Part shown: positions 1 to 64,000 of the stretch, one piece after another
How the letters are laid out: each line of letters starts with the position of its first letter
Numbering within the stretch: position 1 is the first letter of the stretch
Origin: Dactylosporangium aurantiacum
Lineage (GTDB): Bacteria > Actinomycetota > Actinomycetes > Mycobacteriales > Micromonosporaceae
Reading direction: 5' to 3'
Length of the DNA stretch: 64,000 nucleotides
Assembly (NCBI RefSeq): GCF_000716715.1
Contig: NZ_JNYJ01000001.1
Coordinates: 124,001-188,000 of the forward strand
Notes under the pieces: model-generated
The model's input: the letters and a program-made list of their open reading frames with translations, nothing else
What the model was told of the DNA's origin: nothing
Databases searched by the model: none
Program-made: the position numbers and the translations under genes

Positions 1-94
1 GGACCACGACGGCGGTGTCGTCGTCGCGCAGCAGCCGCGTCACGACGGCGCGGCCGACACCGCGGCCGCCGCCCGTCACGACGAAGGAACGCAC
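1..94 (-). CDS. Short-chain dehydrogenase/reductase, N-terminal fragment
   Basis: Only the first 31 codons lie in the window; the gene continues beyond base 1. The reverse-strand translation from a GTG at 94 reads VRSFVVTGGGRGVGRAVVTR, the nucleotide-binding TGxxxGxG glycine motif of a Rossmann-fold SDR. The start lies 5 bp after the stop codon of the upstream carbonic anhydrase gene, so the two are probably co-transcribed. Substrate cannot be told from this fragment. Confidence 0.8.
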   Translation of the reverse strand, partial: MRSFVVTGGGRGVGRAVVTRLLRDDDTAVVV

Positions 95-99
95 CGTGC

Positions 100-588
100 T
101 CAGCGCACCTCTTCGATCTTCGCGGTGGCCACGTCGAAGATGAACCCGCGCACGTCCTCGCGGTGCGGCAGCCACTCGCAGGCACGGACCGTCTCGATCG
201 ACGAACGCATCGTGTCGTGCAGGTCGGTGAACCCGGGCACGTCCCAGCTCGGGGCGCGGCCGGTCTCGGCGGTGAGCGTCGCGCGGAACTCGTCGTCGTC
301 GAAGCCCTGCATGCCGCATTCGGTGTGGTGGATGAGCACCACCTCGCGGGTGCCGAGCCGCCGCTGGCTGATCGCGAGGGAGCGCAGCACCTCCTCAGTC
401 GGCAGGCCACCGGCGTTGCGGATCAGGTGCGCGTCACCGATGTCCAGGCCGAGCGCGCCGAACAGGTCCAGACGGGAGTCCATGCACGAGATCACGGCCA
501 GCCGCAGCTTGGGCCGCAACGGGCGGGGCCCGGGGAACGTGCTGGCATAGTGCTCATTGGCGTGGATGAGATGGTCGATCGCCGACAT
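100..588 (-). CDS. Beta-class carbonic anhydrase
   Basis: This 162-aa cytoplasmic enzyme should interconvert CO2 and bicarbonate. The family's zinc site is visible: C35 within CMDSR, then H88 and C91 in HHTEC, with D37 and R39 forming the Asp-Arg dyad. The length fits the short actinobacterial beta-CAs rather than the 200-plus residue plant-type enzymes. It precedes the SDR fragment on the same strand by 5 bp. The start is ATG at 588; no strong Shine-Dalgarno sequence is evident. Confidence 0.92.
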   Translation of the reverse strand: MSAIDHLIHANEHYASTFPGPRPLRPKLRLAVISCMDSRLDLFGALGLDIGDAHLIRNAGGLPTEEVLRSLAISQRRLGTREVVLIHHTECGMQGFDDDEFRATLTAETGRAPSWDVPGFTDLHDTMRSSIETVRACEWLPHREDVRGFIFDVATAKIEEVR

Positions 589-655
589 TCCGCCAGTGAA
601 ACAGATCCGTCACTCATTCGGATGATGTCTGCGTCACACGAGGCCAATCTCACCT

Positions 656-1828
656 GTGAACGCGGACCTTTACGCTGCTCGGGTGAATGGGAACGGAAGC
701 GGCGGCGCGGGTCAGCCGGATTGGGACGTCGTGGTCGTCGGCGGCGGGCCCGCCGGCCTGTCCGCGGCGCACGCGGCGGCGACCGGTGGGGCGAGGACGC
801 TCGTGCTGGAGAAGGCGGTGCACCCGCGGTACAAGACCTGCGGCGGCGGACTGATCGGGTTCACCGTGCGGGCCGTCACGGATCGCATCGAGATCCCCGC
901 CGACGATCACATCGTGCGCGCCGACTTCACGCACGACGGCCGCCGCGCGTTCAGCCGTTCCGCGCACCGTGGGGCGCTGCTGCAGATGGTGCGCCGCCCC
1001 CAGTTCGACGACGCGCTGCGGCTCGCCGCGGAGAAGGCCGGCGCGGTCGTGCGGCAGTCGGCGACGGTACGGGCGCTGGAACAGACCGGCGACGCCGTCA
1101 CCGTCCGGCTCGCCGACGGCTCGGCGGTCACCGGCGCGACCGTGATCGGCGCCGACGGCTCGTCCGGGATCACCGCCCGCCACGCCGGCGTCGAGTACGG
1201 CCAGGTCGACCTCGGCCTGGAGGTCGAGCTGCCGGTGCCGGCCGGCGTCGCCGCCGACTGGAAGGGGCGGGTGCTCATCGACTGGGGACCGCTGCCCGGC
1301 TCGTACGCGTGGGTCTTCCCGAAGGACGACGTCCTCACCGTCGGCGTGATCGCGGCCCGCGGGCAGGGCGAGCGGACGAAACGGTACCTGCGCGACTTCG
1401 TCACCCGGCTCGGCCTGGACGGCATCGAACCCGTGCACGACTCCGGGCACCTGACCCGCTGCCGGACCGCGGCGTCGCCGCTGCGCACCGGCCGGGTCCT
1501 CGTCGCCGGCGACGCGGCGGGCCTGCTGGAGCCGTGGACCCGCGAGGGGATCAGCTTCGCGGTGCGCTCGGGCGTCCTCGCCGGGGCGGCCGCCGCGGCC
1601 GGCGACCTCGACGGGTACGTCACCGCCGTCGAGCGGACCCTCGTGCCGGCGATGACGGCCGGGCGGCGGCTGCTGGACACGTTCAGCCGGCGGCCCGGAC
1701 TGTTCCACGCGATGCTGCGGACCCCGCCGGGGTGGCGCATGTTCGAGCGGTTCTGCCTGGGGGAGACGTCGTTCGAACGTACCGTCGAACGGCTGCCGAT
1801 CAGGACCGCGTTGCGGCTGCTGGGATAG
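656..1828 (+). CDS. Geranylgeranyl reductase family FAD-dependent oxidoreductase
   Basis: A 390-aa flavoprotein. The N-terminus carries the FAD dinucleotide-binding motif VVVGGGPAGLSAA (about residues 23-35), followed by a CGGGL segment typical of geranylgeranyl reductase-like enzymes and the second FAD motif GDAAGLLEPWTREGI (about 285-299). Family members saturate prenyl chains of quinones or lipids, or act on secondary metabolites; the substrate here is unknown. GTG at 656 is taken as the start, and GTG at 683 is an alternative. It is monocistronic, divergent from the carbonic anhydrase gene and convergent with the PEP mutase-like gene. Confidence 0.85.
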   Translation: MNADLYAARVNGNGSGGAGQPDWDVVVVGGGPAGLSAAHAAATGGARTLVLEKAVHPRYKTCGGGLIGFTVRAVTDRIEIPADDHIVRADFTHDGRRAFSRSAHRGALLQMVRRPQFDDALRLAAEKAGAVVRQSATVRALEQTGDAVTVRLADGSAVTGATVIGADGSSGITARHAGVEYGQVDLGLEVELPVPAGVAADWKGRVLIDWGPLPGSYAWVFPKDDVLTVGVIAARGQGERTKRYLRDFVTRLGLDGIEPVHDSGHLTRCRTAASPLRTGRVLVAGDAAGLLEPWTREGISFAVRSGVLAGAAAAAGDLDGYVTAVERTLVPAMTAGRRLLDTFSRRPGLFHAMLRTPPGWRMFERFCLGETSFERTVERLPIRTALRLLG

Positions 1829-1895
1829 CACGCGGCAGCGCCGCCCGGAGGAGGTCCTGGCGGCGCTGCGGGAGTCGGGCGGCGGCGTCGCAGGG

Positions 1896-2681
1896 TCAGG
1901 GCGACATCAGGGACTGCAGCTCGCCGTATTCGATGGCGCCGGCGAGGCTCGTGTACGTGCCGGCGCCGAACGCCTCCTGCGCGACGCGGCGGGCGACCCC
2001 GTACGCCGCCTCCGCGACCCACGAGCCGAGGCTGACCCGGGCCACACCCAGCTTGCCGAGCTCGGCGACCGACGGCGCGCCCGGCCCGGCGAGAATGTTC
2101 AGCGGCGCCGGGATCGCGGCGGCCAGCGCACCGACGGTGTCCGGGTCCACCACCCCCGGCACGAAGATCCCGCTCGCGCCGGCCGCGAGGTAGGCGTGCG
2201 CCCGCGCCACCGTACCGTCGAAGTCCCGCACACCGCGCAGGTACGTGTCGATCCGCGCGTTGAGGAACACCTCGGGCGCGGCGGCGCGGGCGGCGGCGAT
2301 CCTGGCCACCTGCTCGTCGACCGGCCGCAGCGCCGGTCCGGCGCCGTCCTCCAGGTTGACGCCGACGGCACCGGCCTCGGCGACCCCGCGCAGCGTGGCG
2401 GCGACGTCTTCGGGCGTCGCCCCGAACCCCGACTCGACGTCCGCGGTCACCGGCACGTCGACCGCGGCGACGACCCGCGCCAGGTGCGCCAGCATCGCGT
2501 CCCGGCTCAACGCGCCACCGTCGCGCACGCCGTGCGCCCAGGCCACGCCGGCGGAGGTGGTCGCGACCGCCCGGGCCCCGGCCGCGGCGACGATCCGCGC
2601 GGAGGCGGCGTCCCACGCGTTGGCCAGGACGAGCGGGTCGGCGGGGTCGTGCAGGGAGCGGAACACGGCAGCGTTGGTCAT
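1896..2681 (-). CDS. Isocitrate lyase/PEP mutase superfamily protein
   Basis: A 261-aa TIM-barrel protein of the isocitrate lyase/phosphoenolpyruvate mutase family. The expected landmarks are present: NAWDAASARI near the N-terminus, VPVTADVESGFG (metal-binding Asp and Glu) and GVNLEDG, followed by FLNARIDTYLRG. Characterised relatives act on C-C or C-P bonds of 2-oxo acids, for example oxaloacetate, 2-methylisocitrate or carboxyphosphonoenolpyruvate; the specificity here is open. The KKCGH lyase motif is not seen, so a true isocitrate lyase is unlikely. ATG at 2681 is preceded by a clear GGGAGG ribosome-binding site. It is divergent from the ArsR-type regulator, which may control it. Confidence 0.85.
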   Translation of the reverse strand: MTNAAVFRSLHDPADPLVLANAWDAASARIVAAAGARAVATTSAGVAWAHGVRDGGALSRDAMLAHLARVVAAVDVPVTADVESGFGATPEDVAATLRGVAEAGAVGVNLEDGAGPALRPVDEQVARIAAARAAAPEVFLNARIDTYLRGVRDFDGTVARAHAYLAAGASGIFVPGVVDPDTVGALAAAIPAPLNILAGPGAPSVAELGKLGVARVSLGSWVAEAAYGVARRVAQEAFGAGTYTSLAGAIEYGELQSLMSP

Positions 2682-2736
2682 GCCCGCAATCCTCCCGGCG
2701 GCCGCGGTACGGCTCCAACGTTTTAGCCTGGACTGC

Positions 2737-3867
2737 ATGGTCGCCATCGGACTGTCCGCGGGCGGGGTCGCCCGGGTGCGGTTCGCGATCTCGCCGCTGT
2801 GGGAGACGATCGCGAGCATCCGCGTCCTGAGAGACCCCGGCGCGCACGCGATCCACCTGCCGTGGGTGCGCGCCGTGCGGCCACGGCTCGGCGCGTTGGT
2901 GGGCAGTGAGCTGTGGCGGCTGGTGCCGCCGGGGCCGGGGTACGTGCCTGACTTCCTGACACCGGCGCCGGACGGGTTGTTCGCTGAGTTAGGGGTGGAG
3001 CTGGAGGCGCTGCTGGCGACGCCGGCGGCGGAGATCGCGGCGCAGGTGCCGGCTGGGTTCCTGGAGTCGGCGGCGGGCCTGGAACGTTCCGCGGGCTTGG
3101 TGGTGGCGGGCCCGGAGGCGGTGGTGGGCCTGGAACCTTCGGCCAGCGTGGCGGCGGCGGCTCGGGACACGGCGGCGGTTCGGGACGCGGCGGCGGTTCG
3201 GGACGCGGTGGCGGTTCGGGACGCGGCGGCGGTTCGGGATGCGGTGGCGGTTCGGGACACGGCGGCTGAGGGGTTGCTGCGGCGGCTCGCGGGGCAGCTC
3301 GCGGAGTACTTCGATGTGGCGCTGGCCGCCGACTGGCCGCGTATCCGGCAGCTGCTGGAGGCGGAAGTGTTCACCCGGGCCCGGGCCCTCGCCGCGGAGG
3401 GGGTCGGCGGGCTGCTCAACGACCTGCACGAGCAGGTGCGCTGGGCCGACGACACGCTGTCGGTCGCGCAGCAGTGGTGCACCGCCGAGGACGTCCCCGA
3501 CGGCGGAGGGCTCGTGCTCATCCCGTCGGTCTTCGTGTGGCCGTCGATCCTGACCGTGTCGACGGGGCGGCTCGCCCAGTTGGCGTACCCGCCACGGGGG
3601 ACAGGCGCGCTGTGGGAGTCGCCGGCACGGACGCCCGACGGCCTTGCCGCGGTCCTCGGGCGGACCCGGGCGCGGCTGCTGGTCGAGCTGTCGGCGCCGG
3701 CCTCGACGACGGCGCTCGCGGCTCGGATCGGCCTGACGCCCGGCGGGGTCTCCCAGCACCTGGCGGCGTTGCGGGCGGCCGGCCTGGTCACCGCGCACCG
3801 CGACGGCCGCGCCGTGCTCAACGTCCGCACCGGCGTCGCGGACGCGCTGCTCGGCACGACGGGCTGA
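2737..3867 (+). CDS. ArsR-type winged-helix regulator with DUF5937-like N-terminus
   Basis: A 376-aa protein. The N-terminus (VRFAISPLWETIASIRVL, then HLPW) matches the ligand-domain pattern I associate with DUF5937 regulators. The C-terminal 70 or so residues form an ArsR-like wHTH, with recognition-helix region LTPGGVSQHLAALRAAGLV and a wing that follows. Between them is a low-complexity Ala-Val-Arg-Asp stretch built from 18-bp repeats, which looks like a hinge expansion. The start is ATG at 2737, 55 bp from the divergent PEP mutase-like gene, its most likely target along with itself. The ligand is unknown. Confidence 0.8.
   Translation: MVAIGLSAGGVARVRFAISPLWETIASIRVLRDPGAHAIHLPWVRAVRPRLGALVGSELWRLVPPGPGYVPDFLTPAPDGLFAELGVELEALLATPAAEIAAQVPAGFLESAAGLERSAGLVVAGPEAVVGLEPSASVAAAARDTAAVRDAAAVRDAVAVRDAAAVRDAVAVRDTAAEGLLRRLAGQLAEYFDVALAADWPRIRQLLEAEVFTRARALAAEGVGGLLNDLHEQVRWADDTLSVAQQWCTAEDVPDGGGLVLIPSVFVWPSILTVSTGRLAQLAYPPRGTGALWESPARTPDGLAAVLGRTRARLLVELSAPASTTALAARIGLTPGGVSQHLAALRAAGLVTAHRDGRAVLNVRTGVADALLGTTG
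3163..3270 (+). repeat. In-frame 18-bp tandem repeat (6 units)
   Basis: Six imperfect copies of an 18-bp unit (consensus CGGGACGCGGCGGCGGTT) lie within the ArsR-type regulator gene and encode a repeated six-residue block (RDAAAV and variants RDAVAV, RDTAAV). The multiple of three keeps the frame, so copy-number change would only lengthen the hinge. Confidence 0.9.
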
Positions 3868-4303
3868 GCCGTCCCGCGTCGACGGTGTGCCGCGTCGACG
3901 GTGTGCCGCGTCGACGGTGTGCCGTGTGACGGCGGTGTGGCGCGGTGCTGCGTCACGCACGACAGCTGATCTGGGCGCGCACCGGTTTGCCGCGTTACGC
4001 GCCCCTGCTGATCCGAGCACGCCGGGGTGTCCGGGCCGGCATGTGGTTGGGCTGGCTTGGGCCGTTCAGGTGCTCGGCCGTTCAGGTGTTCATATGGATC
4101 GTCAGCGCAGAGGACCCGAGCGGCGCGGGCGGGCAGCTCATCCGCACTCTACTCCACCCGAGCAAATTGATCTCTGGAGGTTTTGCGCTGCGTAGTTTTT
4201 GCTGCTGGGGTGGCTGAGGGCTGGAAAGGGCGGCGCGCCGGGCCGTCGGGAGAACAATACCCGCGGACCGGCGCGCCGGATGAATCGTGTGTGGGGGTGA
4301 GGG
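3868..4303. other. Intergenic region with 16-bp repeats
   Basis: No convincing gene. Three perfect 16-bp copies of CCGCGTCGACGGTGTG occupy 3874-3921, followed by a decayed fourth. The segment 4130-4215 is noticeably more AT-rich than its surroundings. The far end holds the hairpin listed separately. Confidence 0.7.
4232..4277 (-). terminator. Hairpin downstream of the acidic-protein gene
   Basis: GGCGCGCCGG at 4232-4241 pairs with CCGGCGCGCC at 4268-4277, extended past one mismatch by three more pairs, with a 26-nt region between. It lies just after the stop of the reverse-strand gene ending at 4304. There is no long U tract, as is usual in actinomycete terminators. Confidence 0.5.
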
Positions 4304-4714
4304 TCAGCCGGCGGCGATCGACGGCGGGGTGTCGGTGTCGATGACGGTGGCCTCGGAGAAGGCGGAGTCCAGCTGCGCCTGCAGGGCGTCGAGCTGCGAG
4401 AACTGGGCCTCGTGCGAGGACTCGCTGCCCTCGGCGGCGAAGACGTGGTCCGACTCGGCGGCCGCGTGGTCGTACGAGGTGAAGTTCGACTCGGCGTAGT
4501 GCGAGCCGTCGGCGCCGGTGAACTCGACGCTGTGGCCCTGGTCGAACGAGGTCGACTCGGCCGCGGCGTGGTTCTGCTCGTAGACGTTGAACTGGTTGTT
4601 GTAGTCGGCCTCGCTGGCGTTGACCTGGTGCAGCTGCTCCAGGGACTGGTGGTCCTCGCCGGTCTCGACGTGGCCGAATTCCGCGCCGGTGTCGCCGCCG
4701 TCGTACTCGCTCAT
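4304..4714 (-). CDS. Highly acidic protein lacking Lys, Arg, Cys and Trp
   Basis: A 136-aa protein of unrecognised family. It contains no lysine, arginine, cysteine or tryptophan, and methionine occurs only at the start, while Asp, Glu, His, Ser, Ala, Gln and aromatic residues dominate. A motif of the form aromatic-acidic-(x)-HAAAES recurs (EQNHAAAES and YDHAAAES). There is no signal peptide or membrane segment. The C-terminal third (QFSQLDALQAQLDSAFSEA) is predicted helical. ATG at 4714 has a GAGAGGA ribosome-binding site at good spacing, supporting translation. It stands alone between intergenic stretches. It could be disordered or a scaffold; function is unknown. Confidence 0.75.
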   Translation of the reverse strand: MSEYDGGDTGAEFGHVETGEDHQSLEQLHQVNASEADYNNQFNVYEQNHAAAESTSFDQGHSVEFTGADGSHYAESNFTSYDHAAAESDHVFAAEGSESSHEAQFSQLDALQAQLDSAFSEATVIDTDTPPSIAAG

Positions 4715-4925
4715 GGTGGGTCCTCTCGGTATTGCAGGGGGTGTGGAGGTTGCGATTCAGGTGGTGTTCCTGGCGCTGGTGATGACGTTACGAGCGCCGT
4801 CATGGCGTGGAATCACGGAAACGTGCCAGCCGTTCGAATGCCGTGGCGGGAGCGTATACCGTGCTCAGCGGCCTGGACTATCCCCGAAACGACAGTTGCG
4901 CGGCAGCCGGACACCCGACAGCGGC

Positions 4926-5100
4926 GGCCCGCCACGCGCCCCCGGCGCAGGGCCGCCACGCGCCCCGGACAGGCCCGCCACGCGCCCCGGCGCAGGGCCG
5001 CCACGCGCTGCGGCACAGGCCCGCCACGCGCTGCGGCCCAGGCCCGCACGCGCCCCGGCGCAGGGCCGCCACGCGCCGTGGCACAGGCCCGCGGCGCGCC
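4926..5100. repeat. 22-23 bp tandem array (about 8 units)
   Basis: About eight imperfect units built on GCCGCCACGCGCCCCGGCGCAG, varying at a few positions (CCCCGG, CTGCGG, CCGTGG), lie directly upstream of the DUF6980-like gene. No spacers separate the units, so this is a minisatellite and not a CRISPR array. Confidence 0.9.
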
Positions 5101-5130
5101 GGTCGGGAGGCGACCGCCATACTGCGTGCC

Positions 5131-5493
5131 GTGCGGAAACACTGCTGCGACGGTATGCGTGCGCAACTGGCCCGGTCCGAGTCGGAGGCCGGCGAGGACG
5201 ACCCGGATGTGGTCGTCGTGTACGACGCGAAGTTCGACGAGTACGGGCTGCCCGTCCGCGACGGCGGCACGTCCGTGGTGGTGATCGGGTACTGCCCGTG
5301 GTGCGGCGGGCGGCTGCCGGCGTCGCGGCGGGACGCGTGGTTCGACGCGGTCGAAGGGCTGCGGCTGGACCCGTGGGAGGACGAGCTGCCCGAGGAGTAC
5401 CGCGACGGGACCTGGTGGTCGCGGGACGCCGGCGACCTGGAGGGCACCAGCCGCGACTACGTCGAACCGGACAAGGTGATCAGCCCGGTCTGA
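5131..5493 (+). CDS. DUF6980-like small cysteine-motif protein
   Basis: A 120-aa protein starting near KHCCDGMRAQL and containing YCPWCGGRLPASRRDAWFD, followed by a conserved-looking Trp-Trp segment (DGTWWSRD). The CC and CPWCG cysteines could bind a metal. The pattern agrees with what I recall of DUF6980 proteins, whose function is unknown. The start is uncertain: GTG at 5131 is used because the CC motif follows it, but the nearest Shine-Dalgarno sequence (GGGAGG around 5105) is about 21 bp away. It sits immediately after the minisatellite. Confidence 0.65.
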   Translation: MRKHCCDGMRAQLARSESEAGEDDPDVVVVYDAKFDEYGLPVRDGGTSVVVIGYCPWCGGRLPASRRDAWFDAVEGLRLDPWEDELPEEYRDGTWWSRDAGDLEGTSRDYVEPDKVISPV

Positions 5494-5532
5494 GGGCGGA
5501 GCGCCAGCAACCGAGCAGCGCAGGGCAGGGCG

Positions 5533-5943
5533 TCAGCGGAGCAGCTCGACGACCGGGATCTTCCGCTCGACGCCGTTCTGATGGTCGGTGAAGAACGGGT
5601 ACCGCTCCACGATCCTGGTCCACAGCACGGGCCGGTCCTCGTCGGCGACCGGGCGGGCGGTGGCGCGGTACTCCTCGCCCTCCGCCTCGACGATGACGGC
5701 CGGCTCGGCGACCAGGTTGCGGTACCAGTCCGGGTCGAGGGCGGCGCCCGCGTTGGAGGCGATCACGTACATCCGGTCGTCGACGCGGATGTACATCATC
5801 GGCGTGGTGTGCGGCCGGCCGGTCCTGCGGCCGGTGGTGGTGAGCAGCAGCAACGGCCGGTCCTCGAGCCGCCGGCCGTTGCCGCGGAACTCGGCGATCA
5901 GCTTGCGGTTGTACTCGCGCTGGTCGACAGGGAGCTCGGTCAT
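5533..5943 (-). CDS. Nitroreductase/quinone reductase family deazaflavin-dependent protein (Ddn-like)
   Basis: A 136-aa split-barrel protein. LLLLTTTGRRTGRPHTTPMMYI, reported here only by its key residues (TTxGRKTG-type motif at about 34-42, then the PMMY strand), and the later DPDWYRNL segment are hallmarks of the Ddn family that uses F420H2. Mycobacterial members reduce quinones or nitroimidazoles; the physiological substrate here is unknown. It implies that the organism makes coenzyme F420. It is followed on the same strand by nothing co-directional nearby. Confidence 0.88.
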   Translation of the reverse strand: MTELPVDQREYNRKLIAEFRGNGRRLEDRPLLLLTTTGRRTGRPHTTPMMYIRVDDRMYVIASNAGAALDPDWYRNLVAEPAVIVEAEGEEYRATARPVADEDRPVLWTRIVERYPFFTDHQNGVERKIPVVELLR

Positions 5944-5975
5944 GCCGAAAAGCCTAGATGCCCGAACGCCCCGGC

Positions 5976-6035
5976 GCCCGTCGAAGCGGCGCCCGTCGAA
6001 GCGGTGCCCGTCGAAGCGGTGCCCGCCGGAGCGGG
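5976..6035. repeat. 15-bp tandem repeat (4 units)
   Basis: Four copies of GCCCGTCGAAGCGGT (last one diverged) lie between the deazaflavin gene start and the recQ stop. Confidence 0.9.
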
Positions 6036-6043
6036 CGGCCGGG

Positions 6044-7771
6044 TCAGACCGGCTCCAGCAGCTTCGACTTCTGCACGATCGGCACCGACAGCGTCTTGTA
6101 CCCGACCTCCTCGAACAGCACCACGACGCGGTCCTGCTCGTACGCCATGACGGTGCCGGTGCCCCACGCGGTGTGCCGGACCTCGCTGGACACCGGGAAC
6201 GGCCGGGCCGGGTCGGTGGCGACCGGGACCTCGCCGGCGTCCACCGTGGCGGTCGGCCGGCGCAGCAGCGCGAGCCGCCGGTACCAGGGGACCTTCGGCA
6301 CGACGGGGTCGACGACGACGTTGCCGGCGGCGCAGTTGTCGCAGTGCCCGCACGCCCGTTCGGCCTGCTCGCCGAAGTAGGCGAGCAGCGCGTTGCCGCG
6401 GCAGCCGGCGCTTTCGGCGTACTGGCGCATCATGTCGATCCGGGAGCGCCGCAGCGTCTGGTGCCGCTCGAACTGGGCGAGGGCGAGCCGCGACGCGTCC
6501 GCCGGGGACGGCGCGTAGCGGGGGGTGCTGAGCTTGTTGCCGGACTGGACCTCGACGGCGCCGACCTGCTCGAGCAGGCTCAGCAGCGACGTGATCTTGC
6601 GCGCGGGCAGACCGCTGCGGGTGGCGAGGGCGGTGCGGCTCACGGGGCCTTCGCGCAGCGCGGCGGCCAGCTGCGTGAGCTCCTTGCCGTCGGGGGCGCC
6701 GGCGGCGAAGAACCGTTGCAGCGACACGTCCTCGGGCCGGAAGAACAGCACGGTGCGGGCGGGGGCGCCGTCGCGGCCGGCCCGGCCGATTTCCTGCAGG
6801 TAGCTGTCGGGGGAGTCGGGCAGCGCCACGTGGTGCACCCAGCGGATGTTGGGTTTGTCGACGCCCATGCCGAAGGCGCTCGTCGCGACCATGACCGGGA
6901 TCTTGTCGGCCATGAAGTCGGTGTACCGGCGGGTGCGCTCACCGGCGGCGAGCCCGGCGTGGAACGCGACCGCCTCGACGCCGTGCTCGGTGAGCCGGGT
7001 CGCGTACTGCTCGGCGATCGCGCGGGTCGGCGCGTACACGATGCCGGGCGCGGGCTCCTGCCGCACCTGCGCGAGGAGGCGCTGCCAGCGCTGCTCGTCG
7101 CTGGTGCAGTGCACCGCGCCGAGCTCCAGGTTGCCCCGGTCGAGGCCGGCGACGTGGGTGAACGGGTCGAGCAGGCCGAGGGACTCGGTGATGTCGGCGC
7201 GCACCGGCGGGGACGCGGTCGCGGTCAGCGCGACGATCACCGGGCGGCGGGTGCCGTCGCCGAGCTCGCGGATGAGGTGGCCGAGCTGCAGGTAGTCGGG
7301 GCGGAAGTCGTACCCCCACGCGGACACGCAGTGCGCCTCGTCGACCGCGACCAGGCTCGGGCGCAGCCCGCGGACCTCGGCGAGGCGCTCCGGGTTGCCG
7401 AGCTGCTCGGGCGTGATGAACAGGAACCTGGCGGTGCCGGCGCGCAGCGCCTCCAGGGCGGCCTTCTGCTGGTTCGGCGTCTCGGCGGAGCTGATCCGGA
7501 CCGCCTGGCCGTCGTGGCGGCGGTTGAGTCCGGCGATCTGGTCCTGCTGCAACGCGAGCAGTGGTGAGATGACGACAGTGGGTCCGGGCAGCAGCATCGC
7601 CGGGACCTGGTAGATCGCGGACTTCCCACCGCCGGTGGGGAGCACGACGAGGGCGTCGCGCCGCTTGAGCAGGGCGCGCATCGGTGGCAGCTGTCCTGCG
7701 CGCAACTGGTCCCAGCCGAAGTGCTGGCGGGCGGCGCGGCGGAGGCGGGGTGCGAGCGGCACAAGATTCAT
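6044..7771 (-). CDS. recQ: ATP-dependent DNA helicase RecQ
   Basis: A 575-aa 3'-5' DNA helicase for recombination and replication-fork repair. Walker A is LPTGGGKS (44-51), Walker B DEAHC (144-148), and the helicase C motif is QEIGRAGRDG. The RecQ zinc-binding cysteines are present as AGCRG followed by CGHCDNC, with a winged-helix segment between the helicase and the tail. There is no recognisable HRDC domain. Instead the C-terminus (WGTGTVMAYEQDRVVVLFEE) resembles the Tudor/KOW-like tail of UvrD/PcrA helicases. The start is ATG at 7771 (MNLVPLAPRL); upstream in-frame codons are not family-like. Confidence 0.95.
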   Translation of the reverse strand: MNLVPLAPRLRRAARQHFGWDQLRAGQLPPMRALLKRRDALVVLPTGGGKSAIYQVPAMLLPGPTVVISPLLALQQDQIAGLNRRHDGQAVRISSAETPNQQKAALEALRAGTARFLFITPEQLGNPERLAEVRGLRPSLVAVDEAHCVSAWGYDFRPDYLQLGHLIRELGDGTRRPVIVALTATASPPVRADITESLGLLDPFTHVAGLDRGNLELGAVHCTSDEQRWQRLLAQVRQEPAPGIVYAPTRAIAEQYATRLTEHGVEAVAFHAGLAAGERTRRYTDFMADKIPVMVATSAFGMGVDKPNIRWVHHVALPDSPDSYLQEIGRAGRDGAPARTVLFFRPEDVSLQRFFAAGAPDGKELTQLAAALREGPVSRTALATRSGLPARKITSLLSLLEQVGAVEVQSGNKLSTPRYAPSPADASRLALAQFERHQTLRRSRIDMMRQYAESAGCRGNALLAYFGEQAERACGHCDNCAAGNVVVDPVVPKVPWYRRLALLRRPTATVDAGEVPVATDPARPFPVSSEVRHTAWGTGTVMAYEQDRVVVLFEEVGYKTLSVPIVQKSKLLEPV

Positions 7772-7972
7772 CGCGGGCGACTGTACCGGTGTTCGAACGA
7801 GTCGGCGCGCTGAGCGGACCAGTGCGACACGCCGAATCTTGAGCACTCTCACCGGCTCGCAACCAAACGGCACCCGAAAGTGACGGCGACAGCACCCTTA
7901 GTAGCCGAAAGTTCTTCGTGTCAGCAGGTGGACCGCCTGCACGGGGTTCACCACAGACACGAGGGGGAACCG

Positions 7973-8860
7973 ATGACAGCGACCCTTGAGGGTGCCACGC
8001 TCAAGGTCCAGTTGGAAGGCCGCGAGCTCGAGGACCTGATCCGCGAGCACCTGCCACTCGTCGGGCATCTGGTCCGCCAGACGCTCGGACGCCTACCCGC
8101 CCACGTCAGCCGCGAGGACCTGGTGTCCGCCGGCATGGCGGCCCTGGCCGGCGCCGCGAAGGCGTTCGATCCGAGCCGGGGCATCCCGTTCGGCAGCTTC
8201 GCCACGACCCGCATCCGCGGCGCCATCCTCGACGAGCTGCGCGGGCTGGACTGGGCGAGCCGGTCGGTGCGGGCCAGGGCCAGGCAGGCCGACGCGATGC
8301 AACAGGAGCTGACCGCGGCGCTCGGACGCACCCCGACCAACCACGAGCTGGCCGAGGCGCTCGGCGTCAGCGTCGACGAGCTGCAGGCGATCGACGACGA
8401 CGTGCAGCGTGCCGCCGTGCTGTCCCTGCAGGGGTTCGCCGCCGGCAGCGCCGAGGACATGGTCCCGGAACGGGCCGCCGGCCCCGAGGACCTGATCCTG
8501 CACCGGGAACGCATCGGCTACCTGCACAACGCCGTCGAGGCGCTGCCGGAGCGGCTCGGCAAGGTCGTCAAGGGGTACTTCTTCCAGGAGCGGCCGATGA
8601 TGGAGATCGCCCACGACCTGGGCGTCACCGAGTCGCGGGTCTCCCAGCTGCGCGCCGAGGCGCTCATGCTGCTGCGCGACGGGCTCAACACGCACCTCGA
8701 CCCGGACCTCGTCTCGGCCAGCGACAAGCCGACCGGGTGCGTCGCCCGGCGGCGCGAGGCGTACCACGACAAGATCGCCAATGCGGGCAACCTCAACAGC
8801 CGCCTGGCGCAGACGAACCACCACGGCATGCCGTTCCTGCAGTCCGGCCGGCACGCCTGA
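7973..8860 (+). CDS. FliA/WhiG-family RNA polymerase sigma factor
   Basis: A 295-aa group 3 sigma-70. Region 2 contains HLPLVGHLVRQTLGRLP, EDLVSAGMAALAGAAKAFDP and FGSFATTRIRGAILDELR. Region 3 (RTPTNHELAEALGVSVDEL) and the region 4 HTH (MMEIAHDLGVTESRVSQLRA) follow, giving the FliA/WhiG layout. Paralogues control flagellar or sporulation genes in actinomycetes; which one this is cannot be told. The C-terminal 50 residues extend past region 4. ATG at 7973 follows a strong GAGGGGGA ribosome-binding site. It is divergent from recQ. Confidence 0.9.
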   Translation: MTATLEGATLKVQLEGRELEDLIREHLPLVGHLVRQTLGRLPAHVSREDLVSAGMAALAGAAKAFDPSRGIPFGSFATTRIRGAILDELRGLDWASRSVRARARQADAMQQELTAALGRTPTNHELAEALGVSVDELQAIDDDVQRAAVLSLQGFAAGSAEDMVPERAAGPEDLILHRERIGYLHNAVEALPERLGKVVKGYFFQERPMMEIAHDLGVTESRVSQLRAEALMLLRDGLNTHLDPDLVSASDKPTGCVARRREAYHDKIANAGNLNSRLAQTNHHGMPFLQSGRHA

Positions 8861-8881
8861 CCCGGCTTGTACCCTCGGGCG

Positions 8882-9622
8882 GTGCTCATCCTGCTGCCAC
8901 CGTCCGAGGGCAAGGCCGCGGCCCCGCGCCGCGGCGCGCCACTGGACCTCGACCGGCTCTGCCTGCCCGAGCTGACCGACGCCCGGGCCACCGTCGTCGA
9001 CGACCTGGTGAAGCTCGCCGGCGACCCGCCGCTCGCCCTGACCACGCTCGGGCTGACCCCCGGCCTGGCCGCCGAGGCCGCCCGCAACGCCGACCTGCGC
9101 ACCGCCCCGGCGGTGCCGGCCGCCGCGCTGTACACCGGCGTCCTCTACGACGCGCTCGGCCTCGCCACGCTCACCGGGCCCGCACTCGCCCGCGCCCGCC
9201 GGCAGCTGCTGATCTTCTCCGGCCTGTGGGGCGTGCTGCGCCCCGCCGACCGGGTCCCGCCCTACCGCTGCTCGATCGGCGTGCGCCTGCCCACCGCCGG
9301 CGCGCTCACCGCGCACTGGCGCGCCGCGCTGCCGCCGGTCCTCGACGCGCTCGCCGGCGACACGCTCGTGCTGGACCTGCGCTCCTCGGCGTACACGCCG
9401 ATGTGGGCGCCGCGCAACGCCGTCACCGTCCGCGTCCTGCACGACGGCAAGGTCGTCAGCCACTTCAACAAGGCCACCAAGGGCCGCCTCGTGCGGGCCC
9501 TGCTCACCGCCGGCGCCCGGCCGAAGACCCCGGCGGCCCTCGCCGGCGCGATCCGCGACGCCGGGTACACCGTCACCGCCCGCACACCCCACGAGCTGGA
9601 CGTCGTCGTCGACACCCTGTGA
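8882..9622 (+). CDS. yaaA: YaaA family peroxide-stress protein
   Basis: A 246-aa protein of the YaaA/DUF328 family, which in E. coli lowers intracellular free iron during H2O2 stress. The N-terminus VLILLPPSEGKA is diagnostic, as are LYTGVLYDAL, FSGLWGVLRPADRVPPYR and KVVSHFNKATKGRLVR, a motif expected to contact DNA or nucleotide. GTG at 8882 is chosen because the family begins MLILL; a TTG five codons earlier is also in frame. It lies 21 bp after the sigma-factor gene and may be co-transcribed with it. Confidence 0.9.
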   Translation: MLILLPPSEGKAAAPRRGAPLDLDRLCLPELTDARATVVDDLVKLAGDPPLALTTLGLTPGLAAEAARNADLRTAPAVPAAALYTGVLYDALGLATLTGPALARARRQLLIFSGLWGVLRPADRVPPYRCSIGVRLPTAGALTAHWRAALPPVLDALAGDTLVLDLRSSAYTPMWAPRNAVTVRVLHDGKVVSHFNKATKGRLVRALLTAGARPKTPAALAGAIRDAGYTVTARTPHELDVVVDTL

Positions 9623-9633
9623 CGGCGCCGGGC

Positions 9634-10230
9634 TCAGCCGAGCCGGTGGCCGAACTCGGCGGCGAGGGCGGTGAGGTCGGGCTCGCCGTACCGGCGCACC
9701 ATCGCGGTGAACAGCGCCACCTTGTCCTCACCGAACCGGCGCACCGCCCGCCGGTACGCGTCGGCCGGCACGAACCGCGGCGGGCTGCTCTTGCTGTGGA
9801 ACTTGTCGGCGTACATGACGAGCCGCTCCTCCCCGCTCACCGCCACGTAGTCGCCGGGAGGGATCGGCAGCCGCTGCCGGACCACGTCGTCGCGGGTGAT
9901 CCCGACCCCGGTGTGGCAGGAGCAGAACCGGCACAGGACCTCCGGCAGCCCCGCCTCGCGCAGCAGCTCGTGCCCGAGCAGCCCGTGCCGCACGTAGCCG
10001 GCGTGGTCGAGGGTGCCGGTCGCGTCGTACAGCCGGTACACGCCGATGTCGTGCAGCAGGCAGCCGGCCCGCACCAGCGCCGGGTCGACCCCCGCACCGG
10101 CCCGCGGCAGCAGCCGCTCGGCGATGCGCCACACGATCCGGCAGTGCGTCCACACCAGGTCGAACGCGGCCGCGTCCGGCGCGTGCCGCTCGTGCAGCGC
10201 CCGGATCTCCTCGTCGGACGGCACCCACAT
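9634..10230 (-). CDS. HD domain phosphohydrolase
   Basis: A 198-aa HD-superfamily metal-dependent protein. The first His comes from the WTHCRIVWRIAERLL helix, the HD pair from GCLLHDIGVYRLYD, and further histidines from YVRHGLLGHELL and CSCHTGVG. The middle of the protein resembles the YpgQ/RdgB-associated HD hydrolases that act on nucleotides. Three Cys in CRFCSCHTG are unusual for this fold. ATG at 10230 begins MWVPSDEEIRALHERHAP. It converges with yaaA (11 bp apart). Confidence 0.82.
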   Translation of the reverse strand: MWVPSDEEIRALHERHAPDAAAFDLVWTHCRIVWRIAERLLPRAGAGVDPALVRAGCLLHDIGVYRLYDATGTLDHAGYVRHGLLGHELLREAGLPEVLCRFCSCHTGVGITRDDVVRQRLPIPPGDYVAVSGEERLVMYADKFHSKSSPPRFVPADAYRRAVRRFGEDKVALFTAMVRRYGEPDLTALAAEFGHRLG

Positions 10231-10541
10231 GCCGCCAGATGCTGCCACGCCACGGCGCCGGCGGTGACGCTGACCCGCATGGACGCGCAGGAGTGGGTGG
10301 TGGTGTCCGCGATCCGCGGCGACGTGCCGGCGCGGATCTTCCACCGGGCCTGGGACGCCTGACCGCGCCGCGGGGCATCGACTGGGACCCGTTCCGCGAC
10401 GGCGAGGTCCGCGTCGACCACCACCGGGTCGCCAAACCCGACGGCACCGCCGGCTGCCTGTGGACCCGCAACGTCCGGGCGACGGCACTGACCCGCCCCG
10501 GCATCGCGCCGCCGGTGGGGCGGGTGCCGCCGGCGGGGCGG
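10231..10541. other. Gene-free stretch, possible decayed ORF
   Basis: A plus-strand reading from GTG 10264 gives about 32 plausible codons ending at a TGA at 10360-10362. A second frame then continues with protein-like sequence (WDPFRDGEVRVDHHRV) for about 40 codons. This could be a frameshifted remnant of a small gene, but I recognise no family and see no ribosome-binding site. Otherwise nothing was found. Confidence 0.3.
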
Positions 10542-12365
10542 TCAGTCGGCCCAGGCGGCGACGTCGTCGAGGCGGGTGACGACGGCGTGCCAGGCGTGGC
10601 GGACCGCGTCGGCGTCGAGGGTGTCGAGGCGGCGGCGGGCGGAGCGGCCGACGAAGGCCCGGTCGGCGTCGCGCAGCAGCTCGTCCACCAGGTCGAGCAG
10701 GCCGCCCTCGGCGAGGAGGGCGCCGACGTCGTCCAGGGCGAACGCCTCGGCCAGCTCGACGGCCACGTCCCGGGCCGCGATCAGCAGGTCCGGCATCCAC
10801 TGCTGCGGCGGGTAGCCGAGGTTGTACTGCACCAGGTCCAGGTCGACCTGCTCCTCGTCGCCGCCCCCGCGGACGAACGCGACGAAGGGCTCCCGGGCCC
10901 GCGCCCAGCCGGCGAGGGCGGCCAGCTCGTGGTCGGGTTCGTTCAGCAGGTACCCGGCGAGCCCGTCGACGCTGCGGAACAACAGCGGGCCGCCGCCCCG
11001 GCCGAGGAACACGGTGCGGTCGGCGAACCTGGCCCGGATCGTCCAGCCGCTGCCGGACGGCAACGCGAGTTGCAGCGGCTGGAACGGCGCCTCCCGCCAC
11101 GCCTCGCCCGGCATGAACGCCCCCGGCCGCGGCAGCCAGCCCCACAGCGGCCCGCCGTCGTCGCCCGCTGGGACAGCCGGGACCGGGACCGCCGGCACCG
11201 GGACCGCCGGGGCGGGCACCGGCTCCGCGTGGCCCGCGGTCAGCACCGCCCCGCCGCGCCCGCCGCCCGCCGCGCCCCCGCCGCCTCCGCCGCCCGGCAC
11301 GGCCGCGCCGGCCTCGACCGCCGGCGCCGGCCCGCCGCCCCCGGCGGCCAGGACCGCCACGCTGCCCTCGACGGCCAGGAACTCCGGGCGGTCGAGGGCG
11401 ACCGGGGCGACGCCGGCGACGCGGTGCAGCAGGGCGGCGACGAGCGGGAGCCGGGTGGCGCCGCCGGCCAGGTACACCACTGCGGCCGGCGCGGCGTCGA
11501 CGCCGGCGTCGCGCATCGTGCGCAGGGTCAGCTCCGCGGTGGGGCGCAGCAGCGGCGTGGCGAGGGTGTCCAGGTCCTGCGGGGTCAGGGTCACCTCGCC
11601 CCGGCCGGCGACCGGCACGACGGCGCTGGTCCCGGCGCTGAGCAGCTCCTTCGCGAGCCGGGCCTGCTCCAGCAGCGGCCGCCCGGGTCCGGCGGCCCGG
11701 GCCGGGCCGGGCGCCATGATCAGCAGGTGCTCGGCGATCGCGAGGTCGAGGTCGAGGCCGCCGACGCCGGTCAGGCCCGCGGTGGCGAGGACCTGCGGGC
11801 CGGCGGCCGTCACCCGCAGGACGGTGACCTCGAAGGTCGCGGCGCCCAGTTCGTACACGACGAGGGGGACACCGGCGGCAGCGGGCTGCGGCAGCCGGCC
11901 CAGCACGGCACGGGCGACCGCGACCGGGGACGGCACGAGCGTCGCGGCCGGCAGCCCGGCCATCGACGCCGCGGTGAGCAGCGCGCCGCGGTGGTGGGTG
12001 TCCCAGGACGCGGGGTGGGTGAGGGCGACCTCGTGCGGCGGGGTCCCGCCGGTGACGCGCAGCGCTTCGGCGTGTACGGCCCACAGGACCGCGGCGAACA
12101 GGTGCTCCACGGGCACGCCGGTGCCGCCGAGCGGGACGGTGCCGTCGGCGGCACGCAGCTTCGGGTGGGGTTCGCAGCGACCGGGGTCGAGGGCGCCGCC
12201 GCGCACGGCGTCGCCGCCGACGGCGAGGACCCCGGCGGCGACGTCGAGGTGGACCGCCGACGGCAGCAGCGGCGAGCCGTCGAACAGCAGCGGCGTCACC
12301 GTGCCGCCGGCACCGGTGAGGACCGCGGCCGTGCTGGACGTACCGAAGTCGATGCCCAGATGCAT
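10542..12365 (-). CDS. Hsp70-like ATPase with a non-standard C-terminal region
   Basis: A 607-aa protein. The N-terminal 340 residues are an actin-fold Hsp70 ATPase domain: phosphate-1 motif LGIDFGTSSTA, VALTHPASW, then GVGGLDLDLAI and the adenosine motif VYLAGGATRLPLV. The canonical DnaK substrate-binding domain is absent. It is replaced by an Ala/Gly/Pro-rich linker (about 365-410) and a unique 200-residue domain rich in Trp and acidic residues (WTIRARFADRTVFLGRGGG onward). ATG at 12365 is the start. It is the last gene of a three-gene operon with a PP2C phosphatase, so phosphorylation-dependent control of a specialised chaperone is a reasonable inference. Confidence 0.85.
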   Translation of the reverse strand: MHLGIDFGTSSTAAVLTGAGGTVTPLLFDGSPLLPSAVHLDVAAGVLAVGGDAVRGGALDPGRCEPHPKLRAADGTVPLGGTGVPVEHLFAAVLWAVHAEALRVTGGTPPHEVALTHPASWDTHHRGALLTAASMAGLPAATLVPSPVAVARAVLGRLPQPAAAGVPLVVYELGAATFEVTVLRVTAAGPQVLATAGLTGVGGLDLDLAIAEHLLIMAPGPARAAGPGRPLLEQARLAKELLSAGTSAVVPVAGRGEVTLTPQDLDTLATPLLRPTAELTLRTMRDAGVDAAPAAVVYLAGGATRLPLVAALLHRVAGVAPVALDRPEFLAVEGSVAVLAAGGGGPAPAVEAGAAVPGGGGGGGAAGGGRGGAVLTAGHAEPVPAPAVPVPAVPVPAVPAGDDGGPLWGWLPRPGAFMPGEAWREAPFQPLQLALPSGSGWTIRARFADRTVFLGRGGGPLLFRSVDGLAGYLLNEPDHELAALAGWARAREPFVAFVRGGGDEEQVDLDLVQYNLGYPPQQWMPDLLIAARDVAVELAEAFALDDVGALLAEGGLLDLVDELLRDADRAFVGRSARRRLDTLDADAVRHAWHAVVTRLDDVAAWAD

Positions 12366-12412
12366 CGCCCGATGGTGCCAGCCGCGTCCCGCCGCCCGGC
12401 ACCCGGCGGGGG

Positions 12413-13222
12413 TCACAGTCCGGTCGGCAGGCCCAGCGGGTCGGTGTCGATGCCCCGGTACGGCGCCGCGCCCGGGTGCGTGTCGTCGTCCTCCGGGGCG
12501 GCGTGCGCGCCGCGGGTGACGGTGCCGGTGTCGCCGCCGGTGGTGAGGTGGTCGACCACGACGGCGGTCACGTTGTCCCGGCCGCCGGCGAGGACCGCCC
12601 GGTGCACGAGGAGGTCGGCGGCCGCCTGCGCGGTCGGCTCGGCACGCAGGACCTCGGCGATCTCGTCATCGGTCAGCTCCAGCGACAGCCCGTCGGAACA
12701 GACGACGAACCGCTCCCCGGGCAGCGGCGGCAGCACCCACAGGTCGGCGTCGGGCGCGGGCCGCGTGCCGAGCGCCCTGGTGATCACGCCGCGCCGGCGG
12801 GTGACGCTCTCCGGCGCCGTGTGGTCGACGGTGAGCTGGGTGAGGACGTCACCGGCGAAGCGGTACACCCGCGAGTCACCGACGTTGAACACCGCCCACC
12901 GCTCGACGTCGCCGTCACGCACCAGGCTGATCCCGGTGAGGGTGGTGCCCATGCCGGTGCGGACCGGATGCTCCACGGCGGAGGCGAGGATGTCGGCGTT
13001 GGCGCGGGCGACCGCGTCGTGGACGTCCTGCGGGGTCCGGTCGGGCTGCCCGGCGAGCCGCCGCAGCGCCTCGACGGCGAGCTCGCTGGCGACGTCACCG
13101 GCGGCGTGCCCGCCCATGCCGTCGGCGACCGCGAACACCCCGTCGGCGACGAGCGCGCTGTCCTCGTTGCGCCGGCGCACCCGGCCGATGTCGCTGGCGG
13201 CCCCCGCCCGCACGGCCGCCAT
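12413..13222 (-). CDS. PP2C-family protein serine/threonine phosphatase
   Basis: A 269-aa cytoplasmic phosphatase. The metal-binding motifs of the PPM/PP2C fold are all seen: GRVRRRNEDSA near the N-terminus, FAVADGMGGHAAG, VFNVGDSRVYR, VCSDGLS and GGRDNVTAVVVD. It should dephosphorylate Ser/Thr on targets of Hanks-type kinases, none of which is encoded nearby. Its ATG overlaps the stop of the upstream 213-aa gene (TGATG), indicating translational coupling, and it is 47 bp ahead of the Hsp70-like gene. Confidence 0.93.
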   Translation of the reverse strand: MAAVRAGAASDIGRVRRRNEDSALVADGVFAVADGMGGHAAGDVASELAVEALRRLAGQPDRTPQDVHDAVARANADILASAVEHPVRTGMGTTLTGISLVRDGDVERWAVFNVGDSRVYRFAGDVLTQLTVDHTAPESVTRRRGVITRALGTRPAPDADLWVLPPLPGERFVVCSDGLSLELTDDEIAEVLRAEPTAQAAADLLVHRAVLAGGRDNVTAVVVDHLTTGGDTGTVTRGAHAAPEDDDTHPGAAPYRGIDTDPLGLPTGL

Positions 13223-13863
13223 CAGGCACCCGCCGCGACAGGGTGGCCGAAGCGCTCGACGAGGGCGGCGACGACGTCGTCGCGGCTGCCGGCGGTGACC
13301 GCGTCCGGGCCGTCGTCCGACAGCAGCCACGACCCGTCGGCGGCGCGGGCGATCGCCAGCCCGACCTCCGCGGAGTCCTCTCCGGCGTCCGCCGACCTGA
13401 TCGCGACGGCGGCCTCGCCGGGCCCGGCCGTGCACCGGTCGACGAACCTGGCCAGGGGCGCCGCGAGGGGCTCGGCAGGGTCGAGGACGTCGACGCCGTA
13501 GAGCCCGAACGGTCCCGGGTACGCCGCCAACCGCCCGGTATCCCCGCTGAACAGGTGCAGCTGCAGGGTACGGTCGCCGGCGGACCCCGCCGCCTCGGTC
13601 ACCGTGCGCAGCGTCGACAGTGCCGCGACCGCCCCGAGGACGAACTGGCCCGGCACGACGTTGCCGCCCTCGTCGGTGCACAACCCCCGGGCGAGCAGCG
13701 ACGCGACCCCCGCCGCGGTGACGATGTCGGTGGCCGCCTCCGGCCGCAGCCCGAGCCGCCGCCGCACGGCGTCCATGGCGGCGGCGCGCTCGCCGCCGGG
13801 CCCCGCGGCGGAGCGGAGCAGGAACTCGAGCTCGGCGAACGTGCACAACGTCGTGTCGGCCAT
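13222..13863 (-). CDS. Uncharacterised protein, faintly EspG-like
   Basis: A 213-aa protein with no signal peptide or membrane segment. It begins MADTTLCTFAELEFLLR and has an alternating helix/strand pattern, with ARGLCTDEGGNVVP and LHLFSGDTGRLAAYPG. The order of these elements (N-terminal Glu-Leu helix, RGL turn, central strand with xGD, then a basic/acidic C-terminal sheet) reminds me of EspG chaperones of type VII secretion, but identity is too low to claim it. ATG at 13863 has GGAGG upstream. It is coupled to the PP2C gene and heads the operon. Confidence 0.6.
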   Translation of the reverse strand: MADTTLCTFAELEFLLRSAAGPGGERAAAMDAVRRRLGLRPEAATDIVTAAGVASLLARGLCTDEGGNVVPGQFVLGAVAALSTLRTVTEAAGSAGDRTLQLHLFSGDTGRLAAYPGPFGLYGVDVLDPAEPLAAPLARFVDRCTAGPGEAAVAIRSADAGEDSAEVGLAIARAADGSWLLSDDGPDAVTAGSRDDVVAALVERFGHPVAAGA

Positions 13864-14214
13864 ACCCTGGAACGCCCCTCCTTCAATGCCGGCCCTTGCA
13901 TGGTCGTCGCCGGCCCTTGCATGCTCGTCGAGCGTGGCGCGTCCGTCATGCGCTCCGCGGGACGTCGGCACCTTTGGCCACGTCGGCCCGGTCTGCCAGG
14001 TGCTCCGGCTGGCGGCTCGACGCCCGCCGGAGGTGCGAGCGGCGCCGGCCAGCACCGGAACGCACGGGAGGAACGGCCCGATGAGACTACCACCGCGAGC
14101 GCCGTCCGCTTCCGGCCGCTGACCCCTCGTTCAGGACGGAAACCCGCGGAGCGCCAGCCCTGGCGGCGCCGCGACAGCCACCGGCCAGGTGGGCTCGTGA
14201 AGTCCCGTCCGGGG
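13864..14214. other. Intergenic region with a 21-bp direct repeat
   Basis: The operon's upstream region. Two adjacent 21-bp copies (13888-13908 and 13909-13929, one mismatch) begin GCCGGCCCTTGCATG and could be a regulatory site for the reverse-strand operon, since they end close to its ribosome-binding site. No gene was recognised in the remainder. Confidence 0.5.
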
Positions 14215-14478
14215 TCAGCCGGTGCGGTCCGGTGGGCGCTTCGGTGGCGACTTCCGCACAGCGCCCACGCCCCGGGCCGCGAACCGCCGGAACCTGGGCA
14301 TCGGGCTGTCGAGGTAGCCGAAATAGCTGGCCGGGGCGACGGTGACCAGCGCGCTCGTGGTCCAGACGACGAAGGCGCGCCACAAGGACCCGCCTTCGAC
14401 GAGGTGCCACGCGGACGCGAAGACGACGCCCCACCCGAGGCCCAGTCCCAGCGCCACCGCCACACGCTTCCTGCGCAC
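14215..14478 (-). CDS. Small membrane protein
   Basis: An 87-aa protein with a basic N-terminus (MRRKR), a first hydrophobic helix (VAVALGLGLGWGVVFASAW), a second one around residues 34-52 and a basic C-terminal tail (FRRFAARG, KSPPKRPP). The topology is probably two membrane passes with both ends inside. GTG at 14478 is preceded by CGGAGGG at seven-base spacing, which favours real translation. No family recognised. Confidence 0.6.
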   Translation of the reverse strand: MRRKRVAVALGLGLGWGVVFASAWHLVEGGSLWRAFVVWTTSALVTVAPASYFGYLDSPMPRFRRFAARGVGAVRKSPPKRPPDRTG

Positions 14479-14601
14479 CGTCGCCCTCCGTCCGGCATCC
14501 GCCTTGGGACCCTACTCGCGCGGCACGGGTCAACGCCTGGGTCTGTCCGGCGGCCGAGGGGGCGGTGGGCCTGGTGGGGTTCGCCGTTCCGCTGCGGGTG
14601 A

Positions 14602-16353
14602 GTGGCGGGGCGAGGCAACGTCGGAAGGGTGAGACGCGCAACGGGGATCAGTCGGCGTGGGGTGTTGCTGGCGGCCGGCGGCGCCGTCGCCGGGAGCGTC
14701 CTGCCGGCGGCAGACCCGGCCGCGGCACCGGCCGCCGCCGGGAACAAGCTGATGCCGGTCAGCATGGCGACCCACATCCACGGGCCGTTCAGCGAGGGCG
14801 TGGCCAGTTACGCCGCGCATCTGGCGCAGGCGCGCCGGTACAAGGTCGACGTGGTCTGGTTCACCGACCACGACTTCCGGATCGCAGCGGCCGGGCACCG
14901 GCAGGCGGTGCACTTCGACGGGGTGACCGAGGACGAGCAGGGGCTCGCGTGGACGTGGAAGGAGCACGTCGTCGGCAAGCCCGCCAGTCACGGCGCCGAC
15001 TTCGTGGGCTCGCCGCGGTCGCCGCACGACGGCGGCAAGGCGTTGCGGCTGGCCGCGTCGGGGGCGGGGGCGGTGCGGATGGAGGGGGTGGCCTGGAACG
15101 CGATGGCGAACGCGTGCATCGCCGACACCGAGCTCGGGCTGGACGTGCTGCCGGAGCAGGTCGGCGACGGCGGGGCGTTGACCGTGGACCTGCAGCTGTC
15201 CAACCAGCCGGGGAAGGGGATCCTGCGCGTCGCGTACCAGATCGGCGGCGTCGGGAAGGTCACGCACGAGGTCGACGGGGCCCGTGGGGTGGTGCGGGTG
15301 CCGGCGAAGGACGGGGTGTGGCAGCGGGTGACGTTGGTGCCGCGCGCCGACGTCGCGAAGCTGTGGCCGGACGTCGTGGCCGGGGACAACGCGCTGACGG
15401 GGCTGGCGCTGGAGGTGCGGCAGGGGCGGTTCGTGGTCGACCGGTTGACGTTCACCCGCTCCCGGCGGACCGGGCAGGCCGGTGAGCGGCTGCGGGCGGA
15501 GGTGCTCGCGGCGGTGGCCGGCAAGTATCCGGACGTCACGCAGTACCGGGCGCTGGAGGTGTCGATGGTGCGGCACCTGAACTGGTTCGGCGGCGACCTG
15601 ACGTTGCCCGCGTTCCCGTCGCCGCCGCTGCGGGACAACGACGCGGCGCTGACCGGGTCGATGGTGCGCTGGTTGCACGCGCACGGCGGGCTGGTCTGCT
15701 GGAACCATCCGATGGACGTGGCGAAGCGGGACGAGCTGGCGAAGCTGGTCGTGTCGCAGGGTGCCCTCGGCGTCGACCTCGTGGAGATCGGCCGGGACCC
15801 GCTCGAGGATCTGCTGTGGGTGTACGACGTAGCCGCCCGCAACTGCGTCTTCTTCACCGCACTCGGCAGCAGCGACGACCACGACGCGACGGACTGGGCG
15901 GCGAACGAGGAGCATTTCGTCAGCCACGTGTGGGCGCCGTCGAAGGGGCGGGCCGATCTGCTGCGGGCGTTGGCGGCTGGGGCGGCCTGGTTCACGGATC
16001 TGACGGCGTACCGCGGCGCCATGGACCTGCGCGTCGGCGGGGAGTCCTACATGGGGGCGGTGCTGGTCGGGTCGGCAGCGGTCGCGGTCGATGTGTCGGC
16101 GACGAAGCTGCCGAAGGGCGCGACGCTGGAGGTCGTGACCGGCCAGGTCGGCGTCGGCCTCAAGCCATCCACGAAGGTCATTGTGTCGAAGGTGGGGAAA
16201 CAGCGGGTGAACCTGAAGCCGGGCAACTATGTGCGGGCGCAGGTCCGGCTGAAGGACGCGACGGTCGCCGGGGTGTCGAACCCGTTGTGGCTGCTGGCGA
16301 AGGTGCCCGCGACGCCGGTGCCGGCGGCCAGGAGGCGGGCGCTGCCCTACTGA
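14602..16353 (+). CDS. Tat-exported PHP-domain protein
   Basis: A 583-aa predicted extracytoplasmic metallohydrolase. The N-terminus has a twin-arginine signal (ISRRGVLLAAGGAVAGS) followed by Ala-rich sequence. PHP-type metal ligands follow: THIHGPF, WFTDHDFR, then NHPMD and GSSDDHD toward the C-terminal part. A beta-sandwich-like region (about 160-290) interrupts the PHP core, and another (about 470-570) closes the protein. Substrates may be phosphoesters, but none is known for this architecture. GTG at 14602 is used; GTG at 14629 would also keep the signal. No good ribosome-binding site supports either. Confidence 0.72.
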   Translation: MAGRGNVGRVRRATGISRRGVLLAAGGAVAGSVLPAADPAAAPAAAGNKLMPVSMATHIHGPFSEGVASYAAHLAQARRYKVDVVWFTDHDFRIAAAGHRQAVHFDGVTEDEQGLAWTWKEHVVGKPASHGADFVGSPRSPHDGGKALRLAASGAGAVRMEGVAWNAMANACIADTELGLDVLPEQVGDGGALTVDLQLSNQPGKGILRVAYQIGGVGKVTHEVDGARGVVRVPAKDGVWQRVTLVPRADVAKLWPDVVAGDNALTGLALEVRQGRFVVDRLTFTRSRRTGQAGERLRAEVLAAVAGKYPDVTQYRALEVSMVRHLNWFGGDLTLPAFPSPPLRDNDAALTGSMVRWLHAHGGLVCWNHPMDVAKRDELAKLVVSQGALGVDLVEIGRDPLEDLLWVYDVAARNCVFFTALGSSDDHDATDWAANEEHFVSHVWAPSKGRADLLRALAAGAAWFTDLTAYRGAMDLRVGGESYMGAVLVGSAAVAVDVSATKLPKGATLEVVTGQVGVGLKPSTKVIVSKVGKQRVNLKPGNYVRAQVRLKDATVAGVSNPLWLLAKVPATPVPAARRRALPY

Positions 16354-16372
16354 CCTTCGGGCACCTTCGCGT

Positions 16373-16411
16373 ATTGGCGTTCGGCATTGGCGTTCGGCAT
16401 TGGCGTTCGGC
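16373..16411. repeat. 13-bp tandem repeat (3 units)
   Basis: Three perfect copies of ATTGGCGTTCGGC, the last continuing into a partial fourth, between the PHP-protein stop and the terminator. Confidence 0.92.
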
Positions 16412-16417
16412 CATTGA

Positions 16418-16446
16418 AAAGGGCCCGCCTTGTGGGCGGGCCCTTT
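16418..16446. terminator. Bidirectional rho-independent terminator
   Basis: A GC-rich stem (GGGCCCGCC at 16421-16429 with GGCGGGCCC at 16435-16443) is flanked by A residues on one side and T residues on the other, so it can terminate both the forward PHP-protein transcript and the reverse tRNA-Gly transcript. Confidence 0.85.
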
Positions 16447-16448
16447 CG

Positions 16449-16524
16449 TGGAGCGGACGACGAGATTCGAACTCGCGACCCTCACCTTGGCAAGGTGATG
16501 CGCTACCAGCTGCGCTACGTCCGC
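16449..16524 (-). tRNA. tRNA-Gly (GCC), CCA encoded
   Basis: Reading the reverse strand, acceptor stem GCGGACG pairs with CGTCCGC. The anticodon arm is TCACC-TTGCCAA-GGTGA (anticodon GCC) and the T arm contains TTCGAAT. The discriminator T at 16452 is followed by an encoded CCA (16451-16449). A TATAGT -10 element lies upstream at 16541-16536. Confidence 0.95.
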
Positions 16525-16535
16525 GTTGCCTTATG

Positions 16536-16541
16536 ACTATA
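16536..16541 (-). promoter_or_regulatory. -10 element of tRNA-Gly gene
   Basis: TATAGT on the reverse strand ends about 11 bp before the first tRNA base, so the leader would be very short. A clear -35 box is not seen. Confidence 0.5.
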
Positions 16542-16596
16542 GCGCACTGTCGCGGACCGGTTCCTGCGGGGGTCGGTCACCCGTTAGCGTGGCGCC

Positions 16597-17646
16597 GTGA
16601 GGCGAATGATGTTCGTGGTGCCGCTGTTGCTGGCCGGCTGCTCGGCTGCGTCCTCCTCCGCGCCCGCCTCCGCACCCTCGCCTTCCTCGGCCTCGGCCGC
16701 GACTGCCTCCGCGTCGGCCGCCGCCTCCCCGCCGCCCGCCGACCTGACGCTCGTGTTCGCCGGTGACGTGCACTTCATGGACCGCACCGCGAAACTGCTC
16801 AAGGACCCGGCGACCGCGTTCGGCCCGGTCGCGGCGCAGCTGTCCGCGGCGGACCTCACGATCGTCAACCTGGAGACCGCGATCACCTCCAGGGGCGCGG
16901 AGGAGCCGAAGACGTACCACTTCCGCACCACGCCCGTCGCGATCGACGCCCTGAAGGCCGCCGGCATCGACGCGGTGAGCATCGCCAACAACCACACCCT
17001 CGACTACGGCCGGACCGGCCTGCTCGACACCCTCGACGCGCTGCGCTCGGCCCGGTACCCGGCGTTCGGGGCGGGCGCGAACACCGACGAGGCGTACCGG
17101 CCGTGGCTGACCGAGGTCCGCGGCGTGAAGATCGCCGTGCTCGGCTTCAGCCAGGTCGGTGAGCTGTCGTCGAGCTGGGCGCCGGGCCCGGACAAACCCG
17201 GCATCGCCATGGCGTTCGACACGCAGCGTGCCGTCGCCGCCGTCACCGAGGCCCGCCGCCGGGCCGACCTCGTCATCGTGTTCAACCACTGGGGTGACGA
17301 AGGCAACAGCTGCCCCAACGCCGCCCAGAAGACCTTCGCGGCCAAGCTGTCCACCGCCGGCGCCGACCTGATCATCGGCGCGCACGCCCACACGCTGCAG
17401 GGATCGGGGCAGCTGGGTCGCACGTTCGTCGCGTACGGCCTCGGCAACTTCCTCTGGTACGGCCCCTCCAAGAGCACCGAGACCGGCCTGCTGCGCCTCA
17501 CCGTGCGGGACCGCGCCGTCACCAAGCGAGAGTTCCTGCCCGCCGTCGTCTCCGACACCGGCCGGCCCACCCTGCTCACGGGCGCCGCCGCGACCAGGCT
17601 CAGCCAGCGGTACGCCGGCCTGTCGACCTGCGCCGGCCTCACCTGA
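16597..17646 (+). CDS. CapA-family lipoprotein (metallophosphatase-like)
   Basis: A 349-aa lipoprotein: signal peptide with lipobox LLAGC at about 11-15, then a Ser/Ala/Pro-rich linker to about residue 48. The globular part is a CapA/PgsA-type metallophosphoesterase: FAGDVHFMDR, VNLETAIT, SIANNHTLDYGRTGLLDT, IVFNHWGDEG and IIGAHAHTLQG supply the His/Asp/Asn ligands. CapA proteins take part in poly-gamma-glutamate synthesis, but the synthase genes capB and capC are absent here, so another surface role is likely. GTG at 16597 is 12 bp downstream of TAGCGT, which could serve as a -10 for a nearly leaderless message. Confidence 0.85.
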   Translation: MRRMMFVVPLLLAGCSAASSSAPASAPSPSSASAATASASAAASPPPADLTLVFAGDVHFMDRTAKLLKDPATAFGPVAAQLSAADLTIVNLETAITSRGAEEPKTYHFRTTPVAIDALKAAGIDAVSIANNHTLDYGRTGLLDTLDALRSARYPAFGAGANTDEAYRPWLTEVRGVKIAVLGFSQVGELSSSWAPGPDKPGIAMAFDTQRAVAAVTEARRRADLVIVFNHWGDEGNSCPNAAQKTFAAKLSTAGADLIIGAHAHTLQGSGQLGRTFVAYGLGNFLWYGPSKSTETGLLRLTVRDRAVTKREFLPAVVSDTGRPTLLTGAAATRLSQRYAGLSTCAGLT

Positions 17647-17668
17647 CGCGCCGGATCCGGATACCGGT

Positions 17669-17698
17669 TTGGCATGGGGGATGGCGGTCGGCTAGAGT
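17669..17698 (+). promoter_or_regulatory. Promoter of the tRNA Gly-Cys-Val cluster
   Basis: TTGGCA (17669-17674) and TAGAGT (17693-17698) are separated by 18 bp and lie 37 bp before the first tRNA. This resembles a vegetative sigma-70 promoter. Confidence 0.65.
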
Positions 17699-17735
17699 TT
17701 GCATCCGTCGCCGGGTGCAGGACTGGCCGGGCGGT

Positions 17736-17808
17736 GCGGACGTAGCGCAGCTGGTAGCGCATCACCTTGCCAAGGTGAGGGTCGCGAGTTCGAATCTCGT
17801 CGTCCGCT
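17736..17808 (+). tRNA. tRNA-Gly (GCC), second identical copy
   Basis: The 73-nt body is identical to the tRNA-Gly at 16449-16524 but in the opposite orientation. Acceptor stem, GCC anticodon and TTCGAAT T loop are all intact. CCA is not encoded here, unlike the other copy. Confidence 0.95.
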
Positions 17809-17822
17809 CGGGAAAAGACCAC

Positions 17823-17893
17823 GGTGGGGTGGCCGAGAGGCGAGGCAACGGCCTGCAAAGCCGTGTACACGGGTTCAAATCCCGTTCCCACCT
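17823..17893 (+). tRNA. tRNA-Cys (GCA)
   Basis: The acceptor stem GGTGGGG pairs with TCCCACC. The anticodon loop is CTGCAAA (anticodon GCA) within CGGC/GCCG stem pairs, and the T arm is ACGGG-TTCAAAT-CCCGT. It is 71 nt long and without encoded CCA, 14 bp after tRNA-Gly. Confidence 0.95.
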
Positions 17894-17930
17894 CGGAAAG
17901 GCCACACCTCGGTGCGGCACCCAAAGGCTC

Positions 17931-18002
17931 GGGCGATTGGCGCAGTGGGAGCGCGCTTCCTTGACACGGAAGAGGTCACTGGTTCAAACCCAGTATCGCC
18001 CA
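17931..18002 (+). tRNA. tRNA-Val (GAC), island attachment site
   Basis: GGGCGAT pairs with ATCGCCC. The anticodon arm is CTTCC-TTGACAC-GGAAG (anticodon GAC) and the T arm is CTGG-TTCAAAC-CCAG. It is 72 nt long, with no encoded CCA. Its 3' half from the first base of the anticodon loop is duplicated at 21,544, as expected for an integrase target. Confidence 0.95.
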
Positions 18003-18194
18003 CCGAACCGGTGAACGCCCCCTGCTCACGCAGGGGGCGTTCACCGTTCCGGTTCGGATTCTCCGCGCACCGGCTTCGCCGGTGCTCCCCGGTGGGGGAG
18101 CTTCGCTCCACCCACACCCCCTCAACACCGTCCGCCGCCGCTCGGTTCACGTCAGCCGGGCCGTTTCGGTGCCCCTGTGTGCGGCATTACCGGG
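17961..18194. repeat. Left copy of island-flanking direct repeat (attL-like)
   Basis: 17961-18005 (tRNA-Val from the anticodon loop onward) matches 21544-21588 at 41 of 45 positions, and 18051-18194 matches 21593-21736 at 140 of 144. The 38-bp terminator hairpin between these blocks is present only in this copy. Confidence 0.9.
18009..18046 (+). terminator. Strong hairpin after tRNA-Val
   Basis: A 17-bp perfect stem (18009-18025 with 18030-18046; core GAACGCCCCCTGC) and loop TCAC follow the tRNA-Val gene immediately. It should end the tRNA transcript. It is missing from the second copy of this region at 21,589. Confidence 0.8.
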
Positions 18195-18492
18195 TCGTGA
18201 ACTGCCGCGAGATCACACGCGACCACGTCGATCTGTCCGGCGGGTAGACCGTCGAACTGGCCTTGCGTCAACGTGCCGGCGCCGGGTCAGACGCACGTTG
18301 CGAACCAACCATGAAGCGTGAGTACGGGCACCGAGCAAGTGACCGCCGAGGACGGACGCAGGCTGATGTAGCCGACATGACCGTGCCATCGACCGTGACT
18401 GTGAAACTCGGGTAGCCGTTCGTGTGGTGACGTAGCGTGCAGCGAGGTGATACCCATCGGGGTGGATGTTCCGGCGATGGGAGTTGATCAGC
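18195..18492. other. Leader region of the STAND module
   Basis: About 300 bp with no gene that I can support. It is less GC-rich than the flanking chromosome and should contain the promoter of the two-gene module. Confidence 0.5.
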
Positions 18493-18912
18493 GTGGATGT
18501 GGATCTGGCGGCGGCGGTCGTGCCGTATGTGGCGGCGGCGGTTGGCGTGTACGGGGCCCGTGTGTTGGAACGGGTCAGCGACGCCGCCGCGGATGCCACC
18601 GCCGCCGCGACGGTTGGCGTTGGACGGCGGCTGCTGCGCCGGATTTTGGGTCGGGAAGCGTCGGCGGGTCCGGTGAGCGCTGCGGTGCAGGATCTGGCGG
18701 AGGACCCAACGGATGAGGACCGGGTGGCGGCGTTGCGGTTGCAGTTGCGCAAGGCGCTGGTGTCCGATCCGCAGCTGGCGGCCGAGGTGGCCGCGATGTT
18801 GCCTGACGCCACGACGGTCACCGCGGCCGGTCCGCGGTCCGTGGCCGCTCGGGACATCACCGGCATCGTGCAGACCGGCGACGGCAGCGCCGCGTGGCAG
18901 GGGCGTGGGTAG
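18493..18912 (+). CDS. Small STAND-associated protein
   Basis: A 139-aa protein. An amphipathic or membrane-like N-terminal helix (LAAAVVPYVAAAVGVYGARV) is followed by Ala-rich helices, the LAEDPTDEDRVAALRLQLRK helix and an end region reading AARDITGIVQTGDGS. I recall similar small proteins or N-terminal domains beside actinobacterial STAND or protease effectors, but cannot name the family. GTG at 18493 has GGGAG nine bases upstream. The stop codon is 2 bp before GTG 18915 of the STAND gene, whose N-terminus repeats the same ending motif (ASIDGVVQTGDGA), so they should act together. Confidence 0.65.
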   Translation: MDVDLAAAVVPYVAAAVGVYGARVLERVSDAAADATAAATVGVGRRLLRRILGREASAGPVSAAVQDLAEDPTDEDRVAALRLQLRKALVSDPQLAAEVAAMLPDATTVTAAGPRSVAARDITGIVQTGDGSAAWQGRG

Positions 18913-18914
18913 GC

Positions 18915-21316
18915 GTGCCCGGTAGCGACGGCGCCGGGGAGCAGGTCAAGACCGCGTCGGTAGCCGTGTCTGGGCAGCGTGGTGTGGCCGCGGCGAGCAT
19001 CGATGGTGTCGTGCAGACCGGTGACGGTGCGCAGGCCCGCGTCCTGGCCGGGGCGGTAGCACTGGAGCCGCCGGCGGCGGTGGATGCGCCGCAGGCGGGG
19101 TTGTCGGGGCTGCCCCGGCCGGCGGTGCGCACGTTCGTCGGCCGGGACGAACAGCTGGCCGAACTGGACCGGCTCGTGCACGCCGGGGCGGGGGTGGTGG
19201 CCCAGGCTGTGCATGGGTTGGGTGGGGTGGGCAAGAGCGAGCTGGCGTTGCAGTACGCGACCCGGCACCGGGCACGGTACCGGGTGGTGTGGTGGATGTT
19301 GGCGGACAGCCCGGACGCGATCGAGGCTGGGCTGGCCGACCTGGCGTTCCGGCTGCACCCGGACGTGCAGGTGATCGCCACCCAGGCTGAGGCGGCGATC
19401 TGGGCGCTGAGCTGGCTGCACAGCCATGACGGCTGGCTGCTGGTGTTGGACAACGTCGAGCACCGCCGCGACGTCGAGCCGCTGCTCGGGCAACTCGCCG
19501 GCGGACATGTTCTGCTCACTACCCGTCTCGACGTCGGCTGGGAGGACATCACCGACGGGTGCCTGCGACTGGAGGTCCTGACCCCGGCGGACGCGGTGGC
19601 GCTGCTCGCCCGGCTCAGCGGACAGCACGACCCAGCCACCGCAGGAGTGCTGGCCGGTGAACTGGGCTGTCTGCCCCTCGCCCTGCAGCAGGCCGGCGCC
19701 TACCTGCGCCAGACCCGCACCCCGATGGCCCGCTACCTGCAGCAACTGCGCGACGACCCGGCCCGCACACTGGCAGCCGTGGCTGCCGGTGATGACGCCC
19801 AACGTGCGGTTGCCCGGATCTGGACCGTCACCATCGACCGCATCACCGGACACACCCCGCTCGCGCTGCGACTGCTGCGGCTGGTGTCCTGCATGGCCCC
19901 CGGCAACGTGCCTCGCGACCTGTTCACCCCAGCCGCCAACCCCGTCGGTGAGCCGGCCGACGTTGACGCGGCCCTGGGCGTGTTGGCCTCCTACAACCTG
20001 ATCACACTCACCAGCGACAGTGTGAGCACGCACCGACTTGTGCAAGCCGTCACCATCGCCCAGCTCCGCCAACCCGTACCCGAGCCGCACCCCAACACCA
20101 CTGATGCCAGCCTGCCCGGACCGTTACCAGCCCAGACATGGGACGACGTCCTGCACGCGGCGGTCGATCTCCTCACCCGAGGCGCGCCGCCCGGCGACCC
20201 AGGGACGGCTGTTGTCGGCTGGCCGCGCTGGGCTGCGCTCAGCCCGCACGTCGCCGCCCTGGCCGACCGGTGCCCCGATGACATCGGTGGCATCGACCTT
20301 GCGTGGCTGCTCGGCGAGACCGCCCTTTACGACAGCACGCAGGGCCGCTACCACCAGGCCCTGCAGCATAAGCGCCGTGCCCTGGCCATCACCGAGGCTA
20401 CCCTCGGCCCTGACCACCCCAAGGTGGCGATCATGCTGAACAACCTCGCGGTCAGCCTGGCGGACCTGGGTCGGGCCGGGGAGGCTGAACCGCTGCAGCG
20501 CCGTGCCCTGGCCATCACCGAGGCCGCCCTCGGCCCCGACCACCCCAACGTGGCGATCAGGCTGAATAACCTCGCGCTCAGCCTGCGAACCCTGGGTCGG
20601 GCGGGGGAGGCTGAACCGCTGCAGCGCCGTGCCCTGGCCATCACCGAGGCCGCCCTCGGCCCCGGCTCAGCCTGCGAACCCTGGGTCGGGCGGGGGAGGC
20701 TGAACCGCTGCAGCGCCGTGCCCTGGCCATCACCGAGGCCGCCCTCGGCCCCGAGGAGGCTGAACCACTGCAGCGCCGTGCCCTGGCCATCACCGAGGCC
20801 GCCCTCGGCCCCGACCACCCCAACGTGGCGACCACGCTGGACAACCTCGCGCTCAGCGTGGCGGACCTGGGTCGGGCCGGGGATGCTGAACCGCTGCAGC
20901 GCCGTGCCCTGGCCATCGCCGAGGTCGCCCTCGGCCCCGACCACCCCGACGTGGCGATCAGGCTGAATAACCTCGCGACCAGCCTGTACGTCCTGGGTCG
21001 GCCCGGGGATGCTGAACCGCTGCAGCGCCGTGCCCTGGCCATCACCGAGGTCGCCCTCGGCCCCGACCACCCCAACGTGGCGATCATGCTGGACAACCTC
21101 GCGCTCAGCGTGGCGGACCTGGGTCGGGCCGGGGATGCTGAACCGCTGCAGCGCCGTGCCCTGGCCATCACCGAGGCAGCCCTCGGCCCCGACCACCCCA
21201 GCACGGCGATCAGGCTGAATAACCTCGCGAACAGCCTGCGAGCCCTGGGCCGGTCCCGGGATGCCGAACCGCTGCTCCGCCGCGCAGCCGAGATCCCACG
21301 CCACCGATCTGCATAG
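18915..21316 (+). pseudogene. STAND NTPase (NB-ARC) with TPR repeats, frameshifted
   Basis: The intact frame from GTG 18915 (or GTG 18894) encodes an N-terminal VVQTGDG motif, a TFVGRDEQLAELDRL lead-in, Walker A GLGGVGKSE, Walker B WLLVLDNVE and the LLTTR sensor of a STAND NB-ARC module. A winged-helix-like region follows, then kinesin-light-chain-type TPRs of 42 residues. At about 20,664 a 37-nt deletion in one 126-bp repeat shifts the frame. The shifted product would end at 20,966 after about 100 aberrant residues, while true TPR sequence resumes in another frame to 21,316. Relatives act as pathogen sensors or regulators, so this copy is probably inactive or truncated. Assembly collapse in the repeats is an alternative. 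Confidence 0.8.
20361..21291 (+). repeat. 126-bp TPR-coding tandem array with two internal deletions
   Basis: The landmark GAACCGCTGCAG (and GAACCACTG once) recurs at 20487, 20613, 20702, 20762, 20888, 21014, 21140 and 21266. Intervals are 126, 126-37, 126-66 and then 126 bp again, so two units are shortened: one out of frame (37), one in frame (66). Confidence 0.92.
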
Positions 21317-22276
21317 CGACAGCCGAGATCGAACCGCCACCCTGCGGCAACTGCCACGCACATCCCGGCACGCACTGCACAGCCTCAAAGGAGAGCAGCG
21401 ACAGCCGACGACCACTTCGGGGAGAAATCTGGGAGAGGATCTTGCAAATTGCCCCTCCGGACGCCCACGCAGACCAGCAGGTACCAACGCCATGAGCAGC
21501 AGAAACAGCATCAGCCGCAGATAGATCGACCAAGTTGACCTTATTGATACGGAAGAGGGCACTGGTTCAAACCCAGTATCGCTTACCGTTACGGTTCGGA
21601 TTCTCCGCGCACCGGCTTCGCCGGTGCTCCCCGGTGGGGGAGCTTCGCTCCACCCACACCCCCTCAATACCGTCCGCAGCCGCTCGGTTCACGTCAGCCG
21701 GGCCGTTTCGGTGTCCCTGTGTGCGGCATTGCCGGGCTTTCGGAGGTTCGACAGTCGAGACGGAGCAACAGCACAGGCCTTGATCGACGGCGTGATCGGT
21801 CGAACCGCACGTCCGCTTGGGTGACGTCGAGAACGACCCGCGGTCGGGGCTACGTGGAGGCGCGATGGCGGCCTGTTCGCCGCTTGCTGTCGGGGTCAGC
21901 CTTGCGTGCCGTTTCCCAAGCGTCACCGGGTTGGGCTCCGTGCGCCCGCAGGAGGGCGTAGTGCACCCGCCGTCGTACGGCTGGAGTTCGTAGGCGAACG
22001 CCAGGCCTTCTTCCGCGAAGCGGGCGGCGATGGCCTGGGCCAGCTCGTCGGCACGCCGGACATGCACGTCCATCCGCGCGGTGCTCAACGCTCTCAACGG
22101 CCGGGGGACGGCATGAGTGGGTCATCGCCATCCTCGGCGTTGCAGCGCTTCCGGCGAGCGGGAACACACCGGAGACCGTCAGGACGATGCCCGACAGGAG
22201 CCGCGGACCGTCCGCGCGACGTCCGTGGAGAGCGGCCGCGGTGTGCCTGGATGATGCCACGGTCAGCCGGACCGGG
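21317..22276. other. Region with right island boundary and a possible gene remnant
   Basis: Contains the right repeat (21544-21736). Beyond it, the reverse strand has a protein-like reading from ATG 22073 (MDVHVRRADELAQAIAARFA and onward) that becomes implausible once it enters the repeat. This may be a gene truncated at the island edge. No family was recognised and there is no clear ribosome-binding site. Nothing else is supported. Confidence 0.4.
21544..21736. repeat. Right copy of island-flanking direct repeat (attR-like)
   Basis: Carries a decayed 3' half of tRNA-Val (from TTGATACGG) and the 144-bp downstream block. It lacks the terminator hairpin found in the left copy. It is not a functional tRNA because the 5' half is absent. 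Confidence 0.9.
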
Positions 22277-22690
22277 TCAGTGCCAGCGGACGGCGAACCG
22301 GTCGCCCGGGTGCAGCTCCTCGCCGTCGGCGGTGTGCACGACCAGCACCGGTACACCGTCGGCGAGGTTGAAGCGCTCGCGCTCGCGGCGGGTCGGCATC
22401 CTCGCCGACACGACCCCGCCGGGCGGGACGGGGAGGACCTCGTCGGGGGTGGACAGCGGGCGGCGGGCCGGGCGGGCCGTGACCGGGCCGACCCGGATCG
22501 ACTTGTCGGGGGCGAGGAACAGCAGGCCCTCGCGGCGCAGGACGGCGATGCCCTTGAGTGCCGTGTCGCGGCCGACGTCGTGCTCGCGGGCGAGCGCCGC
22601 GGCGCTGGGCACCGTGGCCCCCGGCGGCAGCGTCCCGGCCATGATCAGGGCCCGGAGGGCGTCGGCGACGCGCTCGTACCGTGGCGGCAT
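22277..22690 (-). CDS. GntR-family transcriptional regulator
   Basis: A 137-aa protein. The N-terminal wHTH reads YERVADALRALIMAGTLPPG, then VPSAAALAREHDVGRDTALKGI, matching GntR. The short C-terminal part (RERERFNLADGVPVLVVHTADG) is only about 50 residues and lacks a full HutC or FadR ligand domain, resembling truncated HutC-type regulators. The effector is unknown. The start is ATG at 22690. Upstream, a TetR gene lies on the same strand 94 bp away. Confidence 0.88.
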   Translation of the reverse strand: MPPRYERVADALRALIMAGTLPPGATVPSAAALAREHDVGRDTALKGIAVLRREGLLFLAPDKSIRVGPVTARPARRPLSTPDEVLPVPPGGVVSARMPTRRERERFNLADGVPVLVVHTADGEELHPGDRFAVRWH

Positions 22691-22784
22691 CCGCCGACTG
22701 TAGCCACTAGGCCACAGGTGGCGAAAGGCGCCGACGGCCGCCGTCCCCAGAGTGTGAAAACGGGAAGGCGGAACGCGGCGGACG

Positions 22785-23390
22785 TCAGGCGGTCGCCGCG
22801 CCCAGGGCCCGGAACGCGAAGTCGGCGACCTGCTCGGCGGCCCGTTGCGCCGCCGCGCCGTCGCGGGGGCCCAGCGCCATCCGCTCCTGGAACGCGGCGG
22901 ACAGCGCGGCCGTGATGGTGCGGGCGTCGGCGTCGGGGTCGGCCCACGGCAGCGACCCGTCGGCGCGCCCCCGCTCCAGGATCGACGCGATCGCCGCGTG
23001 GTGCGCGGCGGTCATCCGGGCCCGCTCGGCGGCGTAGCCGGCGGTGCCCATCAGCTCGCCGCACGACATCGCCAGGACCCGGCGCCGGCGGTGCCGGTCC
23101 GCGGTCAGCGACAGGAACCCGTAGATCCACGCCCGCAGCGCCTCGGGCGGGGTGGTGGCGGCGCCGGCGGCCGCCGTGAGCTCGGCGTGGACCCGGTCGC
23201 TGGCGCGGCGGAACATCGCCAGCAGCAGCGCGTCCTTGGAGTCGAAGTGCCGGTAGAACGCCCGCGTGGACAGGCCCGCGGCGGTGAGGACGCCGGTGAC
23301 GGAGAGCCCGCCGCCGTCGGTGTCGACCAGGCATTGGTACGCGGCGTCGATGATCCGCGAACGCTCCCCGGTGTCTGCGGTCACGGACAT
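22785..23390 (-). CDS. TetR/AcrR-family transcriptional regulator
   Basis: A 201-aa regulator. The N-terminal HTH includes IIDAAYQCLVDTDGGGLSVTG and AGLSTRAFYRHFDSKDALLL. The C-terminal helical region (about 60-200) binds an unknown ligand. It is divergent from the FadR-type regulator with 85 bp between the start codons, so the two may share a control region. Confidence 0.92.
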   Translation of the reverse strand: MSVTADTGERSRIIDAAYQCLVDTDGGGLSVTGVLTAAGLSTRAFYRHFDSKDALLLAMFRRASDRVHAELTAAAGAATTPPEALRAWIYGFLSLTADRHRRRRVLAMSCGELMGTAGYAAERARMTAAHHAAIASILERGRADGSLPWADPDADARTITAALSAAFQERMALGPRDGAAAQRAAEQVADFAFRALGAATA

Positions 23391-23475
23391 CAGCCCATGC
23401 TAACGCGCGCAACGGCGGCGCAACGGAATCGTCGTATCATCCACGTTCGTCACGTTCATCGATAGAGGAGCGTCC

Positions 23476-24225
23476 ATGACGGAGCCGGTGGAGCCGATCG
23501 GTCGGCTGGTCCGCACGCCGAAGACGGCCGAGCTCATCGCCACCGACCTCCGCACCCGCATCGTGCGCGGCGTGCTGCGCGCCGGTGACGCGCTGCCGCC
23601 GGAGACGCTGCTGATGGCGCAGTTCGGGGTGTCCCGGCCGACGCTGCGGGAGGCGTTCCGGATCCTGGAGACCGAGTCGCTCATCGCGGTGCGCCGGGGC
23701 GCGCGGGGCGGCGCGTACGTGCTCGCACCGGACCGCGCCGTCGCTTCCCGGTACGTGGGGCTGCTGCTGCAGCTCGACGGCACCACGATCGGCGACGTGC
23801 ACCAGGCGCGGGCGGTGCTCGAGGCGGCGTGCGCGGCCCGGCTGGCCCGCATCCGGACCCGGCAGGACCTGCTCGACCTGCGGGCGTGCGTCGAGGACCT
23901 GCGGGCCGCGGCCGGCGCCGACCCGGACCCGGTGAGGTGGGGGCGGCACGCGGCCCGGTTCCACGAACTCGTGCTGCAGCGCTGCGGCAGCCGGACCCTC
24001 GCCGTGCAGTGCGGCGTCCTGCAGGACATCGTGGCCACCCACACGGGGCCGGGCGGCCCCGGGCAGGCCGGGTTGCCGCGGCGGCTGCTGCGGTCGTACG
24101 CCCGCCTCGCCGACCTCGTCGAGGCCAGGGACGCCGAGGGCGCGGAGCGGCACTGGCGCACCCACCTGGAGTCCTCGGCCCGCGGGCCGCGGCGCTCCAC
24201 CGCGGTCGTCGACCTGTTCCGGTGA
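23476..24225 (+). CDS. FadR/GntR-family transcriptional regulator
   Basis: A 249-aa protein with the GntR HTH (ELIATDLRTRIVRGVLRAGD, then LLMAQFGVSRPTLREAFRIL) and an FCD-like all-helical C-terminal domain containing the expected His ligands (FHELVLQRCGSRTL and the HWRTHLE helix). Effectors of this subfamily are often carboxylates bound through a metal; not known here. ATG at 23476 follows GATAGAGGAG. A possible site, CGTATCATCCACG, lies in the divergent region with the TetR gene. Confidence 0.9.
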   Translation: MTEPVEPIGRLVRTPKTAELIATDLRTRIVRGVLRAGDALPPETLLMAQFGVSRPTLREAFRILETESLIAVRRGARGGAYVLAPDRAVASRYVGLLLQLDGTTIGDVHQARAVLEAACAARLARIRTRQDLLDLRACVEDLRAAAGADPDPVRWGRHAARFHELVLQRCGSRTLAVQCGVLQDIVATHTGPGGPGQAGLPRRLLRSYARLADLVEARDAEGAERHWRTHLESSARGPRRSTAVVDLFR

Positions 24226-24245
24226 CGGTGCACTAGGCTGCGCCG

Positions 24246-24869
24246 GTGAACCCGTACTTCGTCTGGGAGGACCACGCGCCGGGCGAGGGGTGGCGGCCGT
24301 TCACCGAGCTGCACGACCCCGCCGTCGCCGTCGAGCGGGTGGAGGTGGCGCGGCGGACGCTCGTCACGATGTTCGGCCTGGACCCGGCGGTGGTGCCGCC
24401 GCGGGTGGTCGCGTCGGTGACGTTCCTCGGGGTCGCGTCGCGGCTGCTCGCCCCGCCGCTCGTCACGCCCCGGTACCCGGCACCGGAGCAGCTGTACTGG
24501 AAGCCGGTCCCCGCCGGGCCGTGGCCGATGGCGTGCACCGCCCCGCCGGCCGGCGGGGCCAGCGTCGGCGCGTACCGGGACCGGGTCGTGCTCGGGCTCG
24601 TCGGGCCGCTGCTGGAGGTGTTCCGCGCCGCGTTCCGGCTGTCGCCGAAGGTGCTGTGGGGCAACGTCAGCTCGGCCCTCGCCGGCGCCGCCGGCCAGCT
24701 CGGCGACCCGGCCGCCTGGGCGACCCTCGCCGAGCTGCTCACGGTCGCGCCCCTGGCGGGCACCGCCGACCTGCACGGGCGGGCGCTGCGGCGGCGCAAC
24801 TGCTGCCTGTACTACCGCATCCCCGGCGGCGGCACCTGCGGCGACTGCGTCCTGCGCCCCGCCCCCTGA
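24246..24869 (+). CDS. FhuF-like (2Fe-2S) protein
   Basis: A 207-aa protein whose C-terminus ends in a cysteine cluster, NCCLYYRIPGGGTCGDCVL, matching the C-C-x10-C-x2-C pattern of FhuF-type ferric siderophore reductases. The rest is moderately conserved: FVWEDHAPGEGWRPF at the start and SPKVLWGNVSSALAGAAG in the middle. It may reduce ferric siderophores in the cytoplasm; no siderophore genes are nearby. GTG at 24246 (ORF MNPYFVWED) starts 20 bp after the FadR gene, so they may be co-transcribed. Confidence 0.8.
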   Translation: MNPYFVWEDHAPGEGWRPFTELHDPAVAVERVEVARRTLVTMFGLDPAVVPPRVVASVTFLGVASRLLAPPLVTPRYPAPEQLYWKPVPAGPWPMACTAPPAGGASVGAYRDRVVLGLVGPLLEVFRAAFRLSPKVLWGNVSSALAGAAGQLGDPAAWATLAELLTVAPLAGTADLHGRALRRRNCCLYYRIPGGGTCGDCVLRPAP

Positions 24870-24905
24870 CAAGGCGCCGCGAAGCGCCGGGCGCGGGAAC
24901 CGCCG

Positions 24906-25634
24906 TCAGCGTTGCGCGGCCGTGCCGAGCAGGTGACCCTCGTGGTCGGAGACGGTGACCTTGTCGACGTTCGGCAGCTGGATCGAGCTCGCTCCCGTCA
25001 CCCGCGCCGACGCCGACGCCGTGCGTCCCCAGCAGGCCGCCTGCTCCTCCTGGCCGCCGCGGCCGACCACCCGCAGCACGTACGGCCCGTCCCCGGGCAG
25101 GCCGCTGAGCTCCAGCGCGACCGACACGCCCCACTGCCGCGGGGTGAGCGTCGCCCGCCCGGACAGGGCGCTGCCGGCCGCCGCCACGAACTGCACGACC
25201 GTGCCGGCCGGCGCGCTGGACTGTGTCACCTGCTGCTGGCCGGTCGGGCGCGGGTCGGTCGCCGGCTGCGGGGCGGCCCGTGGCCACAGCACGGCCCCGG
25301 CGGTGAGCAGGGCGAGCGCGGTGGCGCCCGCGGCGGCGCCGGCGAGCAGCCCGGCGCGGTGCCGGCGACCGCGGGGCGCCGCCTGCCGGCTGCGGCGCAG
25401 CAGCGCGTCGAGGCCGTCGCGGGTCGGCGCCTCCAGCGGCGCGGGCGGGCCGGCCGGCAGCCGCTGCAGCAGCTCCGGCACCGGCGCCAGCCGGTCGGCC
25501 TCGGCGCGGCAGTCGGCGCAGCCGCTCAGGTGCGCGTCGACCAGCGTCCGGTCGGTCTCGTCGAGGCCGCCGAGGACGTACCCTCCGAGCAGCGGGCGCA
25601 CGATGTCGTGCTCACCGCGCTGCGCAGCGCTCAT
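24906..25634 (-). CDS. Membrane anti-sigma factor with ZAS zinc motif
   Basis: A 242-aa protein. The cytoplasmic N-terminus has the H-x3-C-x2-C motif (H35, C39, C42) of zinc anti-sigma domains, a hydrophobic helix (about 96-115) and an outer domain with FVAAAGSALSGRATLTP, like the RskA-type sensor region. It should sequester the ECF sigma factor encoded immediately upstream, whose stop overlaps its ATG by 4 bp. The signal is unknown. Confidence 0.9.
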   Translation of the reverse strand: MSAAQRGEHDIVRPLLGGYVLGGLDETDRTLVDAHLSGCADCRAEADRLAPVPELLQRLPAGPPAPLEAPTRDGLDALLRRSRQAAPRGRRHRAGLLAGAAAGATALALLTAGAVLWPRAAPQPATDPRPTGQQQVTQSSAPAGTVVQFVAAAGSALSGRATLTPRQWGVSVALELSGLPGDGPYVLRVVGRGGQEEQAACWGRTASASARVTGASSIQLPNVDKVTVSDHEGHLLGTAAQR

Positions 25635-26140
25635 CGCAGCACCCCCATCTCCTCGAACACCGCGCGCAGGGCCCGGACCGCATAGTAGGCACGGGACTTG
25701 ACGGTCCCCTCCGGCACCGACAGGCGGCGGGCGGTGTCGGCGACGGTACGCCCGTCGTAGTACACGGACTCCACGACCTGCCGGTGCTCGACGGAGAGCC
25801 GGTCCAGGGCGGCGCGCACGAGCCAGCCCTCGACGAGCTCGTCGACGTTGTCGGTGTCGGCGACGGCCGCGATCGCGTCCGGGTCGTCGACGAGCCGGGG
25901 CCGGCGCTGGTCCGCCCGCCAGGCGTTGCTGACCACGTTGCGGGCGATCGTCAGCAGGTACGAGCGGGTGGTGTCCCGGCTCACGTCGATCCGCCCGATG
26001 TGCTTCCACGCCCGCAGGAGCGTCTCCTGCACGAGGTCCTCGGCGCGGTGGCGGTCGCGTTCGTACCGCGAGACGAAGCCGAGCAGCACACCGTAGTGCT
26101 CGGTGTACAGCGCGGTCATCAGCTCCTCGTCCGTGGTCAA
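25631..26140 (-). CDS. ECF RNA polymerase sigma factor
   Basis: A 169-aa sigma factor. Region 2 includes HYGVLLGFVSRYERDRHRAE and DLVQETLLRAWKHI, region 4 ends with the HTH VADTARRLSVPEGTVKSRAYY. It lacks regions 1 and 3. The layout with a ZAS anti-sigma factor is like mycobacterial SigL/RslA. ATGA overlap with the anti-sigma gene indicates coupled translation. Autoregulation is likely but no site was identified. Confidence 0.93.
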   Translation of the reverse strand: MTTDEELMTALYTEHYGVLLGFVSRYERDRHRAEDLVQETLLRAWKHIGRIDVSRDTTRSYLLTIARNVVSNAWRADQRRPRLVDDPDAIAAVADTDNVDELVEGWLVRAALDRLSVEHRQVVESVYYDGRTVADTARRLSVPEGTVKSRAYYAVRALRAVFEEMGVLR

Positions 26141-26232
26141 CCGGGTCTCCCTCGTCGGCGCGGGTCCTGCTGACGTCTACCCCACCAGACAGTTGCGGGT
26201 TCAACCACCCTTGCGGGGACCTGATGCGCAGA

Positions 26233-26260
26233 ACCCCGCGCGCCGGGCGGCGCGCGGGGT
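26233..26260 (-). terminator. Hairpin terminator after the YcnI gene
   Basis: ACCCCGCGCGCC (26233-26244) and GGCGCGCGGGGT (26249-26260) form a perfect 12-bp stem with loop GGGC, 22 bp after the YcnI stop on the reverse strand and between it and the sigma factor gene. Confidence 0.8.
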
Positions 26261-26281
26261 CCGTGGAGCGTGGCGGTGCGG

Positions 26282-27001
26282 TCAGGCGGTGCCGCGCGGT
26301 GCCGCCCGGCGGAACGCGAGGACCGCCACGACCAGGCCGGCGAGGCCGAGCACGAGGCCGGCGGCGCCGAGACCGATCGCGGCGCCGTCGCCGTCGTCGT
26401 CGCCGTCGTCGTCCGCCACGGCGGCCGGGCCGGCGGCCGCGGACGCCGGTGCGGACGCGCCGGCCTTGGGGGTGAGCTTCAGCACCGGCGCGGGGTGCTC
26501 CGCCTCGGCGCCGGCGGCCGGCTCGTCGATCCAGCGCACGATCTCGCCGTTGGAGTACGTCTGCAGCGCCTTGAACACGAGCTGGTCGGTCACCGGCAGC
26601 GGGCCGAGGGAGACGTCGAACTCCTGGAACGTGTGCGGCTTGATCTCCGCACCCGCCGACGCGGTCCAGGTGATCTTCGAGACCGCCTCGGTGAGCTCGC
26701 CGTCGTCGGTCTTGACCGGGGTGGCGAGCTTGCTGGTCTCGGTGGCGGCGGTCCAGCCCTGGACGGGCTTGAGCGACACCGACGCGATCGGCTTGTCGGT
26801 CGGCAGCGCGATCTCGAGCTTGGTGGTGGAGGCGTCGTCGCGCTCGTTCGGCACCCGGAACGTCACCTTCGTGTACCCGCCCTGCGTGGCGGTGCCCGGG
26901 TTGACGGTGACGTGAGCGGAGGCGGCGGCGGGGAAGGCGAGTGCAGCGGCGGCGGCCGCGGCGACGGCGACACCCGCGCGGACCACGTGGGTCAGGCGCA
27001 T
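26282..27001 (-). CDS. YcnI/DUF1775 copper-associated membrane-anchored protein
   Basis: A 239-aa exported protein. The signal peptide ends SAASA and the mature chain begins with HVTVNPG, placing His at the N-terminus as in B. subtilis YcnI, where it binds Cu(II). The beta-rich YcnI domain spans about residues 33-170, then a Pro/Ala linker, an Asp/Gly stretch (DDDGDDDGD) and a C-terminal membrane helix (AIGLGAAGLVLGLAGLVVAV). It probably delivers copper to cuproenzymes; no cop or sco gene is adjacent. ATG at 27001 is chosen after the IMRLTHVV start. Confidence 0.9.
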   Translation of the reverse strand: MRLTHVVRAGVAVAAAAAAALAFPAAASAHVTVNPGTATQGGYTKVTFRVPNERDDASTTKLEIALPTDKPIASVSLKPVQGWTAATETSKLATPVKTDDGELTEAVSKITWTASAGAEIKPHTFQEFDVSLGPLPVTDQLVFKALQTYSNGEIVRWIDEPAAGAEAEHPAPVLKLTPKAGASAPASAAAGPAAVADDDGDDDGDGAAIGLGAAGLVLGLAGLVVAVLAFRRAAPRGTA

Positions 27002-27089
27002 GATGCGGGCTGTCCTCTCGGGAAGACGGTTTGGCAAGGTCAGCGGGTAGTCGCCGGCGGCGGCCGGAAAGTTCCCGCGACGTTCGCGT

Positions 27090-27554
27090 TCACCGCAGAT
27101 CGGCCGGGTCGGCGTACGCGGTGCCGAGCGCGGTCACCGCGAACAGGCCGACCGCCAGGACGTGCACCCCGGTGCACCACAGGCAGATCGCGTCGAGGGT
27201 GAACAGCTCCGCGAACACCAGCCAGACGACGAACAGCACCCCGACGGCCGAGCTCGCGAGCCGGGCGAGCCGCACGTCCCGGCGCGTCGAGCGCCACAGC
27301 AGCGACAGGACGATCATGACCGCGAAGTACAGCAGCCCCAGGACGGCGACGGGCACGCCGAACACGGTCGACTGCGCGCTGGTGGTGACCTTCAGGCAGT
27401 TCAGCGCGCCGGTGTCGGGGCACGCGAGGGTGGTCGAGGACGAGTAGTGCTCGATCGTCAGGTACAGCGACAGGGCCAGGCCGAGCACGGACAGCACCAG
27501 CGACACCGGGGGCACCCACCGCTGGACCACGGGGTCGGCGACGGTCTCGGTCAT
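27090..27554 (-). CDS. VKOR-family membrane protein
   Basis: A 154-aa four-helix protein that re-oxidises thiol oxidases using quinone. The loop cysteines occur as LACPDTGALNCL and the active-site pair as ICLWCTG, the order expected for VKOR. Hydrophobic helices cover most of the remaining sequence. The start, ATG 27554, lies 11 bp after the stop of the DUF929 gene in the same transcript. Together they should form the extracytoplasmic disulfide-making pathway. Confidence 0.92.
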   Translation of the reverse strand: MTETVADPVVQRWVPPVSLVLSVLGLALSLYLTIEHYSSSTTLACPDTGALNCLKVTTSAQSTVFGVPVAVLGLLYFAVMIVLSLLWRSTRRDVRLARLASSAVGVLFVVWLVFAELFTLDAICLWCTGVHVLAVGLFAVTALGTAYADPADLR

Positions 27555-27565
27555 CTCCACGCCCT

Positions 27566-28486
27566 TCATCCGATCTTGCCCTGGAACGCGGTGGCCGCCG
27601 GGCCGGTGCAGACGTTCGCCGGCTTGCCGTCGGTGAGCTTGCACAGCACGGTGGTGATCGCGTTGGCGTTGCCGAGCACGGCCTTGGCGATCTCGCTGTC
27701 CGGGTCGCTCAGCGCCGCCGTGACCTGCTGGGCGCTCATCCCGGCGAGCAGCTCGGGGCTGAAGGACGCCCCGCCGGCCAGGGCCTGGTTGGCGAAGTCG
27801 ATGAACGGGATCGTCCCGGCGGACTTCGCGTCCACGTACGGCGGGGCGTTGAACTGCTGCACCACCTTCGCCTGCTGCGGGGTCAGCTGGTCCAGCGGCG
27901 CGTAGGAGCCGCCCTGGCGGGTGCGGCCGCTGGTCTCCACGCCCTGGAAGGTGAGCACGTCGCTGGTGTACGTGCTGCCGTGGAACGACACCGTCGGCGT
28001 GTTCGGGTACACGTCGTCCGACGCGGACGCGGTGATCGTCAGCCCGCTGAACGTGCCGAACCGGGACAGCGCCACCACCACCGGCCAGCGCTGCGCGGCG
28101 CAGAACGGGCAGTACTCGGCGCCGACGTACAGCACCAGCGGCTTGCCGCCCTCGGTGAGCACCTGCTGGCCGGTGACCGGCTTCGGCAGTATCTCCGCGG
28201 ACCCGGTGCCGACCTGGTCGAGGGTGGCCGCGGGCACCGACGTCAGGCTCGCCACGATCGCGGCGGCCGCTTCCCCGGTCGGGAAGGGCGCGGCCGGCTC
28301 GCCACCACCGCCCCCGCCCGCGCCGCCGAGCTTCGCCACGACCATCACCGCGAACACGGCCAGGACCGCGACGATCGAGATGTTCGCCCGGCGCATCCTG
28401 CCCTTCCGGGCGGCGGTGCGCTCCTGGATCATCCGCATGCGTCGCGCGTACTCGCGCGAGTCCCGCTGGCGCTTCGACACGCGCAA
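27566..28486 (-). CDS. DUF929 membrane-anchored thiol oxidase-like protein
   Basis: A 306-aa protein. A very basic cytoplasmic tail (first 33 residues) leads to a membrane helix ([18 protein letters not shown]) and a Gly/Pro linker. The outer domain contains the thioredoxin-like active site [14 protein letters not shown]929 proteins pair with VKOR in several actinobacteria and archaea, consistent with this gene order. It is the likely disulfide donor to secreted proteins. ATG at 28486 begins [13 protein letters not shown]. Confidence 0.88.
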
Positions 28487-28699
28487 CCTCCACTCGTCTG
28501 CCGGTTAGTCGTCCGCGACCCGCCAACGGTTCCCTCCGCGGCGAACTTTAGGCAGCGCGGTCCCGCCGTCGCGCTCGGTGGACGGTCCGCCACGCCGGGT
28601 GTGCCGCAGATCTTGCGCCGGCCCCGGCGCGGGTGCACTGTGGCTTGTCGGCACCAGGAGCATTGACCGAGCACGGATGCGAAGGGGCGAGCCCACACC

Positions 28700-29527
28700 A
28701 TGCAGCGACGACACCTTCTGACAGCGGCGGCGAGCGGCGCGGTGGCCGGGGCCGCCGGCCTGGCCGGCAGCGCCGCTGCCGCGGGGAGCGGGGGCGCAGC
28801 GTTGAAGCCCGGCAAGACCCGGTTGATCAGCCTGTCGCACGTCAACGACCCGGCGAGGACGAACATCTACCCGGGCGACCCGGCGTTCGAGCTGGAGACG
28901 ATCGCGACCATCGAGGAGGACGGCTACTACCTGCAGTACGTCCGGGAGGGCGAGGCGACCGGCACCCACTGGGGCGCGCCCGGGCACTTCAACGCCGGTG
29001 AGCCCCTGGCGGACGACCTCGACCCGAACGACCTGTTCCTGCCCGCCGTCAAGATCGACGTGCGGGACAAGTGCGCCCGCGACGCCGACTACGCGCTGAC
29101 GGTCGACGACGTGCGGCAGTGGGAGCGCCGGCACGGCCGGATCCCGGACGAGTCCATGATCATCATGTGGACCGGCTGGGAGTACAAGTGGGGCACCGAC
29201 GCCTTCCCGAACCTCGACGCCGACGGCGTCCTGCACCAGCCGGGGTTCGCCCCGGAGACCGTCCAGTGGTTCATCGACACCGGCCGGATCGGGCGCAACG
29301 GCGGCACGGGCATCGACACGTTCGGCCCCGACCTCGGCACCGACCCCGAGTTCCGGGCGTCGCTGCTGGTGTACCGCCGCCACCGGATCAGCCTGGAGAT
29401 CCTGGCGAACCTCGCCCAGTTCCCGACGACCGGCGCCTCGATCCTGTGCGGCGGTTTCATCAACGCGAAGGGCTCGGGCTCCACCGCGCTCATCTACGGC
29501 GTCATCCCGCCCGGCGTGCACGTCTGA
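28700..29527 (+). CDS. Tat-exported cyclase-family metal hydrolase
   Basis: A 275-aa enzyme of the cyclase/kynurenine formamidase-like family. The N-terminus has RRHLLTAAASGAVAGAAG, a twin-arginine-type signal. The metal motif appears as ATGTHWGAPGHF rather than the usual HxGTHxDxPxH, so the first Asp is replaced by Gly. The second part (MWTGWEYKWGTDAF, RHRISLEILANL) is recognisable. Family members open cyclic amides or formyl groups; the substrate is unknown. The start is ATG at 28700, with AAGGGGCGAG upstream. Confidence 0.83.
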   Translation: MQRRHLLTAAASGAVAGAAGLAGSAAAAGSGGAALKPGKTRLISLSHVNDPARTNIYPGDPAFELETIATIEEDGYYLQYVREGEATGTHWGAPGHFNAGEPLADDLDPNDLFLPAVKIDVRDKCARDADYALTVDDVRQWERRHGRIPDESMIIMWTGWEYKWGTDAFPNLDADGVLHQPGFAPETVQWFIDTGRIGRNGGTGIDTFGPDLGTDPEFRASLLVYRRHRISLEILANLAQFPTTGASILCGGFINAKGSGSTALIYGVIPPGVHV

Positions 29528-29583
29528 GCAGACCGCCGCGGGTTGCGGCTCAAGTCGCGCCTCCGGGTGCCGATGCGGTGCAT

Positions 29584-30138
29584 GTGGAAGGCATCGCCGG
29601 CATCGCCACCCGGATGGCAGAGATCCGTCACCAGCTCGCCGCGTTCCGCCCGCCGGCCCCGCCGGCCGCCGGCGAGGCCGGCGCGTTCGCCGAGGCGCTG
29701 ACGGCGGCGTCCGGCGCGGCCGCGTCAGGGTCGGCCGTGTCGGGGTCGGCCGCGGCGCTGCGGGGCCGGTACGCCAACGGCCGCATCCCCGCCGCCGCCC
29801 TCGCCGAGGTCGCCGGCACCGGCCACCGCCTCGCCGCGCCCGCCGCGGCGGCGATGGAGGCGCTGCTGCGCACGGCCCGGGCCGACGGCGTCACGATCGG
29901 CATCACCGACTCGTACCGCGGCTACGACGAGCAGGTCGACCTCGCGCGCCGCAAGGGCCTCTACTCCCAGGGCGGCCTGGCCGCGAAGCCCGGCACCAGC
30001 GACCACGGCTGGGGCCTCGCCGTCGACCTGGACCTGGACGCGAAGGCGCAGGCGTGGATGCGGGCCAACGCCGGCCGGTTCGGCTTCACCGAGAACACCC
30101 CGCGCGAGCCCTGGCACTGGAAGTTCACCGGCGCCTGA
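29584..30138 (+). CDS. M15 (VanY-type) D,D-carboxypeptidase-like protein
   Basis: The C-terminal part (about residues 75-184) is a LAS metallopeptidase: the GTSDHGWGLAVDLD motif gives the S-x-H-x6-D zinc ligands and EPWHWKF the final His. The N-terminus (EGIAGIATRMAEIRHQLA) is a helix resembling those found in actinomycete phage-like or secretion-associated peptidases, followed by an Ala/Ser-rich hinge. No signal peptide is visible, so export must rely on another route. Start codon is uncertain: GTG 29584 is used and GTG 29578 is equally possible. Confidence 0.8.
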   Translation: MEGIAGIATRMAEIRHQLAAFRPPAPPAAGEAGAFAEALTAASGAAASGSAVSGSAAALRGRYANGRIPAAALAEVAGTGHRLAAPAAAAMEALLRTARADGVTIGITDSYRGYDEQVDLARRKGLYSQGGLAAKPGTSDHGWGLAVDLDLDAKAQAWMRANAGRFGFTENTPREPWHWKFTGA

Positions 30139-30178
30139 GACCTCGGCGGTGCCGGGCCGGCCCGGTTAGGCTGCCGGG

Positions 30179-30634
30179 ATGCTGCTGTCGCTGCTGCTCA
30201 CCGCGCACCTCGGCCTGGCCGCGATGTGGTGCGGGTCGATGGGCTACAGCCTGCTGGTCGTCCAGCCGAAGGTCGCCCGGTTCGGGTTCGACGACGACCG
30301 GCTCGAGGAGTTCCTGACGCTGCTCGCCCAGGGCAACCGCTGGAAGGTCGTGCCGATCGTCGCGGCCCTGCTCGCCACCGCCGCCGCCGTCGCGGCCCTC
30401 ACCTGCGGCGCCACCAGGCTCACGTTCCTGGGGGCGCTGCTGCTGTACGCGGCGGCCGCGGCCGTCTTCGCCGACGTGTCCTGGCGCCACTGGCCGGCCC
30501 GGGTCTTCGCGCTGCCCGAGGAGCGCCCCGCGCTGCGCCGCGCCCTGCGCTTGCGGGCCTGGACGATGCTGGTCCTCGTGGGCACCGCGTTCGCCGCCGC
30601 GCTGGTGACCACGGTGTGGGCCGCCCGCTGTTAG
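30179..30634 (+). CDS. Four-helix membrane protein
   Basis: A 151-aa protein with four hydrophobic segments (about 1-27, 55-77, 80-98 and 128-148) and charged loops between them (KVARFGFDDDRLEE; RHWPARVFALPEERP). No domain recognised. It lies 40 bp after the M15 peptidase gene and may be in the same transcript. Confidence 0.7.
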   Translation: MLLSLLLTAHLGLAAMWCGSMGYSLLVVQPKVARFGFDDDRLEEFLTLLAQGNRWKVVPIVAALLATAAAVAALTCGATRLTFLGALLLYAAAAAVFADVSWRHWPARVFALPEERPALRRALRLRAWTMLVLVGTAFAAALVTTVWAARC

Positions 30635-30681
30635 GGTTTCGCGGGCGAGCACCGTCGATGTGTTCCGCCCCGCCCCGCCCC

Positions 30682-30713
30682 GGCAATTCGGCAGTTCGGC
30701 AGTTCGGCAGTTC
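30682..30713. repeat. 8-bp tandem repeat (4 units) upstream of the HhH gene
   Basis: GGCAATTC is followed by three perfect copies of GGCAGTTC, ending just before the GCAGGAGG ribosome-binding site. Copy-number change would alter the leader immediately ahead of the gene. Confidence 0.92.
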
Positions 30714-30727
30714 GGCAGGAGGACCAG

Positions 30728-31687
30728 ATGCATCCCGCACCCGACCGCCCGGGGTTCGGCTGGAAGCTGCTGCAGAGCTGGTGGGTGCTCATCTCCCTCT
30801 TCGGCTTCGGCTGCTTCAGCGGCGCCGGCATCCTCCTCGTCGGCCTGCGCGCCCGCAAGCCCGCCTGGTGGGGCCCTGGCGTCGGGTACCTGCTGGTCGG
30901 CACCGGCATGATCATCGCCTCGGAGAAGGCGTCCGACCCGACCGACCCGGCCAGCGGCGGCGGTTTCGCCTTCCTGTGGCTGCTGCTGTGGTTCGTGTGC
31001 GTCGTGCACTCGATCGTGCTCAACGTGTACTGGCTGCGCTGGCAGGAACAGCGCCGGGCCGCCGCCTACCCCCAGCCCGCCGCCTTCGGCTCACCCGCGG
31101 TCCCGGCCGCCGCCTTCGGCTCGCCGGCCGGGTTCGGCTCGCCGGCCGGCTTCGGTTCGCCGGTGGGCCCGGCCTCGGCGGTGCCGTACGCGAGCTCGTC
31201 CACGACGGCGTCGTCGGGCTTCCCCGCGCAGTACGCCCAGCCGGCCACCCCGCCGCACGGCTACCCGCCCCAGGCGACCCCGTCACACGGCTTCCCGGCG
31301 CAGGCCACCCCTTCGCAGGGCTTCCCGGCGCAGGCGACCCCTGCGCAGGGCTTCCCGGCGCAGGCCGCCGTGTCGCAGCCGTTCCCGTCGACGTCGACCA
31401 CCCCGTGGCCGGCCCCGACCCCGTGGTCCCCGACCACCTCCGCTCCGGTCCAGGCCCCGGTCCCGGCCGCGTTCCCCGCCCCGGTCGACGTCAACACCGC
31501 CGACGCGACGACCCTCGCCACCCTTGAGGGCTTCGACGCCGCCCGCATCGCCTATGTGCTGTCCGAGCGTCACCGCCGCGGCGGCTTCACCAGCCTCACC
31601 GACTTCGCGACCACCGCCCAGCTGTCCCCGCACCAGTTCGAACGCCTCCAGCACCGCCTGACCCTCTCCCCACCCCGCGCCTTCTGA
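30728..31687 (+). CDS. Membrane protein with C-terminal helix-hairpin-helix domain
   Basis: A 319-aa protein. Three hydrophobic segments occupy residues 15-100 (SWWVLISLFGFGCFSGAGIL and the following two). A Pro/Ala/Ser/Gln-rich linker with repeats follows, and the last 65 residues form a ComEA-like HhH unit: VDVNTADATTLATLEGFDAA, then RHRRGGFTSLTDF. ComEA binds incoming DNA outside the membrane; topology here is uncertain. ATG at 30728 has a strong ribosome-binding site. Confidence 0.8.
   Translation: MHPAPDRPGFGWKLLQSWWVLISLFGFGCFSGAGILLVGLRARKPAWWGPGVGYLLVGTGMIIASEKASDPTDPASGGGFAFLWLLLWFVCVVHSIVLNVYWLRWQEQRRAAAYPQPAAFGSPAVPAAAFGSPAGFGSPAGFGSPVGPASAVPYASSSTTASSGFPAQYAQPATPPHGYPPQATPSHGFPAQATPSQGFPAQATPAQGFPAQAAVSQPFPSTSTTPWPAPTPWSPTTSAPVQAPVPAAFPAPVDVNTADATTLATLEGFDAARIAYVLSERHRRGGFTSLTDFATTAQLSPHQFERLQHRLTLSPPRAF
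31289..31378 (+). repeat. In-frame 30-bp tandem repeat (3 units)
   Basis: Three near-identical 30-bp units within the HhH gene encode GFPAQATPAQ-like decapeptides. A shorter related unit (GFGSPA) is repeated upstream at about 31,130-31,160. Confidence 0.88.
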
Positions 31688-32103
31688 GCGCGCGGCGGCG
31701 CGCACCCGGTCGCGGTCCACGTGCCCGAGACGGTGCGGCAGCCGTCTGCCGGCCCGACCGGTGCGGCACGGACGGCGGCAGTGTCTGAGCCCTCCCGGCG
31801 GTGGTGCGGTGGAGTGGCGGCGGCAGCCGCGTCGGTGCGACTCACCGCTGCGGTGCGCGCCGCCCTCGCCGGCGGGGACCCGGACCGCGCCGGCGGCGGG
31901 CTGGGCGCCGGCCGTAGATGCCGGGCGGGTGCCGCGGCAAGGCGCGACACGTTGCGCCGCGTGGCGGGTGGCCGGGCCGTGGCGGTGGGCTCGACGCGGT
32001 CCGCGGGTGCGGAACCGGGTCTCGCGGCTGCCCTCCGTCATCGAGGGGTGCGCACCCCCGCGTCCAGCGCCGTCACCCGCGGCGACCACCCTCGCACGCG
32101 CGG
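31688..32103. other. Intergenic region
   Basis: About 415 bp of GC-rich sequence between convergent genes. Long open frames exist on both strands, as everywhere in this DNA, but none has protein-like composition or a ribosome-binding site. No repeat or hairpin stands out. Confidence 0.5.
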
Positions 32104-32727
32104 CTACCGGACGAGGAGGACCACCAGGGTACGGGGACCGTGGACGCCCTCGACGCGGTCGAGCTCGATGTCGCTGGTGGCGGACGGGCCGCTGATCAGG
32201 GTCAGGGGGCGGGTGGGGGCGAGGCGGGCGAGCAGGTCCGGGACGGTGTGCACGACCTGGTCGGCGCGGACCACGCAGAAGTGCCGGTCGGGCACCAGGG
32301 AGATGGCCCGGCGGCCCTGGTCGGGGGCGCCGTCCAGGGCGATCGTGCCGGTCTCCGCGCACGCCGCGGCGCATGCGGTGACGACGCCGGCGAAGGTGTC
32401 CAGGTCGCGGGGGGTGAGCGTGCCGTCGTCGGGGACGGCGTCGAGGTCCCAGGTGGGTGGCAGGCCCGGCGGGACGATGAGGCGGCCGCCCGGCGGCAGC
32501 GTCGCGGCGACGGCGGCGCGCAGGTCGGCGGGGAGCGTCGCGGCGGTGGTCGGCACCACCGTGGCCTTGTAGTCGACGAGACGGTCGGTGAGCAGGTCGA
32601 GCAGCTCGGGGGAGCCGGCCGGGTGATCGCCGGTGCGCCGGTAGTCACGGGGGACGGCGGGCGCGACCGGGTCGGGGCCGAGGGCGGCCCGGATGCGGGC
32701 CAGCACCACCTGGCGGGCGTCAGTCAC
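32104..32727 (-). CDS. lutC: LutC, L-lactate utilization LUD-domain protein
   Basis: A 207-aa LUD (DUF162) protein, the third component of the LutABC complex that oxidises L-lactate to pyruvate. The motif ETGTIALDG and ending PRTLVVLLVR are typical; the N-terminal helix has ARIRAALG. Its start (ATG 32727) overlaps the end of lutB by 8 bp. It is the last gene of rhaR-lutA-lutB-lutC. Confidence 0.93.
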   Translation of the reverse strand: MTDARQVVLARIRAALGPDPVAPAVPRDYRRTGDHPAGSPELLDLLTDRLVDYKATVVPTTAATLPADLRAAVAATLPPGGRLIVPPGLPPTWDLDAVPDDGTLTPRDLDTFAGVVTACAAACAETGTIALDGAPDQGRRAISLVPDRHFCVVRADQVVHTVPDLLARLAPTRPLTLISGPSATSDIELDRVEGVHGPRTLVVLLVR

Positions 32728-34228
32728 CGGTGGCCTCCGGAGGTGAAGCGGGTGCGGCGGACGATGAGGACGGGCGGGTGCGCCACCACTCGCGGAACGT
32801 CTGACCGGGCGGGCGGGGCAGGTCGCGCGCCGCCGTCCACGCCGACAGCGGCGGCGGCAGCGTCGTGATGCGGTCGTCGCGGCGGCCGAGCAGGCGGCCG
32901 AGGCGCATGAGCCGCTCCGCGCCGCGGAACCGGGCCGGCCGGGCCATCACCCACGACATCGCGGCCATGGCGACCGCCTCCGGGGACGGCACCGCCCGCG
33001 TGGCGCGCTGCTCCACGTGGCGGGCCCGCAGGTGGACCAGCATCGTGGGGATGTCGATGCGCACCGGGCACGCGTCGAAGCACGCGCCGCAGAGGCTGGA
33101 CGCGTAGGGCAGGGAGGCGTTGTCGGCGACCCCGGTGAGCTGCGGGCTGAGCACGGCGCCGATCGGGCCCGGGTACACCGAGCCGTACGCGTGCCCGCCG
33201 GTGCGCTCGTACACGGGACAGACGTTGAGGCAGGCGCTGCACCGGATGCAGTGCAGCGCGGCGCGGCCGGCGGGGTCGGACAGCACGGCGGTGCGGCCGT
33301 TGTCGACGAGCACCAGGTGCACGTCCTGGGGGCCGTCGCCGGGTGTGACGCCGGTCCACAGCGACGTGTACGGGTTCATCCGCTCACCGGTCGACGAGCG
33401 CGGCAGCAGCTGCAGGAACACCTCGAGGTCGGTCCACGTGGGCACGACCTTCTCGATGCCCATGACGGTGATCAGCGTCTGCGGCAGGGTCAGGCACATG
33501 CGGCCGTTGCCCTCGGACTCCACGACGGCGAGGGTGCCGGTCTCGGCGACGGCGAAGTTGGCGCCCGAGACGGCGACGCGGGCGGTGAGGAACTTCTCGC
33601 GCAGGTACGCCCGGGCCGCCATGGCGAGCTCGCGGGGCTCGTCGGACAGGTCGCCGGCGTCCGGCATCGTGCGCCGGAAGATGTCGCGGATCTCGGTGCG
33701 GTTGCGGTGGATCGCGGGCACCAGGATGTGCGACGGCCGGTCGTCGCCGAGCTGGACGATGAGCTCGGCGAGGTCGGTCTCCCACGCGGTGACGCCGCCC
33801 TCGGCGAGGGCCTCGTTGAGCCCCATCTCCTGCGTCGCCATCGACTTGACCTTCACCACCTCGTCGGCGCCGGCGGCGCGGACCAGGTCGAGCACGATCG
33901 CGTTGGCCTCGGCCGCGTCGCGGGCCCAGTGCACGGTGGCGCCGCGGGCGGTGACCCGCTCCTCCAGCTGCACGAGCAGCTCCGGCAGGCGGGCCATGGT
34001 CGCGGCCTTGACCGCCTCGCCGGCGAGGCGCAGCTGCTCCCAGTCGGGGACCTCGCCGACGACCGCGGCCCGCTTGCCGCGGATGGTGCGGGTGGCGTGG
34101 CCGAGGTTGCGCCGCAGCTGGGCGTTGGCGAGCGCGGTGCGGGCCGCGTCGGGGAAGGGCTCGTCGCCGCGCAGCCCGCCCACGCCCTTCGGCGCGTACA
34201 CCGGCATCCCGAGAAACGTGGAGGTCAT
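32720..34228 (-). CDS. lutB: LutB, iron-sulfur cluster-binding lactate utilization protein
   Basis: A 502-aa protein. An N-terminal LUD region (motifs KSMATQEMGLNEAL and ETGTLAVVESEGNGR) precedes two 4Fe-4S clusters: CIRCSACLNVCPVY and LCGACFDACPVRIDIP. It transfers electrons from lactate oxidation. ATG at 34228 is chosen because GGAGGCG lies 7 bp before it. The longer open frame upstream is not family-like. Confidence 0.94.
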   Translation of the reverse strand: MTSTFLGMPVYAPKGVGGLRGDEPFPDAARTALANAQLRRNLGHATRTIRGKRAAVVGEVPDWEQLRLAGEAVKAATMARLPELLVQLEERVTARGATVHWARDAAEANAIVLDLVRAAGADEVVKVKSMATQEMGLNEALAEGGVTAWETDLAELIVQLGDDRPSHILVPAIHRNRTEIRDIFRRTMPDAGDLSDEPRELAMAARAYLREKFLTARVAVSGANFAVAETGTLAVVESEGNGRMCLTLPQTLITVMGIEKVVPTWTDLEVFLQLLPRSSTGERMNPYTSLWTGVTPGDGPQDVHLVLVDNGRTAVLSDPAGRAALHCIRCSACLNVCPVYERTGGHAYGSVYPGPIGAVLSPQLTGVADNASLPYASSLCGACFDACPVRIDIPTMLVHLRARHVEQRATRAVPSPEAVAMAAMSWVMARPARFRGAERLMRLGRLLGRRDDRITTLPPPLSAWTAARDLPRPPGQTFREWWRTRPSSSSAAPASPPEATGD

Positions 34229-34257
34229 GCCGTCGCCTCCGCTGCGCTCCGCGCCGG

Positions 34258-34983
34258 TCATGTCGAGGCCAGGATTTCCGCGAGGTGGACGGGCCGGGTG
34301 TCGACGGACAGGCGGGACAGGCCGCCGCCCATGTGCATGAGGCAGGACGAGTCGCCGGCGGAGACCACGTCGGCCCCGGTGGCCAGCACGTTGCGCAGCT
34401 TGTCGCTGAGCATCGCCGCGGACGTGTCGGCGTTCTTCAACGCGAACGTGCCGCCGAACCCGCAGCACTGCTCGGCGTCGGGCAGCTCGACGAGGTCGAT
34501 GCCGCCGACCGCGCGCAGCAGCCGCAGCGGCCGGTCGGCGACCCGCAGCATGCGCAGCGAGTGGCAGGTCGGGTGATACGTGACCCGGTGCGGGTAGCGG
34601 GCGCCGACGTCGGTGACGCCGAGGACGTCGACGAGGAACTCCGACAGCTCGTAGGTGCGCGCGCCGAGCTCCTCGGCGCGGTGCGCCAGCGCGACCCGGC
34701 CGGCGCGGCGGGCGACGGCGGCGTGCTGGTGGCGCACCGAGCCGACGCACGAGCCGGACGGCGCGACGACCGCCTCGAACCCGGCGAACGTGTCGACCTG
34801 GTGCTCGACGAGCCGCACGGCCGCGCGCTGGTAGCCGGTGTTGACGTGCATCTGGCCGCAGCAGGTCTGCGCCTCGGGGAAGACCACCTCGTGCCCGAGC
34901 CGCTCCAGCAGCTCGACCGTGGCCCGGCCGACCTGCGGGAACATGGCGTCGGCGAGGCAGGTCACGAACAGTGCGACGCGCAC
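34258..34983 (-). CDS. lutA: LutA, CCG-domain lactate utilization protein
   Basis: A 241-aa protein with two CCG modules: TCCGQMHVNTG (about 41-51) and QCCGFGGTFALK (about 177-188), each binding a cluster together with further cysteines. With LutB and LutC it oxidises L-lactate. GTG at 34983 starts 3 bp after the stop of the LacI-type regulator. The operon therefore follows rhaR control. Confidence 0.94.
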   Translation of the reverse strand: MRVALFVTCLADAMFPQVGRATVELLERLGHEVVFPEAQTCCGQMHVNTGYQRAAVRLVEHQVDTFAGFEAVVAPSGSCVGSVRHQHAAVARRAGRVALAHRAEELGARTYELSEFLVDVLGVTDVGARYPHRVTYHPTCHSLRMLRVADRPLRLLRAVGGIDLVELPDAEQCCGFGGTFALKNADTSAAMLSDKLRNVLATGADVVSAGDSSCLMHMGGGLSRLSVDTRPVHLAEILAST

Positions 34984-34986
34984 CGG

Positions 34987-36006
34987 TCACCGCCCTTTCC
35001 GAGAGGGCCGGCGGGTGCGGGGCCGGCCACTGGACTCCCGGACGATCAGCTCGGGCTGGAACACCACGTGCCGGTGCTCGTGCCGCCCGTCGTCCTCGAT
35101 CTCCTCGAGCAGCAGGGCCGTGGCGGTGCGACCCAGCTGTTCCCGAGGCTGACGCACGGAGGATAGCGGCACCGCGGCGGCCGCGGCGAACTCGATGTCG
35201 TCGTATCCCACGATCGCCACGTCCTGGGGGACCCGGATGCCCCGCTGGGTGAGCCCCTGCAGCACGCCGAGGGCGACGAGGTCGTTGGCGCAGAAGACGG
35301 CGGTCGCGTCGATCTCGGCCGCGGCGGCGCGCCCGGCGGCGACGGTCAGGTTCGGGGTGGGGACCACCGACAGCTCGGCCCGGCCGGCGACGGCCTCGGC
35401 GATGCCGGCGTGCCGGTCGCGGACCTGGGTGATGCTCGCCGGCCCGCCCACGAACGTGATCCGCTGGTGGCCCTGCTCGACGAGGTGCTCGCCGGCGAGG
35501 CGCCCGCCGAGCAGGTCGTCGACGGCGACCGAGCACCGGCTGTGCCGGCCCGAGCCGCGGTCGACGAGCACGACCGGGGTGCCGCGCTGGATGAGCAGCT
35601 CCAGCCGCGAGTTCGGCGACTCGTCCACGGGCGTGATGAGCACGCCCCGGACCCGCTGCTCCTCGAGCAGGTCGAGGTGGCGGTGCTCGCGGCCGGCGTC
35701 CTCGCCGCTGTTGCAGACCACGACCATGACGCCGTGCTCCTCGGCGGCGGCCTCCGCGCCGCGGACCACGTCGGTGAAGAACGGGTTGGTCACGTCGAGC
35801 ACGACGAGGGCGATCTGCCGGCTGTGCCCGGCGCGCAGCTGCCGCGCCGAGTCGTTGCGCACGTAGCCCAGCTCGGTGATCGCGTCGAGGACCCGCTGCC
35901 GGGTCGACGAGGCGACCAGCTCGGGTCGGTTGAGCACGTTGCTGACGGTGCCGATCGAGACGCCCGCGCGGCGGGCGACCTCTTTGATGCCGGTCGTGTT
36001 GGACAT
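34987..36006 (-). CDS. LacI-family regulator of the rhamnose/lactate regulon (RhaR-like)
   Basis: A 339-aa regulator. The N-terminal HTH reads TGIKEVARRAGVSIGTVSN and the hinge helix NVLNRPELV. The periplasmic-binding-like effector domain follows (about 60-330). Regulators next to such rhamnose clusters belong to a LacI-type group called RhaR in comparative studies. The gene's first codons are preceded by GGGAG. Palindromes in the upstream 150 bp are its probable operators, controlling both its own lut operon and the divergent rha operon; L-rhamnose or a phosphorylated intermediate is the likely inducer. Confidence 0.9.
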   Translation of the reverse strand: MSNTTGIKEVARRAGVSIGTVSNVLNRPELVASSTRQRVLDAITELGYVRNDSARQLRAGHSRQIALVVLDVTNPFFTDVVRGAEAAAEEHGVMVVVCNSGEDAGREHRHLDLLEEQRVRGVLITPVDESPNSRLELLIQRGTPVVLVDRGSGRHSRCSVAVDDLLGGRLAGEHLVEQGHQRITFVGGPASITQVRDRHAGIAEAVAGRAELSVVPTPNLTVAAGRAAAAEIDATAVFCANDLVALGVLQGLTQRGIRVPQDVAIVGYDDIEFAAAAAVPLSSVRQPREQLGRTATALLLEEIEDDGRHEHRHVVFQPELIVRESSGRPRTRRPSRKGR

Positions 36007-36023
36007 CGATCTCCCGAGATTCC

Positions 36024-36035
36024 TGAAACGTGTCA
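36024..36035. promoter_or_regulatory. LacI-type operator, proximal to the regulator/lut operon
   Basis: TGAAACGTGTCA matches the perfect palindrome at 36124 at 11 of 12 positions and lies 17 bp upstream of the regulator start. On the reverse strand it overlaps a TTGACA hexamer, so binding would block that promoter element. A weaker copy (CGAAACGCTTGT) follows at 36039. Confidence 0.75.
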
Positions 36036-36077
36036 ACCCGAAACGCTTGTATCAGACCGGTAACGCGATTGAAACTC

Positions 36078-36107
36078 TTGACGCCGTCACCGGTCGCCTT
36101 CTACCGT
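36078..36107 (+). promoter_or_regulatory. Predicted rha operon promoter
   Basis: TTGACG at 36078-36083 and TACCGT at 36102-36107 are spaced by 18 bp. The -35 box overlaps a third partial operator (TGAAACTCTTGA, 36070-36081). Confidence 0.55.
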
Positions 36108-36123
36108 CACTGTAGTCACTTCA

Positions 36124-36135
36124 TGAAACGTTTCA
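36124..36135. promoter_or_regulatory. Perfect palindromic LacI-type operator
   Basis: TGAAACGTTTCA is perfectly symmetric and lies about 16 bp after the predicted -10 box of the rha operon, 21 bp before the GTG of the first transporter gene. Placement downstream of the promoter fits repression. Confidence 0.85.
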
Positions 36136-36156
36136 CAAGTCCACCCAGGAGGGTCG

Positions 36157-37643
<1,487 letters not shown>

Positions 37644-37647
<4 letters not shown>

Positions 37648-38672
37648 CGGCCCTCGACACCGCCGCGCCGCCGCGCGCCGGCGCCGGGGCGAAGCTGACC
37701 CACCGGGTGTTCCTGGTCCGGGAGCTCGGCATCCTCGTCGCCCTCGCGCTGCTCGTCGCCGGCACCGCGATCAGCAACCCGCGGTTCCTGTCCGCGCAGA
37801 GCGTCAAGGACCTGCTGCTCGGCTCGACCATCCTGGCGATCCTCGCCACCGGCCAGGCGGTCGTGGTCATCACCCGCAACGTCGACCTGTCCGTCGGCTC
37901 GGTGCTCGGCCTGTCGGCGTTCGCCACCGGCACCCTCTTCCTGAACCACCCCGGCGTCCCGATCCCGGTGGTGCTGGTGGCCGGCACGGCACTCGGGGCG
38001 GTGTGCGGCGCGGTCAACGGCGCCCTCATCGCCGCCGCCCGGGTGCCGGCGCTGGTCGTCACGCTCGGCACCCTGTACGTCTTCCGCGGCATCGACTACC
38101 GCTGGGCCACCGGCAAGCAGATCAACGCCGCCGACATCCCGCACGGGTTCCTGCGCATGGGCACCGGCACCGTCCTCGGCGTGCCGGTGCTGACCCTGTT
38201 CGCGCTCGTCGTCGTGGTCTGCGCCGGCTACTACCTGCGCTCCTACCGCAGCGGCCGGGAGCTGTACGCGATCGGCTCCGACCCGGCCGCGGCGCGGCTC
38301 ACGGGCATCCGGGTCGGCCGGCGGGTCTTCGCCGCGTTCGTCGCCAGCGGCGCCCTCGCCGGCCTGGCCGGGGTGCTGTACGTGGCCCGCTTCGGCACCC
38401 TGGACGCCAACGCCGGCCTCGGCCAGGAGCTCAACGTCGTCGCCGCGGTCGTCGTCGGCGGGGTCGCGATCTTCGGCGGCAGCGGCTCGGTCTACGGCGC
38501 CGCCCTCGGCGCGGTGCTGCTCACCACCATCGCCAGCGCGCTGCCCGTGCTCGGCATCAACCCGTTCTGGCAGCGGGCCGCGATCGGCGCGCTCATCCTC
38601 GCCGCGATCGGCCTGGACCGGGTCCTGTCCCTGCGGGTCGCCCGCAGCCTCCAGAAAGGCGGCCGCCAGTGA
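37644..38672 (+). CDS. rhaP: Rhamnose ABC transporter permease 1
   Basis: A 342-aa membrane protein of the CUT2 (RbsC-like) class with about 8-10 helices. The motif [18 protein letters not shown] and ITRNVDLS near residue 75, [14 protein letters not shown], and the C-terminal [17 protein letters not shown] are typical. ATGA overlaps the stop of the ATPase gene. It should form the channel as a heterodimer with the next permease. The symbol is assigned from context. Confidence 0.92.
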
Positions 38673-39715
38673 ACCCGCCCGTGCACCCGCCGGTCGTCGC
38701 GGCCGGCCCCGCCGGCAAGTCCGCCCAGGCCGCGCCCAGGCGGCGGATCCTGCCGGCCGTCGGGTCCTGGGACGTCGTGGTGCTCCTCGCGCTCGTGCTG
38801 GTCTCGGTGATCGGCGCGGCCGCCGTCGAGGGCGTCGCCAGCCCGCGGTTCTGGCGGTTCGTGACCCTGGAGGTGGTGCCGATCGCGATCATCGCCCTGC
38901 CGATGACCCTGGTCGTCATCACCGGCGAGATCGACCTGTCCGTCGCCAGCACCCTCGGCCTCACCTGCGCCGTCATGGGCGACCTGTGGGCGCACGGGGT
39001 CACCTCGCTGCCGCTGCTCATCGCGCTGTGCCTGCTGCTCGGCGCGGTCCTCGGCGCGGTCAACGGGCTGTTCGTCACGGTGTTCGGCCTGCCGTCGCTC
39101 GCCGTCACCATCGGCACCCTGGCGCTGTACCGGGGGCTCGCGTACGTCGTGCTCGGCGACAAGGCCGTCGCCGACTACCCGGTGCGCTGGACCGACGCCG
39201 CGATCAGCCCCATCCCCGGCCTCACCATCCCGTGGGTCATCATCGTCGTGGCCGTCCTCGCGGTCATCTTCGGCGTCGTGCTGCACGCCACGCCCGTCGG
39301 CCGCGGCCTGTACGCCATGGGCAACAACGCGGAGGCCGCCCGGTTCGCCGGGATCGCCGTCGCCCGCACCAAGTTCTGGCTCTTCGTCGCGACCGGCACG
39401 ATGGCGTCGCTCGCCGGGGTCTTCTGGACGTTCCGCTTCGCCAGCGCCCGCGCCGACAACGGCAGCGGCCTGGAGCTCGCGGTCGTCGCGGCGGTCCTGC
39501 TCGGCGGGGTCTCCATCTTCGGCGGCCGCGGCGGGATGGTCGGCGTCATCGGCGCCGTCCTGCTGCTCAGCACCCTGCGCAACGCACTGCAGCTGGCGTA
39601 CGTGCCGGCGAACACCCTCACCATCACCACCGGCTCACTGCTCATCGCCTCGGTCGTCGGGCCGAACGTCGCCGGCATGGTGCGCGAGCGCCTGCGCCGG
39701 CGGCGCACCGCCTGA
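38669..39715 (+). CDS. rhaQ: Rhamnose ABC transporter permease 2
   Basis: A 348-aa CUT2-class permease. The first 30 residues are a Pro/Ala-rich cytoplasmic tail, then the helices begin (DVVVLLALVLVSVIGAA). Family motifs: ITGEIDLSVASTLGLTCA, TIGTLALYRGLAY and LLGGVSIFGGRGGMVGV. GTG at 38669 overlaps the previous stop (GTGA), so it is translationally coupled. Confidence 0.92.
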   Translation: MNPPVHPPVVAAGPAGKSAQAAPRRRILPAVGSWDVVVLLALVLVSVIGAAAVEGVASPRFWRFVTLEVVPIAIIALPMTLVVITGEIDLSVASTLGLTCAVMGDLWAHGVTSLPLLIALCLLLGAVLGAVNGLFVTVFGLPSLAVTIGTLALYRGLAYVVLGDKAVADYPVRWTDAAISPIPGLTIPWVIIVVAVLAVIFGVVLHATPVGRGLYAMGNNAEAARFAGIAVARTKFWLFVATGTMASLAGVFWTFRFASARADNGSGLELAVVAAVLLGGVSIFGGRGGMVGVIGAVLLLSTLRNALQLAYVPANTLTITTGSLLIASVVGPNVAGMVRERLRRRRTA

Positions 39716-39769
39716 GCCACCCCGTCCACACCCCCATCCGCGCGTCCCCCGCTGAAAGGATTCAATCCC

Positions 39770-40816
39770 ATGAGAGCTGCCCGGCTCGTCGCGGTCGCGG
39801 TCGCCGCCGCGCTCGCGTTCAGCACCACCGCCTGCGCCGAGGACTCCGGCACCGGCGACAGCGGCACCGCCGCCTCCGACGGCACCATCAAGAGCGGCCT
39901 CAAGGTGGCGTTCCTGCCCAAGCAGGTCAACAACCCGTACTTCGACACCTCCGACAACAAGGGCGGCAAGGTCGCCGTCGAGGAGTTCAAGGGCGTCTAC
40001 AGCGAGACCGGCCCGTCCGAGGCCAGCCCGTCGGCGCAGGTCAGCTACATCAACACGCTGTCGCAGCAGGGCACCAACGTGATCGCGGTGTCCGCCAACG
40101 ACAAGGACGCCATCTGCGGCGCCCTGAACGAGGCCCGCAAGGCCGGCGCGAAGGTCGTCACGTACGACTCCGACACCAAGCCCGAGTGCCGCGACCTGTT
40201 CATCAACCAGGCGACCTCCGAAGGCATCGCGAAGATCCAGATCAAGCTCATCTCCGACGCGATCGGCCCCGACGGCGGCGAGATCGCGATCCTGTCGGCG
40301 ACGGCCAACGCCACGAACCAGAACGCCTGGATCGAGATGATGAAGACCGAGCTGGCCAAGCCGGAGTACGGCAAGCTCAAGCTCGTCGACACCGTGTACG
40401 GCGACGACGACGACCAGAAGTCCTTCCAGGAGGCGCAGGGCCTGCTCGCCAAGCACCCCAACCTCAAGGGCATCATCTCGCCGACCACCGTCGGGGTCGC
40501 CGCCGCCGGCCGCTACCTGTCCGGCTCCACGTACAAGGGCAAGGTCCAGCTCACCGGCCTCGGCACACCCAACCAGATGAAGGCGTACGTGAAGGACGGC
40601 ACCGTCAAGGCGTTCGCCCTGTGGAACCCGGCCGACCTCGGCTACCTCGCCGCCTGGGCCGGCGCCTCCCTCGCCTCCGGCGTCATCAAGGGCAAGGAGG
40701 GCGACACGTTCAAGGCCGGCAAGCTCGGCCAGTTCACCGTCGGCAAGGACGGCACCGTGCTGCTCGGTGACCCGTTCACCTTCAACGCCGGCAACGTCGA
40801 CCAGTTCAACTTCTAA
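39770..40816 (+). CDS. rhaS: Rhamnose-binding lipoprotein of the ABC transporter
   Basis: A 348-aa secreted lipoprotein. The lipobox ends STTAC at about residue 22, with a flexible Gly/Ser stretch after it. The periplasmic-binding fold shows KVAFLPKQVNNPYFDTS, IAVSANDKDAICGALNEAR and VVTYDSDTKPE, matching rhamnose-type SBPs (peripla_BP_4). ATG at 39770 has AAAGGA upstream. It is the fourth gene of the operon, 54 bp after the second permease. Confidence 0.92.
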   Translation: MRAARLVAVAVAAALAFSTTACAEDSGTGDSGTAASDGTIKSGLKVAFLPKQVNNPYFDTSDNKGGKVAVEEFKGVYSETGPSEASPSAQVSYINTLSQQGTNVIAVSANDKDAICGALNEARKAGAKVVTYDSDTKPECRDLFINQATSEGIAKIQIKLISDAIGPDGGEIAILSATANATNQNAWIEMMKTELAKPEYGKLKLVDTVYGDDDDQKSFQEAQGLLAKHPNLKGIISPTTVGVAAAGRYLSGSTYKGKVQLTGLGTPNQMKAYVKDGTVKAFALWNPADLGYLAAWAGASLASGVIKGKEGDTFKAGKLGQFTVGKDGTVLLGDPFTFNAGNVDQFNF

Positions 40817-40826
40817 GGGGTACGGC

Positions 40827-41150
40827 GTGCGCCGGGTCTGTTTCACCCTCCAGGTCAAGCCCGACCGGCTCGACGAGTACCGGCGCCGCCACGCCCACGT
40901 CTGGCCCGACATGCTCGCCGCGCTGCGTGACGCGGGCTGGCACGACTACTCGCTCTTCCTCCGCGATGACGGCCTGCTCGTCGGCTACCTCCTCACCGAG
41001 GACTTCACCGCCGCGCAGGCCGCCATGGCCGCCACCGACGTCGACCGGCGCTGGCAGGCGGAGATGGCGCCGTTCTTCATCAACGGTCGGCACTTCGTCG
41101 TCCTCGACGAGGTGTTCAACCTCGAACACCAGCTTGGAGCGTTGCGATGA
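40827..41150 (+). CDS. rhaM: L-rhamnose mutarotase
   Basis: A 107-aa enzyme that interconverts the alpha and beta anomers of L-rhamnose. Family motifs: VCFTLQVKPDRLDEYRRRHA, VWPDMLAALRDAGWHDYSLFL and the end VFNLE. The catalytic His in RRRHAHVWP is present. GTG at 40827 has AAGGGG upstream. Its stop overlaps rhaI by 4 bp. Confidence 0.93.
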   Translation: MRRVCFTLQVKPDRLDEYRRRHAHVWPDMLAALRDAGWHDYSLFLRDDGLLVGYLLTEDFTAAQAAMAATDVDRRWQAEMAPFFINGRHFVVLDEVFNLEHQLGALR

Positions 41151-42337
41151 CTGAGCTCGCCCCGCAGACGCGCACGCGTGTCGCGGCCCAGCTGCGCGGC
41201 CAGCGGATCGAGACGGCGTCCTGGGCATACGGCAACTCGGGCACCCGGTTCAAGGTGTTCCCGCAGCAGGGCGTGCCCCGGGACCCGTATGAGAAGCTCG
41301 CCGACGCGGCGACCGTGCACCGGTTCACCGGCGTCGCGCCCACCGTGGCGCTGCACATCCCGTGGGATCTCGTCGAGGACTACACCGACCTGGCGCGGTA
41401 CGCGCAAGACCTCGGCGTCGCGCTCGGCACCATCAACGCCAACGTGTTCCAGGACAACGACTACAAGCTCGGCAGCGTCACCAACCCCGACCCCGGCATC
41501 CGCCGCAAGGCGATCGGGCACCTCCTGGAGTGCGTCGACGTCATGGACCGCACCGGTTCCCGGGACCTGAAGCTGTGGTTCTCCGACGGCACCAACTACC
41601 CCGGCCAGGACGACGTGCGCACCCGGCAGGACCGCCTCGCCGCCGCGCTGGCCGAGACCTACGACCGGCTCGGCCCCGACCAGCGGATGCTGCTCGAATA
41701 CAAGCTGTTCGAGCCGGCGTTCTACATGACGGACGTCCCCGACTGGGGCACCGCCTACGCGCACTGCCTCACCCTCGGGGACAGGGCACAGGTCGTCATC
41801 GACACCGGGCACCACGCGCCCGGCACCAACATCGAGTTCATCGTCGCGTTCCTGCTGCGCGCCGGGAAGCTCGGCGGCTTCGACTTCAACTCCCGCTTCT
41901 ACGCCGACGACGACCTCATGGTCGGCGCCGCCGACCCGTTCCAGCTGTTCCGCATCCTGCACGAGATCGTGCTCGCCGACGCGCTGAGCGACGCCGGCGC
42001 CTACAAGGGGATCGCCTTCATGCTCGACCAGTGCCACAACCTCGAACCGAAGATCCAGGCGGTCATCCGCTCCGTGCTCAACGTGCAGGAGGCGACGGCG
42101 AAGGCGCTGCTCGTCGACCACGCCGCGCTCAAGGCCGCGCAGGACGCCGGTGACGTCCTCGGCGCCAACGAGGTCATCATGGACGCCTACCACACCGACG
42201 TGCGGCCGCTGCTGCGCTCCGTCCGCGAGGACATGGGCCTGGACCCAGACCCGATCGGCGCGTACAAGCGCTCCGGCTATCTGGAGAAGATCCAGGCCGA
42301 GCGGGTCGGCGGCACCCAGGCCGGGTGGGGTGCCTGA
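41147..42337 (+). CDS. rhaI: L-rhamnose isomerase (RhaI type)
   Basis: A 396-aa xylose-isomerase-like TIM barrel that converts L-rhamnose to L-rhamnulose. The metal-binding region is seen in MLLEYKLFEPAFY, VVIDTGHHAPGTNIE and GFDFNSRFYADDDLMVG. The N-terminus has RIETASWAYGNSGTRF, which marks the RhaI type (Pseudomonas/Bacillus-like) rather than the E. coli RhaA type. ATGA overlaps the mutarotase stop, and TGATG joins it to the aldolase gene. Confidence 0.94.
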   Translation: MTELAPQTRTRVAAQLRGQRIETASWAYGNSGTRFKVFPQQGVPRDPYEKLADAATVHRFTGVAPTVALHIPWDLVEDYTDLARYAQDLGVALGTINANVFQDNDYKLGSVTNPDPGIRRKAIGHLLECVDVMDRTGSRDLKLWFSDGTNYPGQDDVRTRQDRLAAALAETYDRLGPDQRMLLEYKLFEPAFYMTDVPDWGTAYAHCLTLGDRAQVVIDTGHHAPGTNIEFIVAFLLRAGKLGGFDFNSRFYADDDLMVGAADPFQLFRILHEIVLADALSDAGAYKGIAFMLDQCHNLEPKIQAVIRSVLNVQEATAKALLVDHAALKAAQDAGDVLGANEVIMDAYHTDVRPLLRSVREDMGLDPDPIGAYKRSGYLEKIQAERVGGTQAGWGA

Positions 42338-44346
42338 TGCGCCCCGTCGACGAGCTCGTCGCGCGGTCCCGCCGGCTCGGCGCGGACCCCCGCAACACCA
42401 ACTACGCCGGCGGCAACACCTCGGCCGCCGGTGTCGCCGAGGACCCCGTGACCGGCGGGCCGGTGGAGCTGCTGTGGGTCAAGGGATCCGGCGGCGACCT
42501 CGGCACCCTCACCGAGGCCGGCCTCGCCGTGCTGCGCCTGGACCGGCTGCGCGCCCTTGTCGACGTGTACCCGGGCGTCGACCGCGAGGACGAGATGGTC
42601 GCCGCGTTCGACTACTGCCTGCACGGCCGCGGCGGCGCCGCACCGTCCATCGACACCGCCATGCACGGCCTCGTCGCCGCCCCGCACGTCGACCACCTGC
42701 ACCCCGACGCCGGCATCGCCCTCGCCACCGCCGCCGACGGGCCCGCCCTCACCAAGGAGTGCTTCGGCGACCGGGTGCTGTGGGTGCCGTGGCGGCGCCC
42801 CGGCTTCCAGCTCGGCCTCGACATCGCCGCCGTGCACCGGGACAACCCGCAGGCGATCGGCGTCATCCTCGGCGGGCACGGCATCACCGCCTGGGGCGCG
42901 ACCTCGCAGGAGTGCGAGGCCAACTCGCTGGAGATCATCCGGACCGCGACGGAGTTCCTCGCCGCGCGCGGCCGGGCCGAACCGTTCGGCACCGTCGTAC
43001 ACGAGCCGCTGCCGCAACCGGAGCGGCACGCCGCGGCGGCCGCCCTGGCCCCGCTGCTGCGCGGGCTCGCGTCCACCGACCGCGCGCAGGTCGGCCACTA
43101 CACCGACACCCCGGAGGTGCTCGACTTCGTCGCCCGGGCCGCCCTGGACCGGCTCGCCGCCCTGGGCACCTCCTGCCCGGACCACTTCCTGCGCACCAAA
43201 GTCCGGCCCCTGGTCCTGCCCGCCGGCGGCGGCACCCCCGAGCAGATCCGGGACCTGCACGCCGCCTACCGCGAGCAGTACGCCGCCTACTACCGCCGCC
43301 ACGCCACCCCGGACTCGCCGGCGATGCGCGGCGCCGACCCGGCGATCGTGCTCGTCCCCGGCGTCGGCATGTTCAGCTTCGGCGCCGACAAGCAGACCGC
43401 CCGCGTCGCGGGGGAGTTCTACGTCAACGCGATCAACGTGATGCGCGGCGCCGAGGCCGTGTCCACGTACGCGCCGATCCCCGAGTCGGAGAAGTTCCGC
43501 ATCGAGTACTGGGCCCTGGAGGAGGCGAAGCTCGCCCGCCGCCCGGCACCCCGCCCCCTCGCGTCGCGGGTCGCGCTCGTCACCGGCGGCGGCTCCGGGA
43601 TCGGCCGGGCGATCGCGCTGCGGCTGGCCGCCGAGGGCGCCTGCGTCGTGGTCGCCGACCGGTCCTTCGAGTCGGCGGTCGCGGTGGCGGCGGAGATCGG
43701 CAACCGCGACGTCGCGGTGCCCGTCGACGTCGACGTGACGTCCGAGGAGGCGATCAAGGCGGCGCTGGACGCGGCCGTGCTCGCGTTCGGCGGCGTCGAC
43801 CTCGTCGTCAACAACGCCGGCCTGTCCATCTCCAAGCCGCTGCTGGAGACCACCGCCGCCGACTGGGACCTGCAGCACGACGTGATGGCCCGCGGCTCGT
43901 TCCTCGTCGCCCGCGAGGCCGCCCGGGTCATGATCGAGCAGGGCATGGGCGGCGACATCGTGTACATCGCGTCGAAGAACGCCGTCTTCGCCGGCCCCAA
44001 CAACGTCGCGTACGGCGCCACCAAGGCCGACCAGGCGCACCAGGTGCGGCTCCTCGCCGCCGAGCTCGGCGGGCACGGCATCCGGGTCAACGGCGTCAAC
44101 CCCGACGGGGTCGTGCGCGGCTCCGGCATCTTCGCCTCCGGCTGGGGCGCCCAGCGCGCCGCCGTCTACGGCGTGCCGGAGTCCGAGCTCGGCGCCTTCT
44201 ACGCCCAGCGCACCATCCTGAAACGGGAGGTCCTGCCGTCGCACGTGGCGAACGCCGTGTTCGCGCTCGTCGGCGGCGACCTGTCGCACACCACGGGCCT
44301 GCACGTGCCGGTCGACGCGGGGGTCGCCGCCGCGTTCCTGCGATGA
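42337..44346 (+). CDS. rhaEW: Bifunctional rhamnulose-1-phosphate aldolase / lactaldehyde dehydrogenase (SDR)
   Basis: A 669-aa fusion. Residues about 1-400 are a class II aldolase domain (YAGGNTSAAGV; VDHLHPDAGIALATA supplies metal-binding His). Residues about 405-669 are an SDR: VALVTGGGSGIGRAIAL for NAD binding, YIASKNAVF and YGATKADQAHQ with the Tyr-x3-Lys dyad. Work on related clusters assigns rhamnulose-1-phosphate cleavage to DHAP and L-lactaldehyde to the first part, and oxidation to L-lactate to the second. ATG 42337 overlaps the isomerase stop. Confidence 0.93.
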   Translation: MRPVDELVARSRRLGADPRNTNYAGGNTSAAGVAEDPVTGGPVELLWVKGSGGDLGTLTEAGLAVLRLDRLRALVDVYPGVDREDEMVAAFDYCLHGRGGAAPSIDTAMHGLVAAPHVDHLHPDAGIALATAADGPALTKECFGDRVLWVPWRRPGFQLGLDIAAVHRDNPQAIGVILGGHGITAWGATSQECEANSLEIIRTATEFLAARGRAEPFGTVVHEPLPQPERHAAAAALAPLLRGLASTDRAQVGHYTDTPEVLDFVARAALDRLAALGTSCPDHFLRTKVRPLVLPAGGGTPEQIRDLHAAYREQYAAYYRRHATPDSPAMRGADPAIVLVPGVGMFSFGADKQTARVAGEFYVNAINVMRGAEAVSTYAPIPESEKFRIEYWALEEAKLARRPAPRPLASRVALVTGGGSGIGRAIALRLAAEGACVVVADRSFESAVAVAAEIGNRDVAVPVDVDVTSEEAIKAALDAAVLAFGGVDLVVNNAGLSISKPLLETTAADWDLQHDVMARGSFLVAREAARVMIEQGMGGDIVYIASKNAVFAGPNNVAYGATKADQAHQVRLLAAELGGHGIRVNGVNPDGVVRGSGIFASGWGAQRAAVYGVPESELGAFYAQRTILKREVLPSHVANAVFALVGGDLSHTTGLHVPVDAGVAAAFLR

Positions 44347-45884
44347 GTGCCCGCGCCGCCGCCGGAGCCGGCCCGGGCGCGTCGCCGGGGCCGGTGACGG
44401 TCGCCGCGGTCGACCTGGGCGCCTCCTCGGGGCGGGTGATCGTCGGCTCGGTCGGCTCGGGCACCGTCCGGCTCACCGAGGCCGCGCGGTTCGCCAACAC
44501 CCCGGTCCGCGTCCAGGGCACCCTGCACTGGGACATCCTCGCCCTGTACCAGGGGATCCTCGACGGCCTGCGCGCCGCCGCCCGGCACGGGGCGCTCGCC
44601 TCCGTCGGCGTCGACTCGTGGGCCGTCGACTACGGCCTGCTCGACGGCGACGGGCGGCTGCTCGCTAACCCCGTGCACTACCGCGACGCCCGCACCGCGG
44701 ACGTGGCCGCCCCGGTCCCGGCCGCCGCCCTGTACGCGGCGACCGGGATCGCGCACCAGCCCTTCAACACCGTCTACCAGCTGCTGGCCGCGGCCGGCAC
44801 CGCGCAGCTGGCCGCGGCCCGGACCCTGCTGCTCATCCCGGACCTCGTCACGTACTGGCTCACCGGCACCACCGGCGCCGAACGGACCAACGCCTCCACC
44901 ACCGGGCTGCTCACCGCCGGCGGCGCCGGCTGGGACCTGCCGCTCGTGTCGCGGCTGGGCATCCGCGCGTCGCTGCTGCCGCCGCTGCGCGACCCCGGCA
45001 CCGTGGCCGGTCCGCTGCTGCCCGGCACGGTCACCGGCCTCACCCCCGACACCCTCGTGACGACGGTCGCGTCGCACGACACCGCGTCGGCGGTCGTGGG
45101 GGTGCCGGCGCGCGGCCCGGCGTTCGCGTACATCTCCTGCGGGACGTGGTCGCTGGTGGGGATGGAGCTGGCCGCGCCGGTGCTGACCGAGCGGAGCCGG
45201 TCGGCGGGGTTCACCAACGAGGCGGGGGTGGACGGCACGGTGCGCTACCTGCGCAACGTGATGGGCCTGTGGCTGCTGCAGGAGTGCATGCGGTCGTGGT
45301 CCGCTGCTGCTTCCGGGCCTGCTTCCGGGCCTGCTTTCGGGGCTTTTTCCGGCGGTGGTGCCGCCGGTGCGTCGCTGGACGTGTTGCTGGCCGGGGCGGC
45401 CGCGGCGCCGGCGCTGCGCAGCGTGGTGGACGCCACCGACCCGCGGTTCCTGGCGCCGGGGGACATGCCGGCCCGCATCGCCGCCGCGCTGCGCGACACG
45501 GGCCAGCCGGTGCCGGACGATCCGCCCGCGACGACCCGGTGCATCCTGGACAGCCTGGCGCTGGCGTACCGGCGGGCCGTCCACGACGTGCAGGAGCTCA
45601 CCGGCCGGCACGTCGACGTGGTGCACCTGGTCGGCGGCGGCGCCCAGAACGCCCTGCTGTGCCAGCTCACCGCCGACGCCTGCGAGCTGCCGGTCGAGGC
45701 CGGGCCGGTCGAGGCGGGGGCGCTGGGCAACGTGCTGGTCCAGGCCCGGGCCCTGGGGCTGGTCGAGCCGGACCTCGCGGCGATGCGGGCACTGGTGCAC
45801 GCGTCGCGCACGTACCGCCCACGCCCCGGCTCCGCCGCCGACTGGTCCGCCGCCGACCGCCGCCTGCCGCGTCCTGCACGCTGA
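44343..45884 (+). CDS. rhaB: Rhamnulokinase
   Basis: A 513-aa FGGY-family kinase phosphorylating L-rhamnulose. Motifs: VAAVDLGASSGRVIVG, VDSWAVDYGLLD, YISCGTWSLVGMELAAP and HLVGGGAQNALLCQL. An insertion near residues 320-340 (SAAASGPASGPAFG) is built on a 12-bp repeat and is not part of the conserved fold. ATGA overlaps the previous stop. It ends the rha operon. Confidence 0.92.
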   Translation: MSARAAAGAGPGASPGPVTVAAVDLGASSGRVIVGSVGSGTVRLTEAARFANTPVRVQGTLHWDILALYQGILDGLRAAARHGALASVGVDSWAVDYGLLDGDGRLLANPVHYRDARTADVAAPVPAAALYAATGIAHQPFNTVYQLLAAAGTAQLAAARTLLLIPDLVTYWLTGTTGAERTNASTTGLLTAGGAGWDLPLVSRLGIRASLLPPLRDPGTVAGPLLPGTVTGLTPDTLVTTVASHDTASAVVGVPARGPAFAYISCGTWSLVGMELAAPVLTERSRSAGFTNEAGVDGTVRYLRNVMGLWLLQECMRSWSAAASGPASGPAFGAFSGGGAAGASLDVLLAGAAAAPALRSVVDATDPRFLAPGDMPARIAAALRDTGQPVPDDPPATTRCILDSLALAYRRAVHDVQELTGRHVDVVHLVGGGAQNALLCQLTADACELPVEAGPVEAGALGNVLVQARALGLVEPDLAAMRALVHASRTYRPRPGSAADWSAADRRLPRPAR

Positions 45885-45905
45885 AGCGTCCTGGCGCGTC
45901 GGCGG

Positions 45906-45947
45906 GTTCTCGCCGGTCGGTTTTCGCCGGTCGGTTCTCGCCGGTCG
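45906..45947. repeat. 14-bp tandem repeat (3 units)
   Basis: Three copies of GTTCTCGCCGGTCG (one with TT for TC) lie between rhaB and the stop of the HD gene. Confidence 0.92.
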
Positions 45948-45949
45948 GG

Positions 45950-46516
45950 TCAGATCGGGTGGCGGGCCTGGAACGCCAGCCGGGCCTCGGCGCCGTCGGC
46001 GATGCGGGTCAGCTCGTCGTCGAGCACCATGTACGCCTCCCACGGCGCCCCGCCCAGCAGCGCCGCGACCCGCTCCTCCAGGCCGGTCTCCCGCCGGCCC
46101 TTCCACACCTTGTCGGCGAGCGTCACCAGCAGCTCCTCCGGCGTCGCGTCCGGCCGGTCCCACCGCGCGTGGGTGGCGGCGAAGCGGGCGAGGGGGCCGT
46201 GCCGCCGCAGCATGCGCGCGCCGGCCTCCTCGTGCTCGTGCCCGGGCCCCGACAGCTCGTGCGGGTGCAGGGCCTTGCCGATGTCGTGCGTGGCCGCCCC
46301 GAACAGCACCGCCGCCCGGTCCACGGCCAGCTCCGGCGCCGCCCCCGCCAGCCAGTCCAGCAGCTGCGCCGCGACGTCGTGCACGGCCCGCAGGTGCGCG
46401 GCGAGCCGCGGGGGAGCGCCGACCTCCCGCAGGATCGCCGCGGCGTCCGGCGGCAGCGGCCGCAGCCCCGGCTCGGTCAGCGCCCGCTCCAGCGCGTCCA
46501 CCGGCCGCCGGCTCAC
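45950..46516 (-). CDS. HD domain-containing protein
   Basis: A 188-aa protein. The HD motif is GAATHDIGKALHP, flanked by HLRAVHDVAAQLLDWL and ATHARWDRPD. It may hydrolyse a nucleotide or other phosphomonoester. The open frame extends to GTG 46552, but that would start inside the 26-bp repeat; GTG 46516 (VSRRPVDALERAL) is preferred. It is convergent with rhaB. Confidence 0.75.
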   Translation of the reverse strand: MSRRPVDALERALTEPGLRPLPPDAAAILREVGAPPRLAAHLRAVHDVAAQLLDWLAGAAPELAVDRAAVLFGAATHDIGKALHPHELSGPGHEHEEAGARMLRRHGPLARFAATHARWDRPDATPEELLVTLADKVWKGRRETGLEERVAALLGGAPWEAYMVLDDELTRIADGAEARLAFQARHPI

Positions 46517-46532
46517 GGCCCGCTCACTGACT

Positions 46533-46636
46533 GCCGGTTCACGGCCGCCCACTGGGCTGCCGGTTCACGGCCGCCCACTGGGCTGCCGGTTCACGGCCGC
46601 CCACTGGGCTGCCGGTTCACGGCCGGCTCACTGAGC
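46533..46636. repeat. 26-bp tandem repeat (4 units)
   Basis: Units starting GCCGGTTCACGGCCGCCCAC and ending TGGGCT at 46533, 46559, 46585 and 46611; the first three are nearly identical and the last is diverged. It lies between the HD gene and the PPTase gene, covering the expected promoter of the HD gene. Confidence 0.92.
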
Positions 46637-46670
46637 TGCCGGTGCACGCGCCGGTCGCTGGCTGCCCGGC

Positions 46671-47360
46671 TCACCGGTCGACGTGGCCCGCGGTGCGGAT
46701 CAGGTCCGGCTCGACCGCGAACCGCCCCCGGAACACCGCCGGCGCCCCCGGCGACTCCTCGAGCTTCTCCGGCAGGATCGCCGCCTCGAACGTCCCCGCC
46801 GCCACGTCGATGGTCAGCCGCGCGTCGTGGAAGTCCAGCCAGGTCCCCATGATCGGCGACCACATCTTGTACACCGTCTCCTTGGCGCTGAAGTGCACCG
46901 CCGGCCACCACGGCTCATCCGGCCGCTGCGCGCACCAGGCGATCTCCTCGGGCAGGCAGATCGACGGCACGATGTTCGCCGGCAGCACCGTGCGCCGCTC
47001 GGCGTCGATCCCGACCGCCCGCAGGTCCGGCACCAGCCCGACGGCGACGGCGCAGTACCCCTTCGTGTGGGTGATGCTCCCGATCGCCCCCGCCGGCCAG
47101 ATCGGCGCCCGGCTCGGCGCCGCCAGCACCGGCTGCCCGTGGATCCCGACCCTCTGCAGGGCCCGGCGCGCACACACCCGCCCCGCCGTGTACTCCCGCC
47201 GCCGCCCCTCGACCGCCCGCGGCGACAGGTGCGCCGCCTCGTCGGGCAGCAACGCCCCGGTCCAGTCGTCATCGCCGGCGACCTCGACCACCACGAACTC
47301 GGGCAACAGGTCACGCACGAGCCGGAACTCTACCGTCCAACCGCCACCCCCGCCGCCCAC
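46671..47360 (-). CDS. Sfp-type 4'-phosphopantetheinyl transferase
   Basis: A 229-aa enzyme that attaches phosphopantetheine to carrier proteins of polyketide, peptide or fatty-acid synthases. The magnesium motif VGIDAERR and the FSAKETVYKMW motif are present, and IGSITHTKGYCAVAVG marks the CoA-binding His. No carrier-protein or synthase gene is in the window. GTG 47360 is favoured; GTG 47390 is an alternative. Confidence 0.88.
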   Translation of the reverse strand: MGGGGGGWTVEFRLVRDLLPEFVVVEVAGDDDWTGALLPDEAAHLSPRAVEGRRREYTAGRVCARRALQRVGIHGQPVLAAPSRAPIWPAGAIGSITHTKGYCAVAVGLVPDLRAVGIDAERRTVLPANIVPSICLPEEIAWCAQRPDEPWWPAVHFSAKETVYKMWSPIMGTWLDFHDARLTIDVAAGTFEAAILPEKLEESPGAPAVFRGRFAVEPDLIRTAGHVDR

Positions 47361-47703
47361 GGAAACCCGCCCCCGCCGCGACCTGGTCACCGCGGCCGTC
47401 GCGACGCCCGGTCGCCGCGTGCCGGACCTCTGGTGGTGCGATGCCTGCCCCGGCACGCTGTCGATGTGGTGCCCCCTCGGCGCGCGGCTGGTGCGGTGGT
47501 CGCCTGCCGTGCTGGTGGCGCCGCGCCCGGCGTACTGGTGGCGCCGCGCTCGCCTCGCAGACCCGTCGCGTGCTCCTCGCGCCGGCGGTCCGCACGCGGC
47601 CAGGTCGCCCTTGGGTCAGGCTGTGCGCGTCACGTGACCGGTGTCGAGCCGTCCACGCCGGGCGAACCTCGAGCCGTCCCGCGACCCGGGTCGGGTCGGC
47701 CCC
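47361..47703. other. Intergenic region
   Basis: About 340 bp upstream of the PPTase gene. No gene, hairpin or repeat stands out; a short region near the start holds possible alternative PPTase start codons. Confidence 0.5.
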
Positions 47704-48735
47704 TCACCCTACCGAGCGTGGCTGCTCCGCCCGGCCGGCCAGGATGCCGAGCACCGCGCCCGCGAGGGTGGTCAGCACGACCACGCCGGACCAGAGCTCG
47801 ACCGACCACGCCACCTCAAGCGACGCCTGCACGCCGATCAGGTGGGCGGTCCAGACCAGCAACGGGATCGCGGCGCCCACCGTGAGCGGGGTGAGGTGGG
47901 GGCGGCGGGCGGCGGTCCACCGCACGGCGGCGTCGGCGAGGGCGGCGCCGGCCAGCGGCCAGAGCTGGGCGGCGAGGTGCTCGAAGTCGTTGAAGACGCC
48001 GGCGGGGACCGCGGCGGCGGCCACGACCACGGTGATCAGGCCGGCCGGGACGCGGCCGAGACGGGTCCAGGTGAACAGGGTGGCGGCCACGACGAGGGTG
48101 GTGAACGTCAGGTGCTGCGCCAGACCGAACGTCGGGCCGCCGTCGCCGTAGCTGTCGAACGCGGCCGGCGCGTCGATGAACGGGGACAGGTAGTTGAGGA
48201 AGAAGGCGGCGAGGCCGGTCGCGCTCAGCATGGACAGCAGGACCGGCAGGTCGCCGGCCGGGGACGGGGCGGCGCGGCGGGCGGCCGCGGCGCGGACCGG
48301 GGTGGTGACCATCAGCATGCCGGCGGTGAGCAGCAGCAGGTGCGGCGGGCTGAGCAGGGCCTCCAGGTCGGCCTCGACGCCGAGCAGGGTGTGCCAGGTC
48401 ATGTCGACGACACCGCCGGCGGCGAACAGGACCGCGCCGAGCAGGCCGGGGCCGTAGCCGGCGGGGACCCAGTCGCCGACCGGGCCGGCGGGGCGGCCGC
48501 GCCACAGGGCGGCCGGGACGAGGGCGACGGCGAGCGCGGCGTAGCCGCTGTAGAGCACGCCGTGCCACGGGGTGAAGAACGTCTCCAGCTCGGGCACGTG
48601 GACGTGCGCCCAGCCGTCGAGATACAGCCCGCCGGTGAGCCAGAGCGCGGCGAGCGCGACGGCGAGGTCCCGGCGCGGCGTGGACGCGGGCCGGCCCGGA
48701 GCGGTCGTCGCGTGCGCAGCGGTACCGGTCGCCAT
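47704..48735 (-). CDS. Polytopic membrane protein
   Basis: A 343-aa protein with about nine hydrophobic helices. Charged or aromatic loops contain GWAHVHVPELETFFTPWHG, DMTWHTLLGVEADLEALLSP and DFEHLAAQ; these His, Glu and Asp residues near membrane surfaces could bind metal or haem. I do not recognise the family. ATG at 48735 is the likely start. It lies 73 bp after the flavoprotein gene on the same strand. Confidence 0.75.
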   Translation of the reverse strand: MATGTAAHATTAPGRPASTPRRDLAVALAALWLTGGLYLDGWAHVHVPELETFFTPWHGVLYSGYAALAVALVPAALWRGRPAGPVGDWVPAGYGPGLLGAVLFAAGGVVDMTWHTLLGVEADLEALLSPPHLLLLTAGMLMVTTPVRAAAARRAAPSPAGDLPVLLSMLSATGLAAFFLNYLSPFIDAPAAFDSYGDGGPTFGLAQHLTFTTLVVAATLFTWTRLGRVPAGLITVVVAAAAVPAGVFNDFEHLAAQLWPLAGAALADAAVRWTAARRPHLTPLTVGAAIPLLVWTAHLIGVQASLEVAWSVELWSGVVVLTTLAGAVLGILAGRAEQPRSVG

Positions 48736-48808
48736 GGATCGATCCTGGCGTATCGCCGGCGCGGAGGCGACCCACTTCACCGGAAATGCACGCGGCGTCA
48801 GGTAATCA

Positions 48809-50224
48809 TCACACAGCGGAGGGGAGGCTGGCGCCCTGGGCGCGCAAAACCCGCTGGACCTGGGCGGCGGCGACCTCCCGCGGCGGCTTGCCGACCCGGG
48901 CGGACAGCGCCGCGCACACCCCGGCGGCCTGACCGGTCGCCATCGAGATCGGCATGATGCGGTACGAGCTGTGCGCCACGTGGTCGCCGGAGATGCAGCG
49001 CCCCGCGACCAGCAGCCGGTCCACGTCGCGGGGCAGCAGCGTCCGCAGCGGGATGTCGTAGGAGGTGCCCTGCGGCAGGCGGCGCAGGATCGTACCGGGG
49101 CCGTTCGGGTTGTGGATGTCGACCGGGTACGCGCCCCGCGCCACCACGTCGTCGAACGACCGCGCGTCGAGCACGTCCTGGCCGGTGAGCTGGTAGTCGC
49201 CGAGGACGCGGCGGGTCTCCCGTACACCCACCTGCACGCCGCTCTGGATGACGTACGACGACGCGAAACCCGGCACCCGTCCCCGCAGGAACCGCGCGAT
49301 GCTGGCCAGCTGCCGGTGCATGGTGAGCTCCGCCCGCGTCAGGTCCCACACGCTGATGCCGAGCCCGCCGAAGCGGGTCGAGTTGACCGATACCTCGCCG
49401 TCGTGCGGGGTGGCGAAGAACAGCACGTCCTCCCGCGGCAGGTCCAGCTCGCCGGCGTCGCGGGCGTCCCGGATCAGGTCCCACAGGCCGTGCACGCCCT
49501 TCCACTGGTCCGGATGGTCCCGGACGTACCCCGCGAAGGCCGCACGGTCCATGTTGCCGACGCGGAACATCAGCGTCATCGGCTGGGTCAGCCCGTCCTC
49601 GGGGCGGCCGATCTCGTACGGCGCACCCGCCGACGCGGCCAGGTCGCCGTCGCCGGTGCAGTCCACGACCACGTCGGCGTCGACGACCACGGGCCCCGAC
49701 TTCGTCTCGAACACCACGCGGGACGCGTCGGGCAGCGTGATGAGGTCGGAGGCGAACGCATGCAGCAGCAGCCGCACCCCGGAGCCGGCGAGCATCTCGT
49801 ACATGACGAGCTTGAACAGCTCCGGGTCGAACGGCACCGTGTAGCCGGTCTCCTTCGACGGGGTGATCGCGCCGTGGTTGCGGACCAGGCGGTCCAGCAG
49901 CATCCACAGCACCCCGGCGACGACGGGCTCGCCCTCACCGTGGTCGGTCGGCAGCAGCCGGGTGTCGTCGCCGCCGACCGCCTGCCGCATCTCGTTGTGG
50001 AAGCTCATCAGCGGCATGACGAGGGCCGCGGTGGCGTTGCCGCCGAGGAAGCCGTACCGCTCGACCAGCACGACCTCGGCACCGGCGGCCGCCGCGCCCA
50101 TCGCCGCGCCGAACCCGGCCGGGCCGCCACCGACGACGAGGACCTCGGTGTGCCCGCCGTACTCGGCGGTCCGCGGCGGCAGGCGTACCCGCTGCGCACC
50201 CTCCGGCTTGTCAAACGTGTTCAT
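48809..50224 (-). CDS. FAD-dependent oxidoreductase (PF12831-like)
   Basis: A 471-aa flavoprotein. The dinucleotide-binding motif is EVLVVGGGPAGFGAAMGAAAAG (given by its GxGxxG core), followed by VERYGFLGGNATAALV, a segment seen in FAD_oxidored proteins. The C-terminal half includes DVDRLLVAGRCISGDHVAHS, the second FAD contact. The substrate is unknown. ATG at 50224 overlaps the stop of the pyruvyl transferase gene (ATGA), so they are coupled. Confidence 0.88.
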   Translation of the reverse strand: MNTFDKPEGAQRVRLPPRTAEYGGHTEVLVVGGGPAGFGAAMGAAAAGAEVVLVERYGFLGGNATAALVMPLMSFHNEMRQAVGGDDTRLLPTDHGEGEPVVAGVLWMLLDRLVRNHGAITPSKETGYTVPFDPELFKLVMYEMLAGSGVRLLLHAFASDLITLPDASRVVFETKSGPVVVDADVVVDCTGDGDLAASAGAPYEIGRPEDGLTQPMTLMFRVGNMDRAAFAGYVRDHPDQWKGVHGLWDLIRDARDAGELDLPREDVLFFATPHDGEVSVNSTRFGGLGISVWDLTRAELTMHRQLASIARFLRGRVPGFASSYVIQSGVQVGVRETRRVLGDYQLTGQDVLDARSFDDVVARGAYPVDIHNPNGPGTILRRLPQGTSYDIPLRTLLPRDVDRLLVAGRCISGDHVAHSSYRIMPISMATGQAAGVCAALSARVGKPPREVAAAQVQRVLRAQGASLPSAV

Positions 50225-51408
50225 GCCGCCACCTCCGCTGCGCTCCGGCGTCGGCCTGAACCGACCCTGCGCCCATGATTCGCGGCCCTCCGCTGCGCTG
50301 CGGGCACCTTCGCCCGCTCGAGCTGCGCTCCGAGGCGCCTTCCGGTCTCCGTGGCCCGCTGTTTCAGCGCGGCGACCCGCGACGCGGTCACCTCCAGGCG
50401 CTGCGGGCGCTCGTCCCACAGCCGGTCGACCTGGGCGAGCAGCGGCCCCGCCGCCTCCCGGACCACGCCGCGCGGGACCGGGGCGCCGATGCGCTGGGCG
50501 AAGTCGAAGACCTTCCCCGCGTACGGCAGCGCCAGCAGCGGCACCCCGGCCAGGGCGGCGAAGATGAGGAAGTGCAGCCGCATCCCGACGGCCAGGTCGA
50601 GGTGCTTCATCAGGTCCAGGATCTGCCCGGGCCGGTAGTCGCCGTGCAGCACCCGGCAGTGCTCCGCCGCCGTCATCCGGGCCAGCACCGCATGGGCGTG
50701 CCGGATGTCGGAGCGCTCCATCGGCACGAACAGCAGCGTCGCGTCGAGCCGGTGCACGATGAAGTCGCCGACGTGGGCGAGCAGCTGGTGGTAGCCGTCG
50801 GCGTCGAGGTGCTGCGCGGCGCGGCCCGGCTCGCGCACGCTCATGCCGACGACCCGCCGACCGGCCGGCAGCGACTCCCGCAGCGTGCCGATGTCGAACT
50901 CCTCCGGGGCGAGCAGCAGCGCCGGGTCGGCGGTCACCCGCACCCGGCAGTTCACCCCCGCCTCCTCCAGCGCGACCTTCGACTCCTCGTCACGGACGGT
51001 CACCTCGACCGCCTGCGCCAGGGCGTCGCGGACCATCGCGCAGTCGGCCTCCTCGGTCAGCGGCCCGGCGCCCAGCGCGTACGTGAACACCGGCACCCGC
51101 TGCTCCTGCGCCGTGCGCACCACGCGGAGGTACCGGCGCGCCTCCGTGTCGTACAGGATGCCGCCGCCACCGAGGACCAGCATGTCGAGGCGGCGCAGCT
51201 CGGCCGCGACCCGGTCCCGGCTGACCCCCTCCCACGCCGCGACCTGCACGTCCGGGTGCGCCGCCGCCGTGTGCCCCGGCTCGCGGGAGAACACGAGCAC
51301 GTCCACGTCGGGCCGGCGGGCCCGCAGGTCGGCGAGGATGCTCGTCAGGATCGCCTCGTCGCCGAGGTTGCGGCCGCCGTACGAGCCGAGCACGCCCACG
51401 CTTGTCAT
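50221..51408 (-). CDS. Polysaccharide pyruvyl transferase (CsaB-like)
   Basis: A 395-aa protein of the PF04230 family, which adds pyruvyl ketals to cell-wall polysaccharides. Motifs: GSYGGRNLGDEAILTSIL at the N-terminus, LDMLVLGGGGILYD, FTYALGAGPLTEE and MRLHFLIFAALAGVPLLALPY. It may have a different acceptor. The C-terminal 40 residues are basic and low-complexity. It is divergent from the potassium channel gene by 84 bp. Confidence 0.88.
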   Translation of the reverse strand: MTSVGVLGSYGGRNLGDEAILTSILADLRARRPDVDVLVFSREPGHTAAAHPDVQVAAWEGVSRDRVAAELRRLDMLVLGGGGILYDTEARRYLRVVRTAQEQRVPVFTYALGAGPLTEEADCAMVRDALAQAVEVTVRDEESKVALEEAGVNCRVRVTADPALLLAPEEFDIGTLRESLPAGRRVVGMSVREPGRAAQHLDADGYHQLLAHVGDFIVHRLDATLLFVPMERSDIRHAHAVLARMTAAEHCRVLHGDYRPGQILDLMKHLDLAVGMRLHFLIFAALAGVPLLALPYAGKVFDFAQRIGAPVPRGVVREAAGPLLAQVDRLWDERPQRLEVTASRVAALKQRATETGRRLGAQLERAKVPAAQRRAANHGRRVGSGRRRSAAEVAA

Positions 51409-51492
51409 CGTCGCCCGCTACCCAGCGGGCGAAGTGTCATACCCGGCCCGTATGGTGGGCTTCGACCATTCAGCAATCCGTGGGCGGGGCAC

Positions 51493-52509
51493 GTGATCCA
51501 GTTTCCGGCTGTCCGGCGGGGCCCGCTGCGGGCGATCAGCGCGCGGCTGGGTTTCGCGGTCGTGCTCGTCTGCCTGATCGTCCTCATCATCTTCTTCGAC
51601 CGGGACGGCTACCGGGACGTCAACGAGGACGGGCTCACCCTCCTCGACTGCTTCTACTACGCGGTGGTCACCCTGTCGACCACCGGATACGGCGACATCA
51701 CCCCGGTGTCGGAGTCGGCCCGCCTCGCCAACATCCTGATCATCACCCCGGCCCGCGTGCTGTTCCTGATCATCCTGGTCGGCACCACCCTCGAAGTCCT
51801 GACCGAGCAGTACCGCACCAACCTCAGGTTGCAGCGGTGGAGGAAGCGCGTGAAGAACCACGTCATCGTCTGCGGCTACGGCACGAAGGGCCGGGCGGCC
51901 GTCGGCACCCTGCTGGAGAACGGCCTGGACCGGGCGCAGGTGGTCGTGGTCGAGACCAACCCGGCGGCGGTCCGCCAGGCGCAGGCCGACGGGCTCGTCG
52001 TCGTCGAGGGCTCCGCGACCCGCTCCACGGTGCTGAAGGAGGCCCGGGTCGAGGAGGCCAAGGCGATCATCATCGCCACCGACAGCGACGACGCGTCGGT
52101 GCTGGTCACGCTCACCGTCCGGCAGCTGACCGCGGGCAAGGTGTCGATCATCGCCGCGGCCCGCGAGGCGGAGAACGCGCCGCTGCTGCGCCAGTCCGGC
52201 GCCCACCACGTCATCGTGTCCTCCGCCACCGCCGGGCGGCTGCTCGGGCTGTCCACGACCGCGCCGCCGCTCATCGAGGTCGTCGAGGACCTGCTCACCC
52301 CCGGTCAGGGCATGGCGCTGGCGATGCGCTCGGCCCGCCGCGACGAGGTCGGCCTGTCGCCGCGGGAGCTGACGGAGCTGGTCATCGCGCTGTTCCGGCG
52401 GGGCAAGGTGCTGGCGCTCACCGATCCCGAGGGCACCACGATCCAGACCGGTGACATGGTCGTGTACGTCCGCGACGACCGGCCGCAGGCCGTGCCGGCC
52501 ATGCCATGA
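51493..52509 (+). CDS. Potassium channel with RCK (TrkA-N) domain
   Basis: A 338-aa two-helix channel. A first helix (FAVVLVCLIVLIIFF) and the pore loop LSTTGYGDITPVSES with the GYGD selectivity filter precede a second helix. The cytoplasmic RCK domain has the Rossmann motif CGYGTKGRAAV and a TrkA-C-like end region (REAENAPLLRQSGA then ALTDPEGTTIQTGD). It should mediate K+ flow gated by ligand binding. GTG 51493 is preceded by GGGCGGGG. Its stop overlaps the first ATG of the mini-ORF chain. Confidence 0.92.
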   Translation: MIQFPAVRRGPLRAISARLGFAVVLVCLIVLIIFFDRDGYRDVNEDGLTLLDCFYYAVVTLSTTGYGDITPVSESARLANILIITPARVLFLIILVGTTLEVLTEQYRTNLRLQRWRKRVKNHVIVCGYGTKGRAAVGTLLENGLDRAQVVVVETNPAAVRQAQADGLVVVEGSATRSTVLKEARVEEAKAIIIATDSDDASVLVTLTVRQLTAGKVSIIAAAREAENAPLLRQSGAHHVIVSSATAGRLLGLSTTAPPLIEVVEDLLTPGQGMALAMRSARRDEVGLSPRELTELVIALFRRGKVLALTDPEGTTIQTGDMVVYVRDDRPQAVPAMP

Positions 52510-52557
52510 TCAGGCCATGAGCAGGCCATGAGCAGGCCATGAGCAGGCCATGAGCGG
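52503..52557 (+). repeat. 11-bp tandem repeat forming coupled mini-ORFs
   Basis: Five units of GCCATGAGCAG (first GCCATGATCAG, last GCCATGAGCGG). Each contains an ATG and each of the first four reads M-(I/S)-R-P-stop. Every stop TGA overlaps the next ATG as ATGA. The channel stop codon likewise overlaps the first ATG, and the last ATG (52550) is the start of the next gene. Confidence 0.92.
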
Positions 52558-53194
52558 TCCGCAGCGCGGTGTCGGGGCGTCGCGGAGGGATGGCGTGGGA
52601 CGGTCCGTCGTCGTCATCGCTTCGGCGCTGCTGGCAGTGCTGAGCCTGGCTTCGCCCGCCGGCGCGCACGGCGGCGCGTCGGTGACGGTCCACTCCGACG
52701 GCCGCGGGTCCGTGTGGATCACGGCCCAGTGGCAGGACGGCCACCCGATCAACGAGCCGACCCCGGTCACGCTGACCGCCACGCCCGCCGCCGGCGGCAC
52801 CGCCGCGCCGGTCCCGGCCTCGACGCTGACGCAGACCGGCGACGCGCGCGGCACCCAGACGTGGAGCGGCGTCCTGCCACCCGGCTCGTGGCGTGTCGCC
52901 ATCGACCTCGGCCCGCCGGTCGACGGGCACTGCCAGGCCCTCGTGCCGTCGGCCGCCGACGGCACGGCGTCGCCGCAGCCGGTCGAGGTCGCCTGCCTGA
53001 TCCCGGCGACCGGCGCCACGGCCGCGACCGGCGGCGGCGAGGGGTCCGCGACGGGCAGCCTGGCGCCGCTGTGGGTGACCCTCGCGGTCCTGGCGATCGC
53101 GGGCCTGATCGCGGCCGAGGTGGTCCGCCGCCGCCGGACCGGCCGCCCGCGCCCGCCGGCGGACGGGCCGCGCCCCCCGGCGAGCGGGTCCTAG
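52550..53194 (+). CDS. Secreted protein with mature N-terminal His and C-terminal membrane helix
   Basis: A 214-aa protein. The signal peptide ends SPAGA and the mature chain would begin HGGASVTVH. A beta-rich domain follows (VWITAQWQDGHPINE, TQTWSGVLPPGSWRVAIDLG) with one conserved-looking Cys pair, and a C-terminal helix (LWVTLAVLAIAGLIAAEVV) with a basic tail. The mature N-terminal His recalls copper-binding YcnI and CopC proteins, but the rest is unlike either. It is coupled to the channel gene through the 11-bp repeat. Confidence 0.75.
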   Translation: MSGPQRGVGASRRDGVGRSVVVIASALLAVLSLASPAGAHGGASVTVHSDGRGSVWITAQWQDGHPINEPTPVTLTATPAAGGTAAPVPASTLTQTGDARGTQTWSGVLPPGSWRVAIDLGPPVDGHCQALVPSAADGTASPQPVEVACLIPATGATAATGGGEGSATGSLAPLWVTLAVLAIAGLIAAEVVRRRRTGRPRPPADGPRPPASGS

Positions 53195-53316
53195 CCTCCG
53201 CGGACGGGCCGCCACGCTCGGCGGCGCGGACGCCGGAGACCGGCTGCGGTGCCCACCGGGCGGGTCGTCGGGCCGGTCGCGGTGCGAGTCGTCGGGCGAG
53301 TCGTCGAGCGGTGCGC

Positions 53317-53600
53317 GGTGCCCGGCGTGCGGGTCGTTGGGCGGGTCGTTGGGTGGGTCGTTGGGTGGGTTGCGGTGCCCGGCGGGCGGGTCGTTGGGCG
53401 GCTCGTTGGGTGGGTCGCGGTGCCCGGCGGGCGGGTCGTTGGGCGGCTCGTTGGGTGGGTCGCGGTGCCCGGCGGGCAGGTCGTCGGGCGGGTCGCGGTG
53501 CCCGGCGGACCGGTTGTCGGGTGGGTCGCGGTGCCCGGCGGACCGGTTGTCGGGCGGGTCGTCGGGCGGCTCGTTGGGCGGGTCGCGGTGGCCGGCCGAC
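53317..53600. repeat. Hierarchical minisatellite upstream of an ECF sigma gene
   Basis: The unit GCGGTGCCCGGCGG plus one to three copies of a GGGTCGTTGGG-type module recurs about six times. Unit lengths (45, 45, 33, 33, 57) are multiples of three, so the array keeps an open frame on both strands. On the plus strand it would encode RCPAGGSLGGS-like repeats, on the minus strand GHRDPPNEPPNDPPA-like repeats. Neither has a supported start. Confidence 0.8.
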
Positions 53601-53693
53601 GGGGCGCAGGTCGGGACGTTGACCGTGGTCACTGGGTGGGGCGGCCGGCGAGGCGCTCGGCGGGTTTCCAGGAACGGGCGCTACGCTTCCCGC

Positions 53694-54317
53694 GTGACTG
53701 GTGAGGCCGGCGAGGGAGCAGCGGACCTGGGCCGCGTGCCCGGCCGTGACCGCGCTCACGACGCTGCGCCGGTGCCCGCCACGGACCCCGCGCACGACCC
53801 GGCGACCGCCGCGCTGCTGGCCGCACGCGGCGGTGACCGGGCCGCGGCGGCGGAGTTCGTCCGGGCGACGCAGCCCGAGGTGTGGCGGTTCGTCGCCGCG
53901 CTCGTCGGGCCGGCCCACGCCGACGACGTGACGCAGGACACGTACCTGCGGGCGTTCCGGGCGCTGCCGGAGTTCGCCGGGCGCTCCACCGCACGGACCT
54001 GGGTCCTGGCGATCGCCCGCCGCGCGTGCGCCGACCACGTCCGCGCCGCGGTGCGCGGGCGGCGCCTCGAGGCCCGGGTCGCCGCCGAGCCCGAGGAGCT
54101 CGCCGGCGCCGACCACGCGGGCCTGCACGCCGCCGCCGACCTGGTCGCGGCGCTGCCGGCGGAGCGGCGGGTCGCGTTCGTGCTGACCCAGGTGCTCGGC
54201 CTGGCGTACGCGGAGGCCGCCGAGATCGAGGACGTCCCCGTCGGCACCATCCGCTCCCGGGTCGCCCGCGCCCGCGCCGACCTCGTCGCCGCCATCGCCG
54301 CCGCCAGAGCCGGATGA
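53694..54317 (+). CDS. ECF RNA polymerase sigma factor
   Basis: A 207-aa sigma factor. A flexible N-terminal extension of about 45 residues leads to region 2 (QPEVWRFVAALVGPAHADDV, then TQDTYLRAFRALPEF) and region 4 (RRVAFVLTQVLGLAYAEAA, IEDVPVGTIRSRVARA). It resembles SigC-type sigma factors. GTG 53694 is chosen; TACGCT about 11 bp upstream could be a -10 box. No anti-sigma gene is adjacent; the next gene overlaps by ATGA. Confidence 0.88.
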   Translation: MTGEAGEGAADLGRVPGRDRAHDAAPVPATDPAHDPATAALLAARGGDRAAAAEFVRATQPEVWRFVAALVGPAHADDVTQDTYLRAFRALPEFAGRSTARTWVLAIARRACADHVRAAVRGRRLEARVAAEPEELAGADHAGLHAAADLVAALPAERRVAFVLTQVLGLAYAEAAEIEDVPVGTIRSRVARARADLVAAIAAARAG

Positions 54318-55561
54318 CCCGCACGACACCGGCCGCCACGACACCGCACCCGCGTCCCGCACCGGCGGCGCGGCGGGTGATCGTGGCGGTGCTGCTCGGA
54401 GTGCTCGCCGCGCTCGGGTACACGGCCCCGGTCGCCGCGCACGGCGCTGACGCGCCCGCCGCCGTCGACTACGTGGTGACCGTCGACTCGGTGTCGGTAC
54501 CGGGGGTCACGGTCCGCGCGGTCGAGGGCGGGGCCCGGCTCGAGCTGCGCAGCGACACCGACCGCAGCGTCGTCGTGCTCGGGTTGCAGGGTGAGCCGTT
54601 CCTGCGGATCGGCCCGGACGGCGTCGCGGAGAACCGGCGGTCGCCGACGTGGGCGGCGAGCCGTTCGCTGACCGGGCGGGCCGCGGGCCAGGCCGGTGGC
54701 GTGGCGGCGGACGCACCCGACTGGCGGCGGGTGTCCACCGGGCGCACCGTCCGCTGGCACGACGAACGGGCCCGCGAGCTGCCCGCCCGCGCCTGGAGCG
54801 TGCCCCTCGAGGTCGACGGCGCCACGCCCGGGATCGTCCGCGGCACCGTGCGGCCGGCCGCCCCGCCGCCGACCGGCTGGTGGTGGGCGGGCTCCCTGCT
54901 CGCCGCCGTGGCGGTCGGGGCCGCCCTCGCCCACCCGGCCCTCGCCAGACGCGCCGACCGACAAGCCGCCCGAAAAGCCGGTCAGGACGCCGGTCAGGAC
55001 GCCGGTCAGGAAGCCGGGCAGAAAGCCGGGCAGAAAGCCGGTCGGGAAGCCGGGCAGGACGCCGGGCAGGACGGCGCCGGGCGGGGGAGCGCCGCCGGTG
55101 CCGCCGCCATGGCCGGGGTCGCGGCCGTCGCGGGCGCCGTCACCGTCGCCTGGATCGTGGCGAGCGCCGGCCTCGCCACGTCACCGGTCGAGAGTCTCGG
55201 CACCCAGCTGCTCGCCAGGCTGTGGCCCCTGCTCACCAGCCTCGGCGTGCTCGGCGCCGCGGTGCTGCAGGCGCTGCGCCGTCCCGCCGCCGACATCGTG
55301 ACCGCCCTCGCCGGGGCGTGCCTGGCGGTGATGACCGGGTTCGCCGACGCGGCCGTGTTCAGCAACGGCAGCCTCGCCGGGCCCGGCTGGTCCCGGTGGG
55401 CCGTGGCCACCGCCCTCGCCGGCGGCCTTGCCCTCCTCGCCGCCGGCGGCATCCGCTGGTACCGCACCCCGGCGGTCGAGGCCCCCGCGCCGGCACCAGA
55501 ACTCCCCGCGCCAACACCGGAACCCGCCGGGCGGGACCACACAATCCGCCGAGACAAGTAA
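54314..55561 (+). CDS. Exported and membrane-spanning protein with mature N-terminal His
   Basis: A 415-aa protein. The signal peptide ends VAA before HGADAPAAVDYVV. An extracytoplasmic beta-rich domain spans about 45-190. A first membrane helix (WWWAGSLLAAVAVGAALAH) is followed by a cytoplasmic linker of 12-bp repeats (AGQD/AGQE/AGQK) and three or four more helices. It is coupled to the ECF sigma gene and may act as its regulator or client, since no anti-sigma factor is present. The N-terminal His suggests copper binding. Confidence 0.7.
   Translation: MTRTTPAATTPHPRPAPAARRVIVAVLLGVLAALGYTAPVAAHGADAPAAVDYVVTVDSVSVPGVTVRAVEGGARLELRSDTDRSVVVLGLQGEPFLRIGPDGVAENRRSPTWAASRSLTGRAAGQAGGVAADAPDWRRVSTGRTVRWHDERARELPARAWSVPLEVDGATPGIVRGTVRPAAPPPTGWWWAGSLLAAVAVGAALAHPALARRADRQAARKAGQDAGQDAGQEAGQKAGQKAGREAGQDAGQDGAGRGSAAGAAAMAGVAAVAGAVTVAWIVASAGLATSPVESLGTQLLARLWPLLTSLGVLGAAVLQALRRPAADIVTALAGACLAVMTGFADAAVFSNGSLAGPGWSRWAVATALAGGLALLAAGGIRWYRTPAVEAPAPAPELPAPTPEPAGRDHTIRRDK
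54985..55075 (+). repeat. In-frame 12-bp tandem repeat in the membrane protein gene
   Basis: About eight units of GACGCCGGTCAG or AAAGCCGGGCAG encode the tetrapeptides DAGQ or KAGQ between the first and second membrane helices. Copy-number change would alter linker length without shifting frame. Confidence 0.85.
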
Positions 55562-55650
55562 ACAAAAACCAACGAGTTCTTTCACAAAGGCGCGTGTCTG
55601 CGCATAATCGGGCATCGATGTTCCCCGCCAGGAGCAAAGGAGTCCGACTC

Positions 55651-58557
55651 ATGGACCGCAGAACGTTCGTCGCGGGCGGTGTCGCCCTCACCGGTGGCGC
55701 GATCGCCCTGTCCACCGCCGTCGCCAGCCCCGCCGGCGCCGCCGTGCGCACCGCGAAAACCGTCACGGCCGGGGCCCGCGGCGGCCACTACTGGCCGAAC
55801 CTCGCCCCGCTGAAGGCGACCGCGTTCCTCAAGCTGCCCCCGGGCGCGGTCCAGCCCCGCGGCTGGCTGCGCACACAGCTCAACATCGAGGCCGACGGGC
55901 TCTGCGGACGGATGCCCGAGGTGTCGGACTACCTGCAGCTGAACAACTGCGGCTGGGTCGACCGGACCAAGGGCGCCTGGGAGGAGCTGCCGTACTGGCT
56001 GCGCGGCTTCGGCGACCTCGGCTACGTCACCGGCAACACCCGCATCCTGGGCCTGGCCCGGCAGTGGATCGACGGCATCATCGCCAACCAGGCCGCCGAC
56101 GGCTTCTTCGGCCCGGACGCGCTGCGCACGAGCCTGGAGGGCGGTCCCGACTTCTGGCCGCACATGCCGCTGCTGGACGCGATCCGCTCGCACGCGGAGT
56201 ACCAGGAGCGCAACGGCACGCCCGACAACCGGGTCGCCACGTTCATGCGCAGGTACTTCCAGTTCCAGAACGCGCAGCCGGCCGCCGTGTTCAACCGCAG
56301 CTGGGCCGCCCTGCGCTGGGGCGACAACATCGACAGCGTGTACTGGCTGTTCAACCGTACCGGCGAGACCTGGCTGCTCGACCTGGTCCGCAAGATCCAC
56401 GCGGGGTCCGCGGACTACACCAGCGGCATCCCCAACTGGCACAACGTGAACCTGGCGCAGGGCTTCCGGGAGCCGGCGCAGTTCGGGCTGCTCGACCCGG
56501 ACCCGAAGTTCCCCGCCGCCACCTACCGCGACTACGACACCGTCATGGGCCTGTACGGCAACTTCCCCGGCGGCGGCTTCGCCGGCGACGAGAACTGCCG
56601 CCCCGGCTACACCGACCCGCGGCAGGGCTTCGAGACCTGCGGGATCGTCGAGTTCATGCACAGCCACCAGCTGCTGGCGCGGATGACCGGCGACCCGGTC
56701 TGGCTGGACCGCTGCGAGGACCTCGCGTTCAACCTGCTGCCCGCGTCGCTGGACCCGGCACAGCAGGGCATCCACTACATCACCTGCGCCAACAGCATCG
56801 GGCTGACCAACGCGACGCTGACCCAGGGCCAGTTCCAGAACGGCTTCCCGATGCTCGCCTACATGCTGGGCATCCACAACTACCGCTGCTGCCCGCACAA
56901 CTACGGCATGGGCTGGCCGTACTACGCGCAGGAGCTGTGGTTCGCCACCTGGGACAAGGGGCTGTGCGCGGCCATGTACGGCAGCTCGCAGGTCACCGCG
57001 AAGGTCGGCGCGAACGCCACCACGGTCACCGTCACGCAGGACTCGGACTACCCGTTCAGCGACACCGTCACGTTCACCATGGGCACCCCGGGCGCGGTGG
57101 CGTTCCCCCTGTACCTGCGGATCCCGGCGTGGAGCACCGGCGCGGTCGTGCGGGTCAACGGCACCGCCGTCACCGGCACCGTCGAGGCGGGCTCGTTCGT
57201 CGTCGTCGACCAGACCTGGAGCAACGGCGACAAGGTCACCGTCACGCTGCCGATGCGCACCACGGTGCGGACCTGGGCGAAGAACGGCAACGCGGTCAGC
57301 GTCGACAACGGGCCGCTGACGTTCTCGCTGTCGATCGCGGAGCGCTGGCAGCGCATCGGCGGCACCGACGCCTGGCCCACCAACGAGGTGTACGCGAACT
57401 CGCCGTGGAACTACGGGCTGCTCATCGACCCGGCCAACCCGCAGGTCACGGTCACCCGCAGGGCGGGGCCCCTCGCCGCGAACCCGTTCACCCGCGACGG
57501 CGCGCCCGTCTCGCTCGGTGTCACCGCCCGGCGGATCCCCAACTGGCAGGCCGACGCCGAGGGCGTGGTCCGGCCGCTGCAGCAGAGCCCGGCGCGCTCC
57601 ACCCAACCGAACGAGACCGTGCAGCTGCTGCCGATGGGCGCGCAGCGGGTCAGGATCACCACGTTCCCCCGGATCAGCGACGGCGCCGACGCCGTGGACT
57701 GGGTGCTGCCCGCGACCGCGTCGGCGTCGCACTGCTGGAGCGGCGACTCGGTCGCGGCCGTCAACGACGGCAGGGTGCCCAGCAGCTCCGCGGACCAGAG
57801 CATCCCGCGGATGACGTTCTGGGACCACCTCGGCACCAGCGAATGGGTGCAGCTCACGTACCAGAGCGCGATCACGACCGGCGCGGTGTCGGTGTACTGG
57901 TTCGACGACACCGGCACCGGCCAGTGCCGCACCCCGCAGTCGTGGCAGGTCCAGTACCGCACCGCGAGCGGCACCTGGGCGCCGGTCAGCGGGGCGTCGG
58001 CGTACGGCACCGCCACGAACACCTTCAACCGGGTCACGTTCACCGCCGTCACCACCACCGCGCTGCGCCTCGCCGTGCAGCTCAGGGCGGGCGTGTCCGC
58101 CGGCATCCTGGAGTGGCGGGTCGAGGGCACCACCGCACCGGTCGCCTGGAAGCGGATCCAGAACCGCAACAGCCTCAAGGTGCTCGGTGTGGACGGCATG
58201 TCGACCGCGAACTCCGCCAACGTCGTGCAGTACGACGACAACGGCACCGCCGACCACAACTGGCGGCTCGTCGACGCCGGCGGCGGCTGGTACAAGATCC
58301 AGAACCAGCACAGCGGGAAGGTGCTCGCCGTGCAGAACATGTCGACGGCGAACTCCGCGCCCGTCCAGCAGTTCGACGACAACGGCTCCGCCGACCACCT
58401 GTGGCGCGTGATCGACAACGGTGACGGCTGGTGCCGCCTCCAGGTGCAGCACAGCATGAAGGTGCTGGGCGTGTCCGGGATGTCGACGGCGAACTCCGCG
58501 CAGGTCGTGCAGTTCGACGACAACGGCACCGCCGACCACCTGTGGCGGCTGCTGTGA
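55651..58557 (+). CDS. Tat-exported GH127-like beta-L-arabinofuranosidase with lectin repeats
   Basis: A 968-aa exported glycosidase. The twin-arginine signal starts MDRRTFVAGGVAL. The catalytic region (about 40-680) is a DUF1680/GH127-type fold: the zinc ligands E328 and C330 (FETCGIVEF) and C413-C414 (YRCCPHNYG) line up with Glu338, Cys340, Cys417 and Cys418 of Bifidobacterium HypBA1. A discoidin-like module (about 690-825) follows, then three RicinB-type repeats ending QFDDNGTADHLWR. ATG 55651 has AAAGGAG. Natural substrate is likely plant arabinose-containing glycans, but this is inference. Confidence 0.87.
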   Translation: MDRRTFVAGGVALTGGAIALSTAVASPAGAAVRTAKTVTAGARGGHYWPNLAPLKATAFLKLPPGAVQPRGWLRTQLNIEADGLCGRMPEVSDYLQLNNCGWVDRTKGAWEELPYWLRGFGDLGYVTGNTRILGLARQWIDGIIANQAADGFFGPDALRTSLEGGPDFWPHMPLLDAIRSHAEYQERNGTPDNRVATFMRRYFQFQNAQPAAVFNRSWAALRWGDNIDSVYWLFNRTGETWLLDLVRKIHAGSADYTSGIPNWHNVNLAQGFREPAQFGLLDPDPKFPAATYRDYDTVMGLYGNFPGGGFAGDENCRPGYTDPRQGFETCGIVEFMHSHQLLARMTGDPVWLDRCEDLAFNLLPASLDPAQQGIHYITCANSIGLTNATLTQGQFQNGFPMLAYMLGIHNYRCCPHNYGMGWPYYAQELWFATWDKGLCAAMYGSSQVTAKVGANATTVTVTQDSDYPFSDTVTFTMGTPGAVAFPLYLRIPAWSTGAVVRVNGTAVTGTVEAGSFVVVDQTWSNGDKVTVTLPMRTTVRTWAKNGNAVSVDNGPLTFSLSIAERWQRIGGTDAWPTNEVYANSPWNYGLLIDPANPQVTVTRRAGPLAANPFTRDGAPVSLGVTARRIPNWQADAEGVVRPLQQSPARSTQPNETVQLLPMGAQRVRITTFPRISDGADAVDWVLPATASASHCWSGDSVAAVNDGRVPSSSADQSIPRMTFWDHLGTSEWVQLTYQSAITTGAVSVYWFDDTGTGQCRTPQSWQVQYRTASGTWAPVSGASAYGTATNTFNRVTFTAVTTTALRLAVQLRAGVSAGILEWRVEGTTAPVAWKRIQNRNSLKVLGVDGMSTANSANVVQYDDNGTADHNWRLVDAGGGWYKIQNQHSGKVLAVQNMSTANSAPVQQFDDNGSADHLWRVIDNGDGWCRLQVQHSMKVLGVSGMSTANSAQVVQFDDNGTADHLWRLL

Positions 58558-58558
58558 C

Positions 58559-59536
58559 CTAGGCGCGGAACCTCGGGCGGGGCAGCAGCCGGGTGGTCGG
58601 CAGCGCGGGCGCCGGCAGCGGCTCCTGCCCGCCCGGCACCGTGCCGAAGCGCTCCGGCGTGCTGCCCAGCCCCGCCCGGGCCGCCTCCCACTCGTCGCGC
58701 GCCGCCACGATCTCCTCGTGCGTGCGCGCGACGAAGTTCCACCACATGACCAGGTCCTCCTCGAACGGCACCCCGCCGAGCAGGAACAGCCGCCCGTCGC
58801 CCTCGACGCGCAGCGACGAGCGCCCGGCACCGAGGTAGAGCAGCGCGCCGCCGGTCACGTCGGTGCCCTCGACCCGGGCGCTGCCGTGGGTCAGCACCAC
58901 CGCGTGCTCGAAGGCCGGGTCGACCGCGATCTCCGCCGGTGTACGGGTGGCGACCGCCAGCTCGGCGCCGACCAGGTCGCTGTGCACCCGGGCCGGCGAC
59001 GTGGCGCCGCCCAGCGAGCCGACCGCCACCGTCATGCGGAGCCCGGGGACCTCGGCGACCGGCAGGTCCGCCAGGTGCTCGAAGCGCGGCGGCTGCCGGC
59101 GCGCCTCCTCGGGCAGCGCCACCCACAGCTGCAGCCCGTGCAGCAGCGGCGGCTTGCCGGCGGGGGAGTCCTCGGAGTGCGCGATGCCGTGCCCCGACGT
59201 CATGATGTTGAGCTGGCCGGGGCGGACCAGCACGTCGGAGCCGAGGCTGTCGCGGTGCTGGATCTCCCCGTCGAACAGCCAGCTCACCGTCTGCAGCCCG
59301 ATGTGCGGGTGCGGCGGGACCCGCATCCCTGGGCCGGCGGTGACGTCCTCGGGCCCGAAGTGGTCCAGGAAGCACCACGCGCCGACGGTCCGGCGGGTCT
59401 TGTTCGGCAGGGTCCGGCGCACCACCGTGTGGCGGCCCAGCGGCACGTCGCGCCCGTCGAGCAGCTCCGCGCAGGGGGCCGTGCCGGTGTCGGCGGGCAG
59501 GTCCTGCTCGGCGGGCAGGGGCTCCAGGTTGCTCAC
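58559..59536 (-). CDS. Pirin family protein
   Basis: A 325-aa bicupin. The N-terminal cupin has metal-binding histidines in PPHPHIGLQTVSW and, further on, GHGIAHSEDSP. Family members dioxygenate flavonols (quercetinase) or act as redox sensors. GTG at 59536 (ORF MSNLEPLPAEQD) is the start. It converges with the glycosidase gene with 1 bp between them. Confidence 0.9.
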   Translation of the reverse strand: MSNLEPLPAEQDLPADTGTAPCAELLDGRDVPLGRHTVVRRTLPNKTRRTVGAWCFLDHFGPEDVTAGPGMRVPPHPHIGLQTVSWLFDGEIQHRDSLGSDVLVRPGQLNIMTSGHGIAHSEDSPAGKPPLLHGLQLWVALPEEARRQPPRFEHLADLPVAEVPGLRMTVAVGSLGGATSPARVHSDLVGAELAVATRTPAEIAVDPAFEHAVVLTHGSARVEGTDVTGGALLYLGAGRSSLRVEGDGRLFLLGGVPFEEDLVMWWNFVARTHEEIVAARDEWEAARAGLGSTPERFGTVPGGQEPLPAPALPTTRLLPRPRFRA

Positions 59537-59598
59537 CGGGCCATTCTCTCCCGCCGTCCGGGCTTCCAGCCAGGCGCGATGCGGGTAATTTGTCCGTT

Positions 59599-60165
59599 GT
59601 GACGGTGTTCGTGGTGGCGGTGCTCGCGGTCCTGGCCGCCGGCGCCGCGGTGTACGTCGCCTTCCTGGCGCTGCGTACCGTCCGGTCCGCCGCGGCCGCC
59701 GCCGGGGAGCTGCTCGCCGCGTACCGGCTCGCCGAGGCGCGCGCCGACGCCGAGCGGGTCTGCGCGTGGGCGGTCAGCGAGCGCGAGACGTTCGAGAAGA
59801 TCATCACCAGGGGCGTGGTCGGCGCCGCGGTCCGCAACGCCGGGCAGACCCCCGTCTACGACCTGGAGATCGTCTTCCGGGACCCGCCCGCCGCGTGGAC
59901 CGCGATCCGCCGGGTCCGCATCGTGCCGCCGGCGGAGCAGCCCGAGGTGTACGCCGGGTTCGACGAGGAGCGGACCGAAGGCCCGGTCGAGCGGGACCGG
60001 ATCAACGACGACGGCACGATCCGGCTCGCCCCGTCCGCCGACATGCACGTCGAGCTGCGCTTCACCGACAGCCGCGGCCGGCGCTGGCAGCGCGGCGACA
60101 CGGGCGTGCTGACCCAGGTCGGCGAGGGCGTGGCCCGCGCCCCGGCCCCGGTCGAGCAGCCCTGA
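59599..60165 (+). CDS. Membrane-anchored protein with beta-rich domain
   Basis: A 188-aa protein. A single N-terminal helix (FVVAVLAVLAAGAAVYVAFLAL) anchors the rest. The soluble region has an Ala-rich helical part and a beta region (VVGAAVRNAGQTPVYDLEIVF) resembling immunoglobulin-like domains of uncharacterised actinomycete proteins. GTG 59599 is chosen over the TTG at 59590. No ribosome-binding site is evident, so it may be leaderless. Confidence 0.65.
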   Translation: MTVFVVAVLAVLAAGAAVYVAFLALRTVRSAAAAAGELLAAYRLAEARADAERVCAWAVSERETFEKIITRGVVGAAVRNAGQTPVYDLEIVFRDPPAAWTAIRRVRIVPPAEQPEVYAGFDEERTEGPVERDRINDDGTIRLAPSADMHVELRFTDSRGRRWQRGDTGVLTQVGEGVARAPAPVEQP

Positions 60166-60184
60166 GCCGAGCAGCCCTGAGCAG

Positions 60185-61204
60185 TCAGAGGCTCGCGGCC
60201 GCGGCGATCGCGGCGCCCCGGGCGCCGGCCATGTCGCGGTCCGGGACCAGGGCGAACGTGGCGACCGCCGCCTGCTCCTCACGCAGCAGCGTGTGCTCGC
60301 GCACCTGCGCCAGGAACCACTCACGGAAGTGCGGGGCCGCCTCGACGACACCGCCGCCGACGAAGTAGCAGTCGGGGTCGGTGAAGTTCGCGGCGATGGT
60401 GAACAGCCGGCCGAGGCCCATCGCCTGCTGCTCGAAGATGCGCAGCGCCAGCTCGTCGCCCTGCTCGGCGTAGGAGCGGACCTGCTTCGCGGCGACCCGG
60501 ACCGACTCGGCCTGGTGCAGCGGGTGGTCGGGGTACCGGGTCAGCCAGTACGGCAGCAGGTTGCGCACGATGCCGGTCAGCGAGCTGACGCTCTCCACGT
60601 CGCCGAGGAACCCGCACCCGCACGACGGCAGCGGCTGCCCCTCCTCGAGCAGGCCGTGCATCGGGATGTGGACGTGACCCAGCTCGCCGGCCATGCCGGC
60701 GGCGCCCTTCACGACCTTGCCCTGCTCGATGACGCCGCCGCCGAGGCCGGTGCCGACGATCGCCGACACCGACGAGCGGGCGTCGGCCTCCGCGCCGAAG
60801 TGCACGTGGTGGGCGTACAGGGCGGCGGCGTTGCCGTCGTTGTTGTAGACGACCGGCAGCCCGAGCCGCCGCTCGAGGGCGCCGCGGAAGTCGAAGCCCC
60901 ACCACGCCTGCTGGGAGAAGTTCGTCGAACCCTTCGAGGAGATGATCCCGTCGGCGGTGGCCGGGCCGGGGGTGTCCAGGCCGACGGCGGCGACCCGCTC
61001 CCGGTCGACCTTGGTCACGGCGAGGATGTTGTCGAACGCCCCGGCGAGGGCCTCGACCGCGACCGCCGGACCCTCCAGGACGCGGCTGGGCACCTCGACG
61101 AGGCCGTCGACGAGGAACGTGCCGTCGTGGGCGAGCACCGTGGCGTTGTTGGCGGTGCCACCGTTGTCGAGGCCGACCACGACCTGGTCCTGCGCGATGC
61201 CCAT
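60185..61204 (-). CDS. ROK-family sugar kinase
   Basis: A 339-aa protein. The ATP-binding motif is VVGLDNGGTANNATV, the sugar-binding region VVYNNDGNAAALYAHH, and the zinc loop ELGHVHIPM with CGCGFLGDVESVSS. The family's third Cys (normally GCxE) is replaced by Asp here, which may weaken zinc binding. No N-terminal HTH is present, so it is a kinase and not a NagC-like repressor. ATG 61204 has GAGGAGCAGG upstream. Substrate is unknown; it is monocistronic. Confidence 0.85.
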   Translation of the reverse strand: MGIAQDQVVVGLDNGGTANNATVLAHDGTFLVDGLVEVPSRVLEGPAVAVEALAGAFDNILAVTKVDRERVAAVGLDTPGPATADGIISSKGSTNFSQQAWWGFDFRGALERRLGLPVVYNNDGNAAALYAHHVHFGAEADARSSVSAIVGTGLGGGVIEQGKVVKGAAGMAGELGHVHIPMHGLLEEGQPLPSCGCGFLGDVESVSSLTGIVRNLLPYWLTRYPDHPLHQAESVRVAAKQVRSYAEQGDELALRIFEQQAMGLGRLFTIAANFTDPDCYFVGGGVVEAAPHFREWFLAQVREHTLLREEQAAVATFALVPDRDMAGARGAAIAAAASL

Positions 61205-61294
61205 CGGTCCTGCTCCTCGGGAGTGACGAAGGTAAGCGGCGAACACGGTACCGCACGGCGTACCGGCGCGGGCGCCTCGATCGTTAGGAACCTC

Positions 61295-62677
61295 ATGGCG
61301 GTGCGGGAGCGGCGGTGGCACCTCACGTGGCCGCCGGCCACCTGGTGGGCGGGGCCCCGGCGGGCCACCGCGGCCGCGGCGGCGGCGCTGGTCACGGCCA
61401 CCATCGCGGCGGGACCCGCGGCCGGGTTCGTCTACGACGCGGCCCGCTACTTCAACGGCTCCCTCGCCCTGTTCACCGCCGCCGGTGCGGCCCGCGAGGG
61501 CGACCTGGACTTCCGCGGCGTGCTCACCGCCGCCGTGTACGCCCCGGCCGCCCTCGCCGAGCACCTCGCCCCGGGCGCCGGCCGGTGGGCCGTGCTCGCG
61601 CAGAACGCGCTGCTCGTCGCGGTCGTCGGGGCGGGGCTGCTGCCGGCGGTCGCCGGTCGGCGGCGGCCCGCCGCCGTCTGGGTGTGCGCGGCGCTGACCT
61701 GGCTCGCCGCCGCCCGGTTCGCCCCGTTCCCGCTGATGGACCTGCCGGCCGCCGCGACCTTCCTCACCGCCGGGTGGCTGGCGCTGCGGCCGCCCACCCG
61801 CTGGCCGCCGGCCCGTGCCGTCCTGGCCGCCGGGGTCGCCGCCGCCGTCACCGTCAACCTGCGCCCCGCGTACCTGCTGCCGGTGCTCGCCCTGGGCGGG
61901 CTCGTGCTCGCCGGCCGGGTCGCGGCCCGGCCGGCGCTGTGGTTCACGGCCGGCGCGGTGGCCGGAACGCTACCGCAGGTGGCGTACAACCTGCTGCGCG
62001 GCGACCCGCCGGGCCCGACCCCGCCCGGCACCGCGGGACTCGCCGGGTTCCAGGCCGGGTACGCCTCGTACGTCGTGCGGTACGACACGATCGAACCCGC
62101 GACCGGGGCGCCGCAGCAGTTCTACTGCGACCCGTCGATGGCCGCGGCGGTCGCCGGCGACCCGGTCACCTCGACCGGCGGCCTGCTCCGGGCGCTGCTG
62201 GGCGACCTGCCCGGCTCGGCGCTGTTCCTGGTCGAGAAGGTCGCCGCGGCCCTCGCCTGGCCGGTCGCCACCCCGTACGGCGCGGCGGCGACCGTGGAGC
62301 GCCACTGGCTGGCGGTGCCGGTCGTGCTGGTCGTCGCCGCCGGTGTCGGCGCCGCCTGCCGCACCCCGGGTGCCCGGGCGCTCGCGGTGCTCGCCGCGGC
62401 GGTGTGCGCGTCGCTGATGGCGTCGGCGACCGAGACCCGCTTCGCGCTGCCCCTGGTGCTGCTCGCCGCCGCCGGCTGCGCGCTGCTCACCCCACCCGCC
62501 CCCGGTGAGCCGGCGCCCGCGCGGCCCGCGCCGGCGGCCTGGCGGCGGGTGCCGTGGCGGTTCACCGTGGCGGTCCTGCTCGCCGCCGCCGTGCTGCTCG
62601 CCGCCGCGGCCGCGGGCCTCGCGCACCCGCTGCCGCCAGGGCCGGCGACCCCGGCGGCGTGTGCCGCGAACGGGTGA
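61295..62677 (+). CDS. Polytopic membrane protein, GT-C-like
   Basis: A 460-aa protein with roughly ten hydrophobic helices and an Ala-rich composition. The first loop (YFNGSLALFTAAGAAREGDLDF) and the long second outer loop (YASYVVRYDTIEPATGAPQQ, FYCDPSM) are where substrate-binding residues of GT-C enzymes would be, but no defining motif was found. ATG 61295 follows TAGGAACC. The next gene starts 43 bp later, with a similar overall layout, so they may form a pair in envelope glycan synthesis. Confidence 0.65.
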   Translation: MAVRERRWHLTWPPATWWAGPRRATAAAAAALVTATIAAGPAAGFVYDAARYFNGSLALFTAAGAAREGDLDFRGVLTAAVYAPAALAEHLAPGAGRWAVLAQNALLVAVVGAGLLPAVAGRRRPAAVWVCAALTWLAAARFAPFPLMDLPAAATFLTAGWLALRPPTRWPPARAVLAAGVAAAVTVNLRPAYLLPVLALGGLVLAGRVAARPALWFTAGAVAGTLPQVAYNLLRGDPPGPTPPGTAGLAGFQAGYASYVVRYDTIEPATGAPQQFYCDPSMAAAVAGDPVTSTGGLLRALLGDLPGSALFLVEKVAAALAWPVATPYGAAATVERHWLAVPVVLVVAAGVGAACRTPGARALAVLAAAVCASLMASATETRFALPLVLLAAAGCALLTPPAPGEPAPARPAPAAWRRVPWRFTVAVLLAAAVLLAAAAAGLAHPLPPGPATPAACAANG

Positions 62678-62719
62678 TCCGGCGCGACCCTCCCCGGACC
62701 GGCGCCGTTGGGCGGTGCA

Positions 62720-64000
62720 GTGAGCACGACACTGGACGCGACACGTGATCCCGCCGCAGGTCCGGGCGGTCCACCGGCGACCGCCGGCCGTCCCTGGCAC
62801 ACCCTGCGGCACACCCTGCGGCGCGCCCGGGGACGGGTCGGGCCGCTGCTGCCGCTCGCCACCGGGCTCGCCGGGACCGCCGCGACGCTGCGCTGCTACG
62901 GGGTGCCGCTCGGCGCGACCGTCGCGTTCGCCGCCTGGCTCACCGCCGGTGTCGTGCTGCCGGGAACGCTGCTGTGGCGGTCCCTGCGCGGCCGCTCCGG
63001 CCGGCTCACCGCCGACGTCGTCGCCGGCGCCGCCACCGGCTACGTCGCGGAGGTCCTCGCGTACGTCGCCGCCCGCGCCGCCGGGCTGCCGCTGCTGGTG
63101 CTCGCCTGGCCCGCCGGCATGATCACCGCCTGCCTGGTGGTGCCGCGGCTGCGCCGGGCGTGGCGGGGCGCCCGCGGGCTGCCGCCGACCCCGGCCGCCT
63201 GGTCCTGGTCGATGCTGCTCATCATCGGCGTCCTCGTCCTGCGCAGCGTCCGCATGTTCCGCTCGCACGGGCTCGGCTGGCCGGTCACCGGCCCCACCGA
63301 CGCCGACACCCCGTTCCACCTGGCGCTCGTCGCCGAGGCGAAGCAGCACATGCCGATGCAGGCGCCGTGGGTGTCCGGCGAACCCCTCGTCTACCACTGG
63401 TTCGTCTACCCGGAGATGGCCGCGACCAGCTGGGTCACCGGCATCGACCCGTTGACGCTGCTGGTGCGGCTGACCCCGCTGCCGATGCTCGCCGGCACGC
63501 TGCTGCTCGTCGCGCTGCTCGCCCGGCGCGTCACCGGCGGCTGGTGGACCGGCCCGGCCGCCGCGGCCGTCGCGCTGCTCGTCCTCGCCCCCGACCCGTA
63601 CGGCTGGCCGCACCCCGACGGCTGGTTCGGCTTCGGCCCGTACGAGGACGGCTCCATCTACCGCATGGTCGCCTGGACCAGCCCGACGCAGACGTTCGGC
63701 GCGCTGCTGTTCGCCGCCGTGGTCCTGCTGCTCACCGACGCGCTGCGCGGCGCCCGCCCCGGCACCTGGCTGCTGTGCACGCTGCTGCTGGCCGGGCTCG
63801 CCGGGGCGAAGTCACCGTACCTGCCGCTGCTGACCGGCGCGCTCGGCCTGGTCGTGCTCGTCCGGCTCGCCGCCCGCCGCGGCCTGCACCGCCCGGCGCT
63901 GCTCGCCGCCGCGGTCACCGCCGCGTGCACCGTCACCGCGCAGGTCGTGCTGTACGGCGGCGGCGCCGGGCAGGGGCTCGTCGTGCGGCCCCTCGCCACC
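62720..64000 (+). CDS. Polytopic membrane protein, GT-C-like, 3' end outside the window
   Basis: At least 427 codons, running off the right edge. A Pro/Gly-rich N-terminus precedes many hydrophobic helices. The first large outer loop contains TDADTPFHLALVAEAKQHMP and GEPLVYHWFVYPEMAATSWV; the acidic pair early in the loop (DAD) and the His residues are where GT-C transferases bind metal and lipid-linked donor. GTG 62720 is used. Co-transcribed with the preceding gene by position. Confidence 0.7.
   Translation, partial: MSTTLDATRDPAAGPGGPPATAGRPWHTLRHTLRRARGRVGPLLPLATGLAGTAATLRCYGVPLGATVAFAAWLTAGVVLPGTLLWRSLRGRSGRLTADVVAGAATGYVAEVLAYVAARAAGLPLLVLAWPAGMITACLVVPRLRRAWRGARGLPPTPAAWSWSMLLIIGVLVLRSVRMFRSHGLGWPVTGPTDADTPFHLALVAEAKQHMPMQAPWVSGEPLVYHWFVYPEMAATSWVTGIDPLTLLVRLTPLPMLAGTLLLVALLARRVTGGWWTGPAAAAVALLVLAPDPYGWPHPDGWFGFGPYEDGSIYRMVAWTSPTQTFGALLFAAVVLLLTDALRGARPGTWLLCTLLLAGLAGAKSPYLPLLTGALGLVVLVRLAARRGLHRPALLAAAVTAACTVTAQVVLYGGGAGQGLVVRPLAT

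Follow-up and report, generated by a model that had tools for sequence, protein, structure and literature searches.

The analysed window is a 64,000-nt stretch of the Dactylosporangium aurantiacum genome (contig NZ_JNYJ01000001.1, positions 124,001 to 188,000). It contains an intact tRNA-Val(GAC) gene, a gene for a small helical protein (ORF1), a gene for a STAND protein with NB-ARC and TPR domains and, beyond these, a displaced 3′ part of the same tRNA (Table 1).

Table 1. Features of the tRNA-Val locus, in window coordinates.
Feature	Position	Strand	Evidence or remark
tRNA-Val(GAC), intact, integration target	17931..18004	+	ARAGORN and Rfam
Left attachment core: tRNA-Val 3′ part from anticodon-loop base 1	17961..18004	+	Core also displaced in 6/6 same-genus genomes
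Terminator-like hairpin just 3′ of tRNA-Val, left copy only	about 18006..18042	+	
Native flank, left copy	18043..18194	+	147/152 identical to 21585-21736; dispersed repeat at about 18059-18130
ORF1, 148-aa small helical protein, Bell-like putative effector	18466..18912	+	48 homologues; helical model
ORF1 C-terminal motif RSVAARDITGIVQTGDG	18835..18885	+	
STAND gene frame, NB-ARC then TPR	18894..20966	+	Candidate GTG starts 18894 or 18915 (the latter 3 nt past the ORF1 stop)
STAND N-terminal motif, same as ORF1 tail	18957..19037	+	tblastn of ORF1, 56% over 27 aa; profile match 142954-143037 (contig coordinates)
Two shortened TPR units, 89 and 60 nt; frame breaks here	20625..20773	+	
Remaining TPR array, different frame	20825..21316	+	
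Distal element arm adjoining right core	21416..21543	+	Alignment; common to G006 83%, G002 73%, G003 72%
Displaced, drifting tRNA-Val 3′ part (attR core)	21544..21588	+	41/45
Native flank, right copy, without hairpin	21585..21736	+	

The foreign cargo between the repeats spans about 3.5 kb, with a third-position GC of 0.84–0.85 compared with 0.96–1.0 in flanking genes. Only the two-gene pair scores as coding there, and its domains are NB-ARC and TPR. This agrees with an earlier reading of the sequence alone (the sequence-only reading), which had proposed an insertion of about 3.6 kb carrying only a two-gene STAND module. That reading overlooked the motif common to both genes and the frameshift in the second. 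Its claim that the integrase is gone also held, as PF00589 found no match on the window's contig; an integrase-like match at 34990–36051 proved to be a LacI-family regulator and was rejected. RepSA – the only replication initiator type searched – is encoded on contigs C4, C30, C32 and C44 of this genome and not on the window's contig, C1. No FtsK/SpoIIIE transfer gene lies between the repeats, where nothing besides the NB-ARC/TPR pair scores as coding.

The STAND gene is not intact. Its two shortened TPR units fall well below the normal 126 nt, and the frame breaks near 20663. Because the TPR array is frameshifted, the copy is probably non-functional, barring misassembly, with the sensor probably disabled. 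It is possible, though we doubt it, that the organism has an intact gene and that misassembly of the repetitive TPR array produced the frameshift. The assembly consists of 227 contigs, and the TPR array of a homologous STAND gene in Dactylosporangium sp. AC04546 (G002) likewise breaks across contigs, but a near-identical full-length STAND protein was not found, the best match being 67% identical, even though a 141-aa version of the window's own small protein is listed on an 11.5-Mb contig; this argues against an intact gene only weakly and indirectly. The FxSxx-COOH TPR model matches at 306 bits (cut-off 300), and its partner genes were not seen among the eight window ORFs scanned.

The ORF1 protein had no Pfam, PADLOC or NCBIfam match, and PADLOC gave no match for any of three proteins submitted. 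Its AlphaFold model is helical (mean pLDDT 78.7), and a Foldseek search of the PDB with this model returned 0 matches at E ≤ 0.001. Hydropathy over 19 residues reaches a maximum of 1.77 in ORF1, and a mean of at least 1.6 was found in just 21 of 48 homologues.

We observed that the tail of ORF1, whose gene precedes the adjacent or overlapping STAND gene, recurs at the N terminus of the STAND protein, and examined this relationship in homologous loci. Of 37 loci tried, 35 were extracted (L064 and L085 had no readable neighbour) and 31 pairs remained after identical ORF1 copies were dropped. ORF1 tails scored 71.5 against their own neighbours and 42.3 against other neighbours. None of 20,000 permutations was as good, compared with 3,410 of 20,000 in a control using the ORF1 body, and the co-variation held inside motif classes (0/20,000 for TGD, 4/20,000 for RHIM-like) – though these counts are not independent-event probabilities, because the pairs come from related genomes. 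The motif match beat all 500 shuffles in 29/31 pairs, and the shared motif is absent in pairs L071 and L082. The window's own STAND partner ranks only 4th of 31 for its ORF1 tail.

Bell–NLR pairs with BASS motifs were reportedly described by Dyrka et al. in 2020. On sequence grounds the cargo resembles such an amyloid-signalling pair, and its two proteins probably signal through their common prion-like tag. An unlikely alternative is that these are ordinary neighbour genes whose common motif is not amyloid but, for example, a plain homotypic adaptor tag. This would fit the TGD-type motif, which lacks the full RHIM tetrad, but a VQIG/VQVG RHIM-like motif occurs in homologues of the small protein, its Q–Q spacing of seven being that implied by published BASS3 mutants.

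The repeats that bound the pair begin within the tRNA. As the sequence-only reading had claimed, the 3′ half of tRNA-Val and its flank recur at 21544–21736. The anticodon loop has seven bases (TTGACAC, from 17961) and the core starts at the first of them, which supports the proposed tyrosine-integrase-type attachment site. Two blocks align, 17961–18005 with 21544–21588 (41/45) and 18051–18194 with 21593–21736 (140/144), and the additional hairpin was indeed found in the left copy only. Neither block is due to chance, since a search of the window's own genome gave E values of 4.4e-67 for the longer block and 4.5e-10 for the core. Both blocks are thus real, but about 18059–18130 is a palindromic dispersed repeat that has 15 additional matches across the genome. 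Only beyond about 18147 is the repeat restricted to the two copies among seven same-genus genomes compared. Rfam identified three tRNAs and nothing else over 17600–22300.

An unusually long, novel attachment core can be rejected. Repeats in relatives measure about 44–46 bp, and the surplus in the window is duplicated flank, in part the dispersed sequence. The long repeat is an attachment core to which a duplicate of the native flank downstream is joined, and the left end was therefore probably rebuilt after integration. The sequence-only reading thus stands for site, cargo, module and integrase loss and not for the long repeat as core, though the recombination it offered as an alternative comes close to such a rebuilt end.

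Comparison of the tRNA-Val locus across relatives, proposed in the same reading, found the site occupied in 6/6 same-genus genomes searched, each with an integrase at most 1.6 kb from the tRNA and with the tRNA's 3′ half repeated at a displaced position; an empty site was found in none of the six. The att-type flanking repeats are present at the target gene in the window, and all six relatives use the same core. Three of them share the window's right junction (about 165 bp). One relative, Dactylosporangium sp. AC04546, carries the module together with an integrase: at the same tRNA, its element includes the integrase, an HTH protein, RepSA, an FtsK-type gene, an SSB, a homologous pair, the arm and the core, with the pair at the same element end as in the window. 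This element extends over three contigs joined via a protein; on contig C119, 212/212 C-terminal STAND residues examined are identical to P0049, the STAND protein of AC04546. The shared right junction and the element with integrase, RepSA and FtsK-type genes point to an origin from a conjugative element. In the relatives' elements the tRNA is intact on the integrase side and its 3′ part is displaced on the far side, which is the side that the window retains. Because the window's left end is unlike the integrase-side end of relatives, we can only infer the loss step.

Homologous pairs also lie at other tRNA genes. RepSA fails as a general marker of pair loci: it lies no more than 15 kb from the pair in just 3/35 genomes, and tRNA/repeat bounds were used instead. 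A pair lay between a tRNA and its 3′-part repeat in 7/33 spans (6/32 without the window, which had prompted the test), compared with 0/20 control spans taken 0.1–1.5 Mb away from Bell loci. The 33 spans comprise 30 fetched spans, G137, G029 and the window, several of them shortened by contig ends. The test excluded the main AC04546 locus, which is split between contigs, and G084, G106, G197 and G211 (partial matches). An RNA gene is present in 5/20 controls compared with 17/33 Bell spans, which makes the zero control rate imprecise; if a control rate of 5% is assumed, the binomial tail is 0.001. Bounded pairs mostly adjoin the distal repeat. As a LacI-type HTH is part of two of the query integrases, the integrase-like search also picks up LacI regulators, and the matches used in our argument were checked with Pfam (G240 integrase, 76.1 bits; a G216 fragment, 24.3 bits, under the 27.1 cut-off). 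In G085, the pair is all that was detected in a 3.4-kb segment bounded by tRNA-SeC, with no integrase-like match in the span. Elsewhere among related bacteria, similar elements at several further tRNA genes carry related modules.

The G085 segment is also what would be expected of an integrase-less cassette, which would carry a tRNA 3′ part together with a terminator flank of its own, would be mobilised in trans by the integrases of actinomycete integrative and conjugative elements (AICEs) and would have the long repeat as its true end. Consistent with this, the same flank stands at both window junctions, and on contig C87 of the window's genome, which has no PF00589 match, the tmRNA 3′ end, hairpin and repeat recur four times within about 5.2 kb. 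The distal arm, however, belongs to an integrase-bearing element family, and the G085 repeat ends at the tRNA end, without the flank; we consider a cassette improbable. A tandem duplication of the tRNA region in an ancestor, followed by gene insertion, would also give a direct repeat of tRNA 3′ part and flank, but is very improbable: the right core starts precisely at the anticodon loop, and what lies before it is the conserved element arm, not tRNA 5′ sequence.

The locus is thus likely a decayed AICE at tRNA-Val, of which the distal-end Bell–NLR-type cargo pair remains. A tyrosine-integrase element would have inserted at tRNA-Val, leaving an intact tRNA beside the integrase and, at the far end, a displaced 3′ part. 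The integrase, replication and transfer genes may then have been lost when the locus recombined with a native copy of itself and an illegitimate join near 18195 closed the exchange, replacing the left end and duplicating the flank. In a functional pair, the STAND protein would sense a trigger with its TPR array and oligomerise through NB-ARC; its N-terminal motif would nucleate an amyloid-like fold, and this would template the matching motif of the small helical protein. That protein may then damage the membrane so that the cell is stopped or killed.

More tentatively, Bell–NLR amyloid modules might be recurrent distal-end AICE cargo (at tRNA Val, Pro and Arg) with which the element counters competing elements or phages, as a device for immunity or addiction. 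Such modules might outlive the element as minimal tRNA-bounded islands (Val in the window, SeC in G085), and near-identical TPR repeats could let recombination switch off or retarget the sensor. The repeated placement of homologous pairs at one end of conjugative elements provides a testable setting for asking what is protected, how mobile the pairs are and what the sensor targets. Decayed AICEs can, moreover, leave immune-type genes behind.

Bacterial amyloid-signalling NLR pairs have been predicted from genomes, and one account calls their biological role a blind spot (PMC7889193). Bell–NLR pairs with BASS motifs have adjacent or overlapping genes, the motif ending the small helical protein and beginning the NLR (PMC7889193, PMC8086366, PMC9815663). 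The window shares this gene layout, the motif placement and a filamentous actinobacterial host, and differs from the known pairs in its broken receptor and its position in a decayed AICE. An association of such pairs with AICEs was not reported among the literature matches listed, except that a figure legend names an NB-ARC protein as AICE cargo in Frankia (PMC3218068). The AICEs of that paper and the window's relatives alike carry genes for a tyrosine integrase, RepSA and an FtsK-type protein at tRNA genes, whereas the window itself lacks these modules. Streptomyces defective AICEs (DAICEs) and remnants occupy tRNA sites with direct repeats, cargo left behind, accretion and many cargo pseudogenes, and one DAICE family uses a tRNA-Val site with 46-nt repeats (PMC9513070). 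The window is likewise decayed at a tRNA, with direct repeats and retained cargo, but unlike those DAICEs, which kept traB, it has no int, rep or tra, carries other cargo and has a duplicated left flank. The window also resembles a cis-mobilizable element (CIME) in keeping att sites without recombination and conjugation genes; unlike the CIME described from Streptococcus (PMC7563491), it is not in tandem with an intact element.

We confirmed that part of tRNA-Val is repeated in the window, as the sequence-only reading had claimed. From the first base of the anticodon loop onward, 45 bases reappear downstream (41/45 identical in an alignment of the copies), as does a longer block (140/144 identical) that matches within the strain's own genome at E 4.4e-67 (227 contigs searched); the hairpin 3' of tRNA-Val belongs to the left copy only. 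Part of the longer block belongs to a palindromic sequence dispersed through this genome, which has 15 more matches elsewhere, and among seven same-genus genomes, including the strain's own, only the portion past about 18147 is restricted to the two copies.

Coordinates of features in the window and in related sequences
Feature	Location	Position
tRNA-Val gene, anticodon GAC	window	17931-18004
Distal copy of the 45-base repeat	window	21544-21588
Longer repeat block, two copies	window	18051-18194; 21593-21736
Dispersed palindromic sequence	window	about 18059-18130
tRNA-Gly genes	window	16451-16524; 17736-17809
Blocks of varying order and orientation	window	10542-14097; 14580-21736; 22282-27500
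tmRNA 3' end, hairpin and dispersed repeat, four times	own genome, locus L047, contig C87	6414-11964
PIN-domain toxin-like gene	own genome, contig C87	11120-11491
Tyrosine integrase at tRNA-Val	G002, locus L030	15553-17058 (-)
Tyrosine integrase at tRNA-Val	G006, locus L029	13611-15119
tRNA-Val-core-like fragment	G002, locus L104	about 9370-9430
tRNA-Val-core-like fragment	G085, tRNA-SeC island span	about 32536-32556
Non-NB-ARC partner sharing the motif of its Bell-like small protein, no Pfam match	L055	6399-7493
Non-NB-ARC partner sharing the motif of its Bell-like small protein, AAA	L068	1886-3406
Non-NB-ARC partner sharing the motif of its Bell-like small protein, DUF4062-NACHT	L089	1932-3374

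Similarity to the window in six same-genus relatives (G001, G002, G003, G004, G005 and G006) spans the Gly-Cys-Val tRNA cluster and ends at 18003-18004. All six carry an integrase (PF00589) ≤1.6 kb downstream of tRNA-Val and a displaced tRNA-Val 3' part, and none (0/6) has an empty tRNA-Val site. The window's right junction, ~165 bp of element side and core, is common to G006 (83%), G002 (73%) and G003 (72%); judged from sequence, it has the look of the integrase-distal end of an element, its arm kept and its displaced tRNA part apparently free to drift. A PF00589 search of the window's contig gave no match, bearing out the claim that no integrase remains, and the reading of the segment as a small tRNA-Val island is right in outline.

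An apparent parent is found in Dactylosporangium sp. AC04546 (G002). On contig C14, an integrase and an HTH protein come after tRNA-Val; C175 has, in order, RepSA, an FtsK-type gene, SSB, and homologues of the small protein and of the STAND gene; and C119 holds the end of the homologous STAND gene, then arm and core. We joined these contigs via the STAND protein, P0049, without sequence overlap; the C119 end is identical to it at 212/212 examined residues. In G006, the genes at tRNA-Val include an integrase, an HTH protein and RepSA. Because integrase, replication and FtsK-type transfer genes define an actinomycete integrative and conjugative element (AICE) in PMC3218068, the parent is an AICE and the island in the window very probably its remnant. 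The G002 and G006 integrases are 64% identical, and in both a stretch at ~residues 303-346 matches a LacI-type HTH; it separates the SAM-like N-terminal part from the catalytic match at the C-terminus.

In the relatives the sequence 3' of the tRNA is the integrase-side end, unlike the window, where a copy of the native flank stands directly after tRNA-Val. A single recombination event with a copy of the native locus, completed by an illegitimate join near 18195, would account for the replacement of the genes for integrase, replication and transfer. On another contig of the strain's own genome, where PF00589 has no match, about 5.2 kb contains four recurrences of the tmRNA 3' end together with its hairpin and repeat, and it is therefore possible that a cassette instead brought its own terminator flank along. 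A PIN-domain toxin-like gene lies between these tmRNA repeat copies.

Loss through native-locus recombination would leave the distal cargo, the small protein ORF1 and its adjoining STAND gene. Of 300 family genomes, 35 have ORF1 homologues, and in three of the 35 RepSA is ≤15 kb away from one. The pair is enclosed by a tRNA and a second copy of that tRNA's 3' part in 7/33 spans, versus 0/20 control spans: at Val in the window, Pro in G137, G240 and G216, Arg in G029, SeC in G085 and Gly in G139. G002 (Val) adds one enclosed pair, spread across contigs. The G137 and G029 elements bear integrase and RepSA; an integrase stands beside the tRNA in G240, and a fragment of one in G216; and G085 is a second small island, its span without an integrase-like match. 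G272 and G153 have such repeats close to the pair, but the pair is not enclosed by them. From the STAND stop to the distal repeat the distance is about 227 bp (window, G240), 280 bp (G002), 327 bp (G137), 351 bp (G029) or 79 bp (G085), the exceptions being G216 (3.2 kb) and G139 (orientation reversed). This recurrent distal position of pairs in AICEs may be a new part of the picture. Further tRNA-Val-core-like fragments, TTGACACGG[AG]AGAGGTCAC, lie near the STAND gene end in G002 and G085.

The STAND reading frame breaks near 20663, and TPR units are 126 nt except for two of 89 and 60 nt. The receptor is thus probably inactive in the window, unless the TPR array is misassembled; the G137 STAND gene is likewise divided over two frames. 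Nearby, a PGA_cap-domain gene is flanked by two tRNA-Gly genes that are perfect inverted copies of each other (74 nt, 1,211 nt apart), a layout that recurs in relatives. Since block order and orientation differ among same-genus genomes, the tRNA block looks as if it had been inverted more than once.

ORF1 (148 aa, 48 homologues) has no match in Pfam, PADLOC or NCBIfam, and Foldseek found nothing in the PDB at E ≤ 0.001; its predicted structure (mean pLDDT 78.7) is helical, the tail being poorly ordered. The STAND protein (NB-ARC and TPR repeats) starts inside ORF1 or 3 nt beyond its stop. A motif around GIVQTGDG/GVVQTGDG is common to the ORF1 tail and the STAND N-terminus, and homologous small proteins bear TGD-type, VQIG-type or HNHGSG-type motifs, each recurring in its own partner. 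Across 31 non-identical pairs, tails scored 71.5 against their own neighbour versus 42.3 against others (0/20,000 permutations). This preference persists inside the TGD class (22 pairs, 0/20,000) and the RHIM-like class (7 pairs, 4/20,000), and is absent from the ORF1 body used as control (3,410/20,000). Pairs L071 and L082 fail the test, and the window's tail places its own partner 4th of 31. A P-loop pattern occurs in 23/31 partners; among the rest are AAA and DUF4062-NACHT proteins, and one has no Pfam match.

According to PMC7889193, PMC8086366 and PMC9815663, Bell-NLR pairs that bear BASS motifs have the same architecture, and, judged by those descriptions, the window's pair is of a putative Bell-NLR/BASS type. 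RHIM-like homologues have two glutamines seven residues apart in 7/7 cases, as are Q113 and Q120 of the published BASS3 mutants. Streptomyces AICEs, as covered in PMC9513070, undergo the same kind of decay and accretion, with pseudogenes among the cargo, and one family inserts in a tRNA-Val with 46-nt repeats. The island's present state, att-bounded with genes lost, agrees with the definition of a cis-mobilizable element (CIME), an att-bounded leftover without recombination or conjugation genes (PMC7563491); mobilisation is putative. The island is very likely a decayed, CIME-like AICE carrying Bell-NLR-type cargo, both kinds already known.
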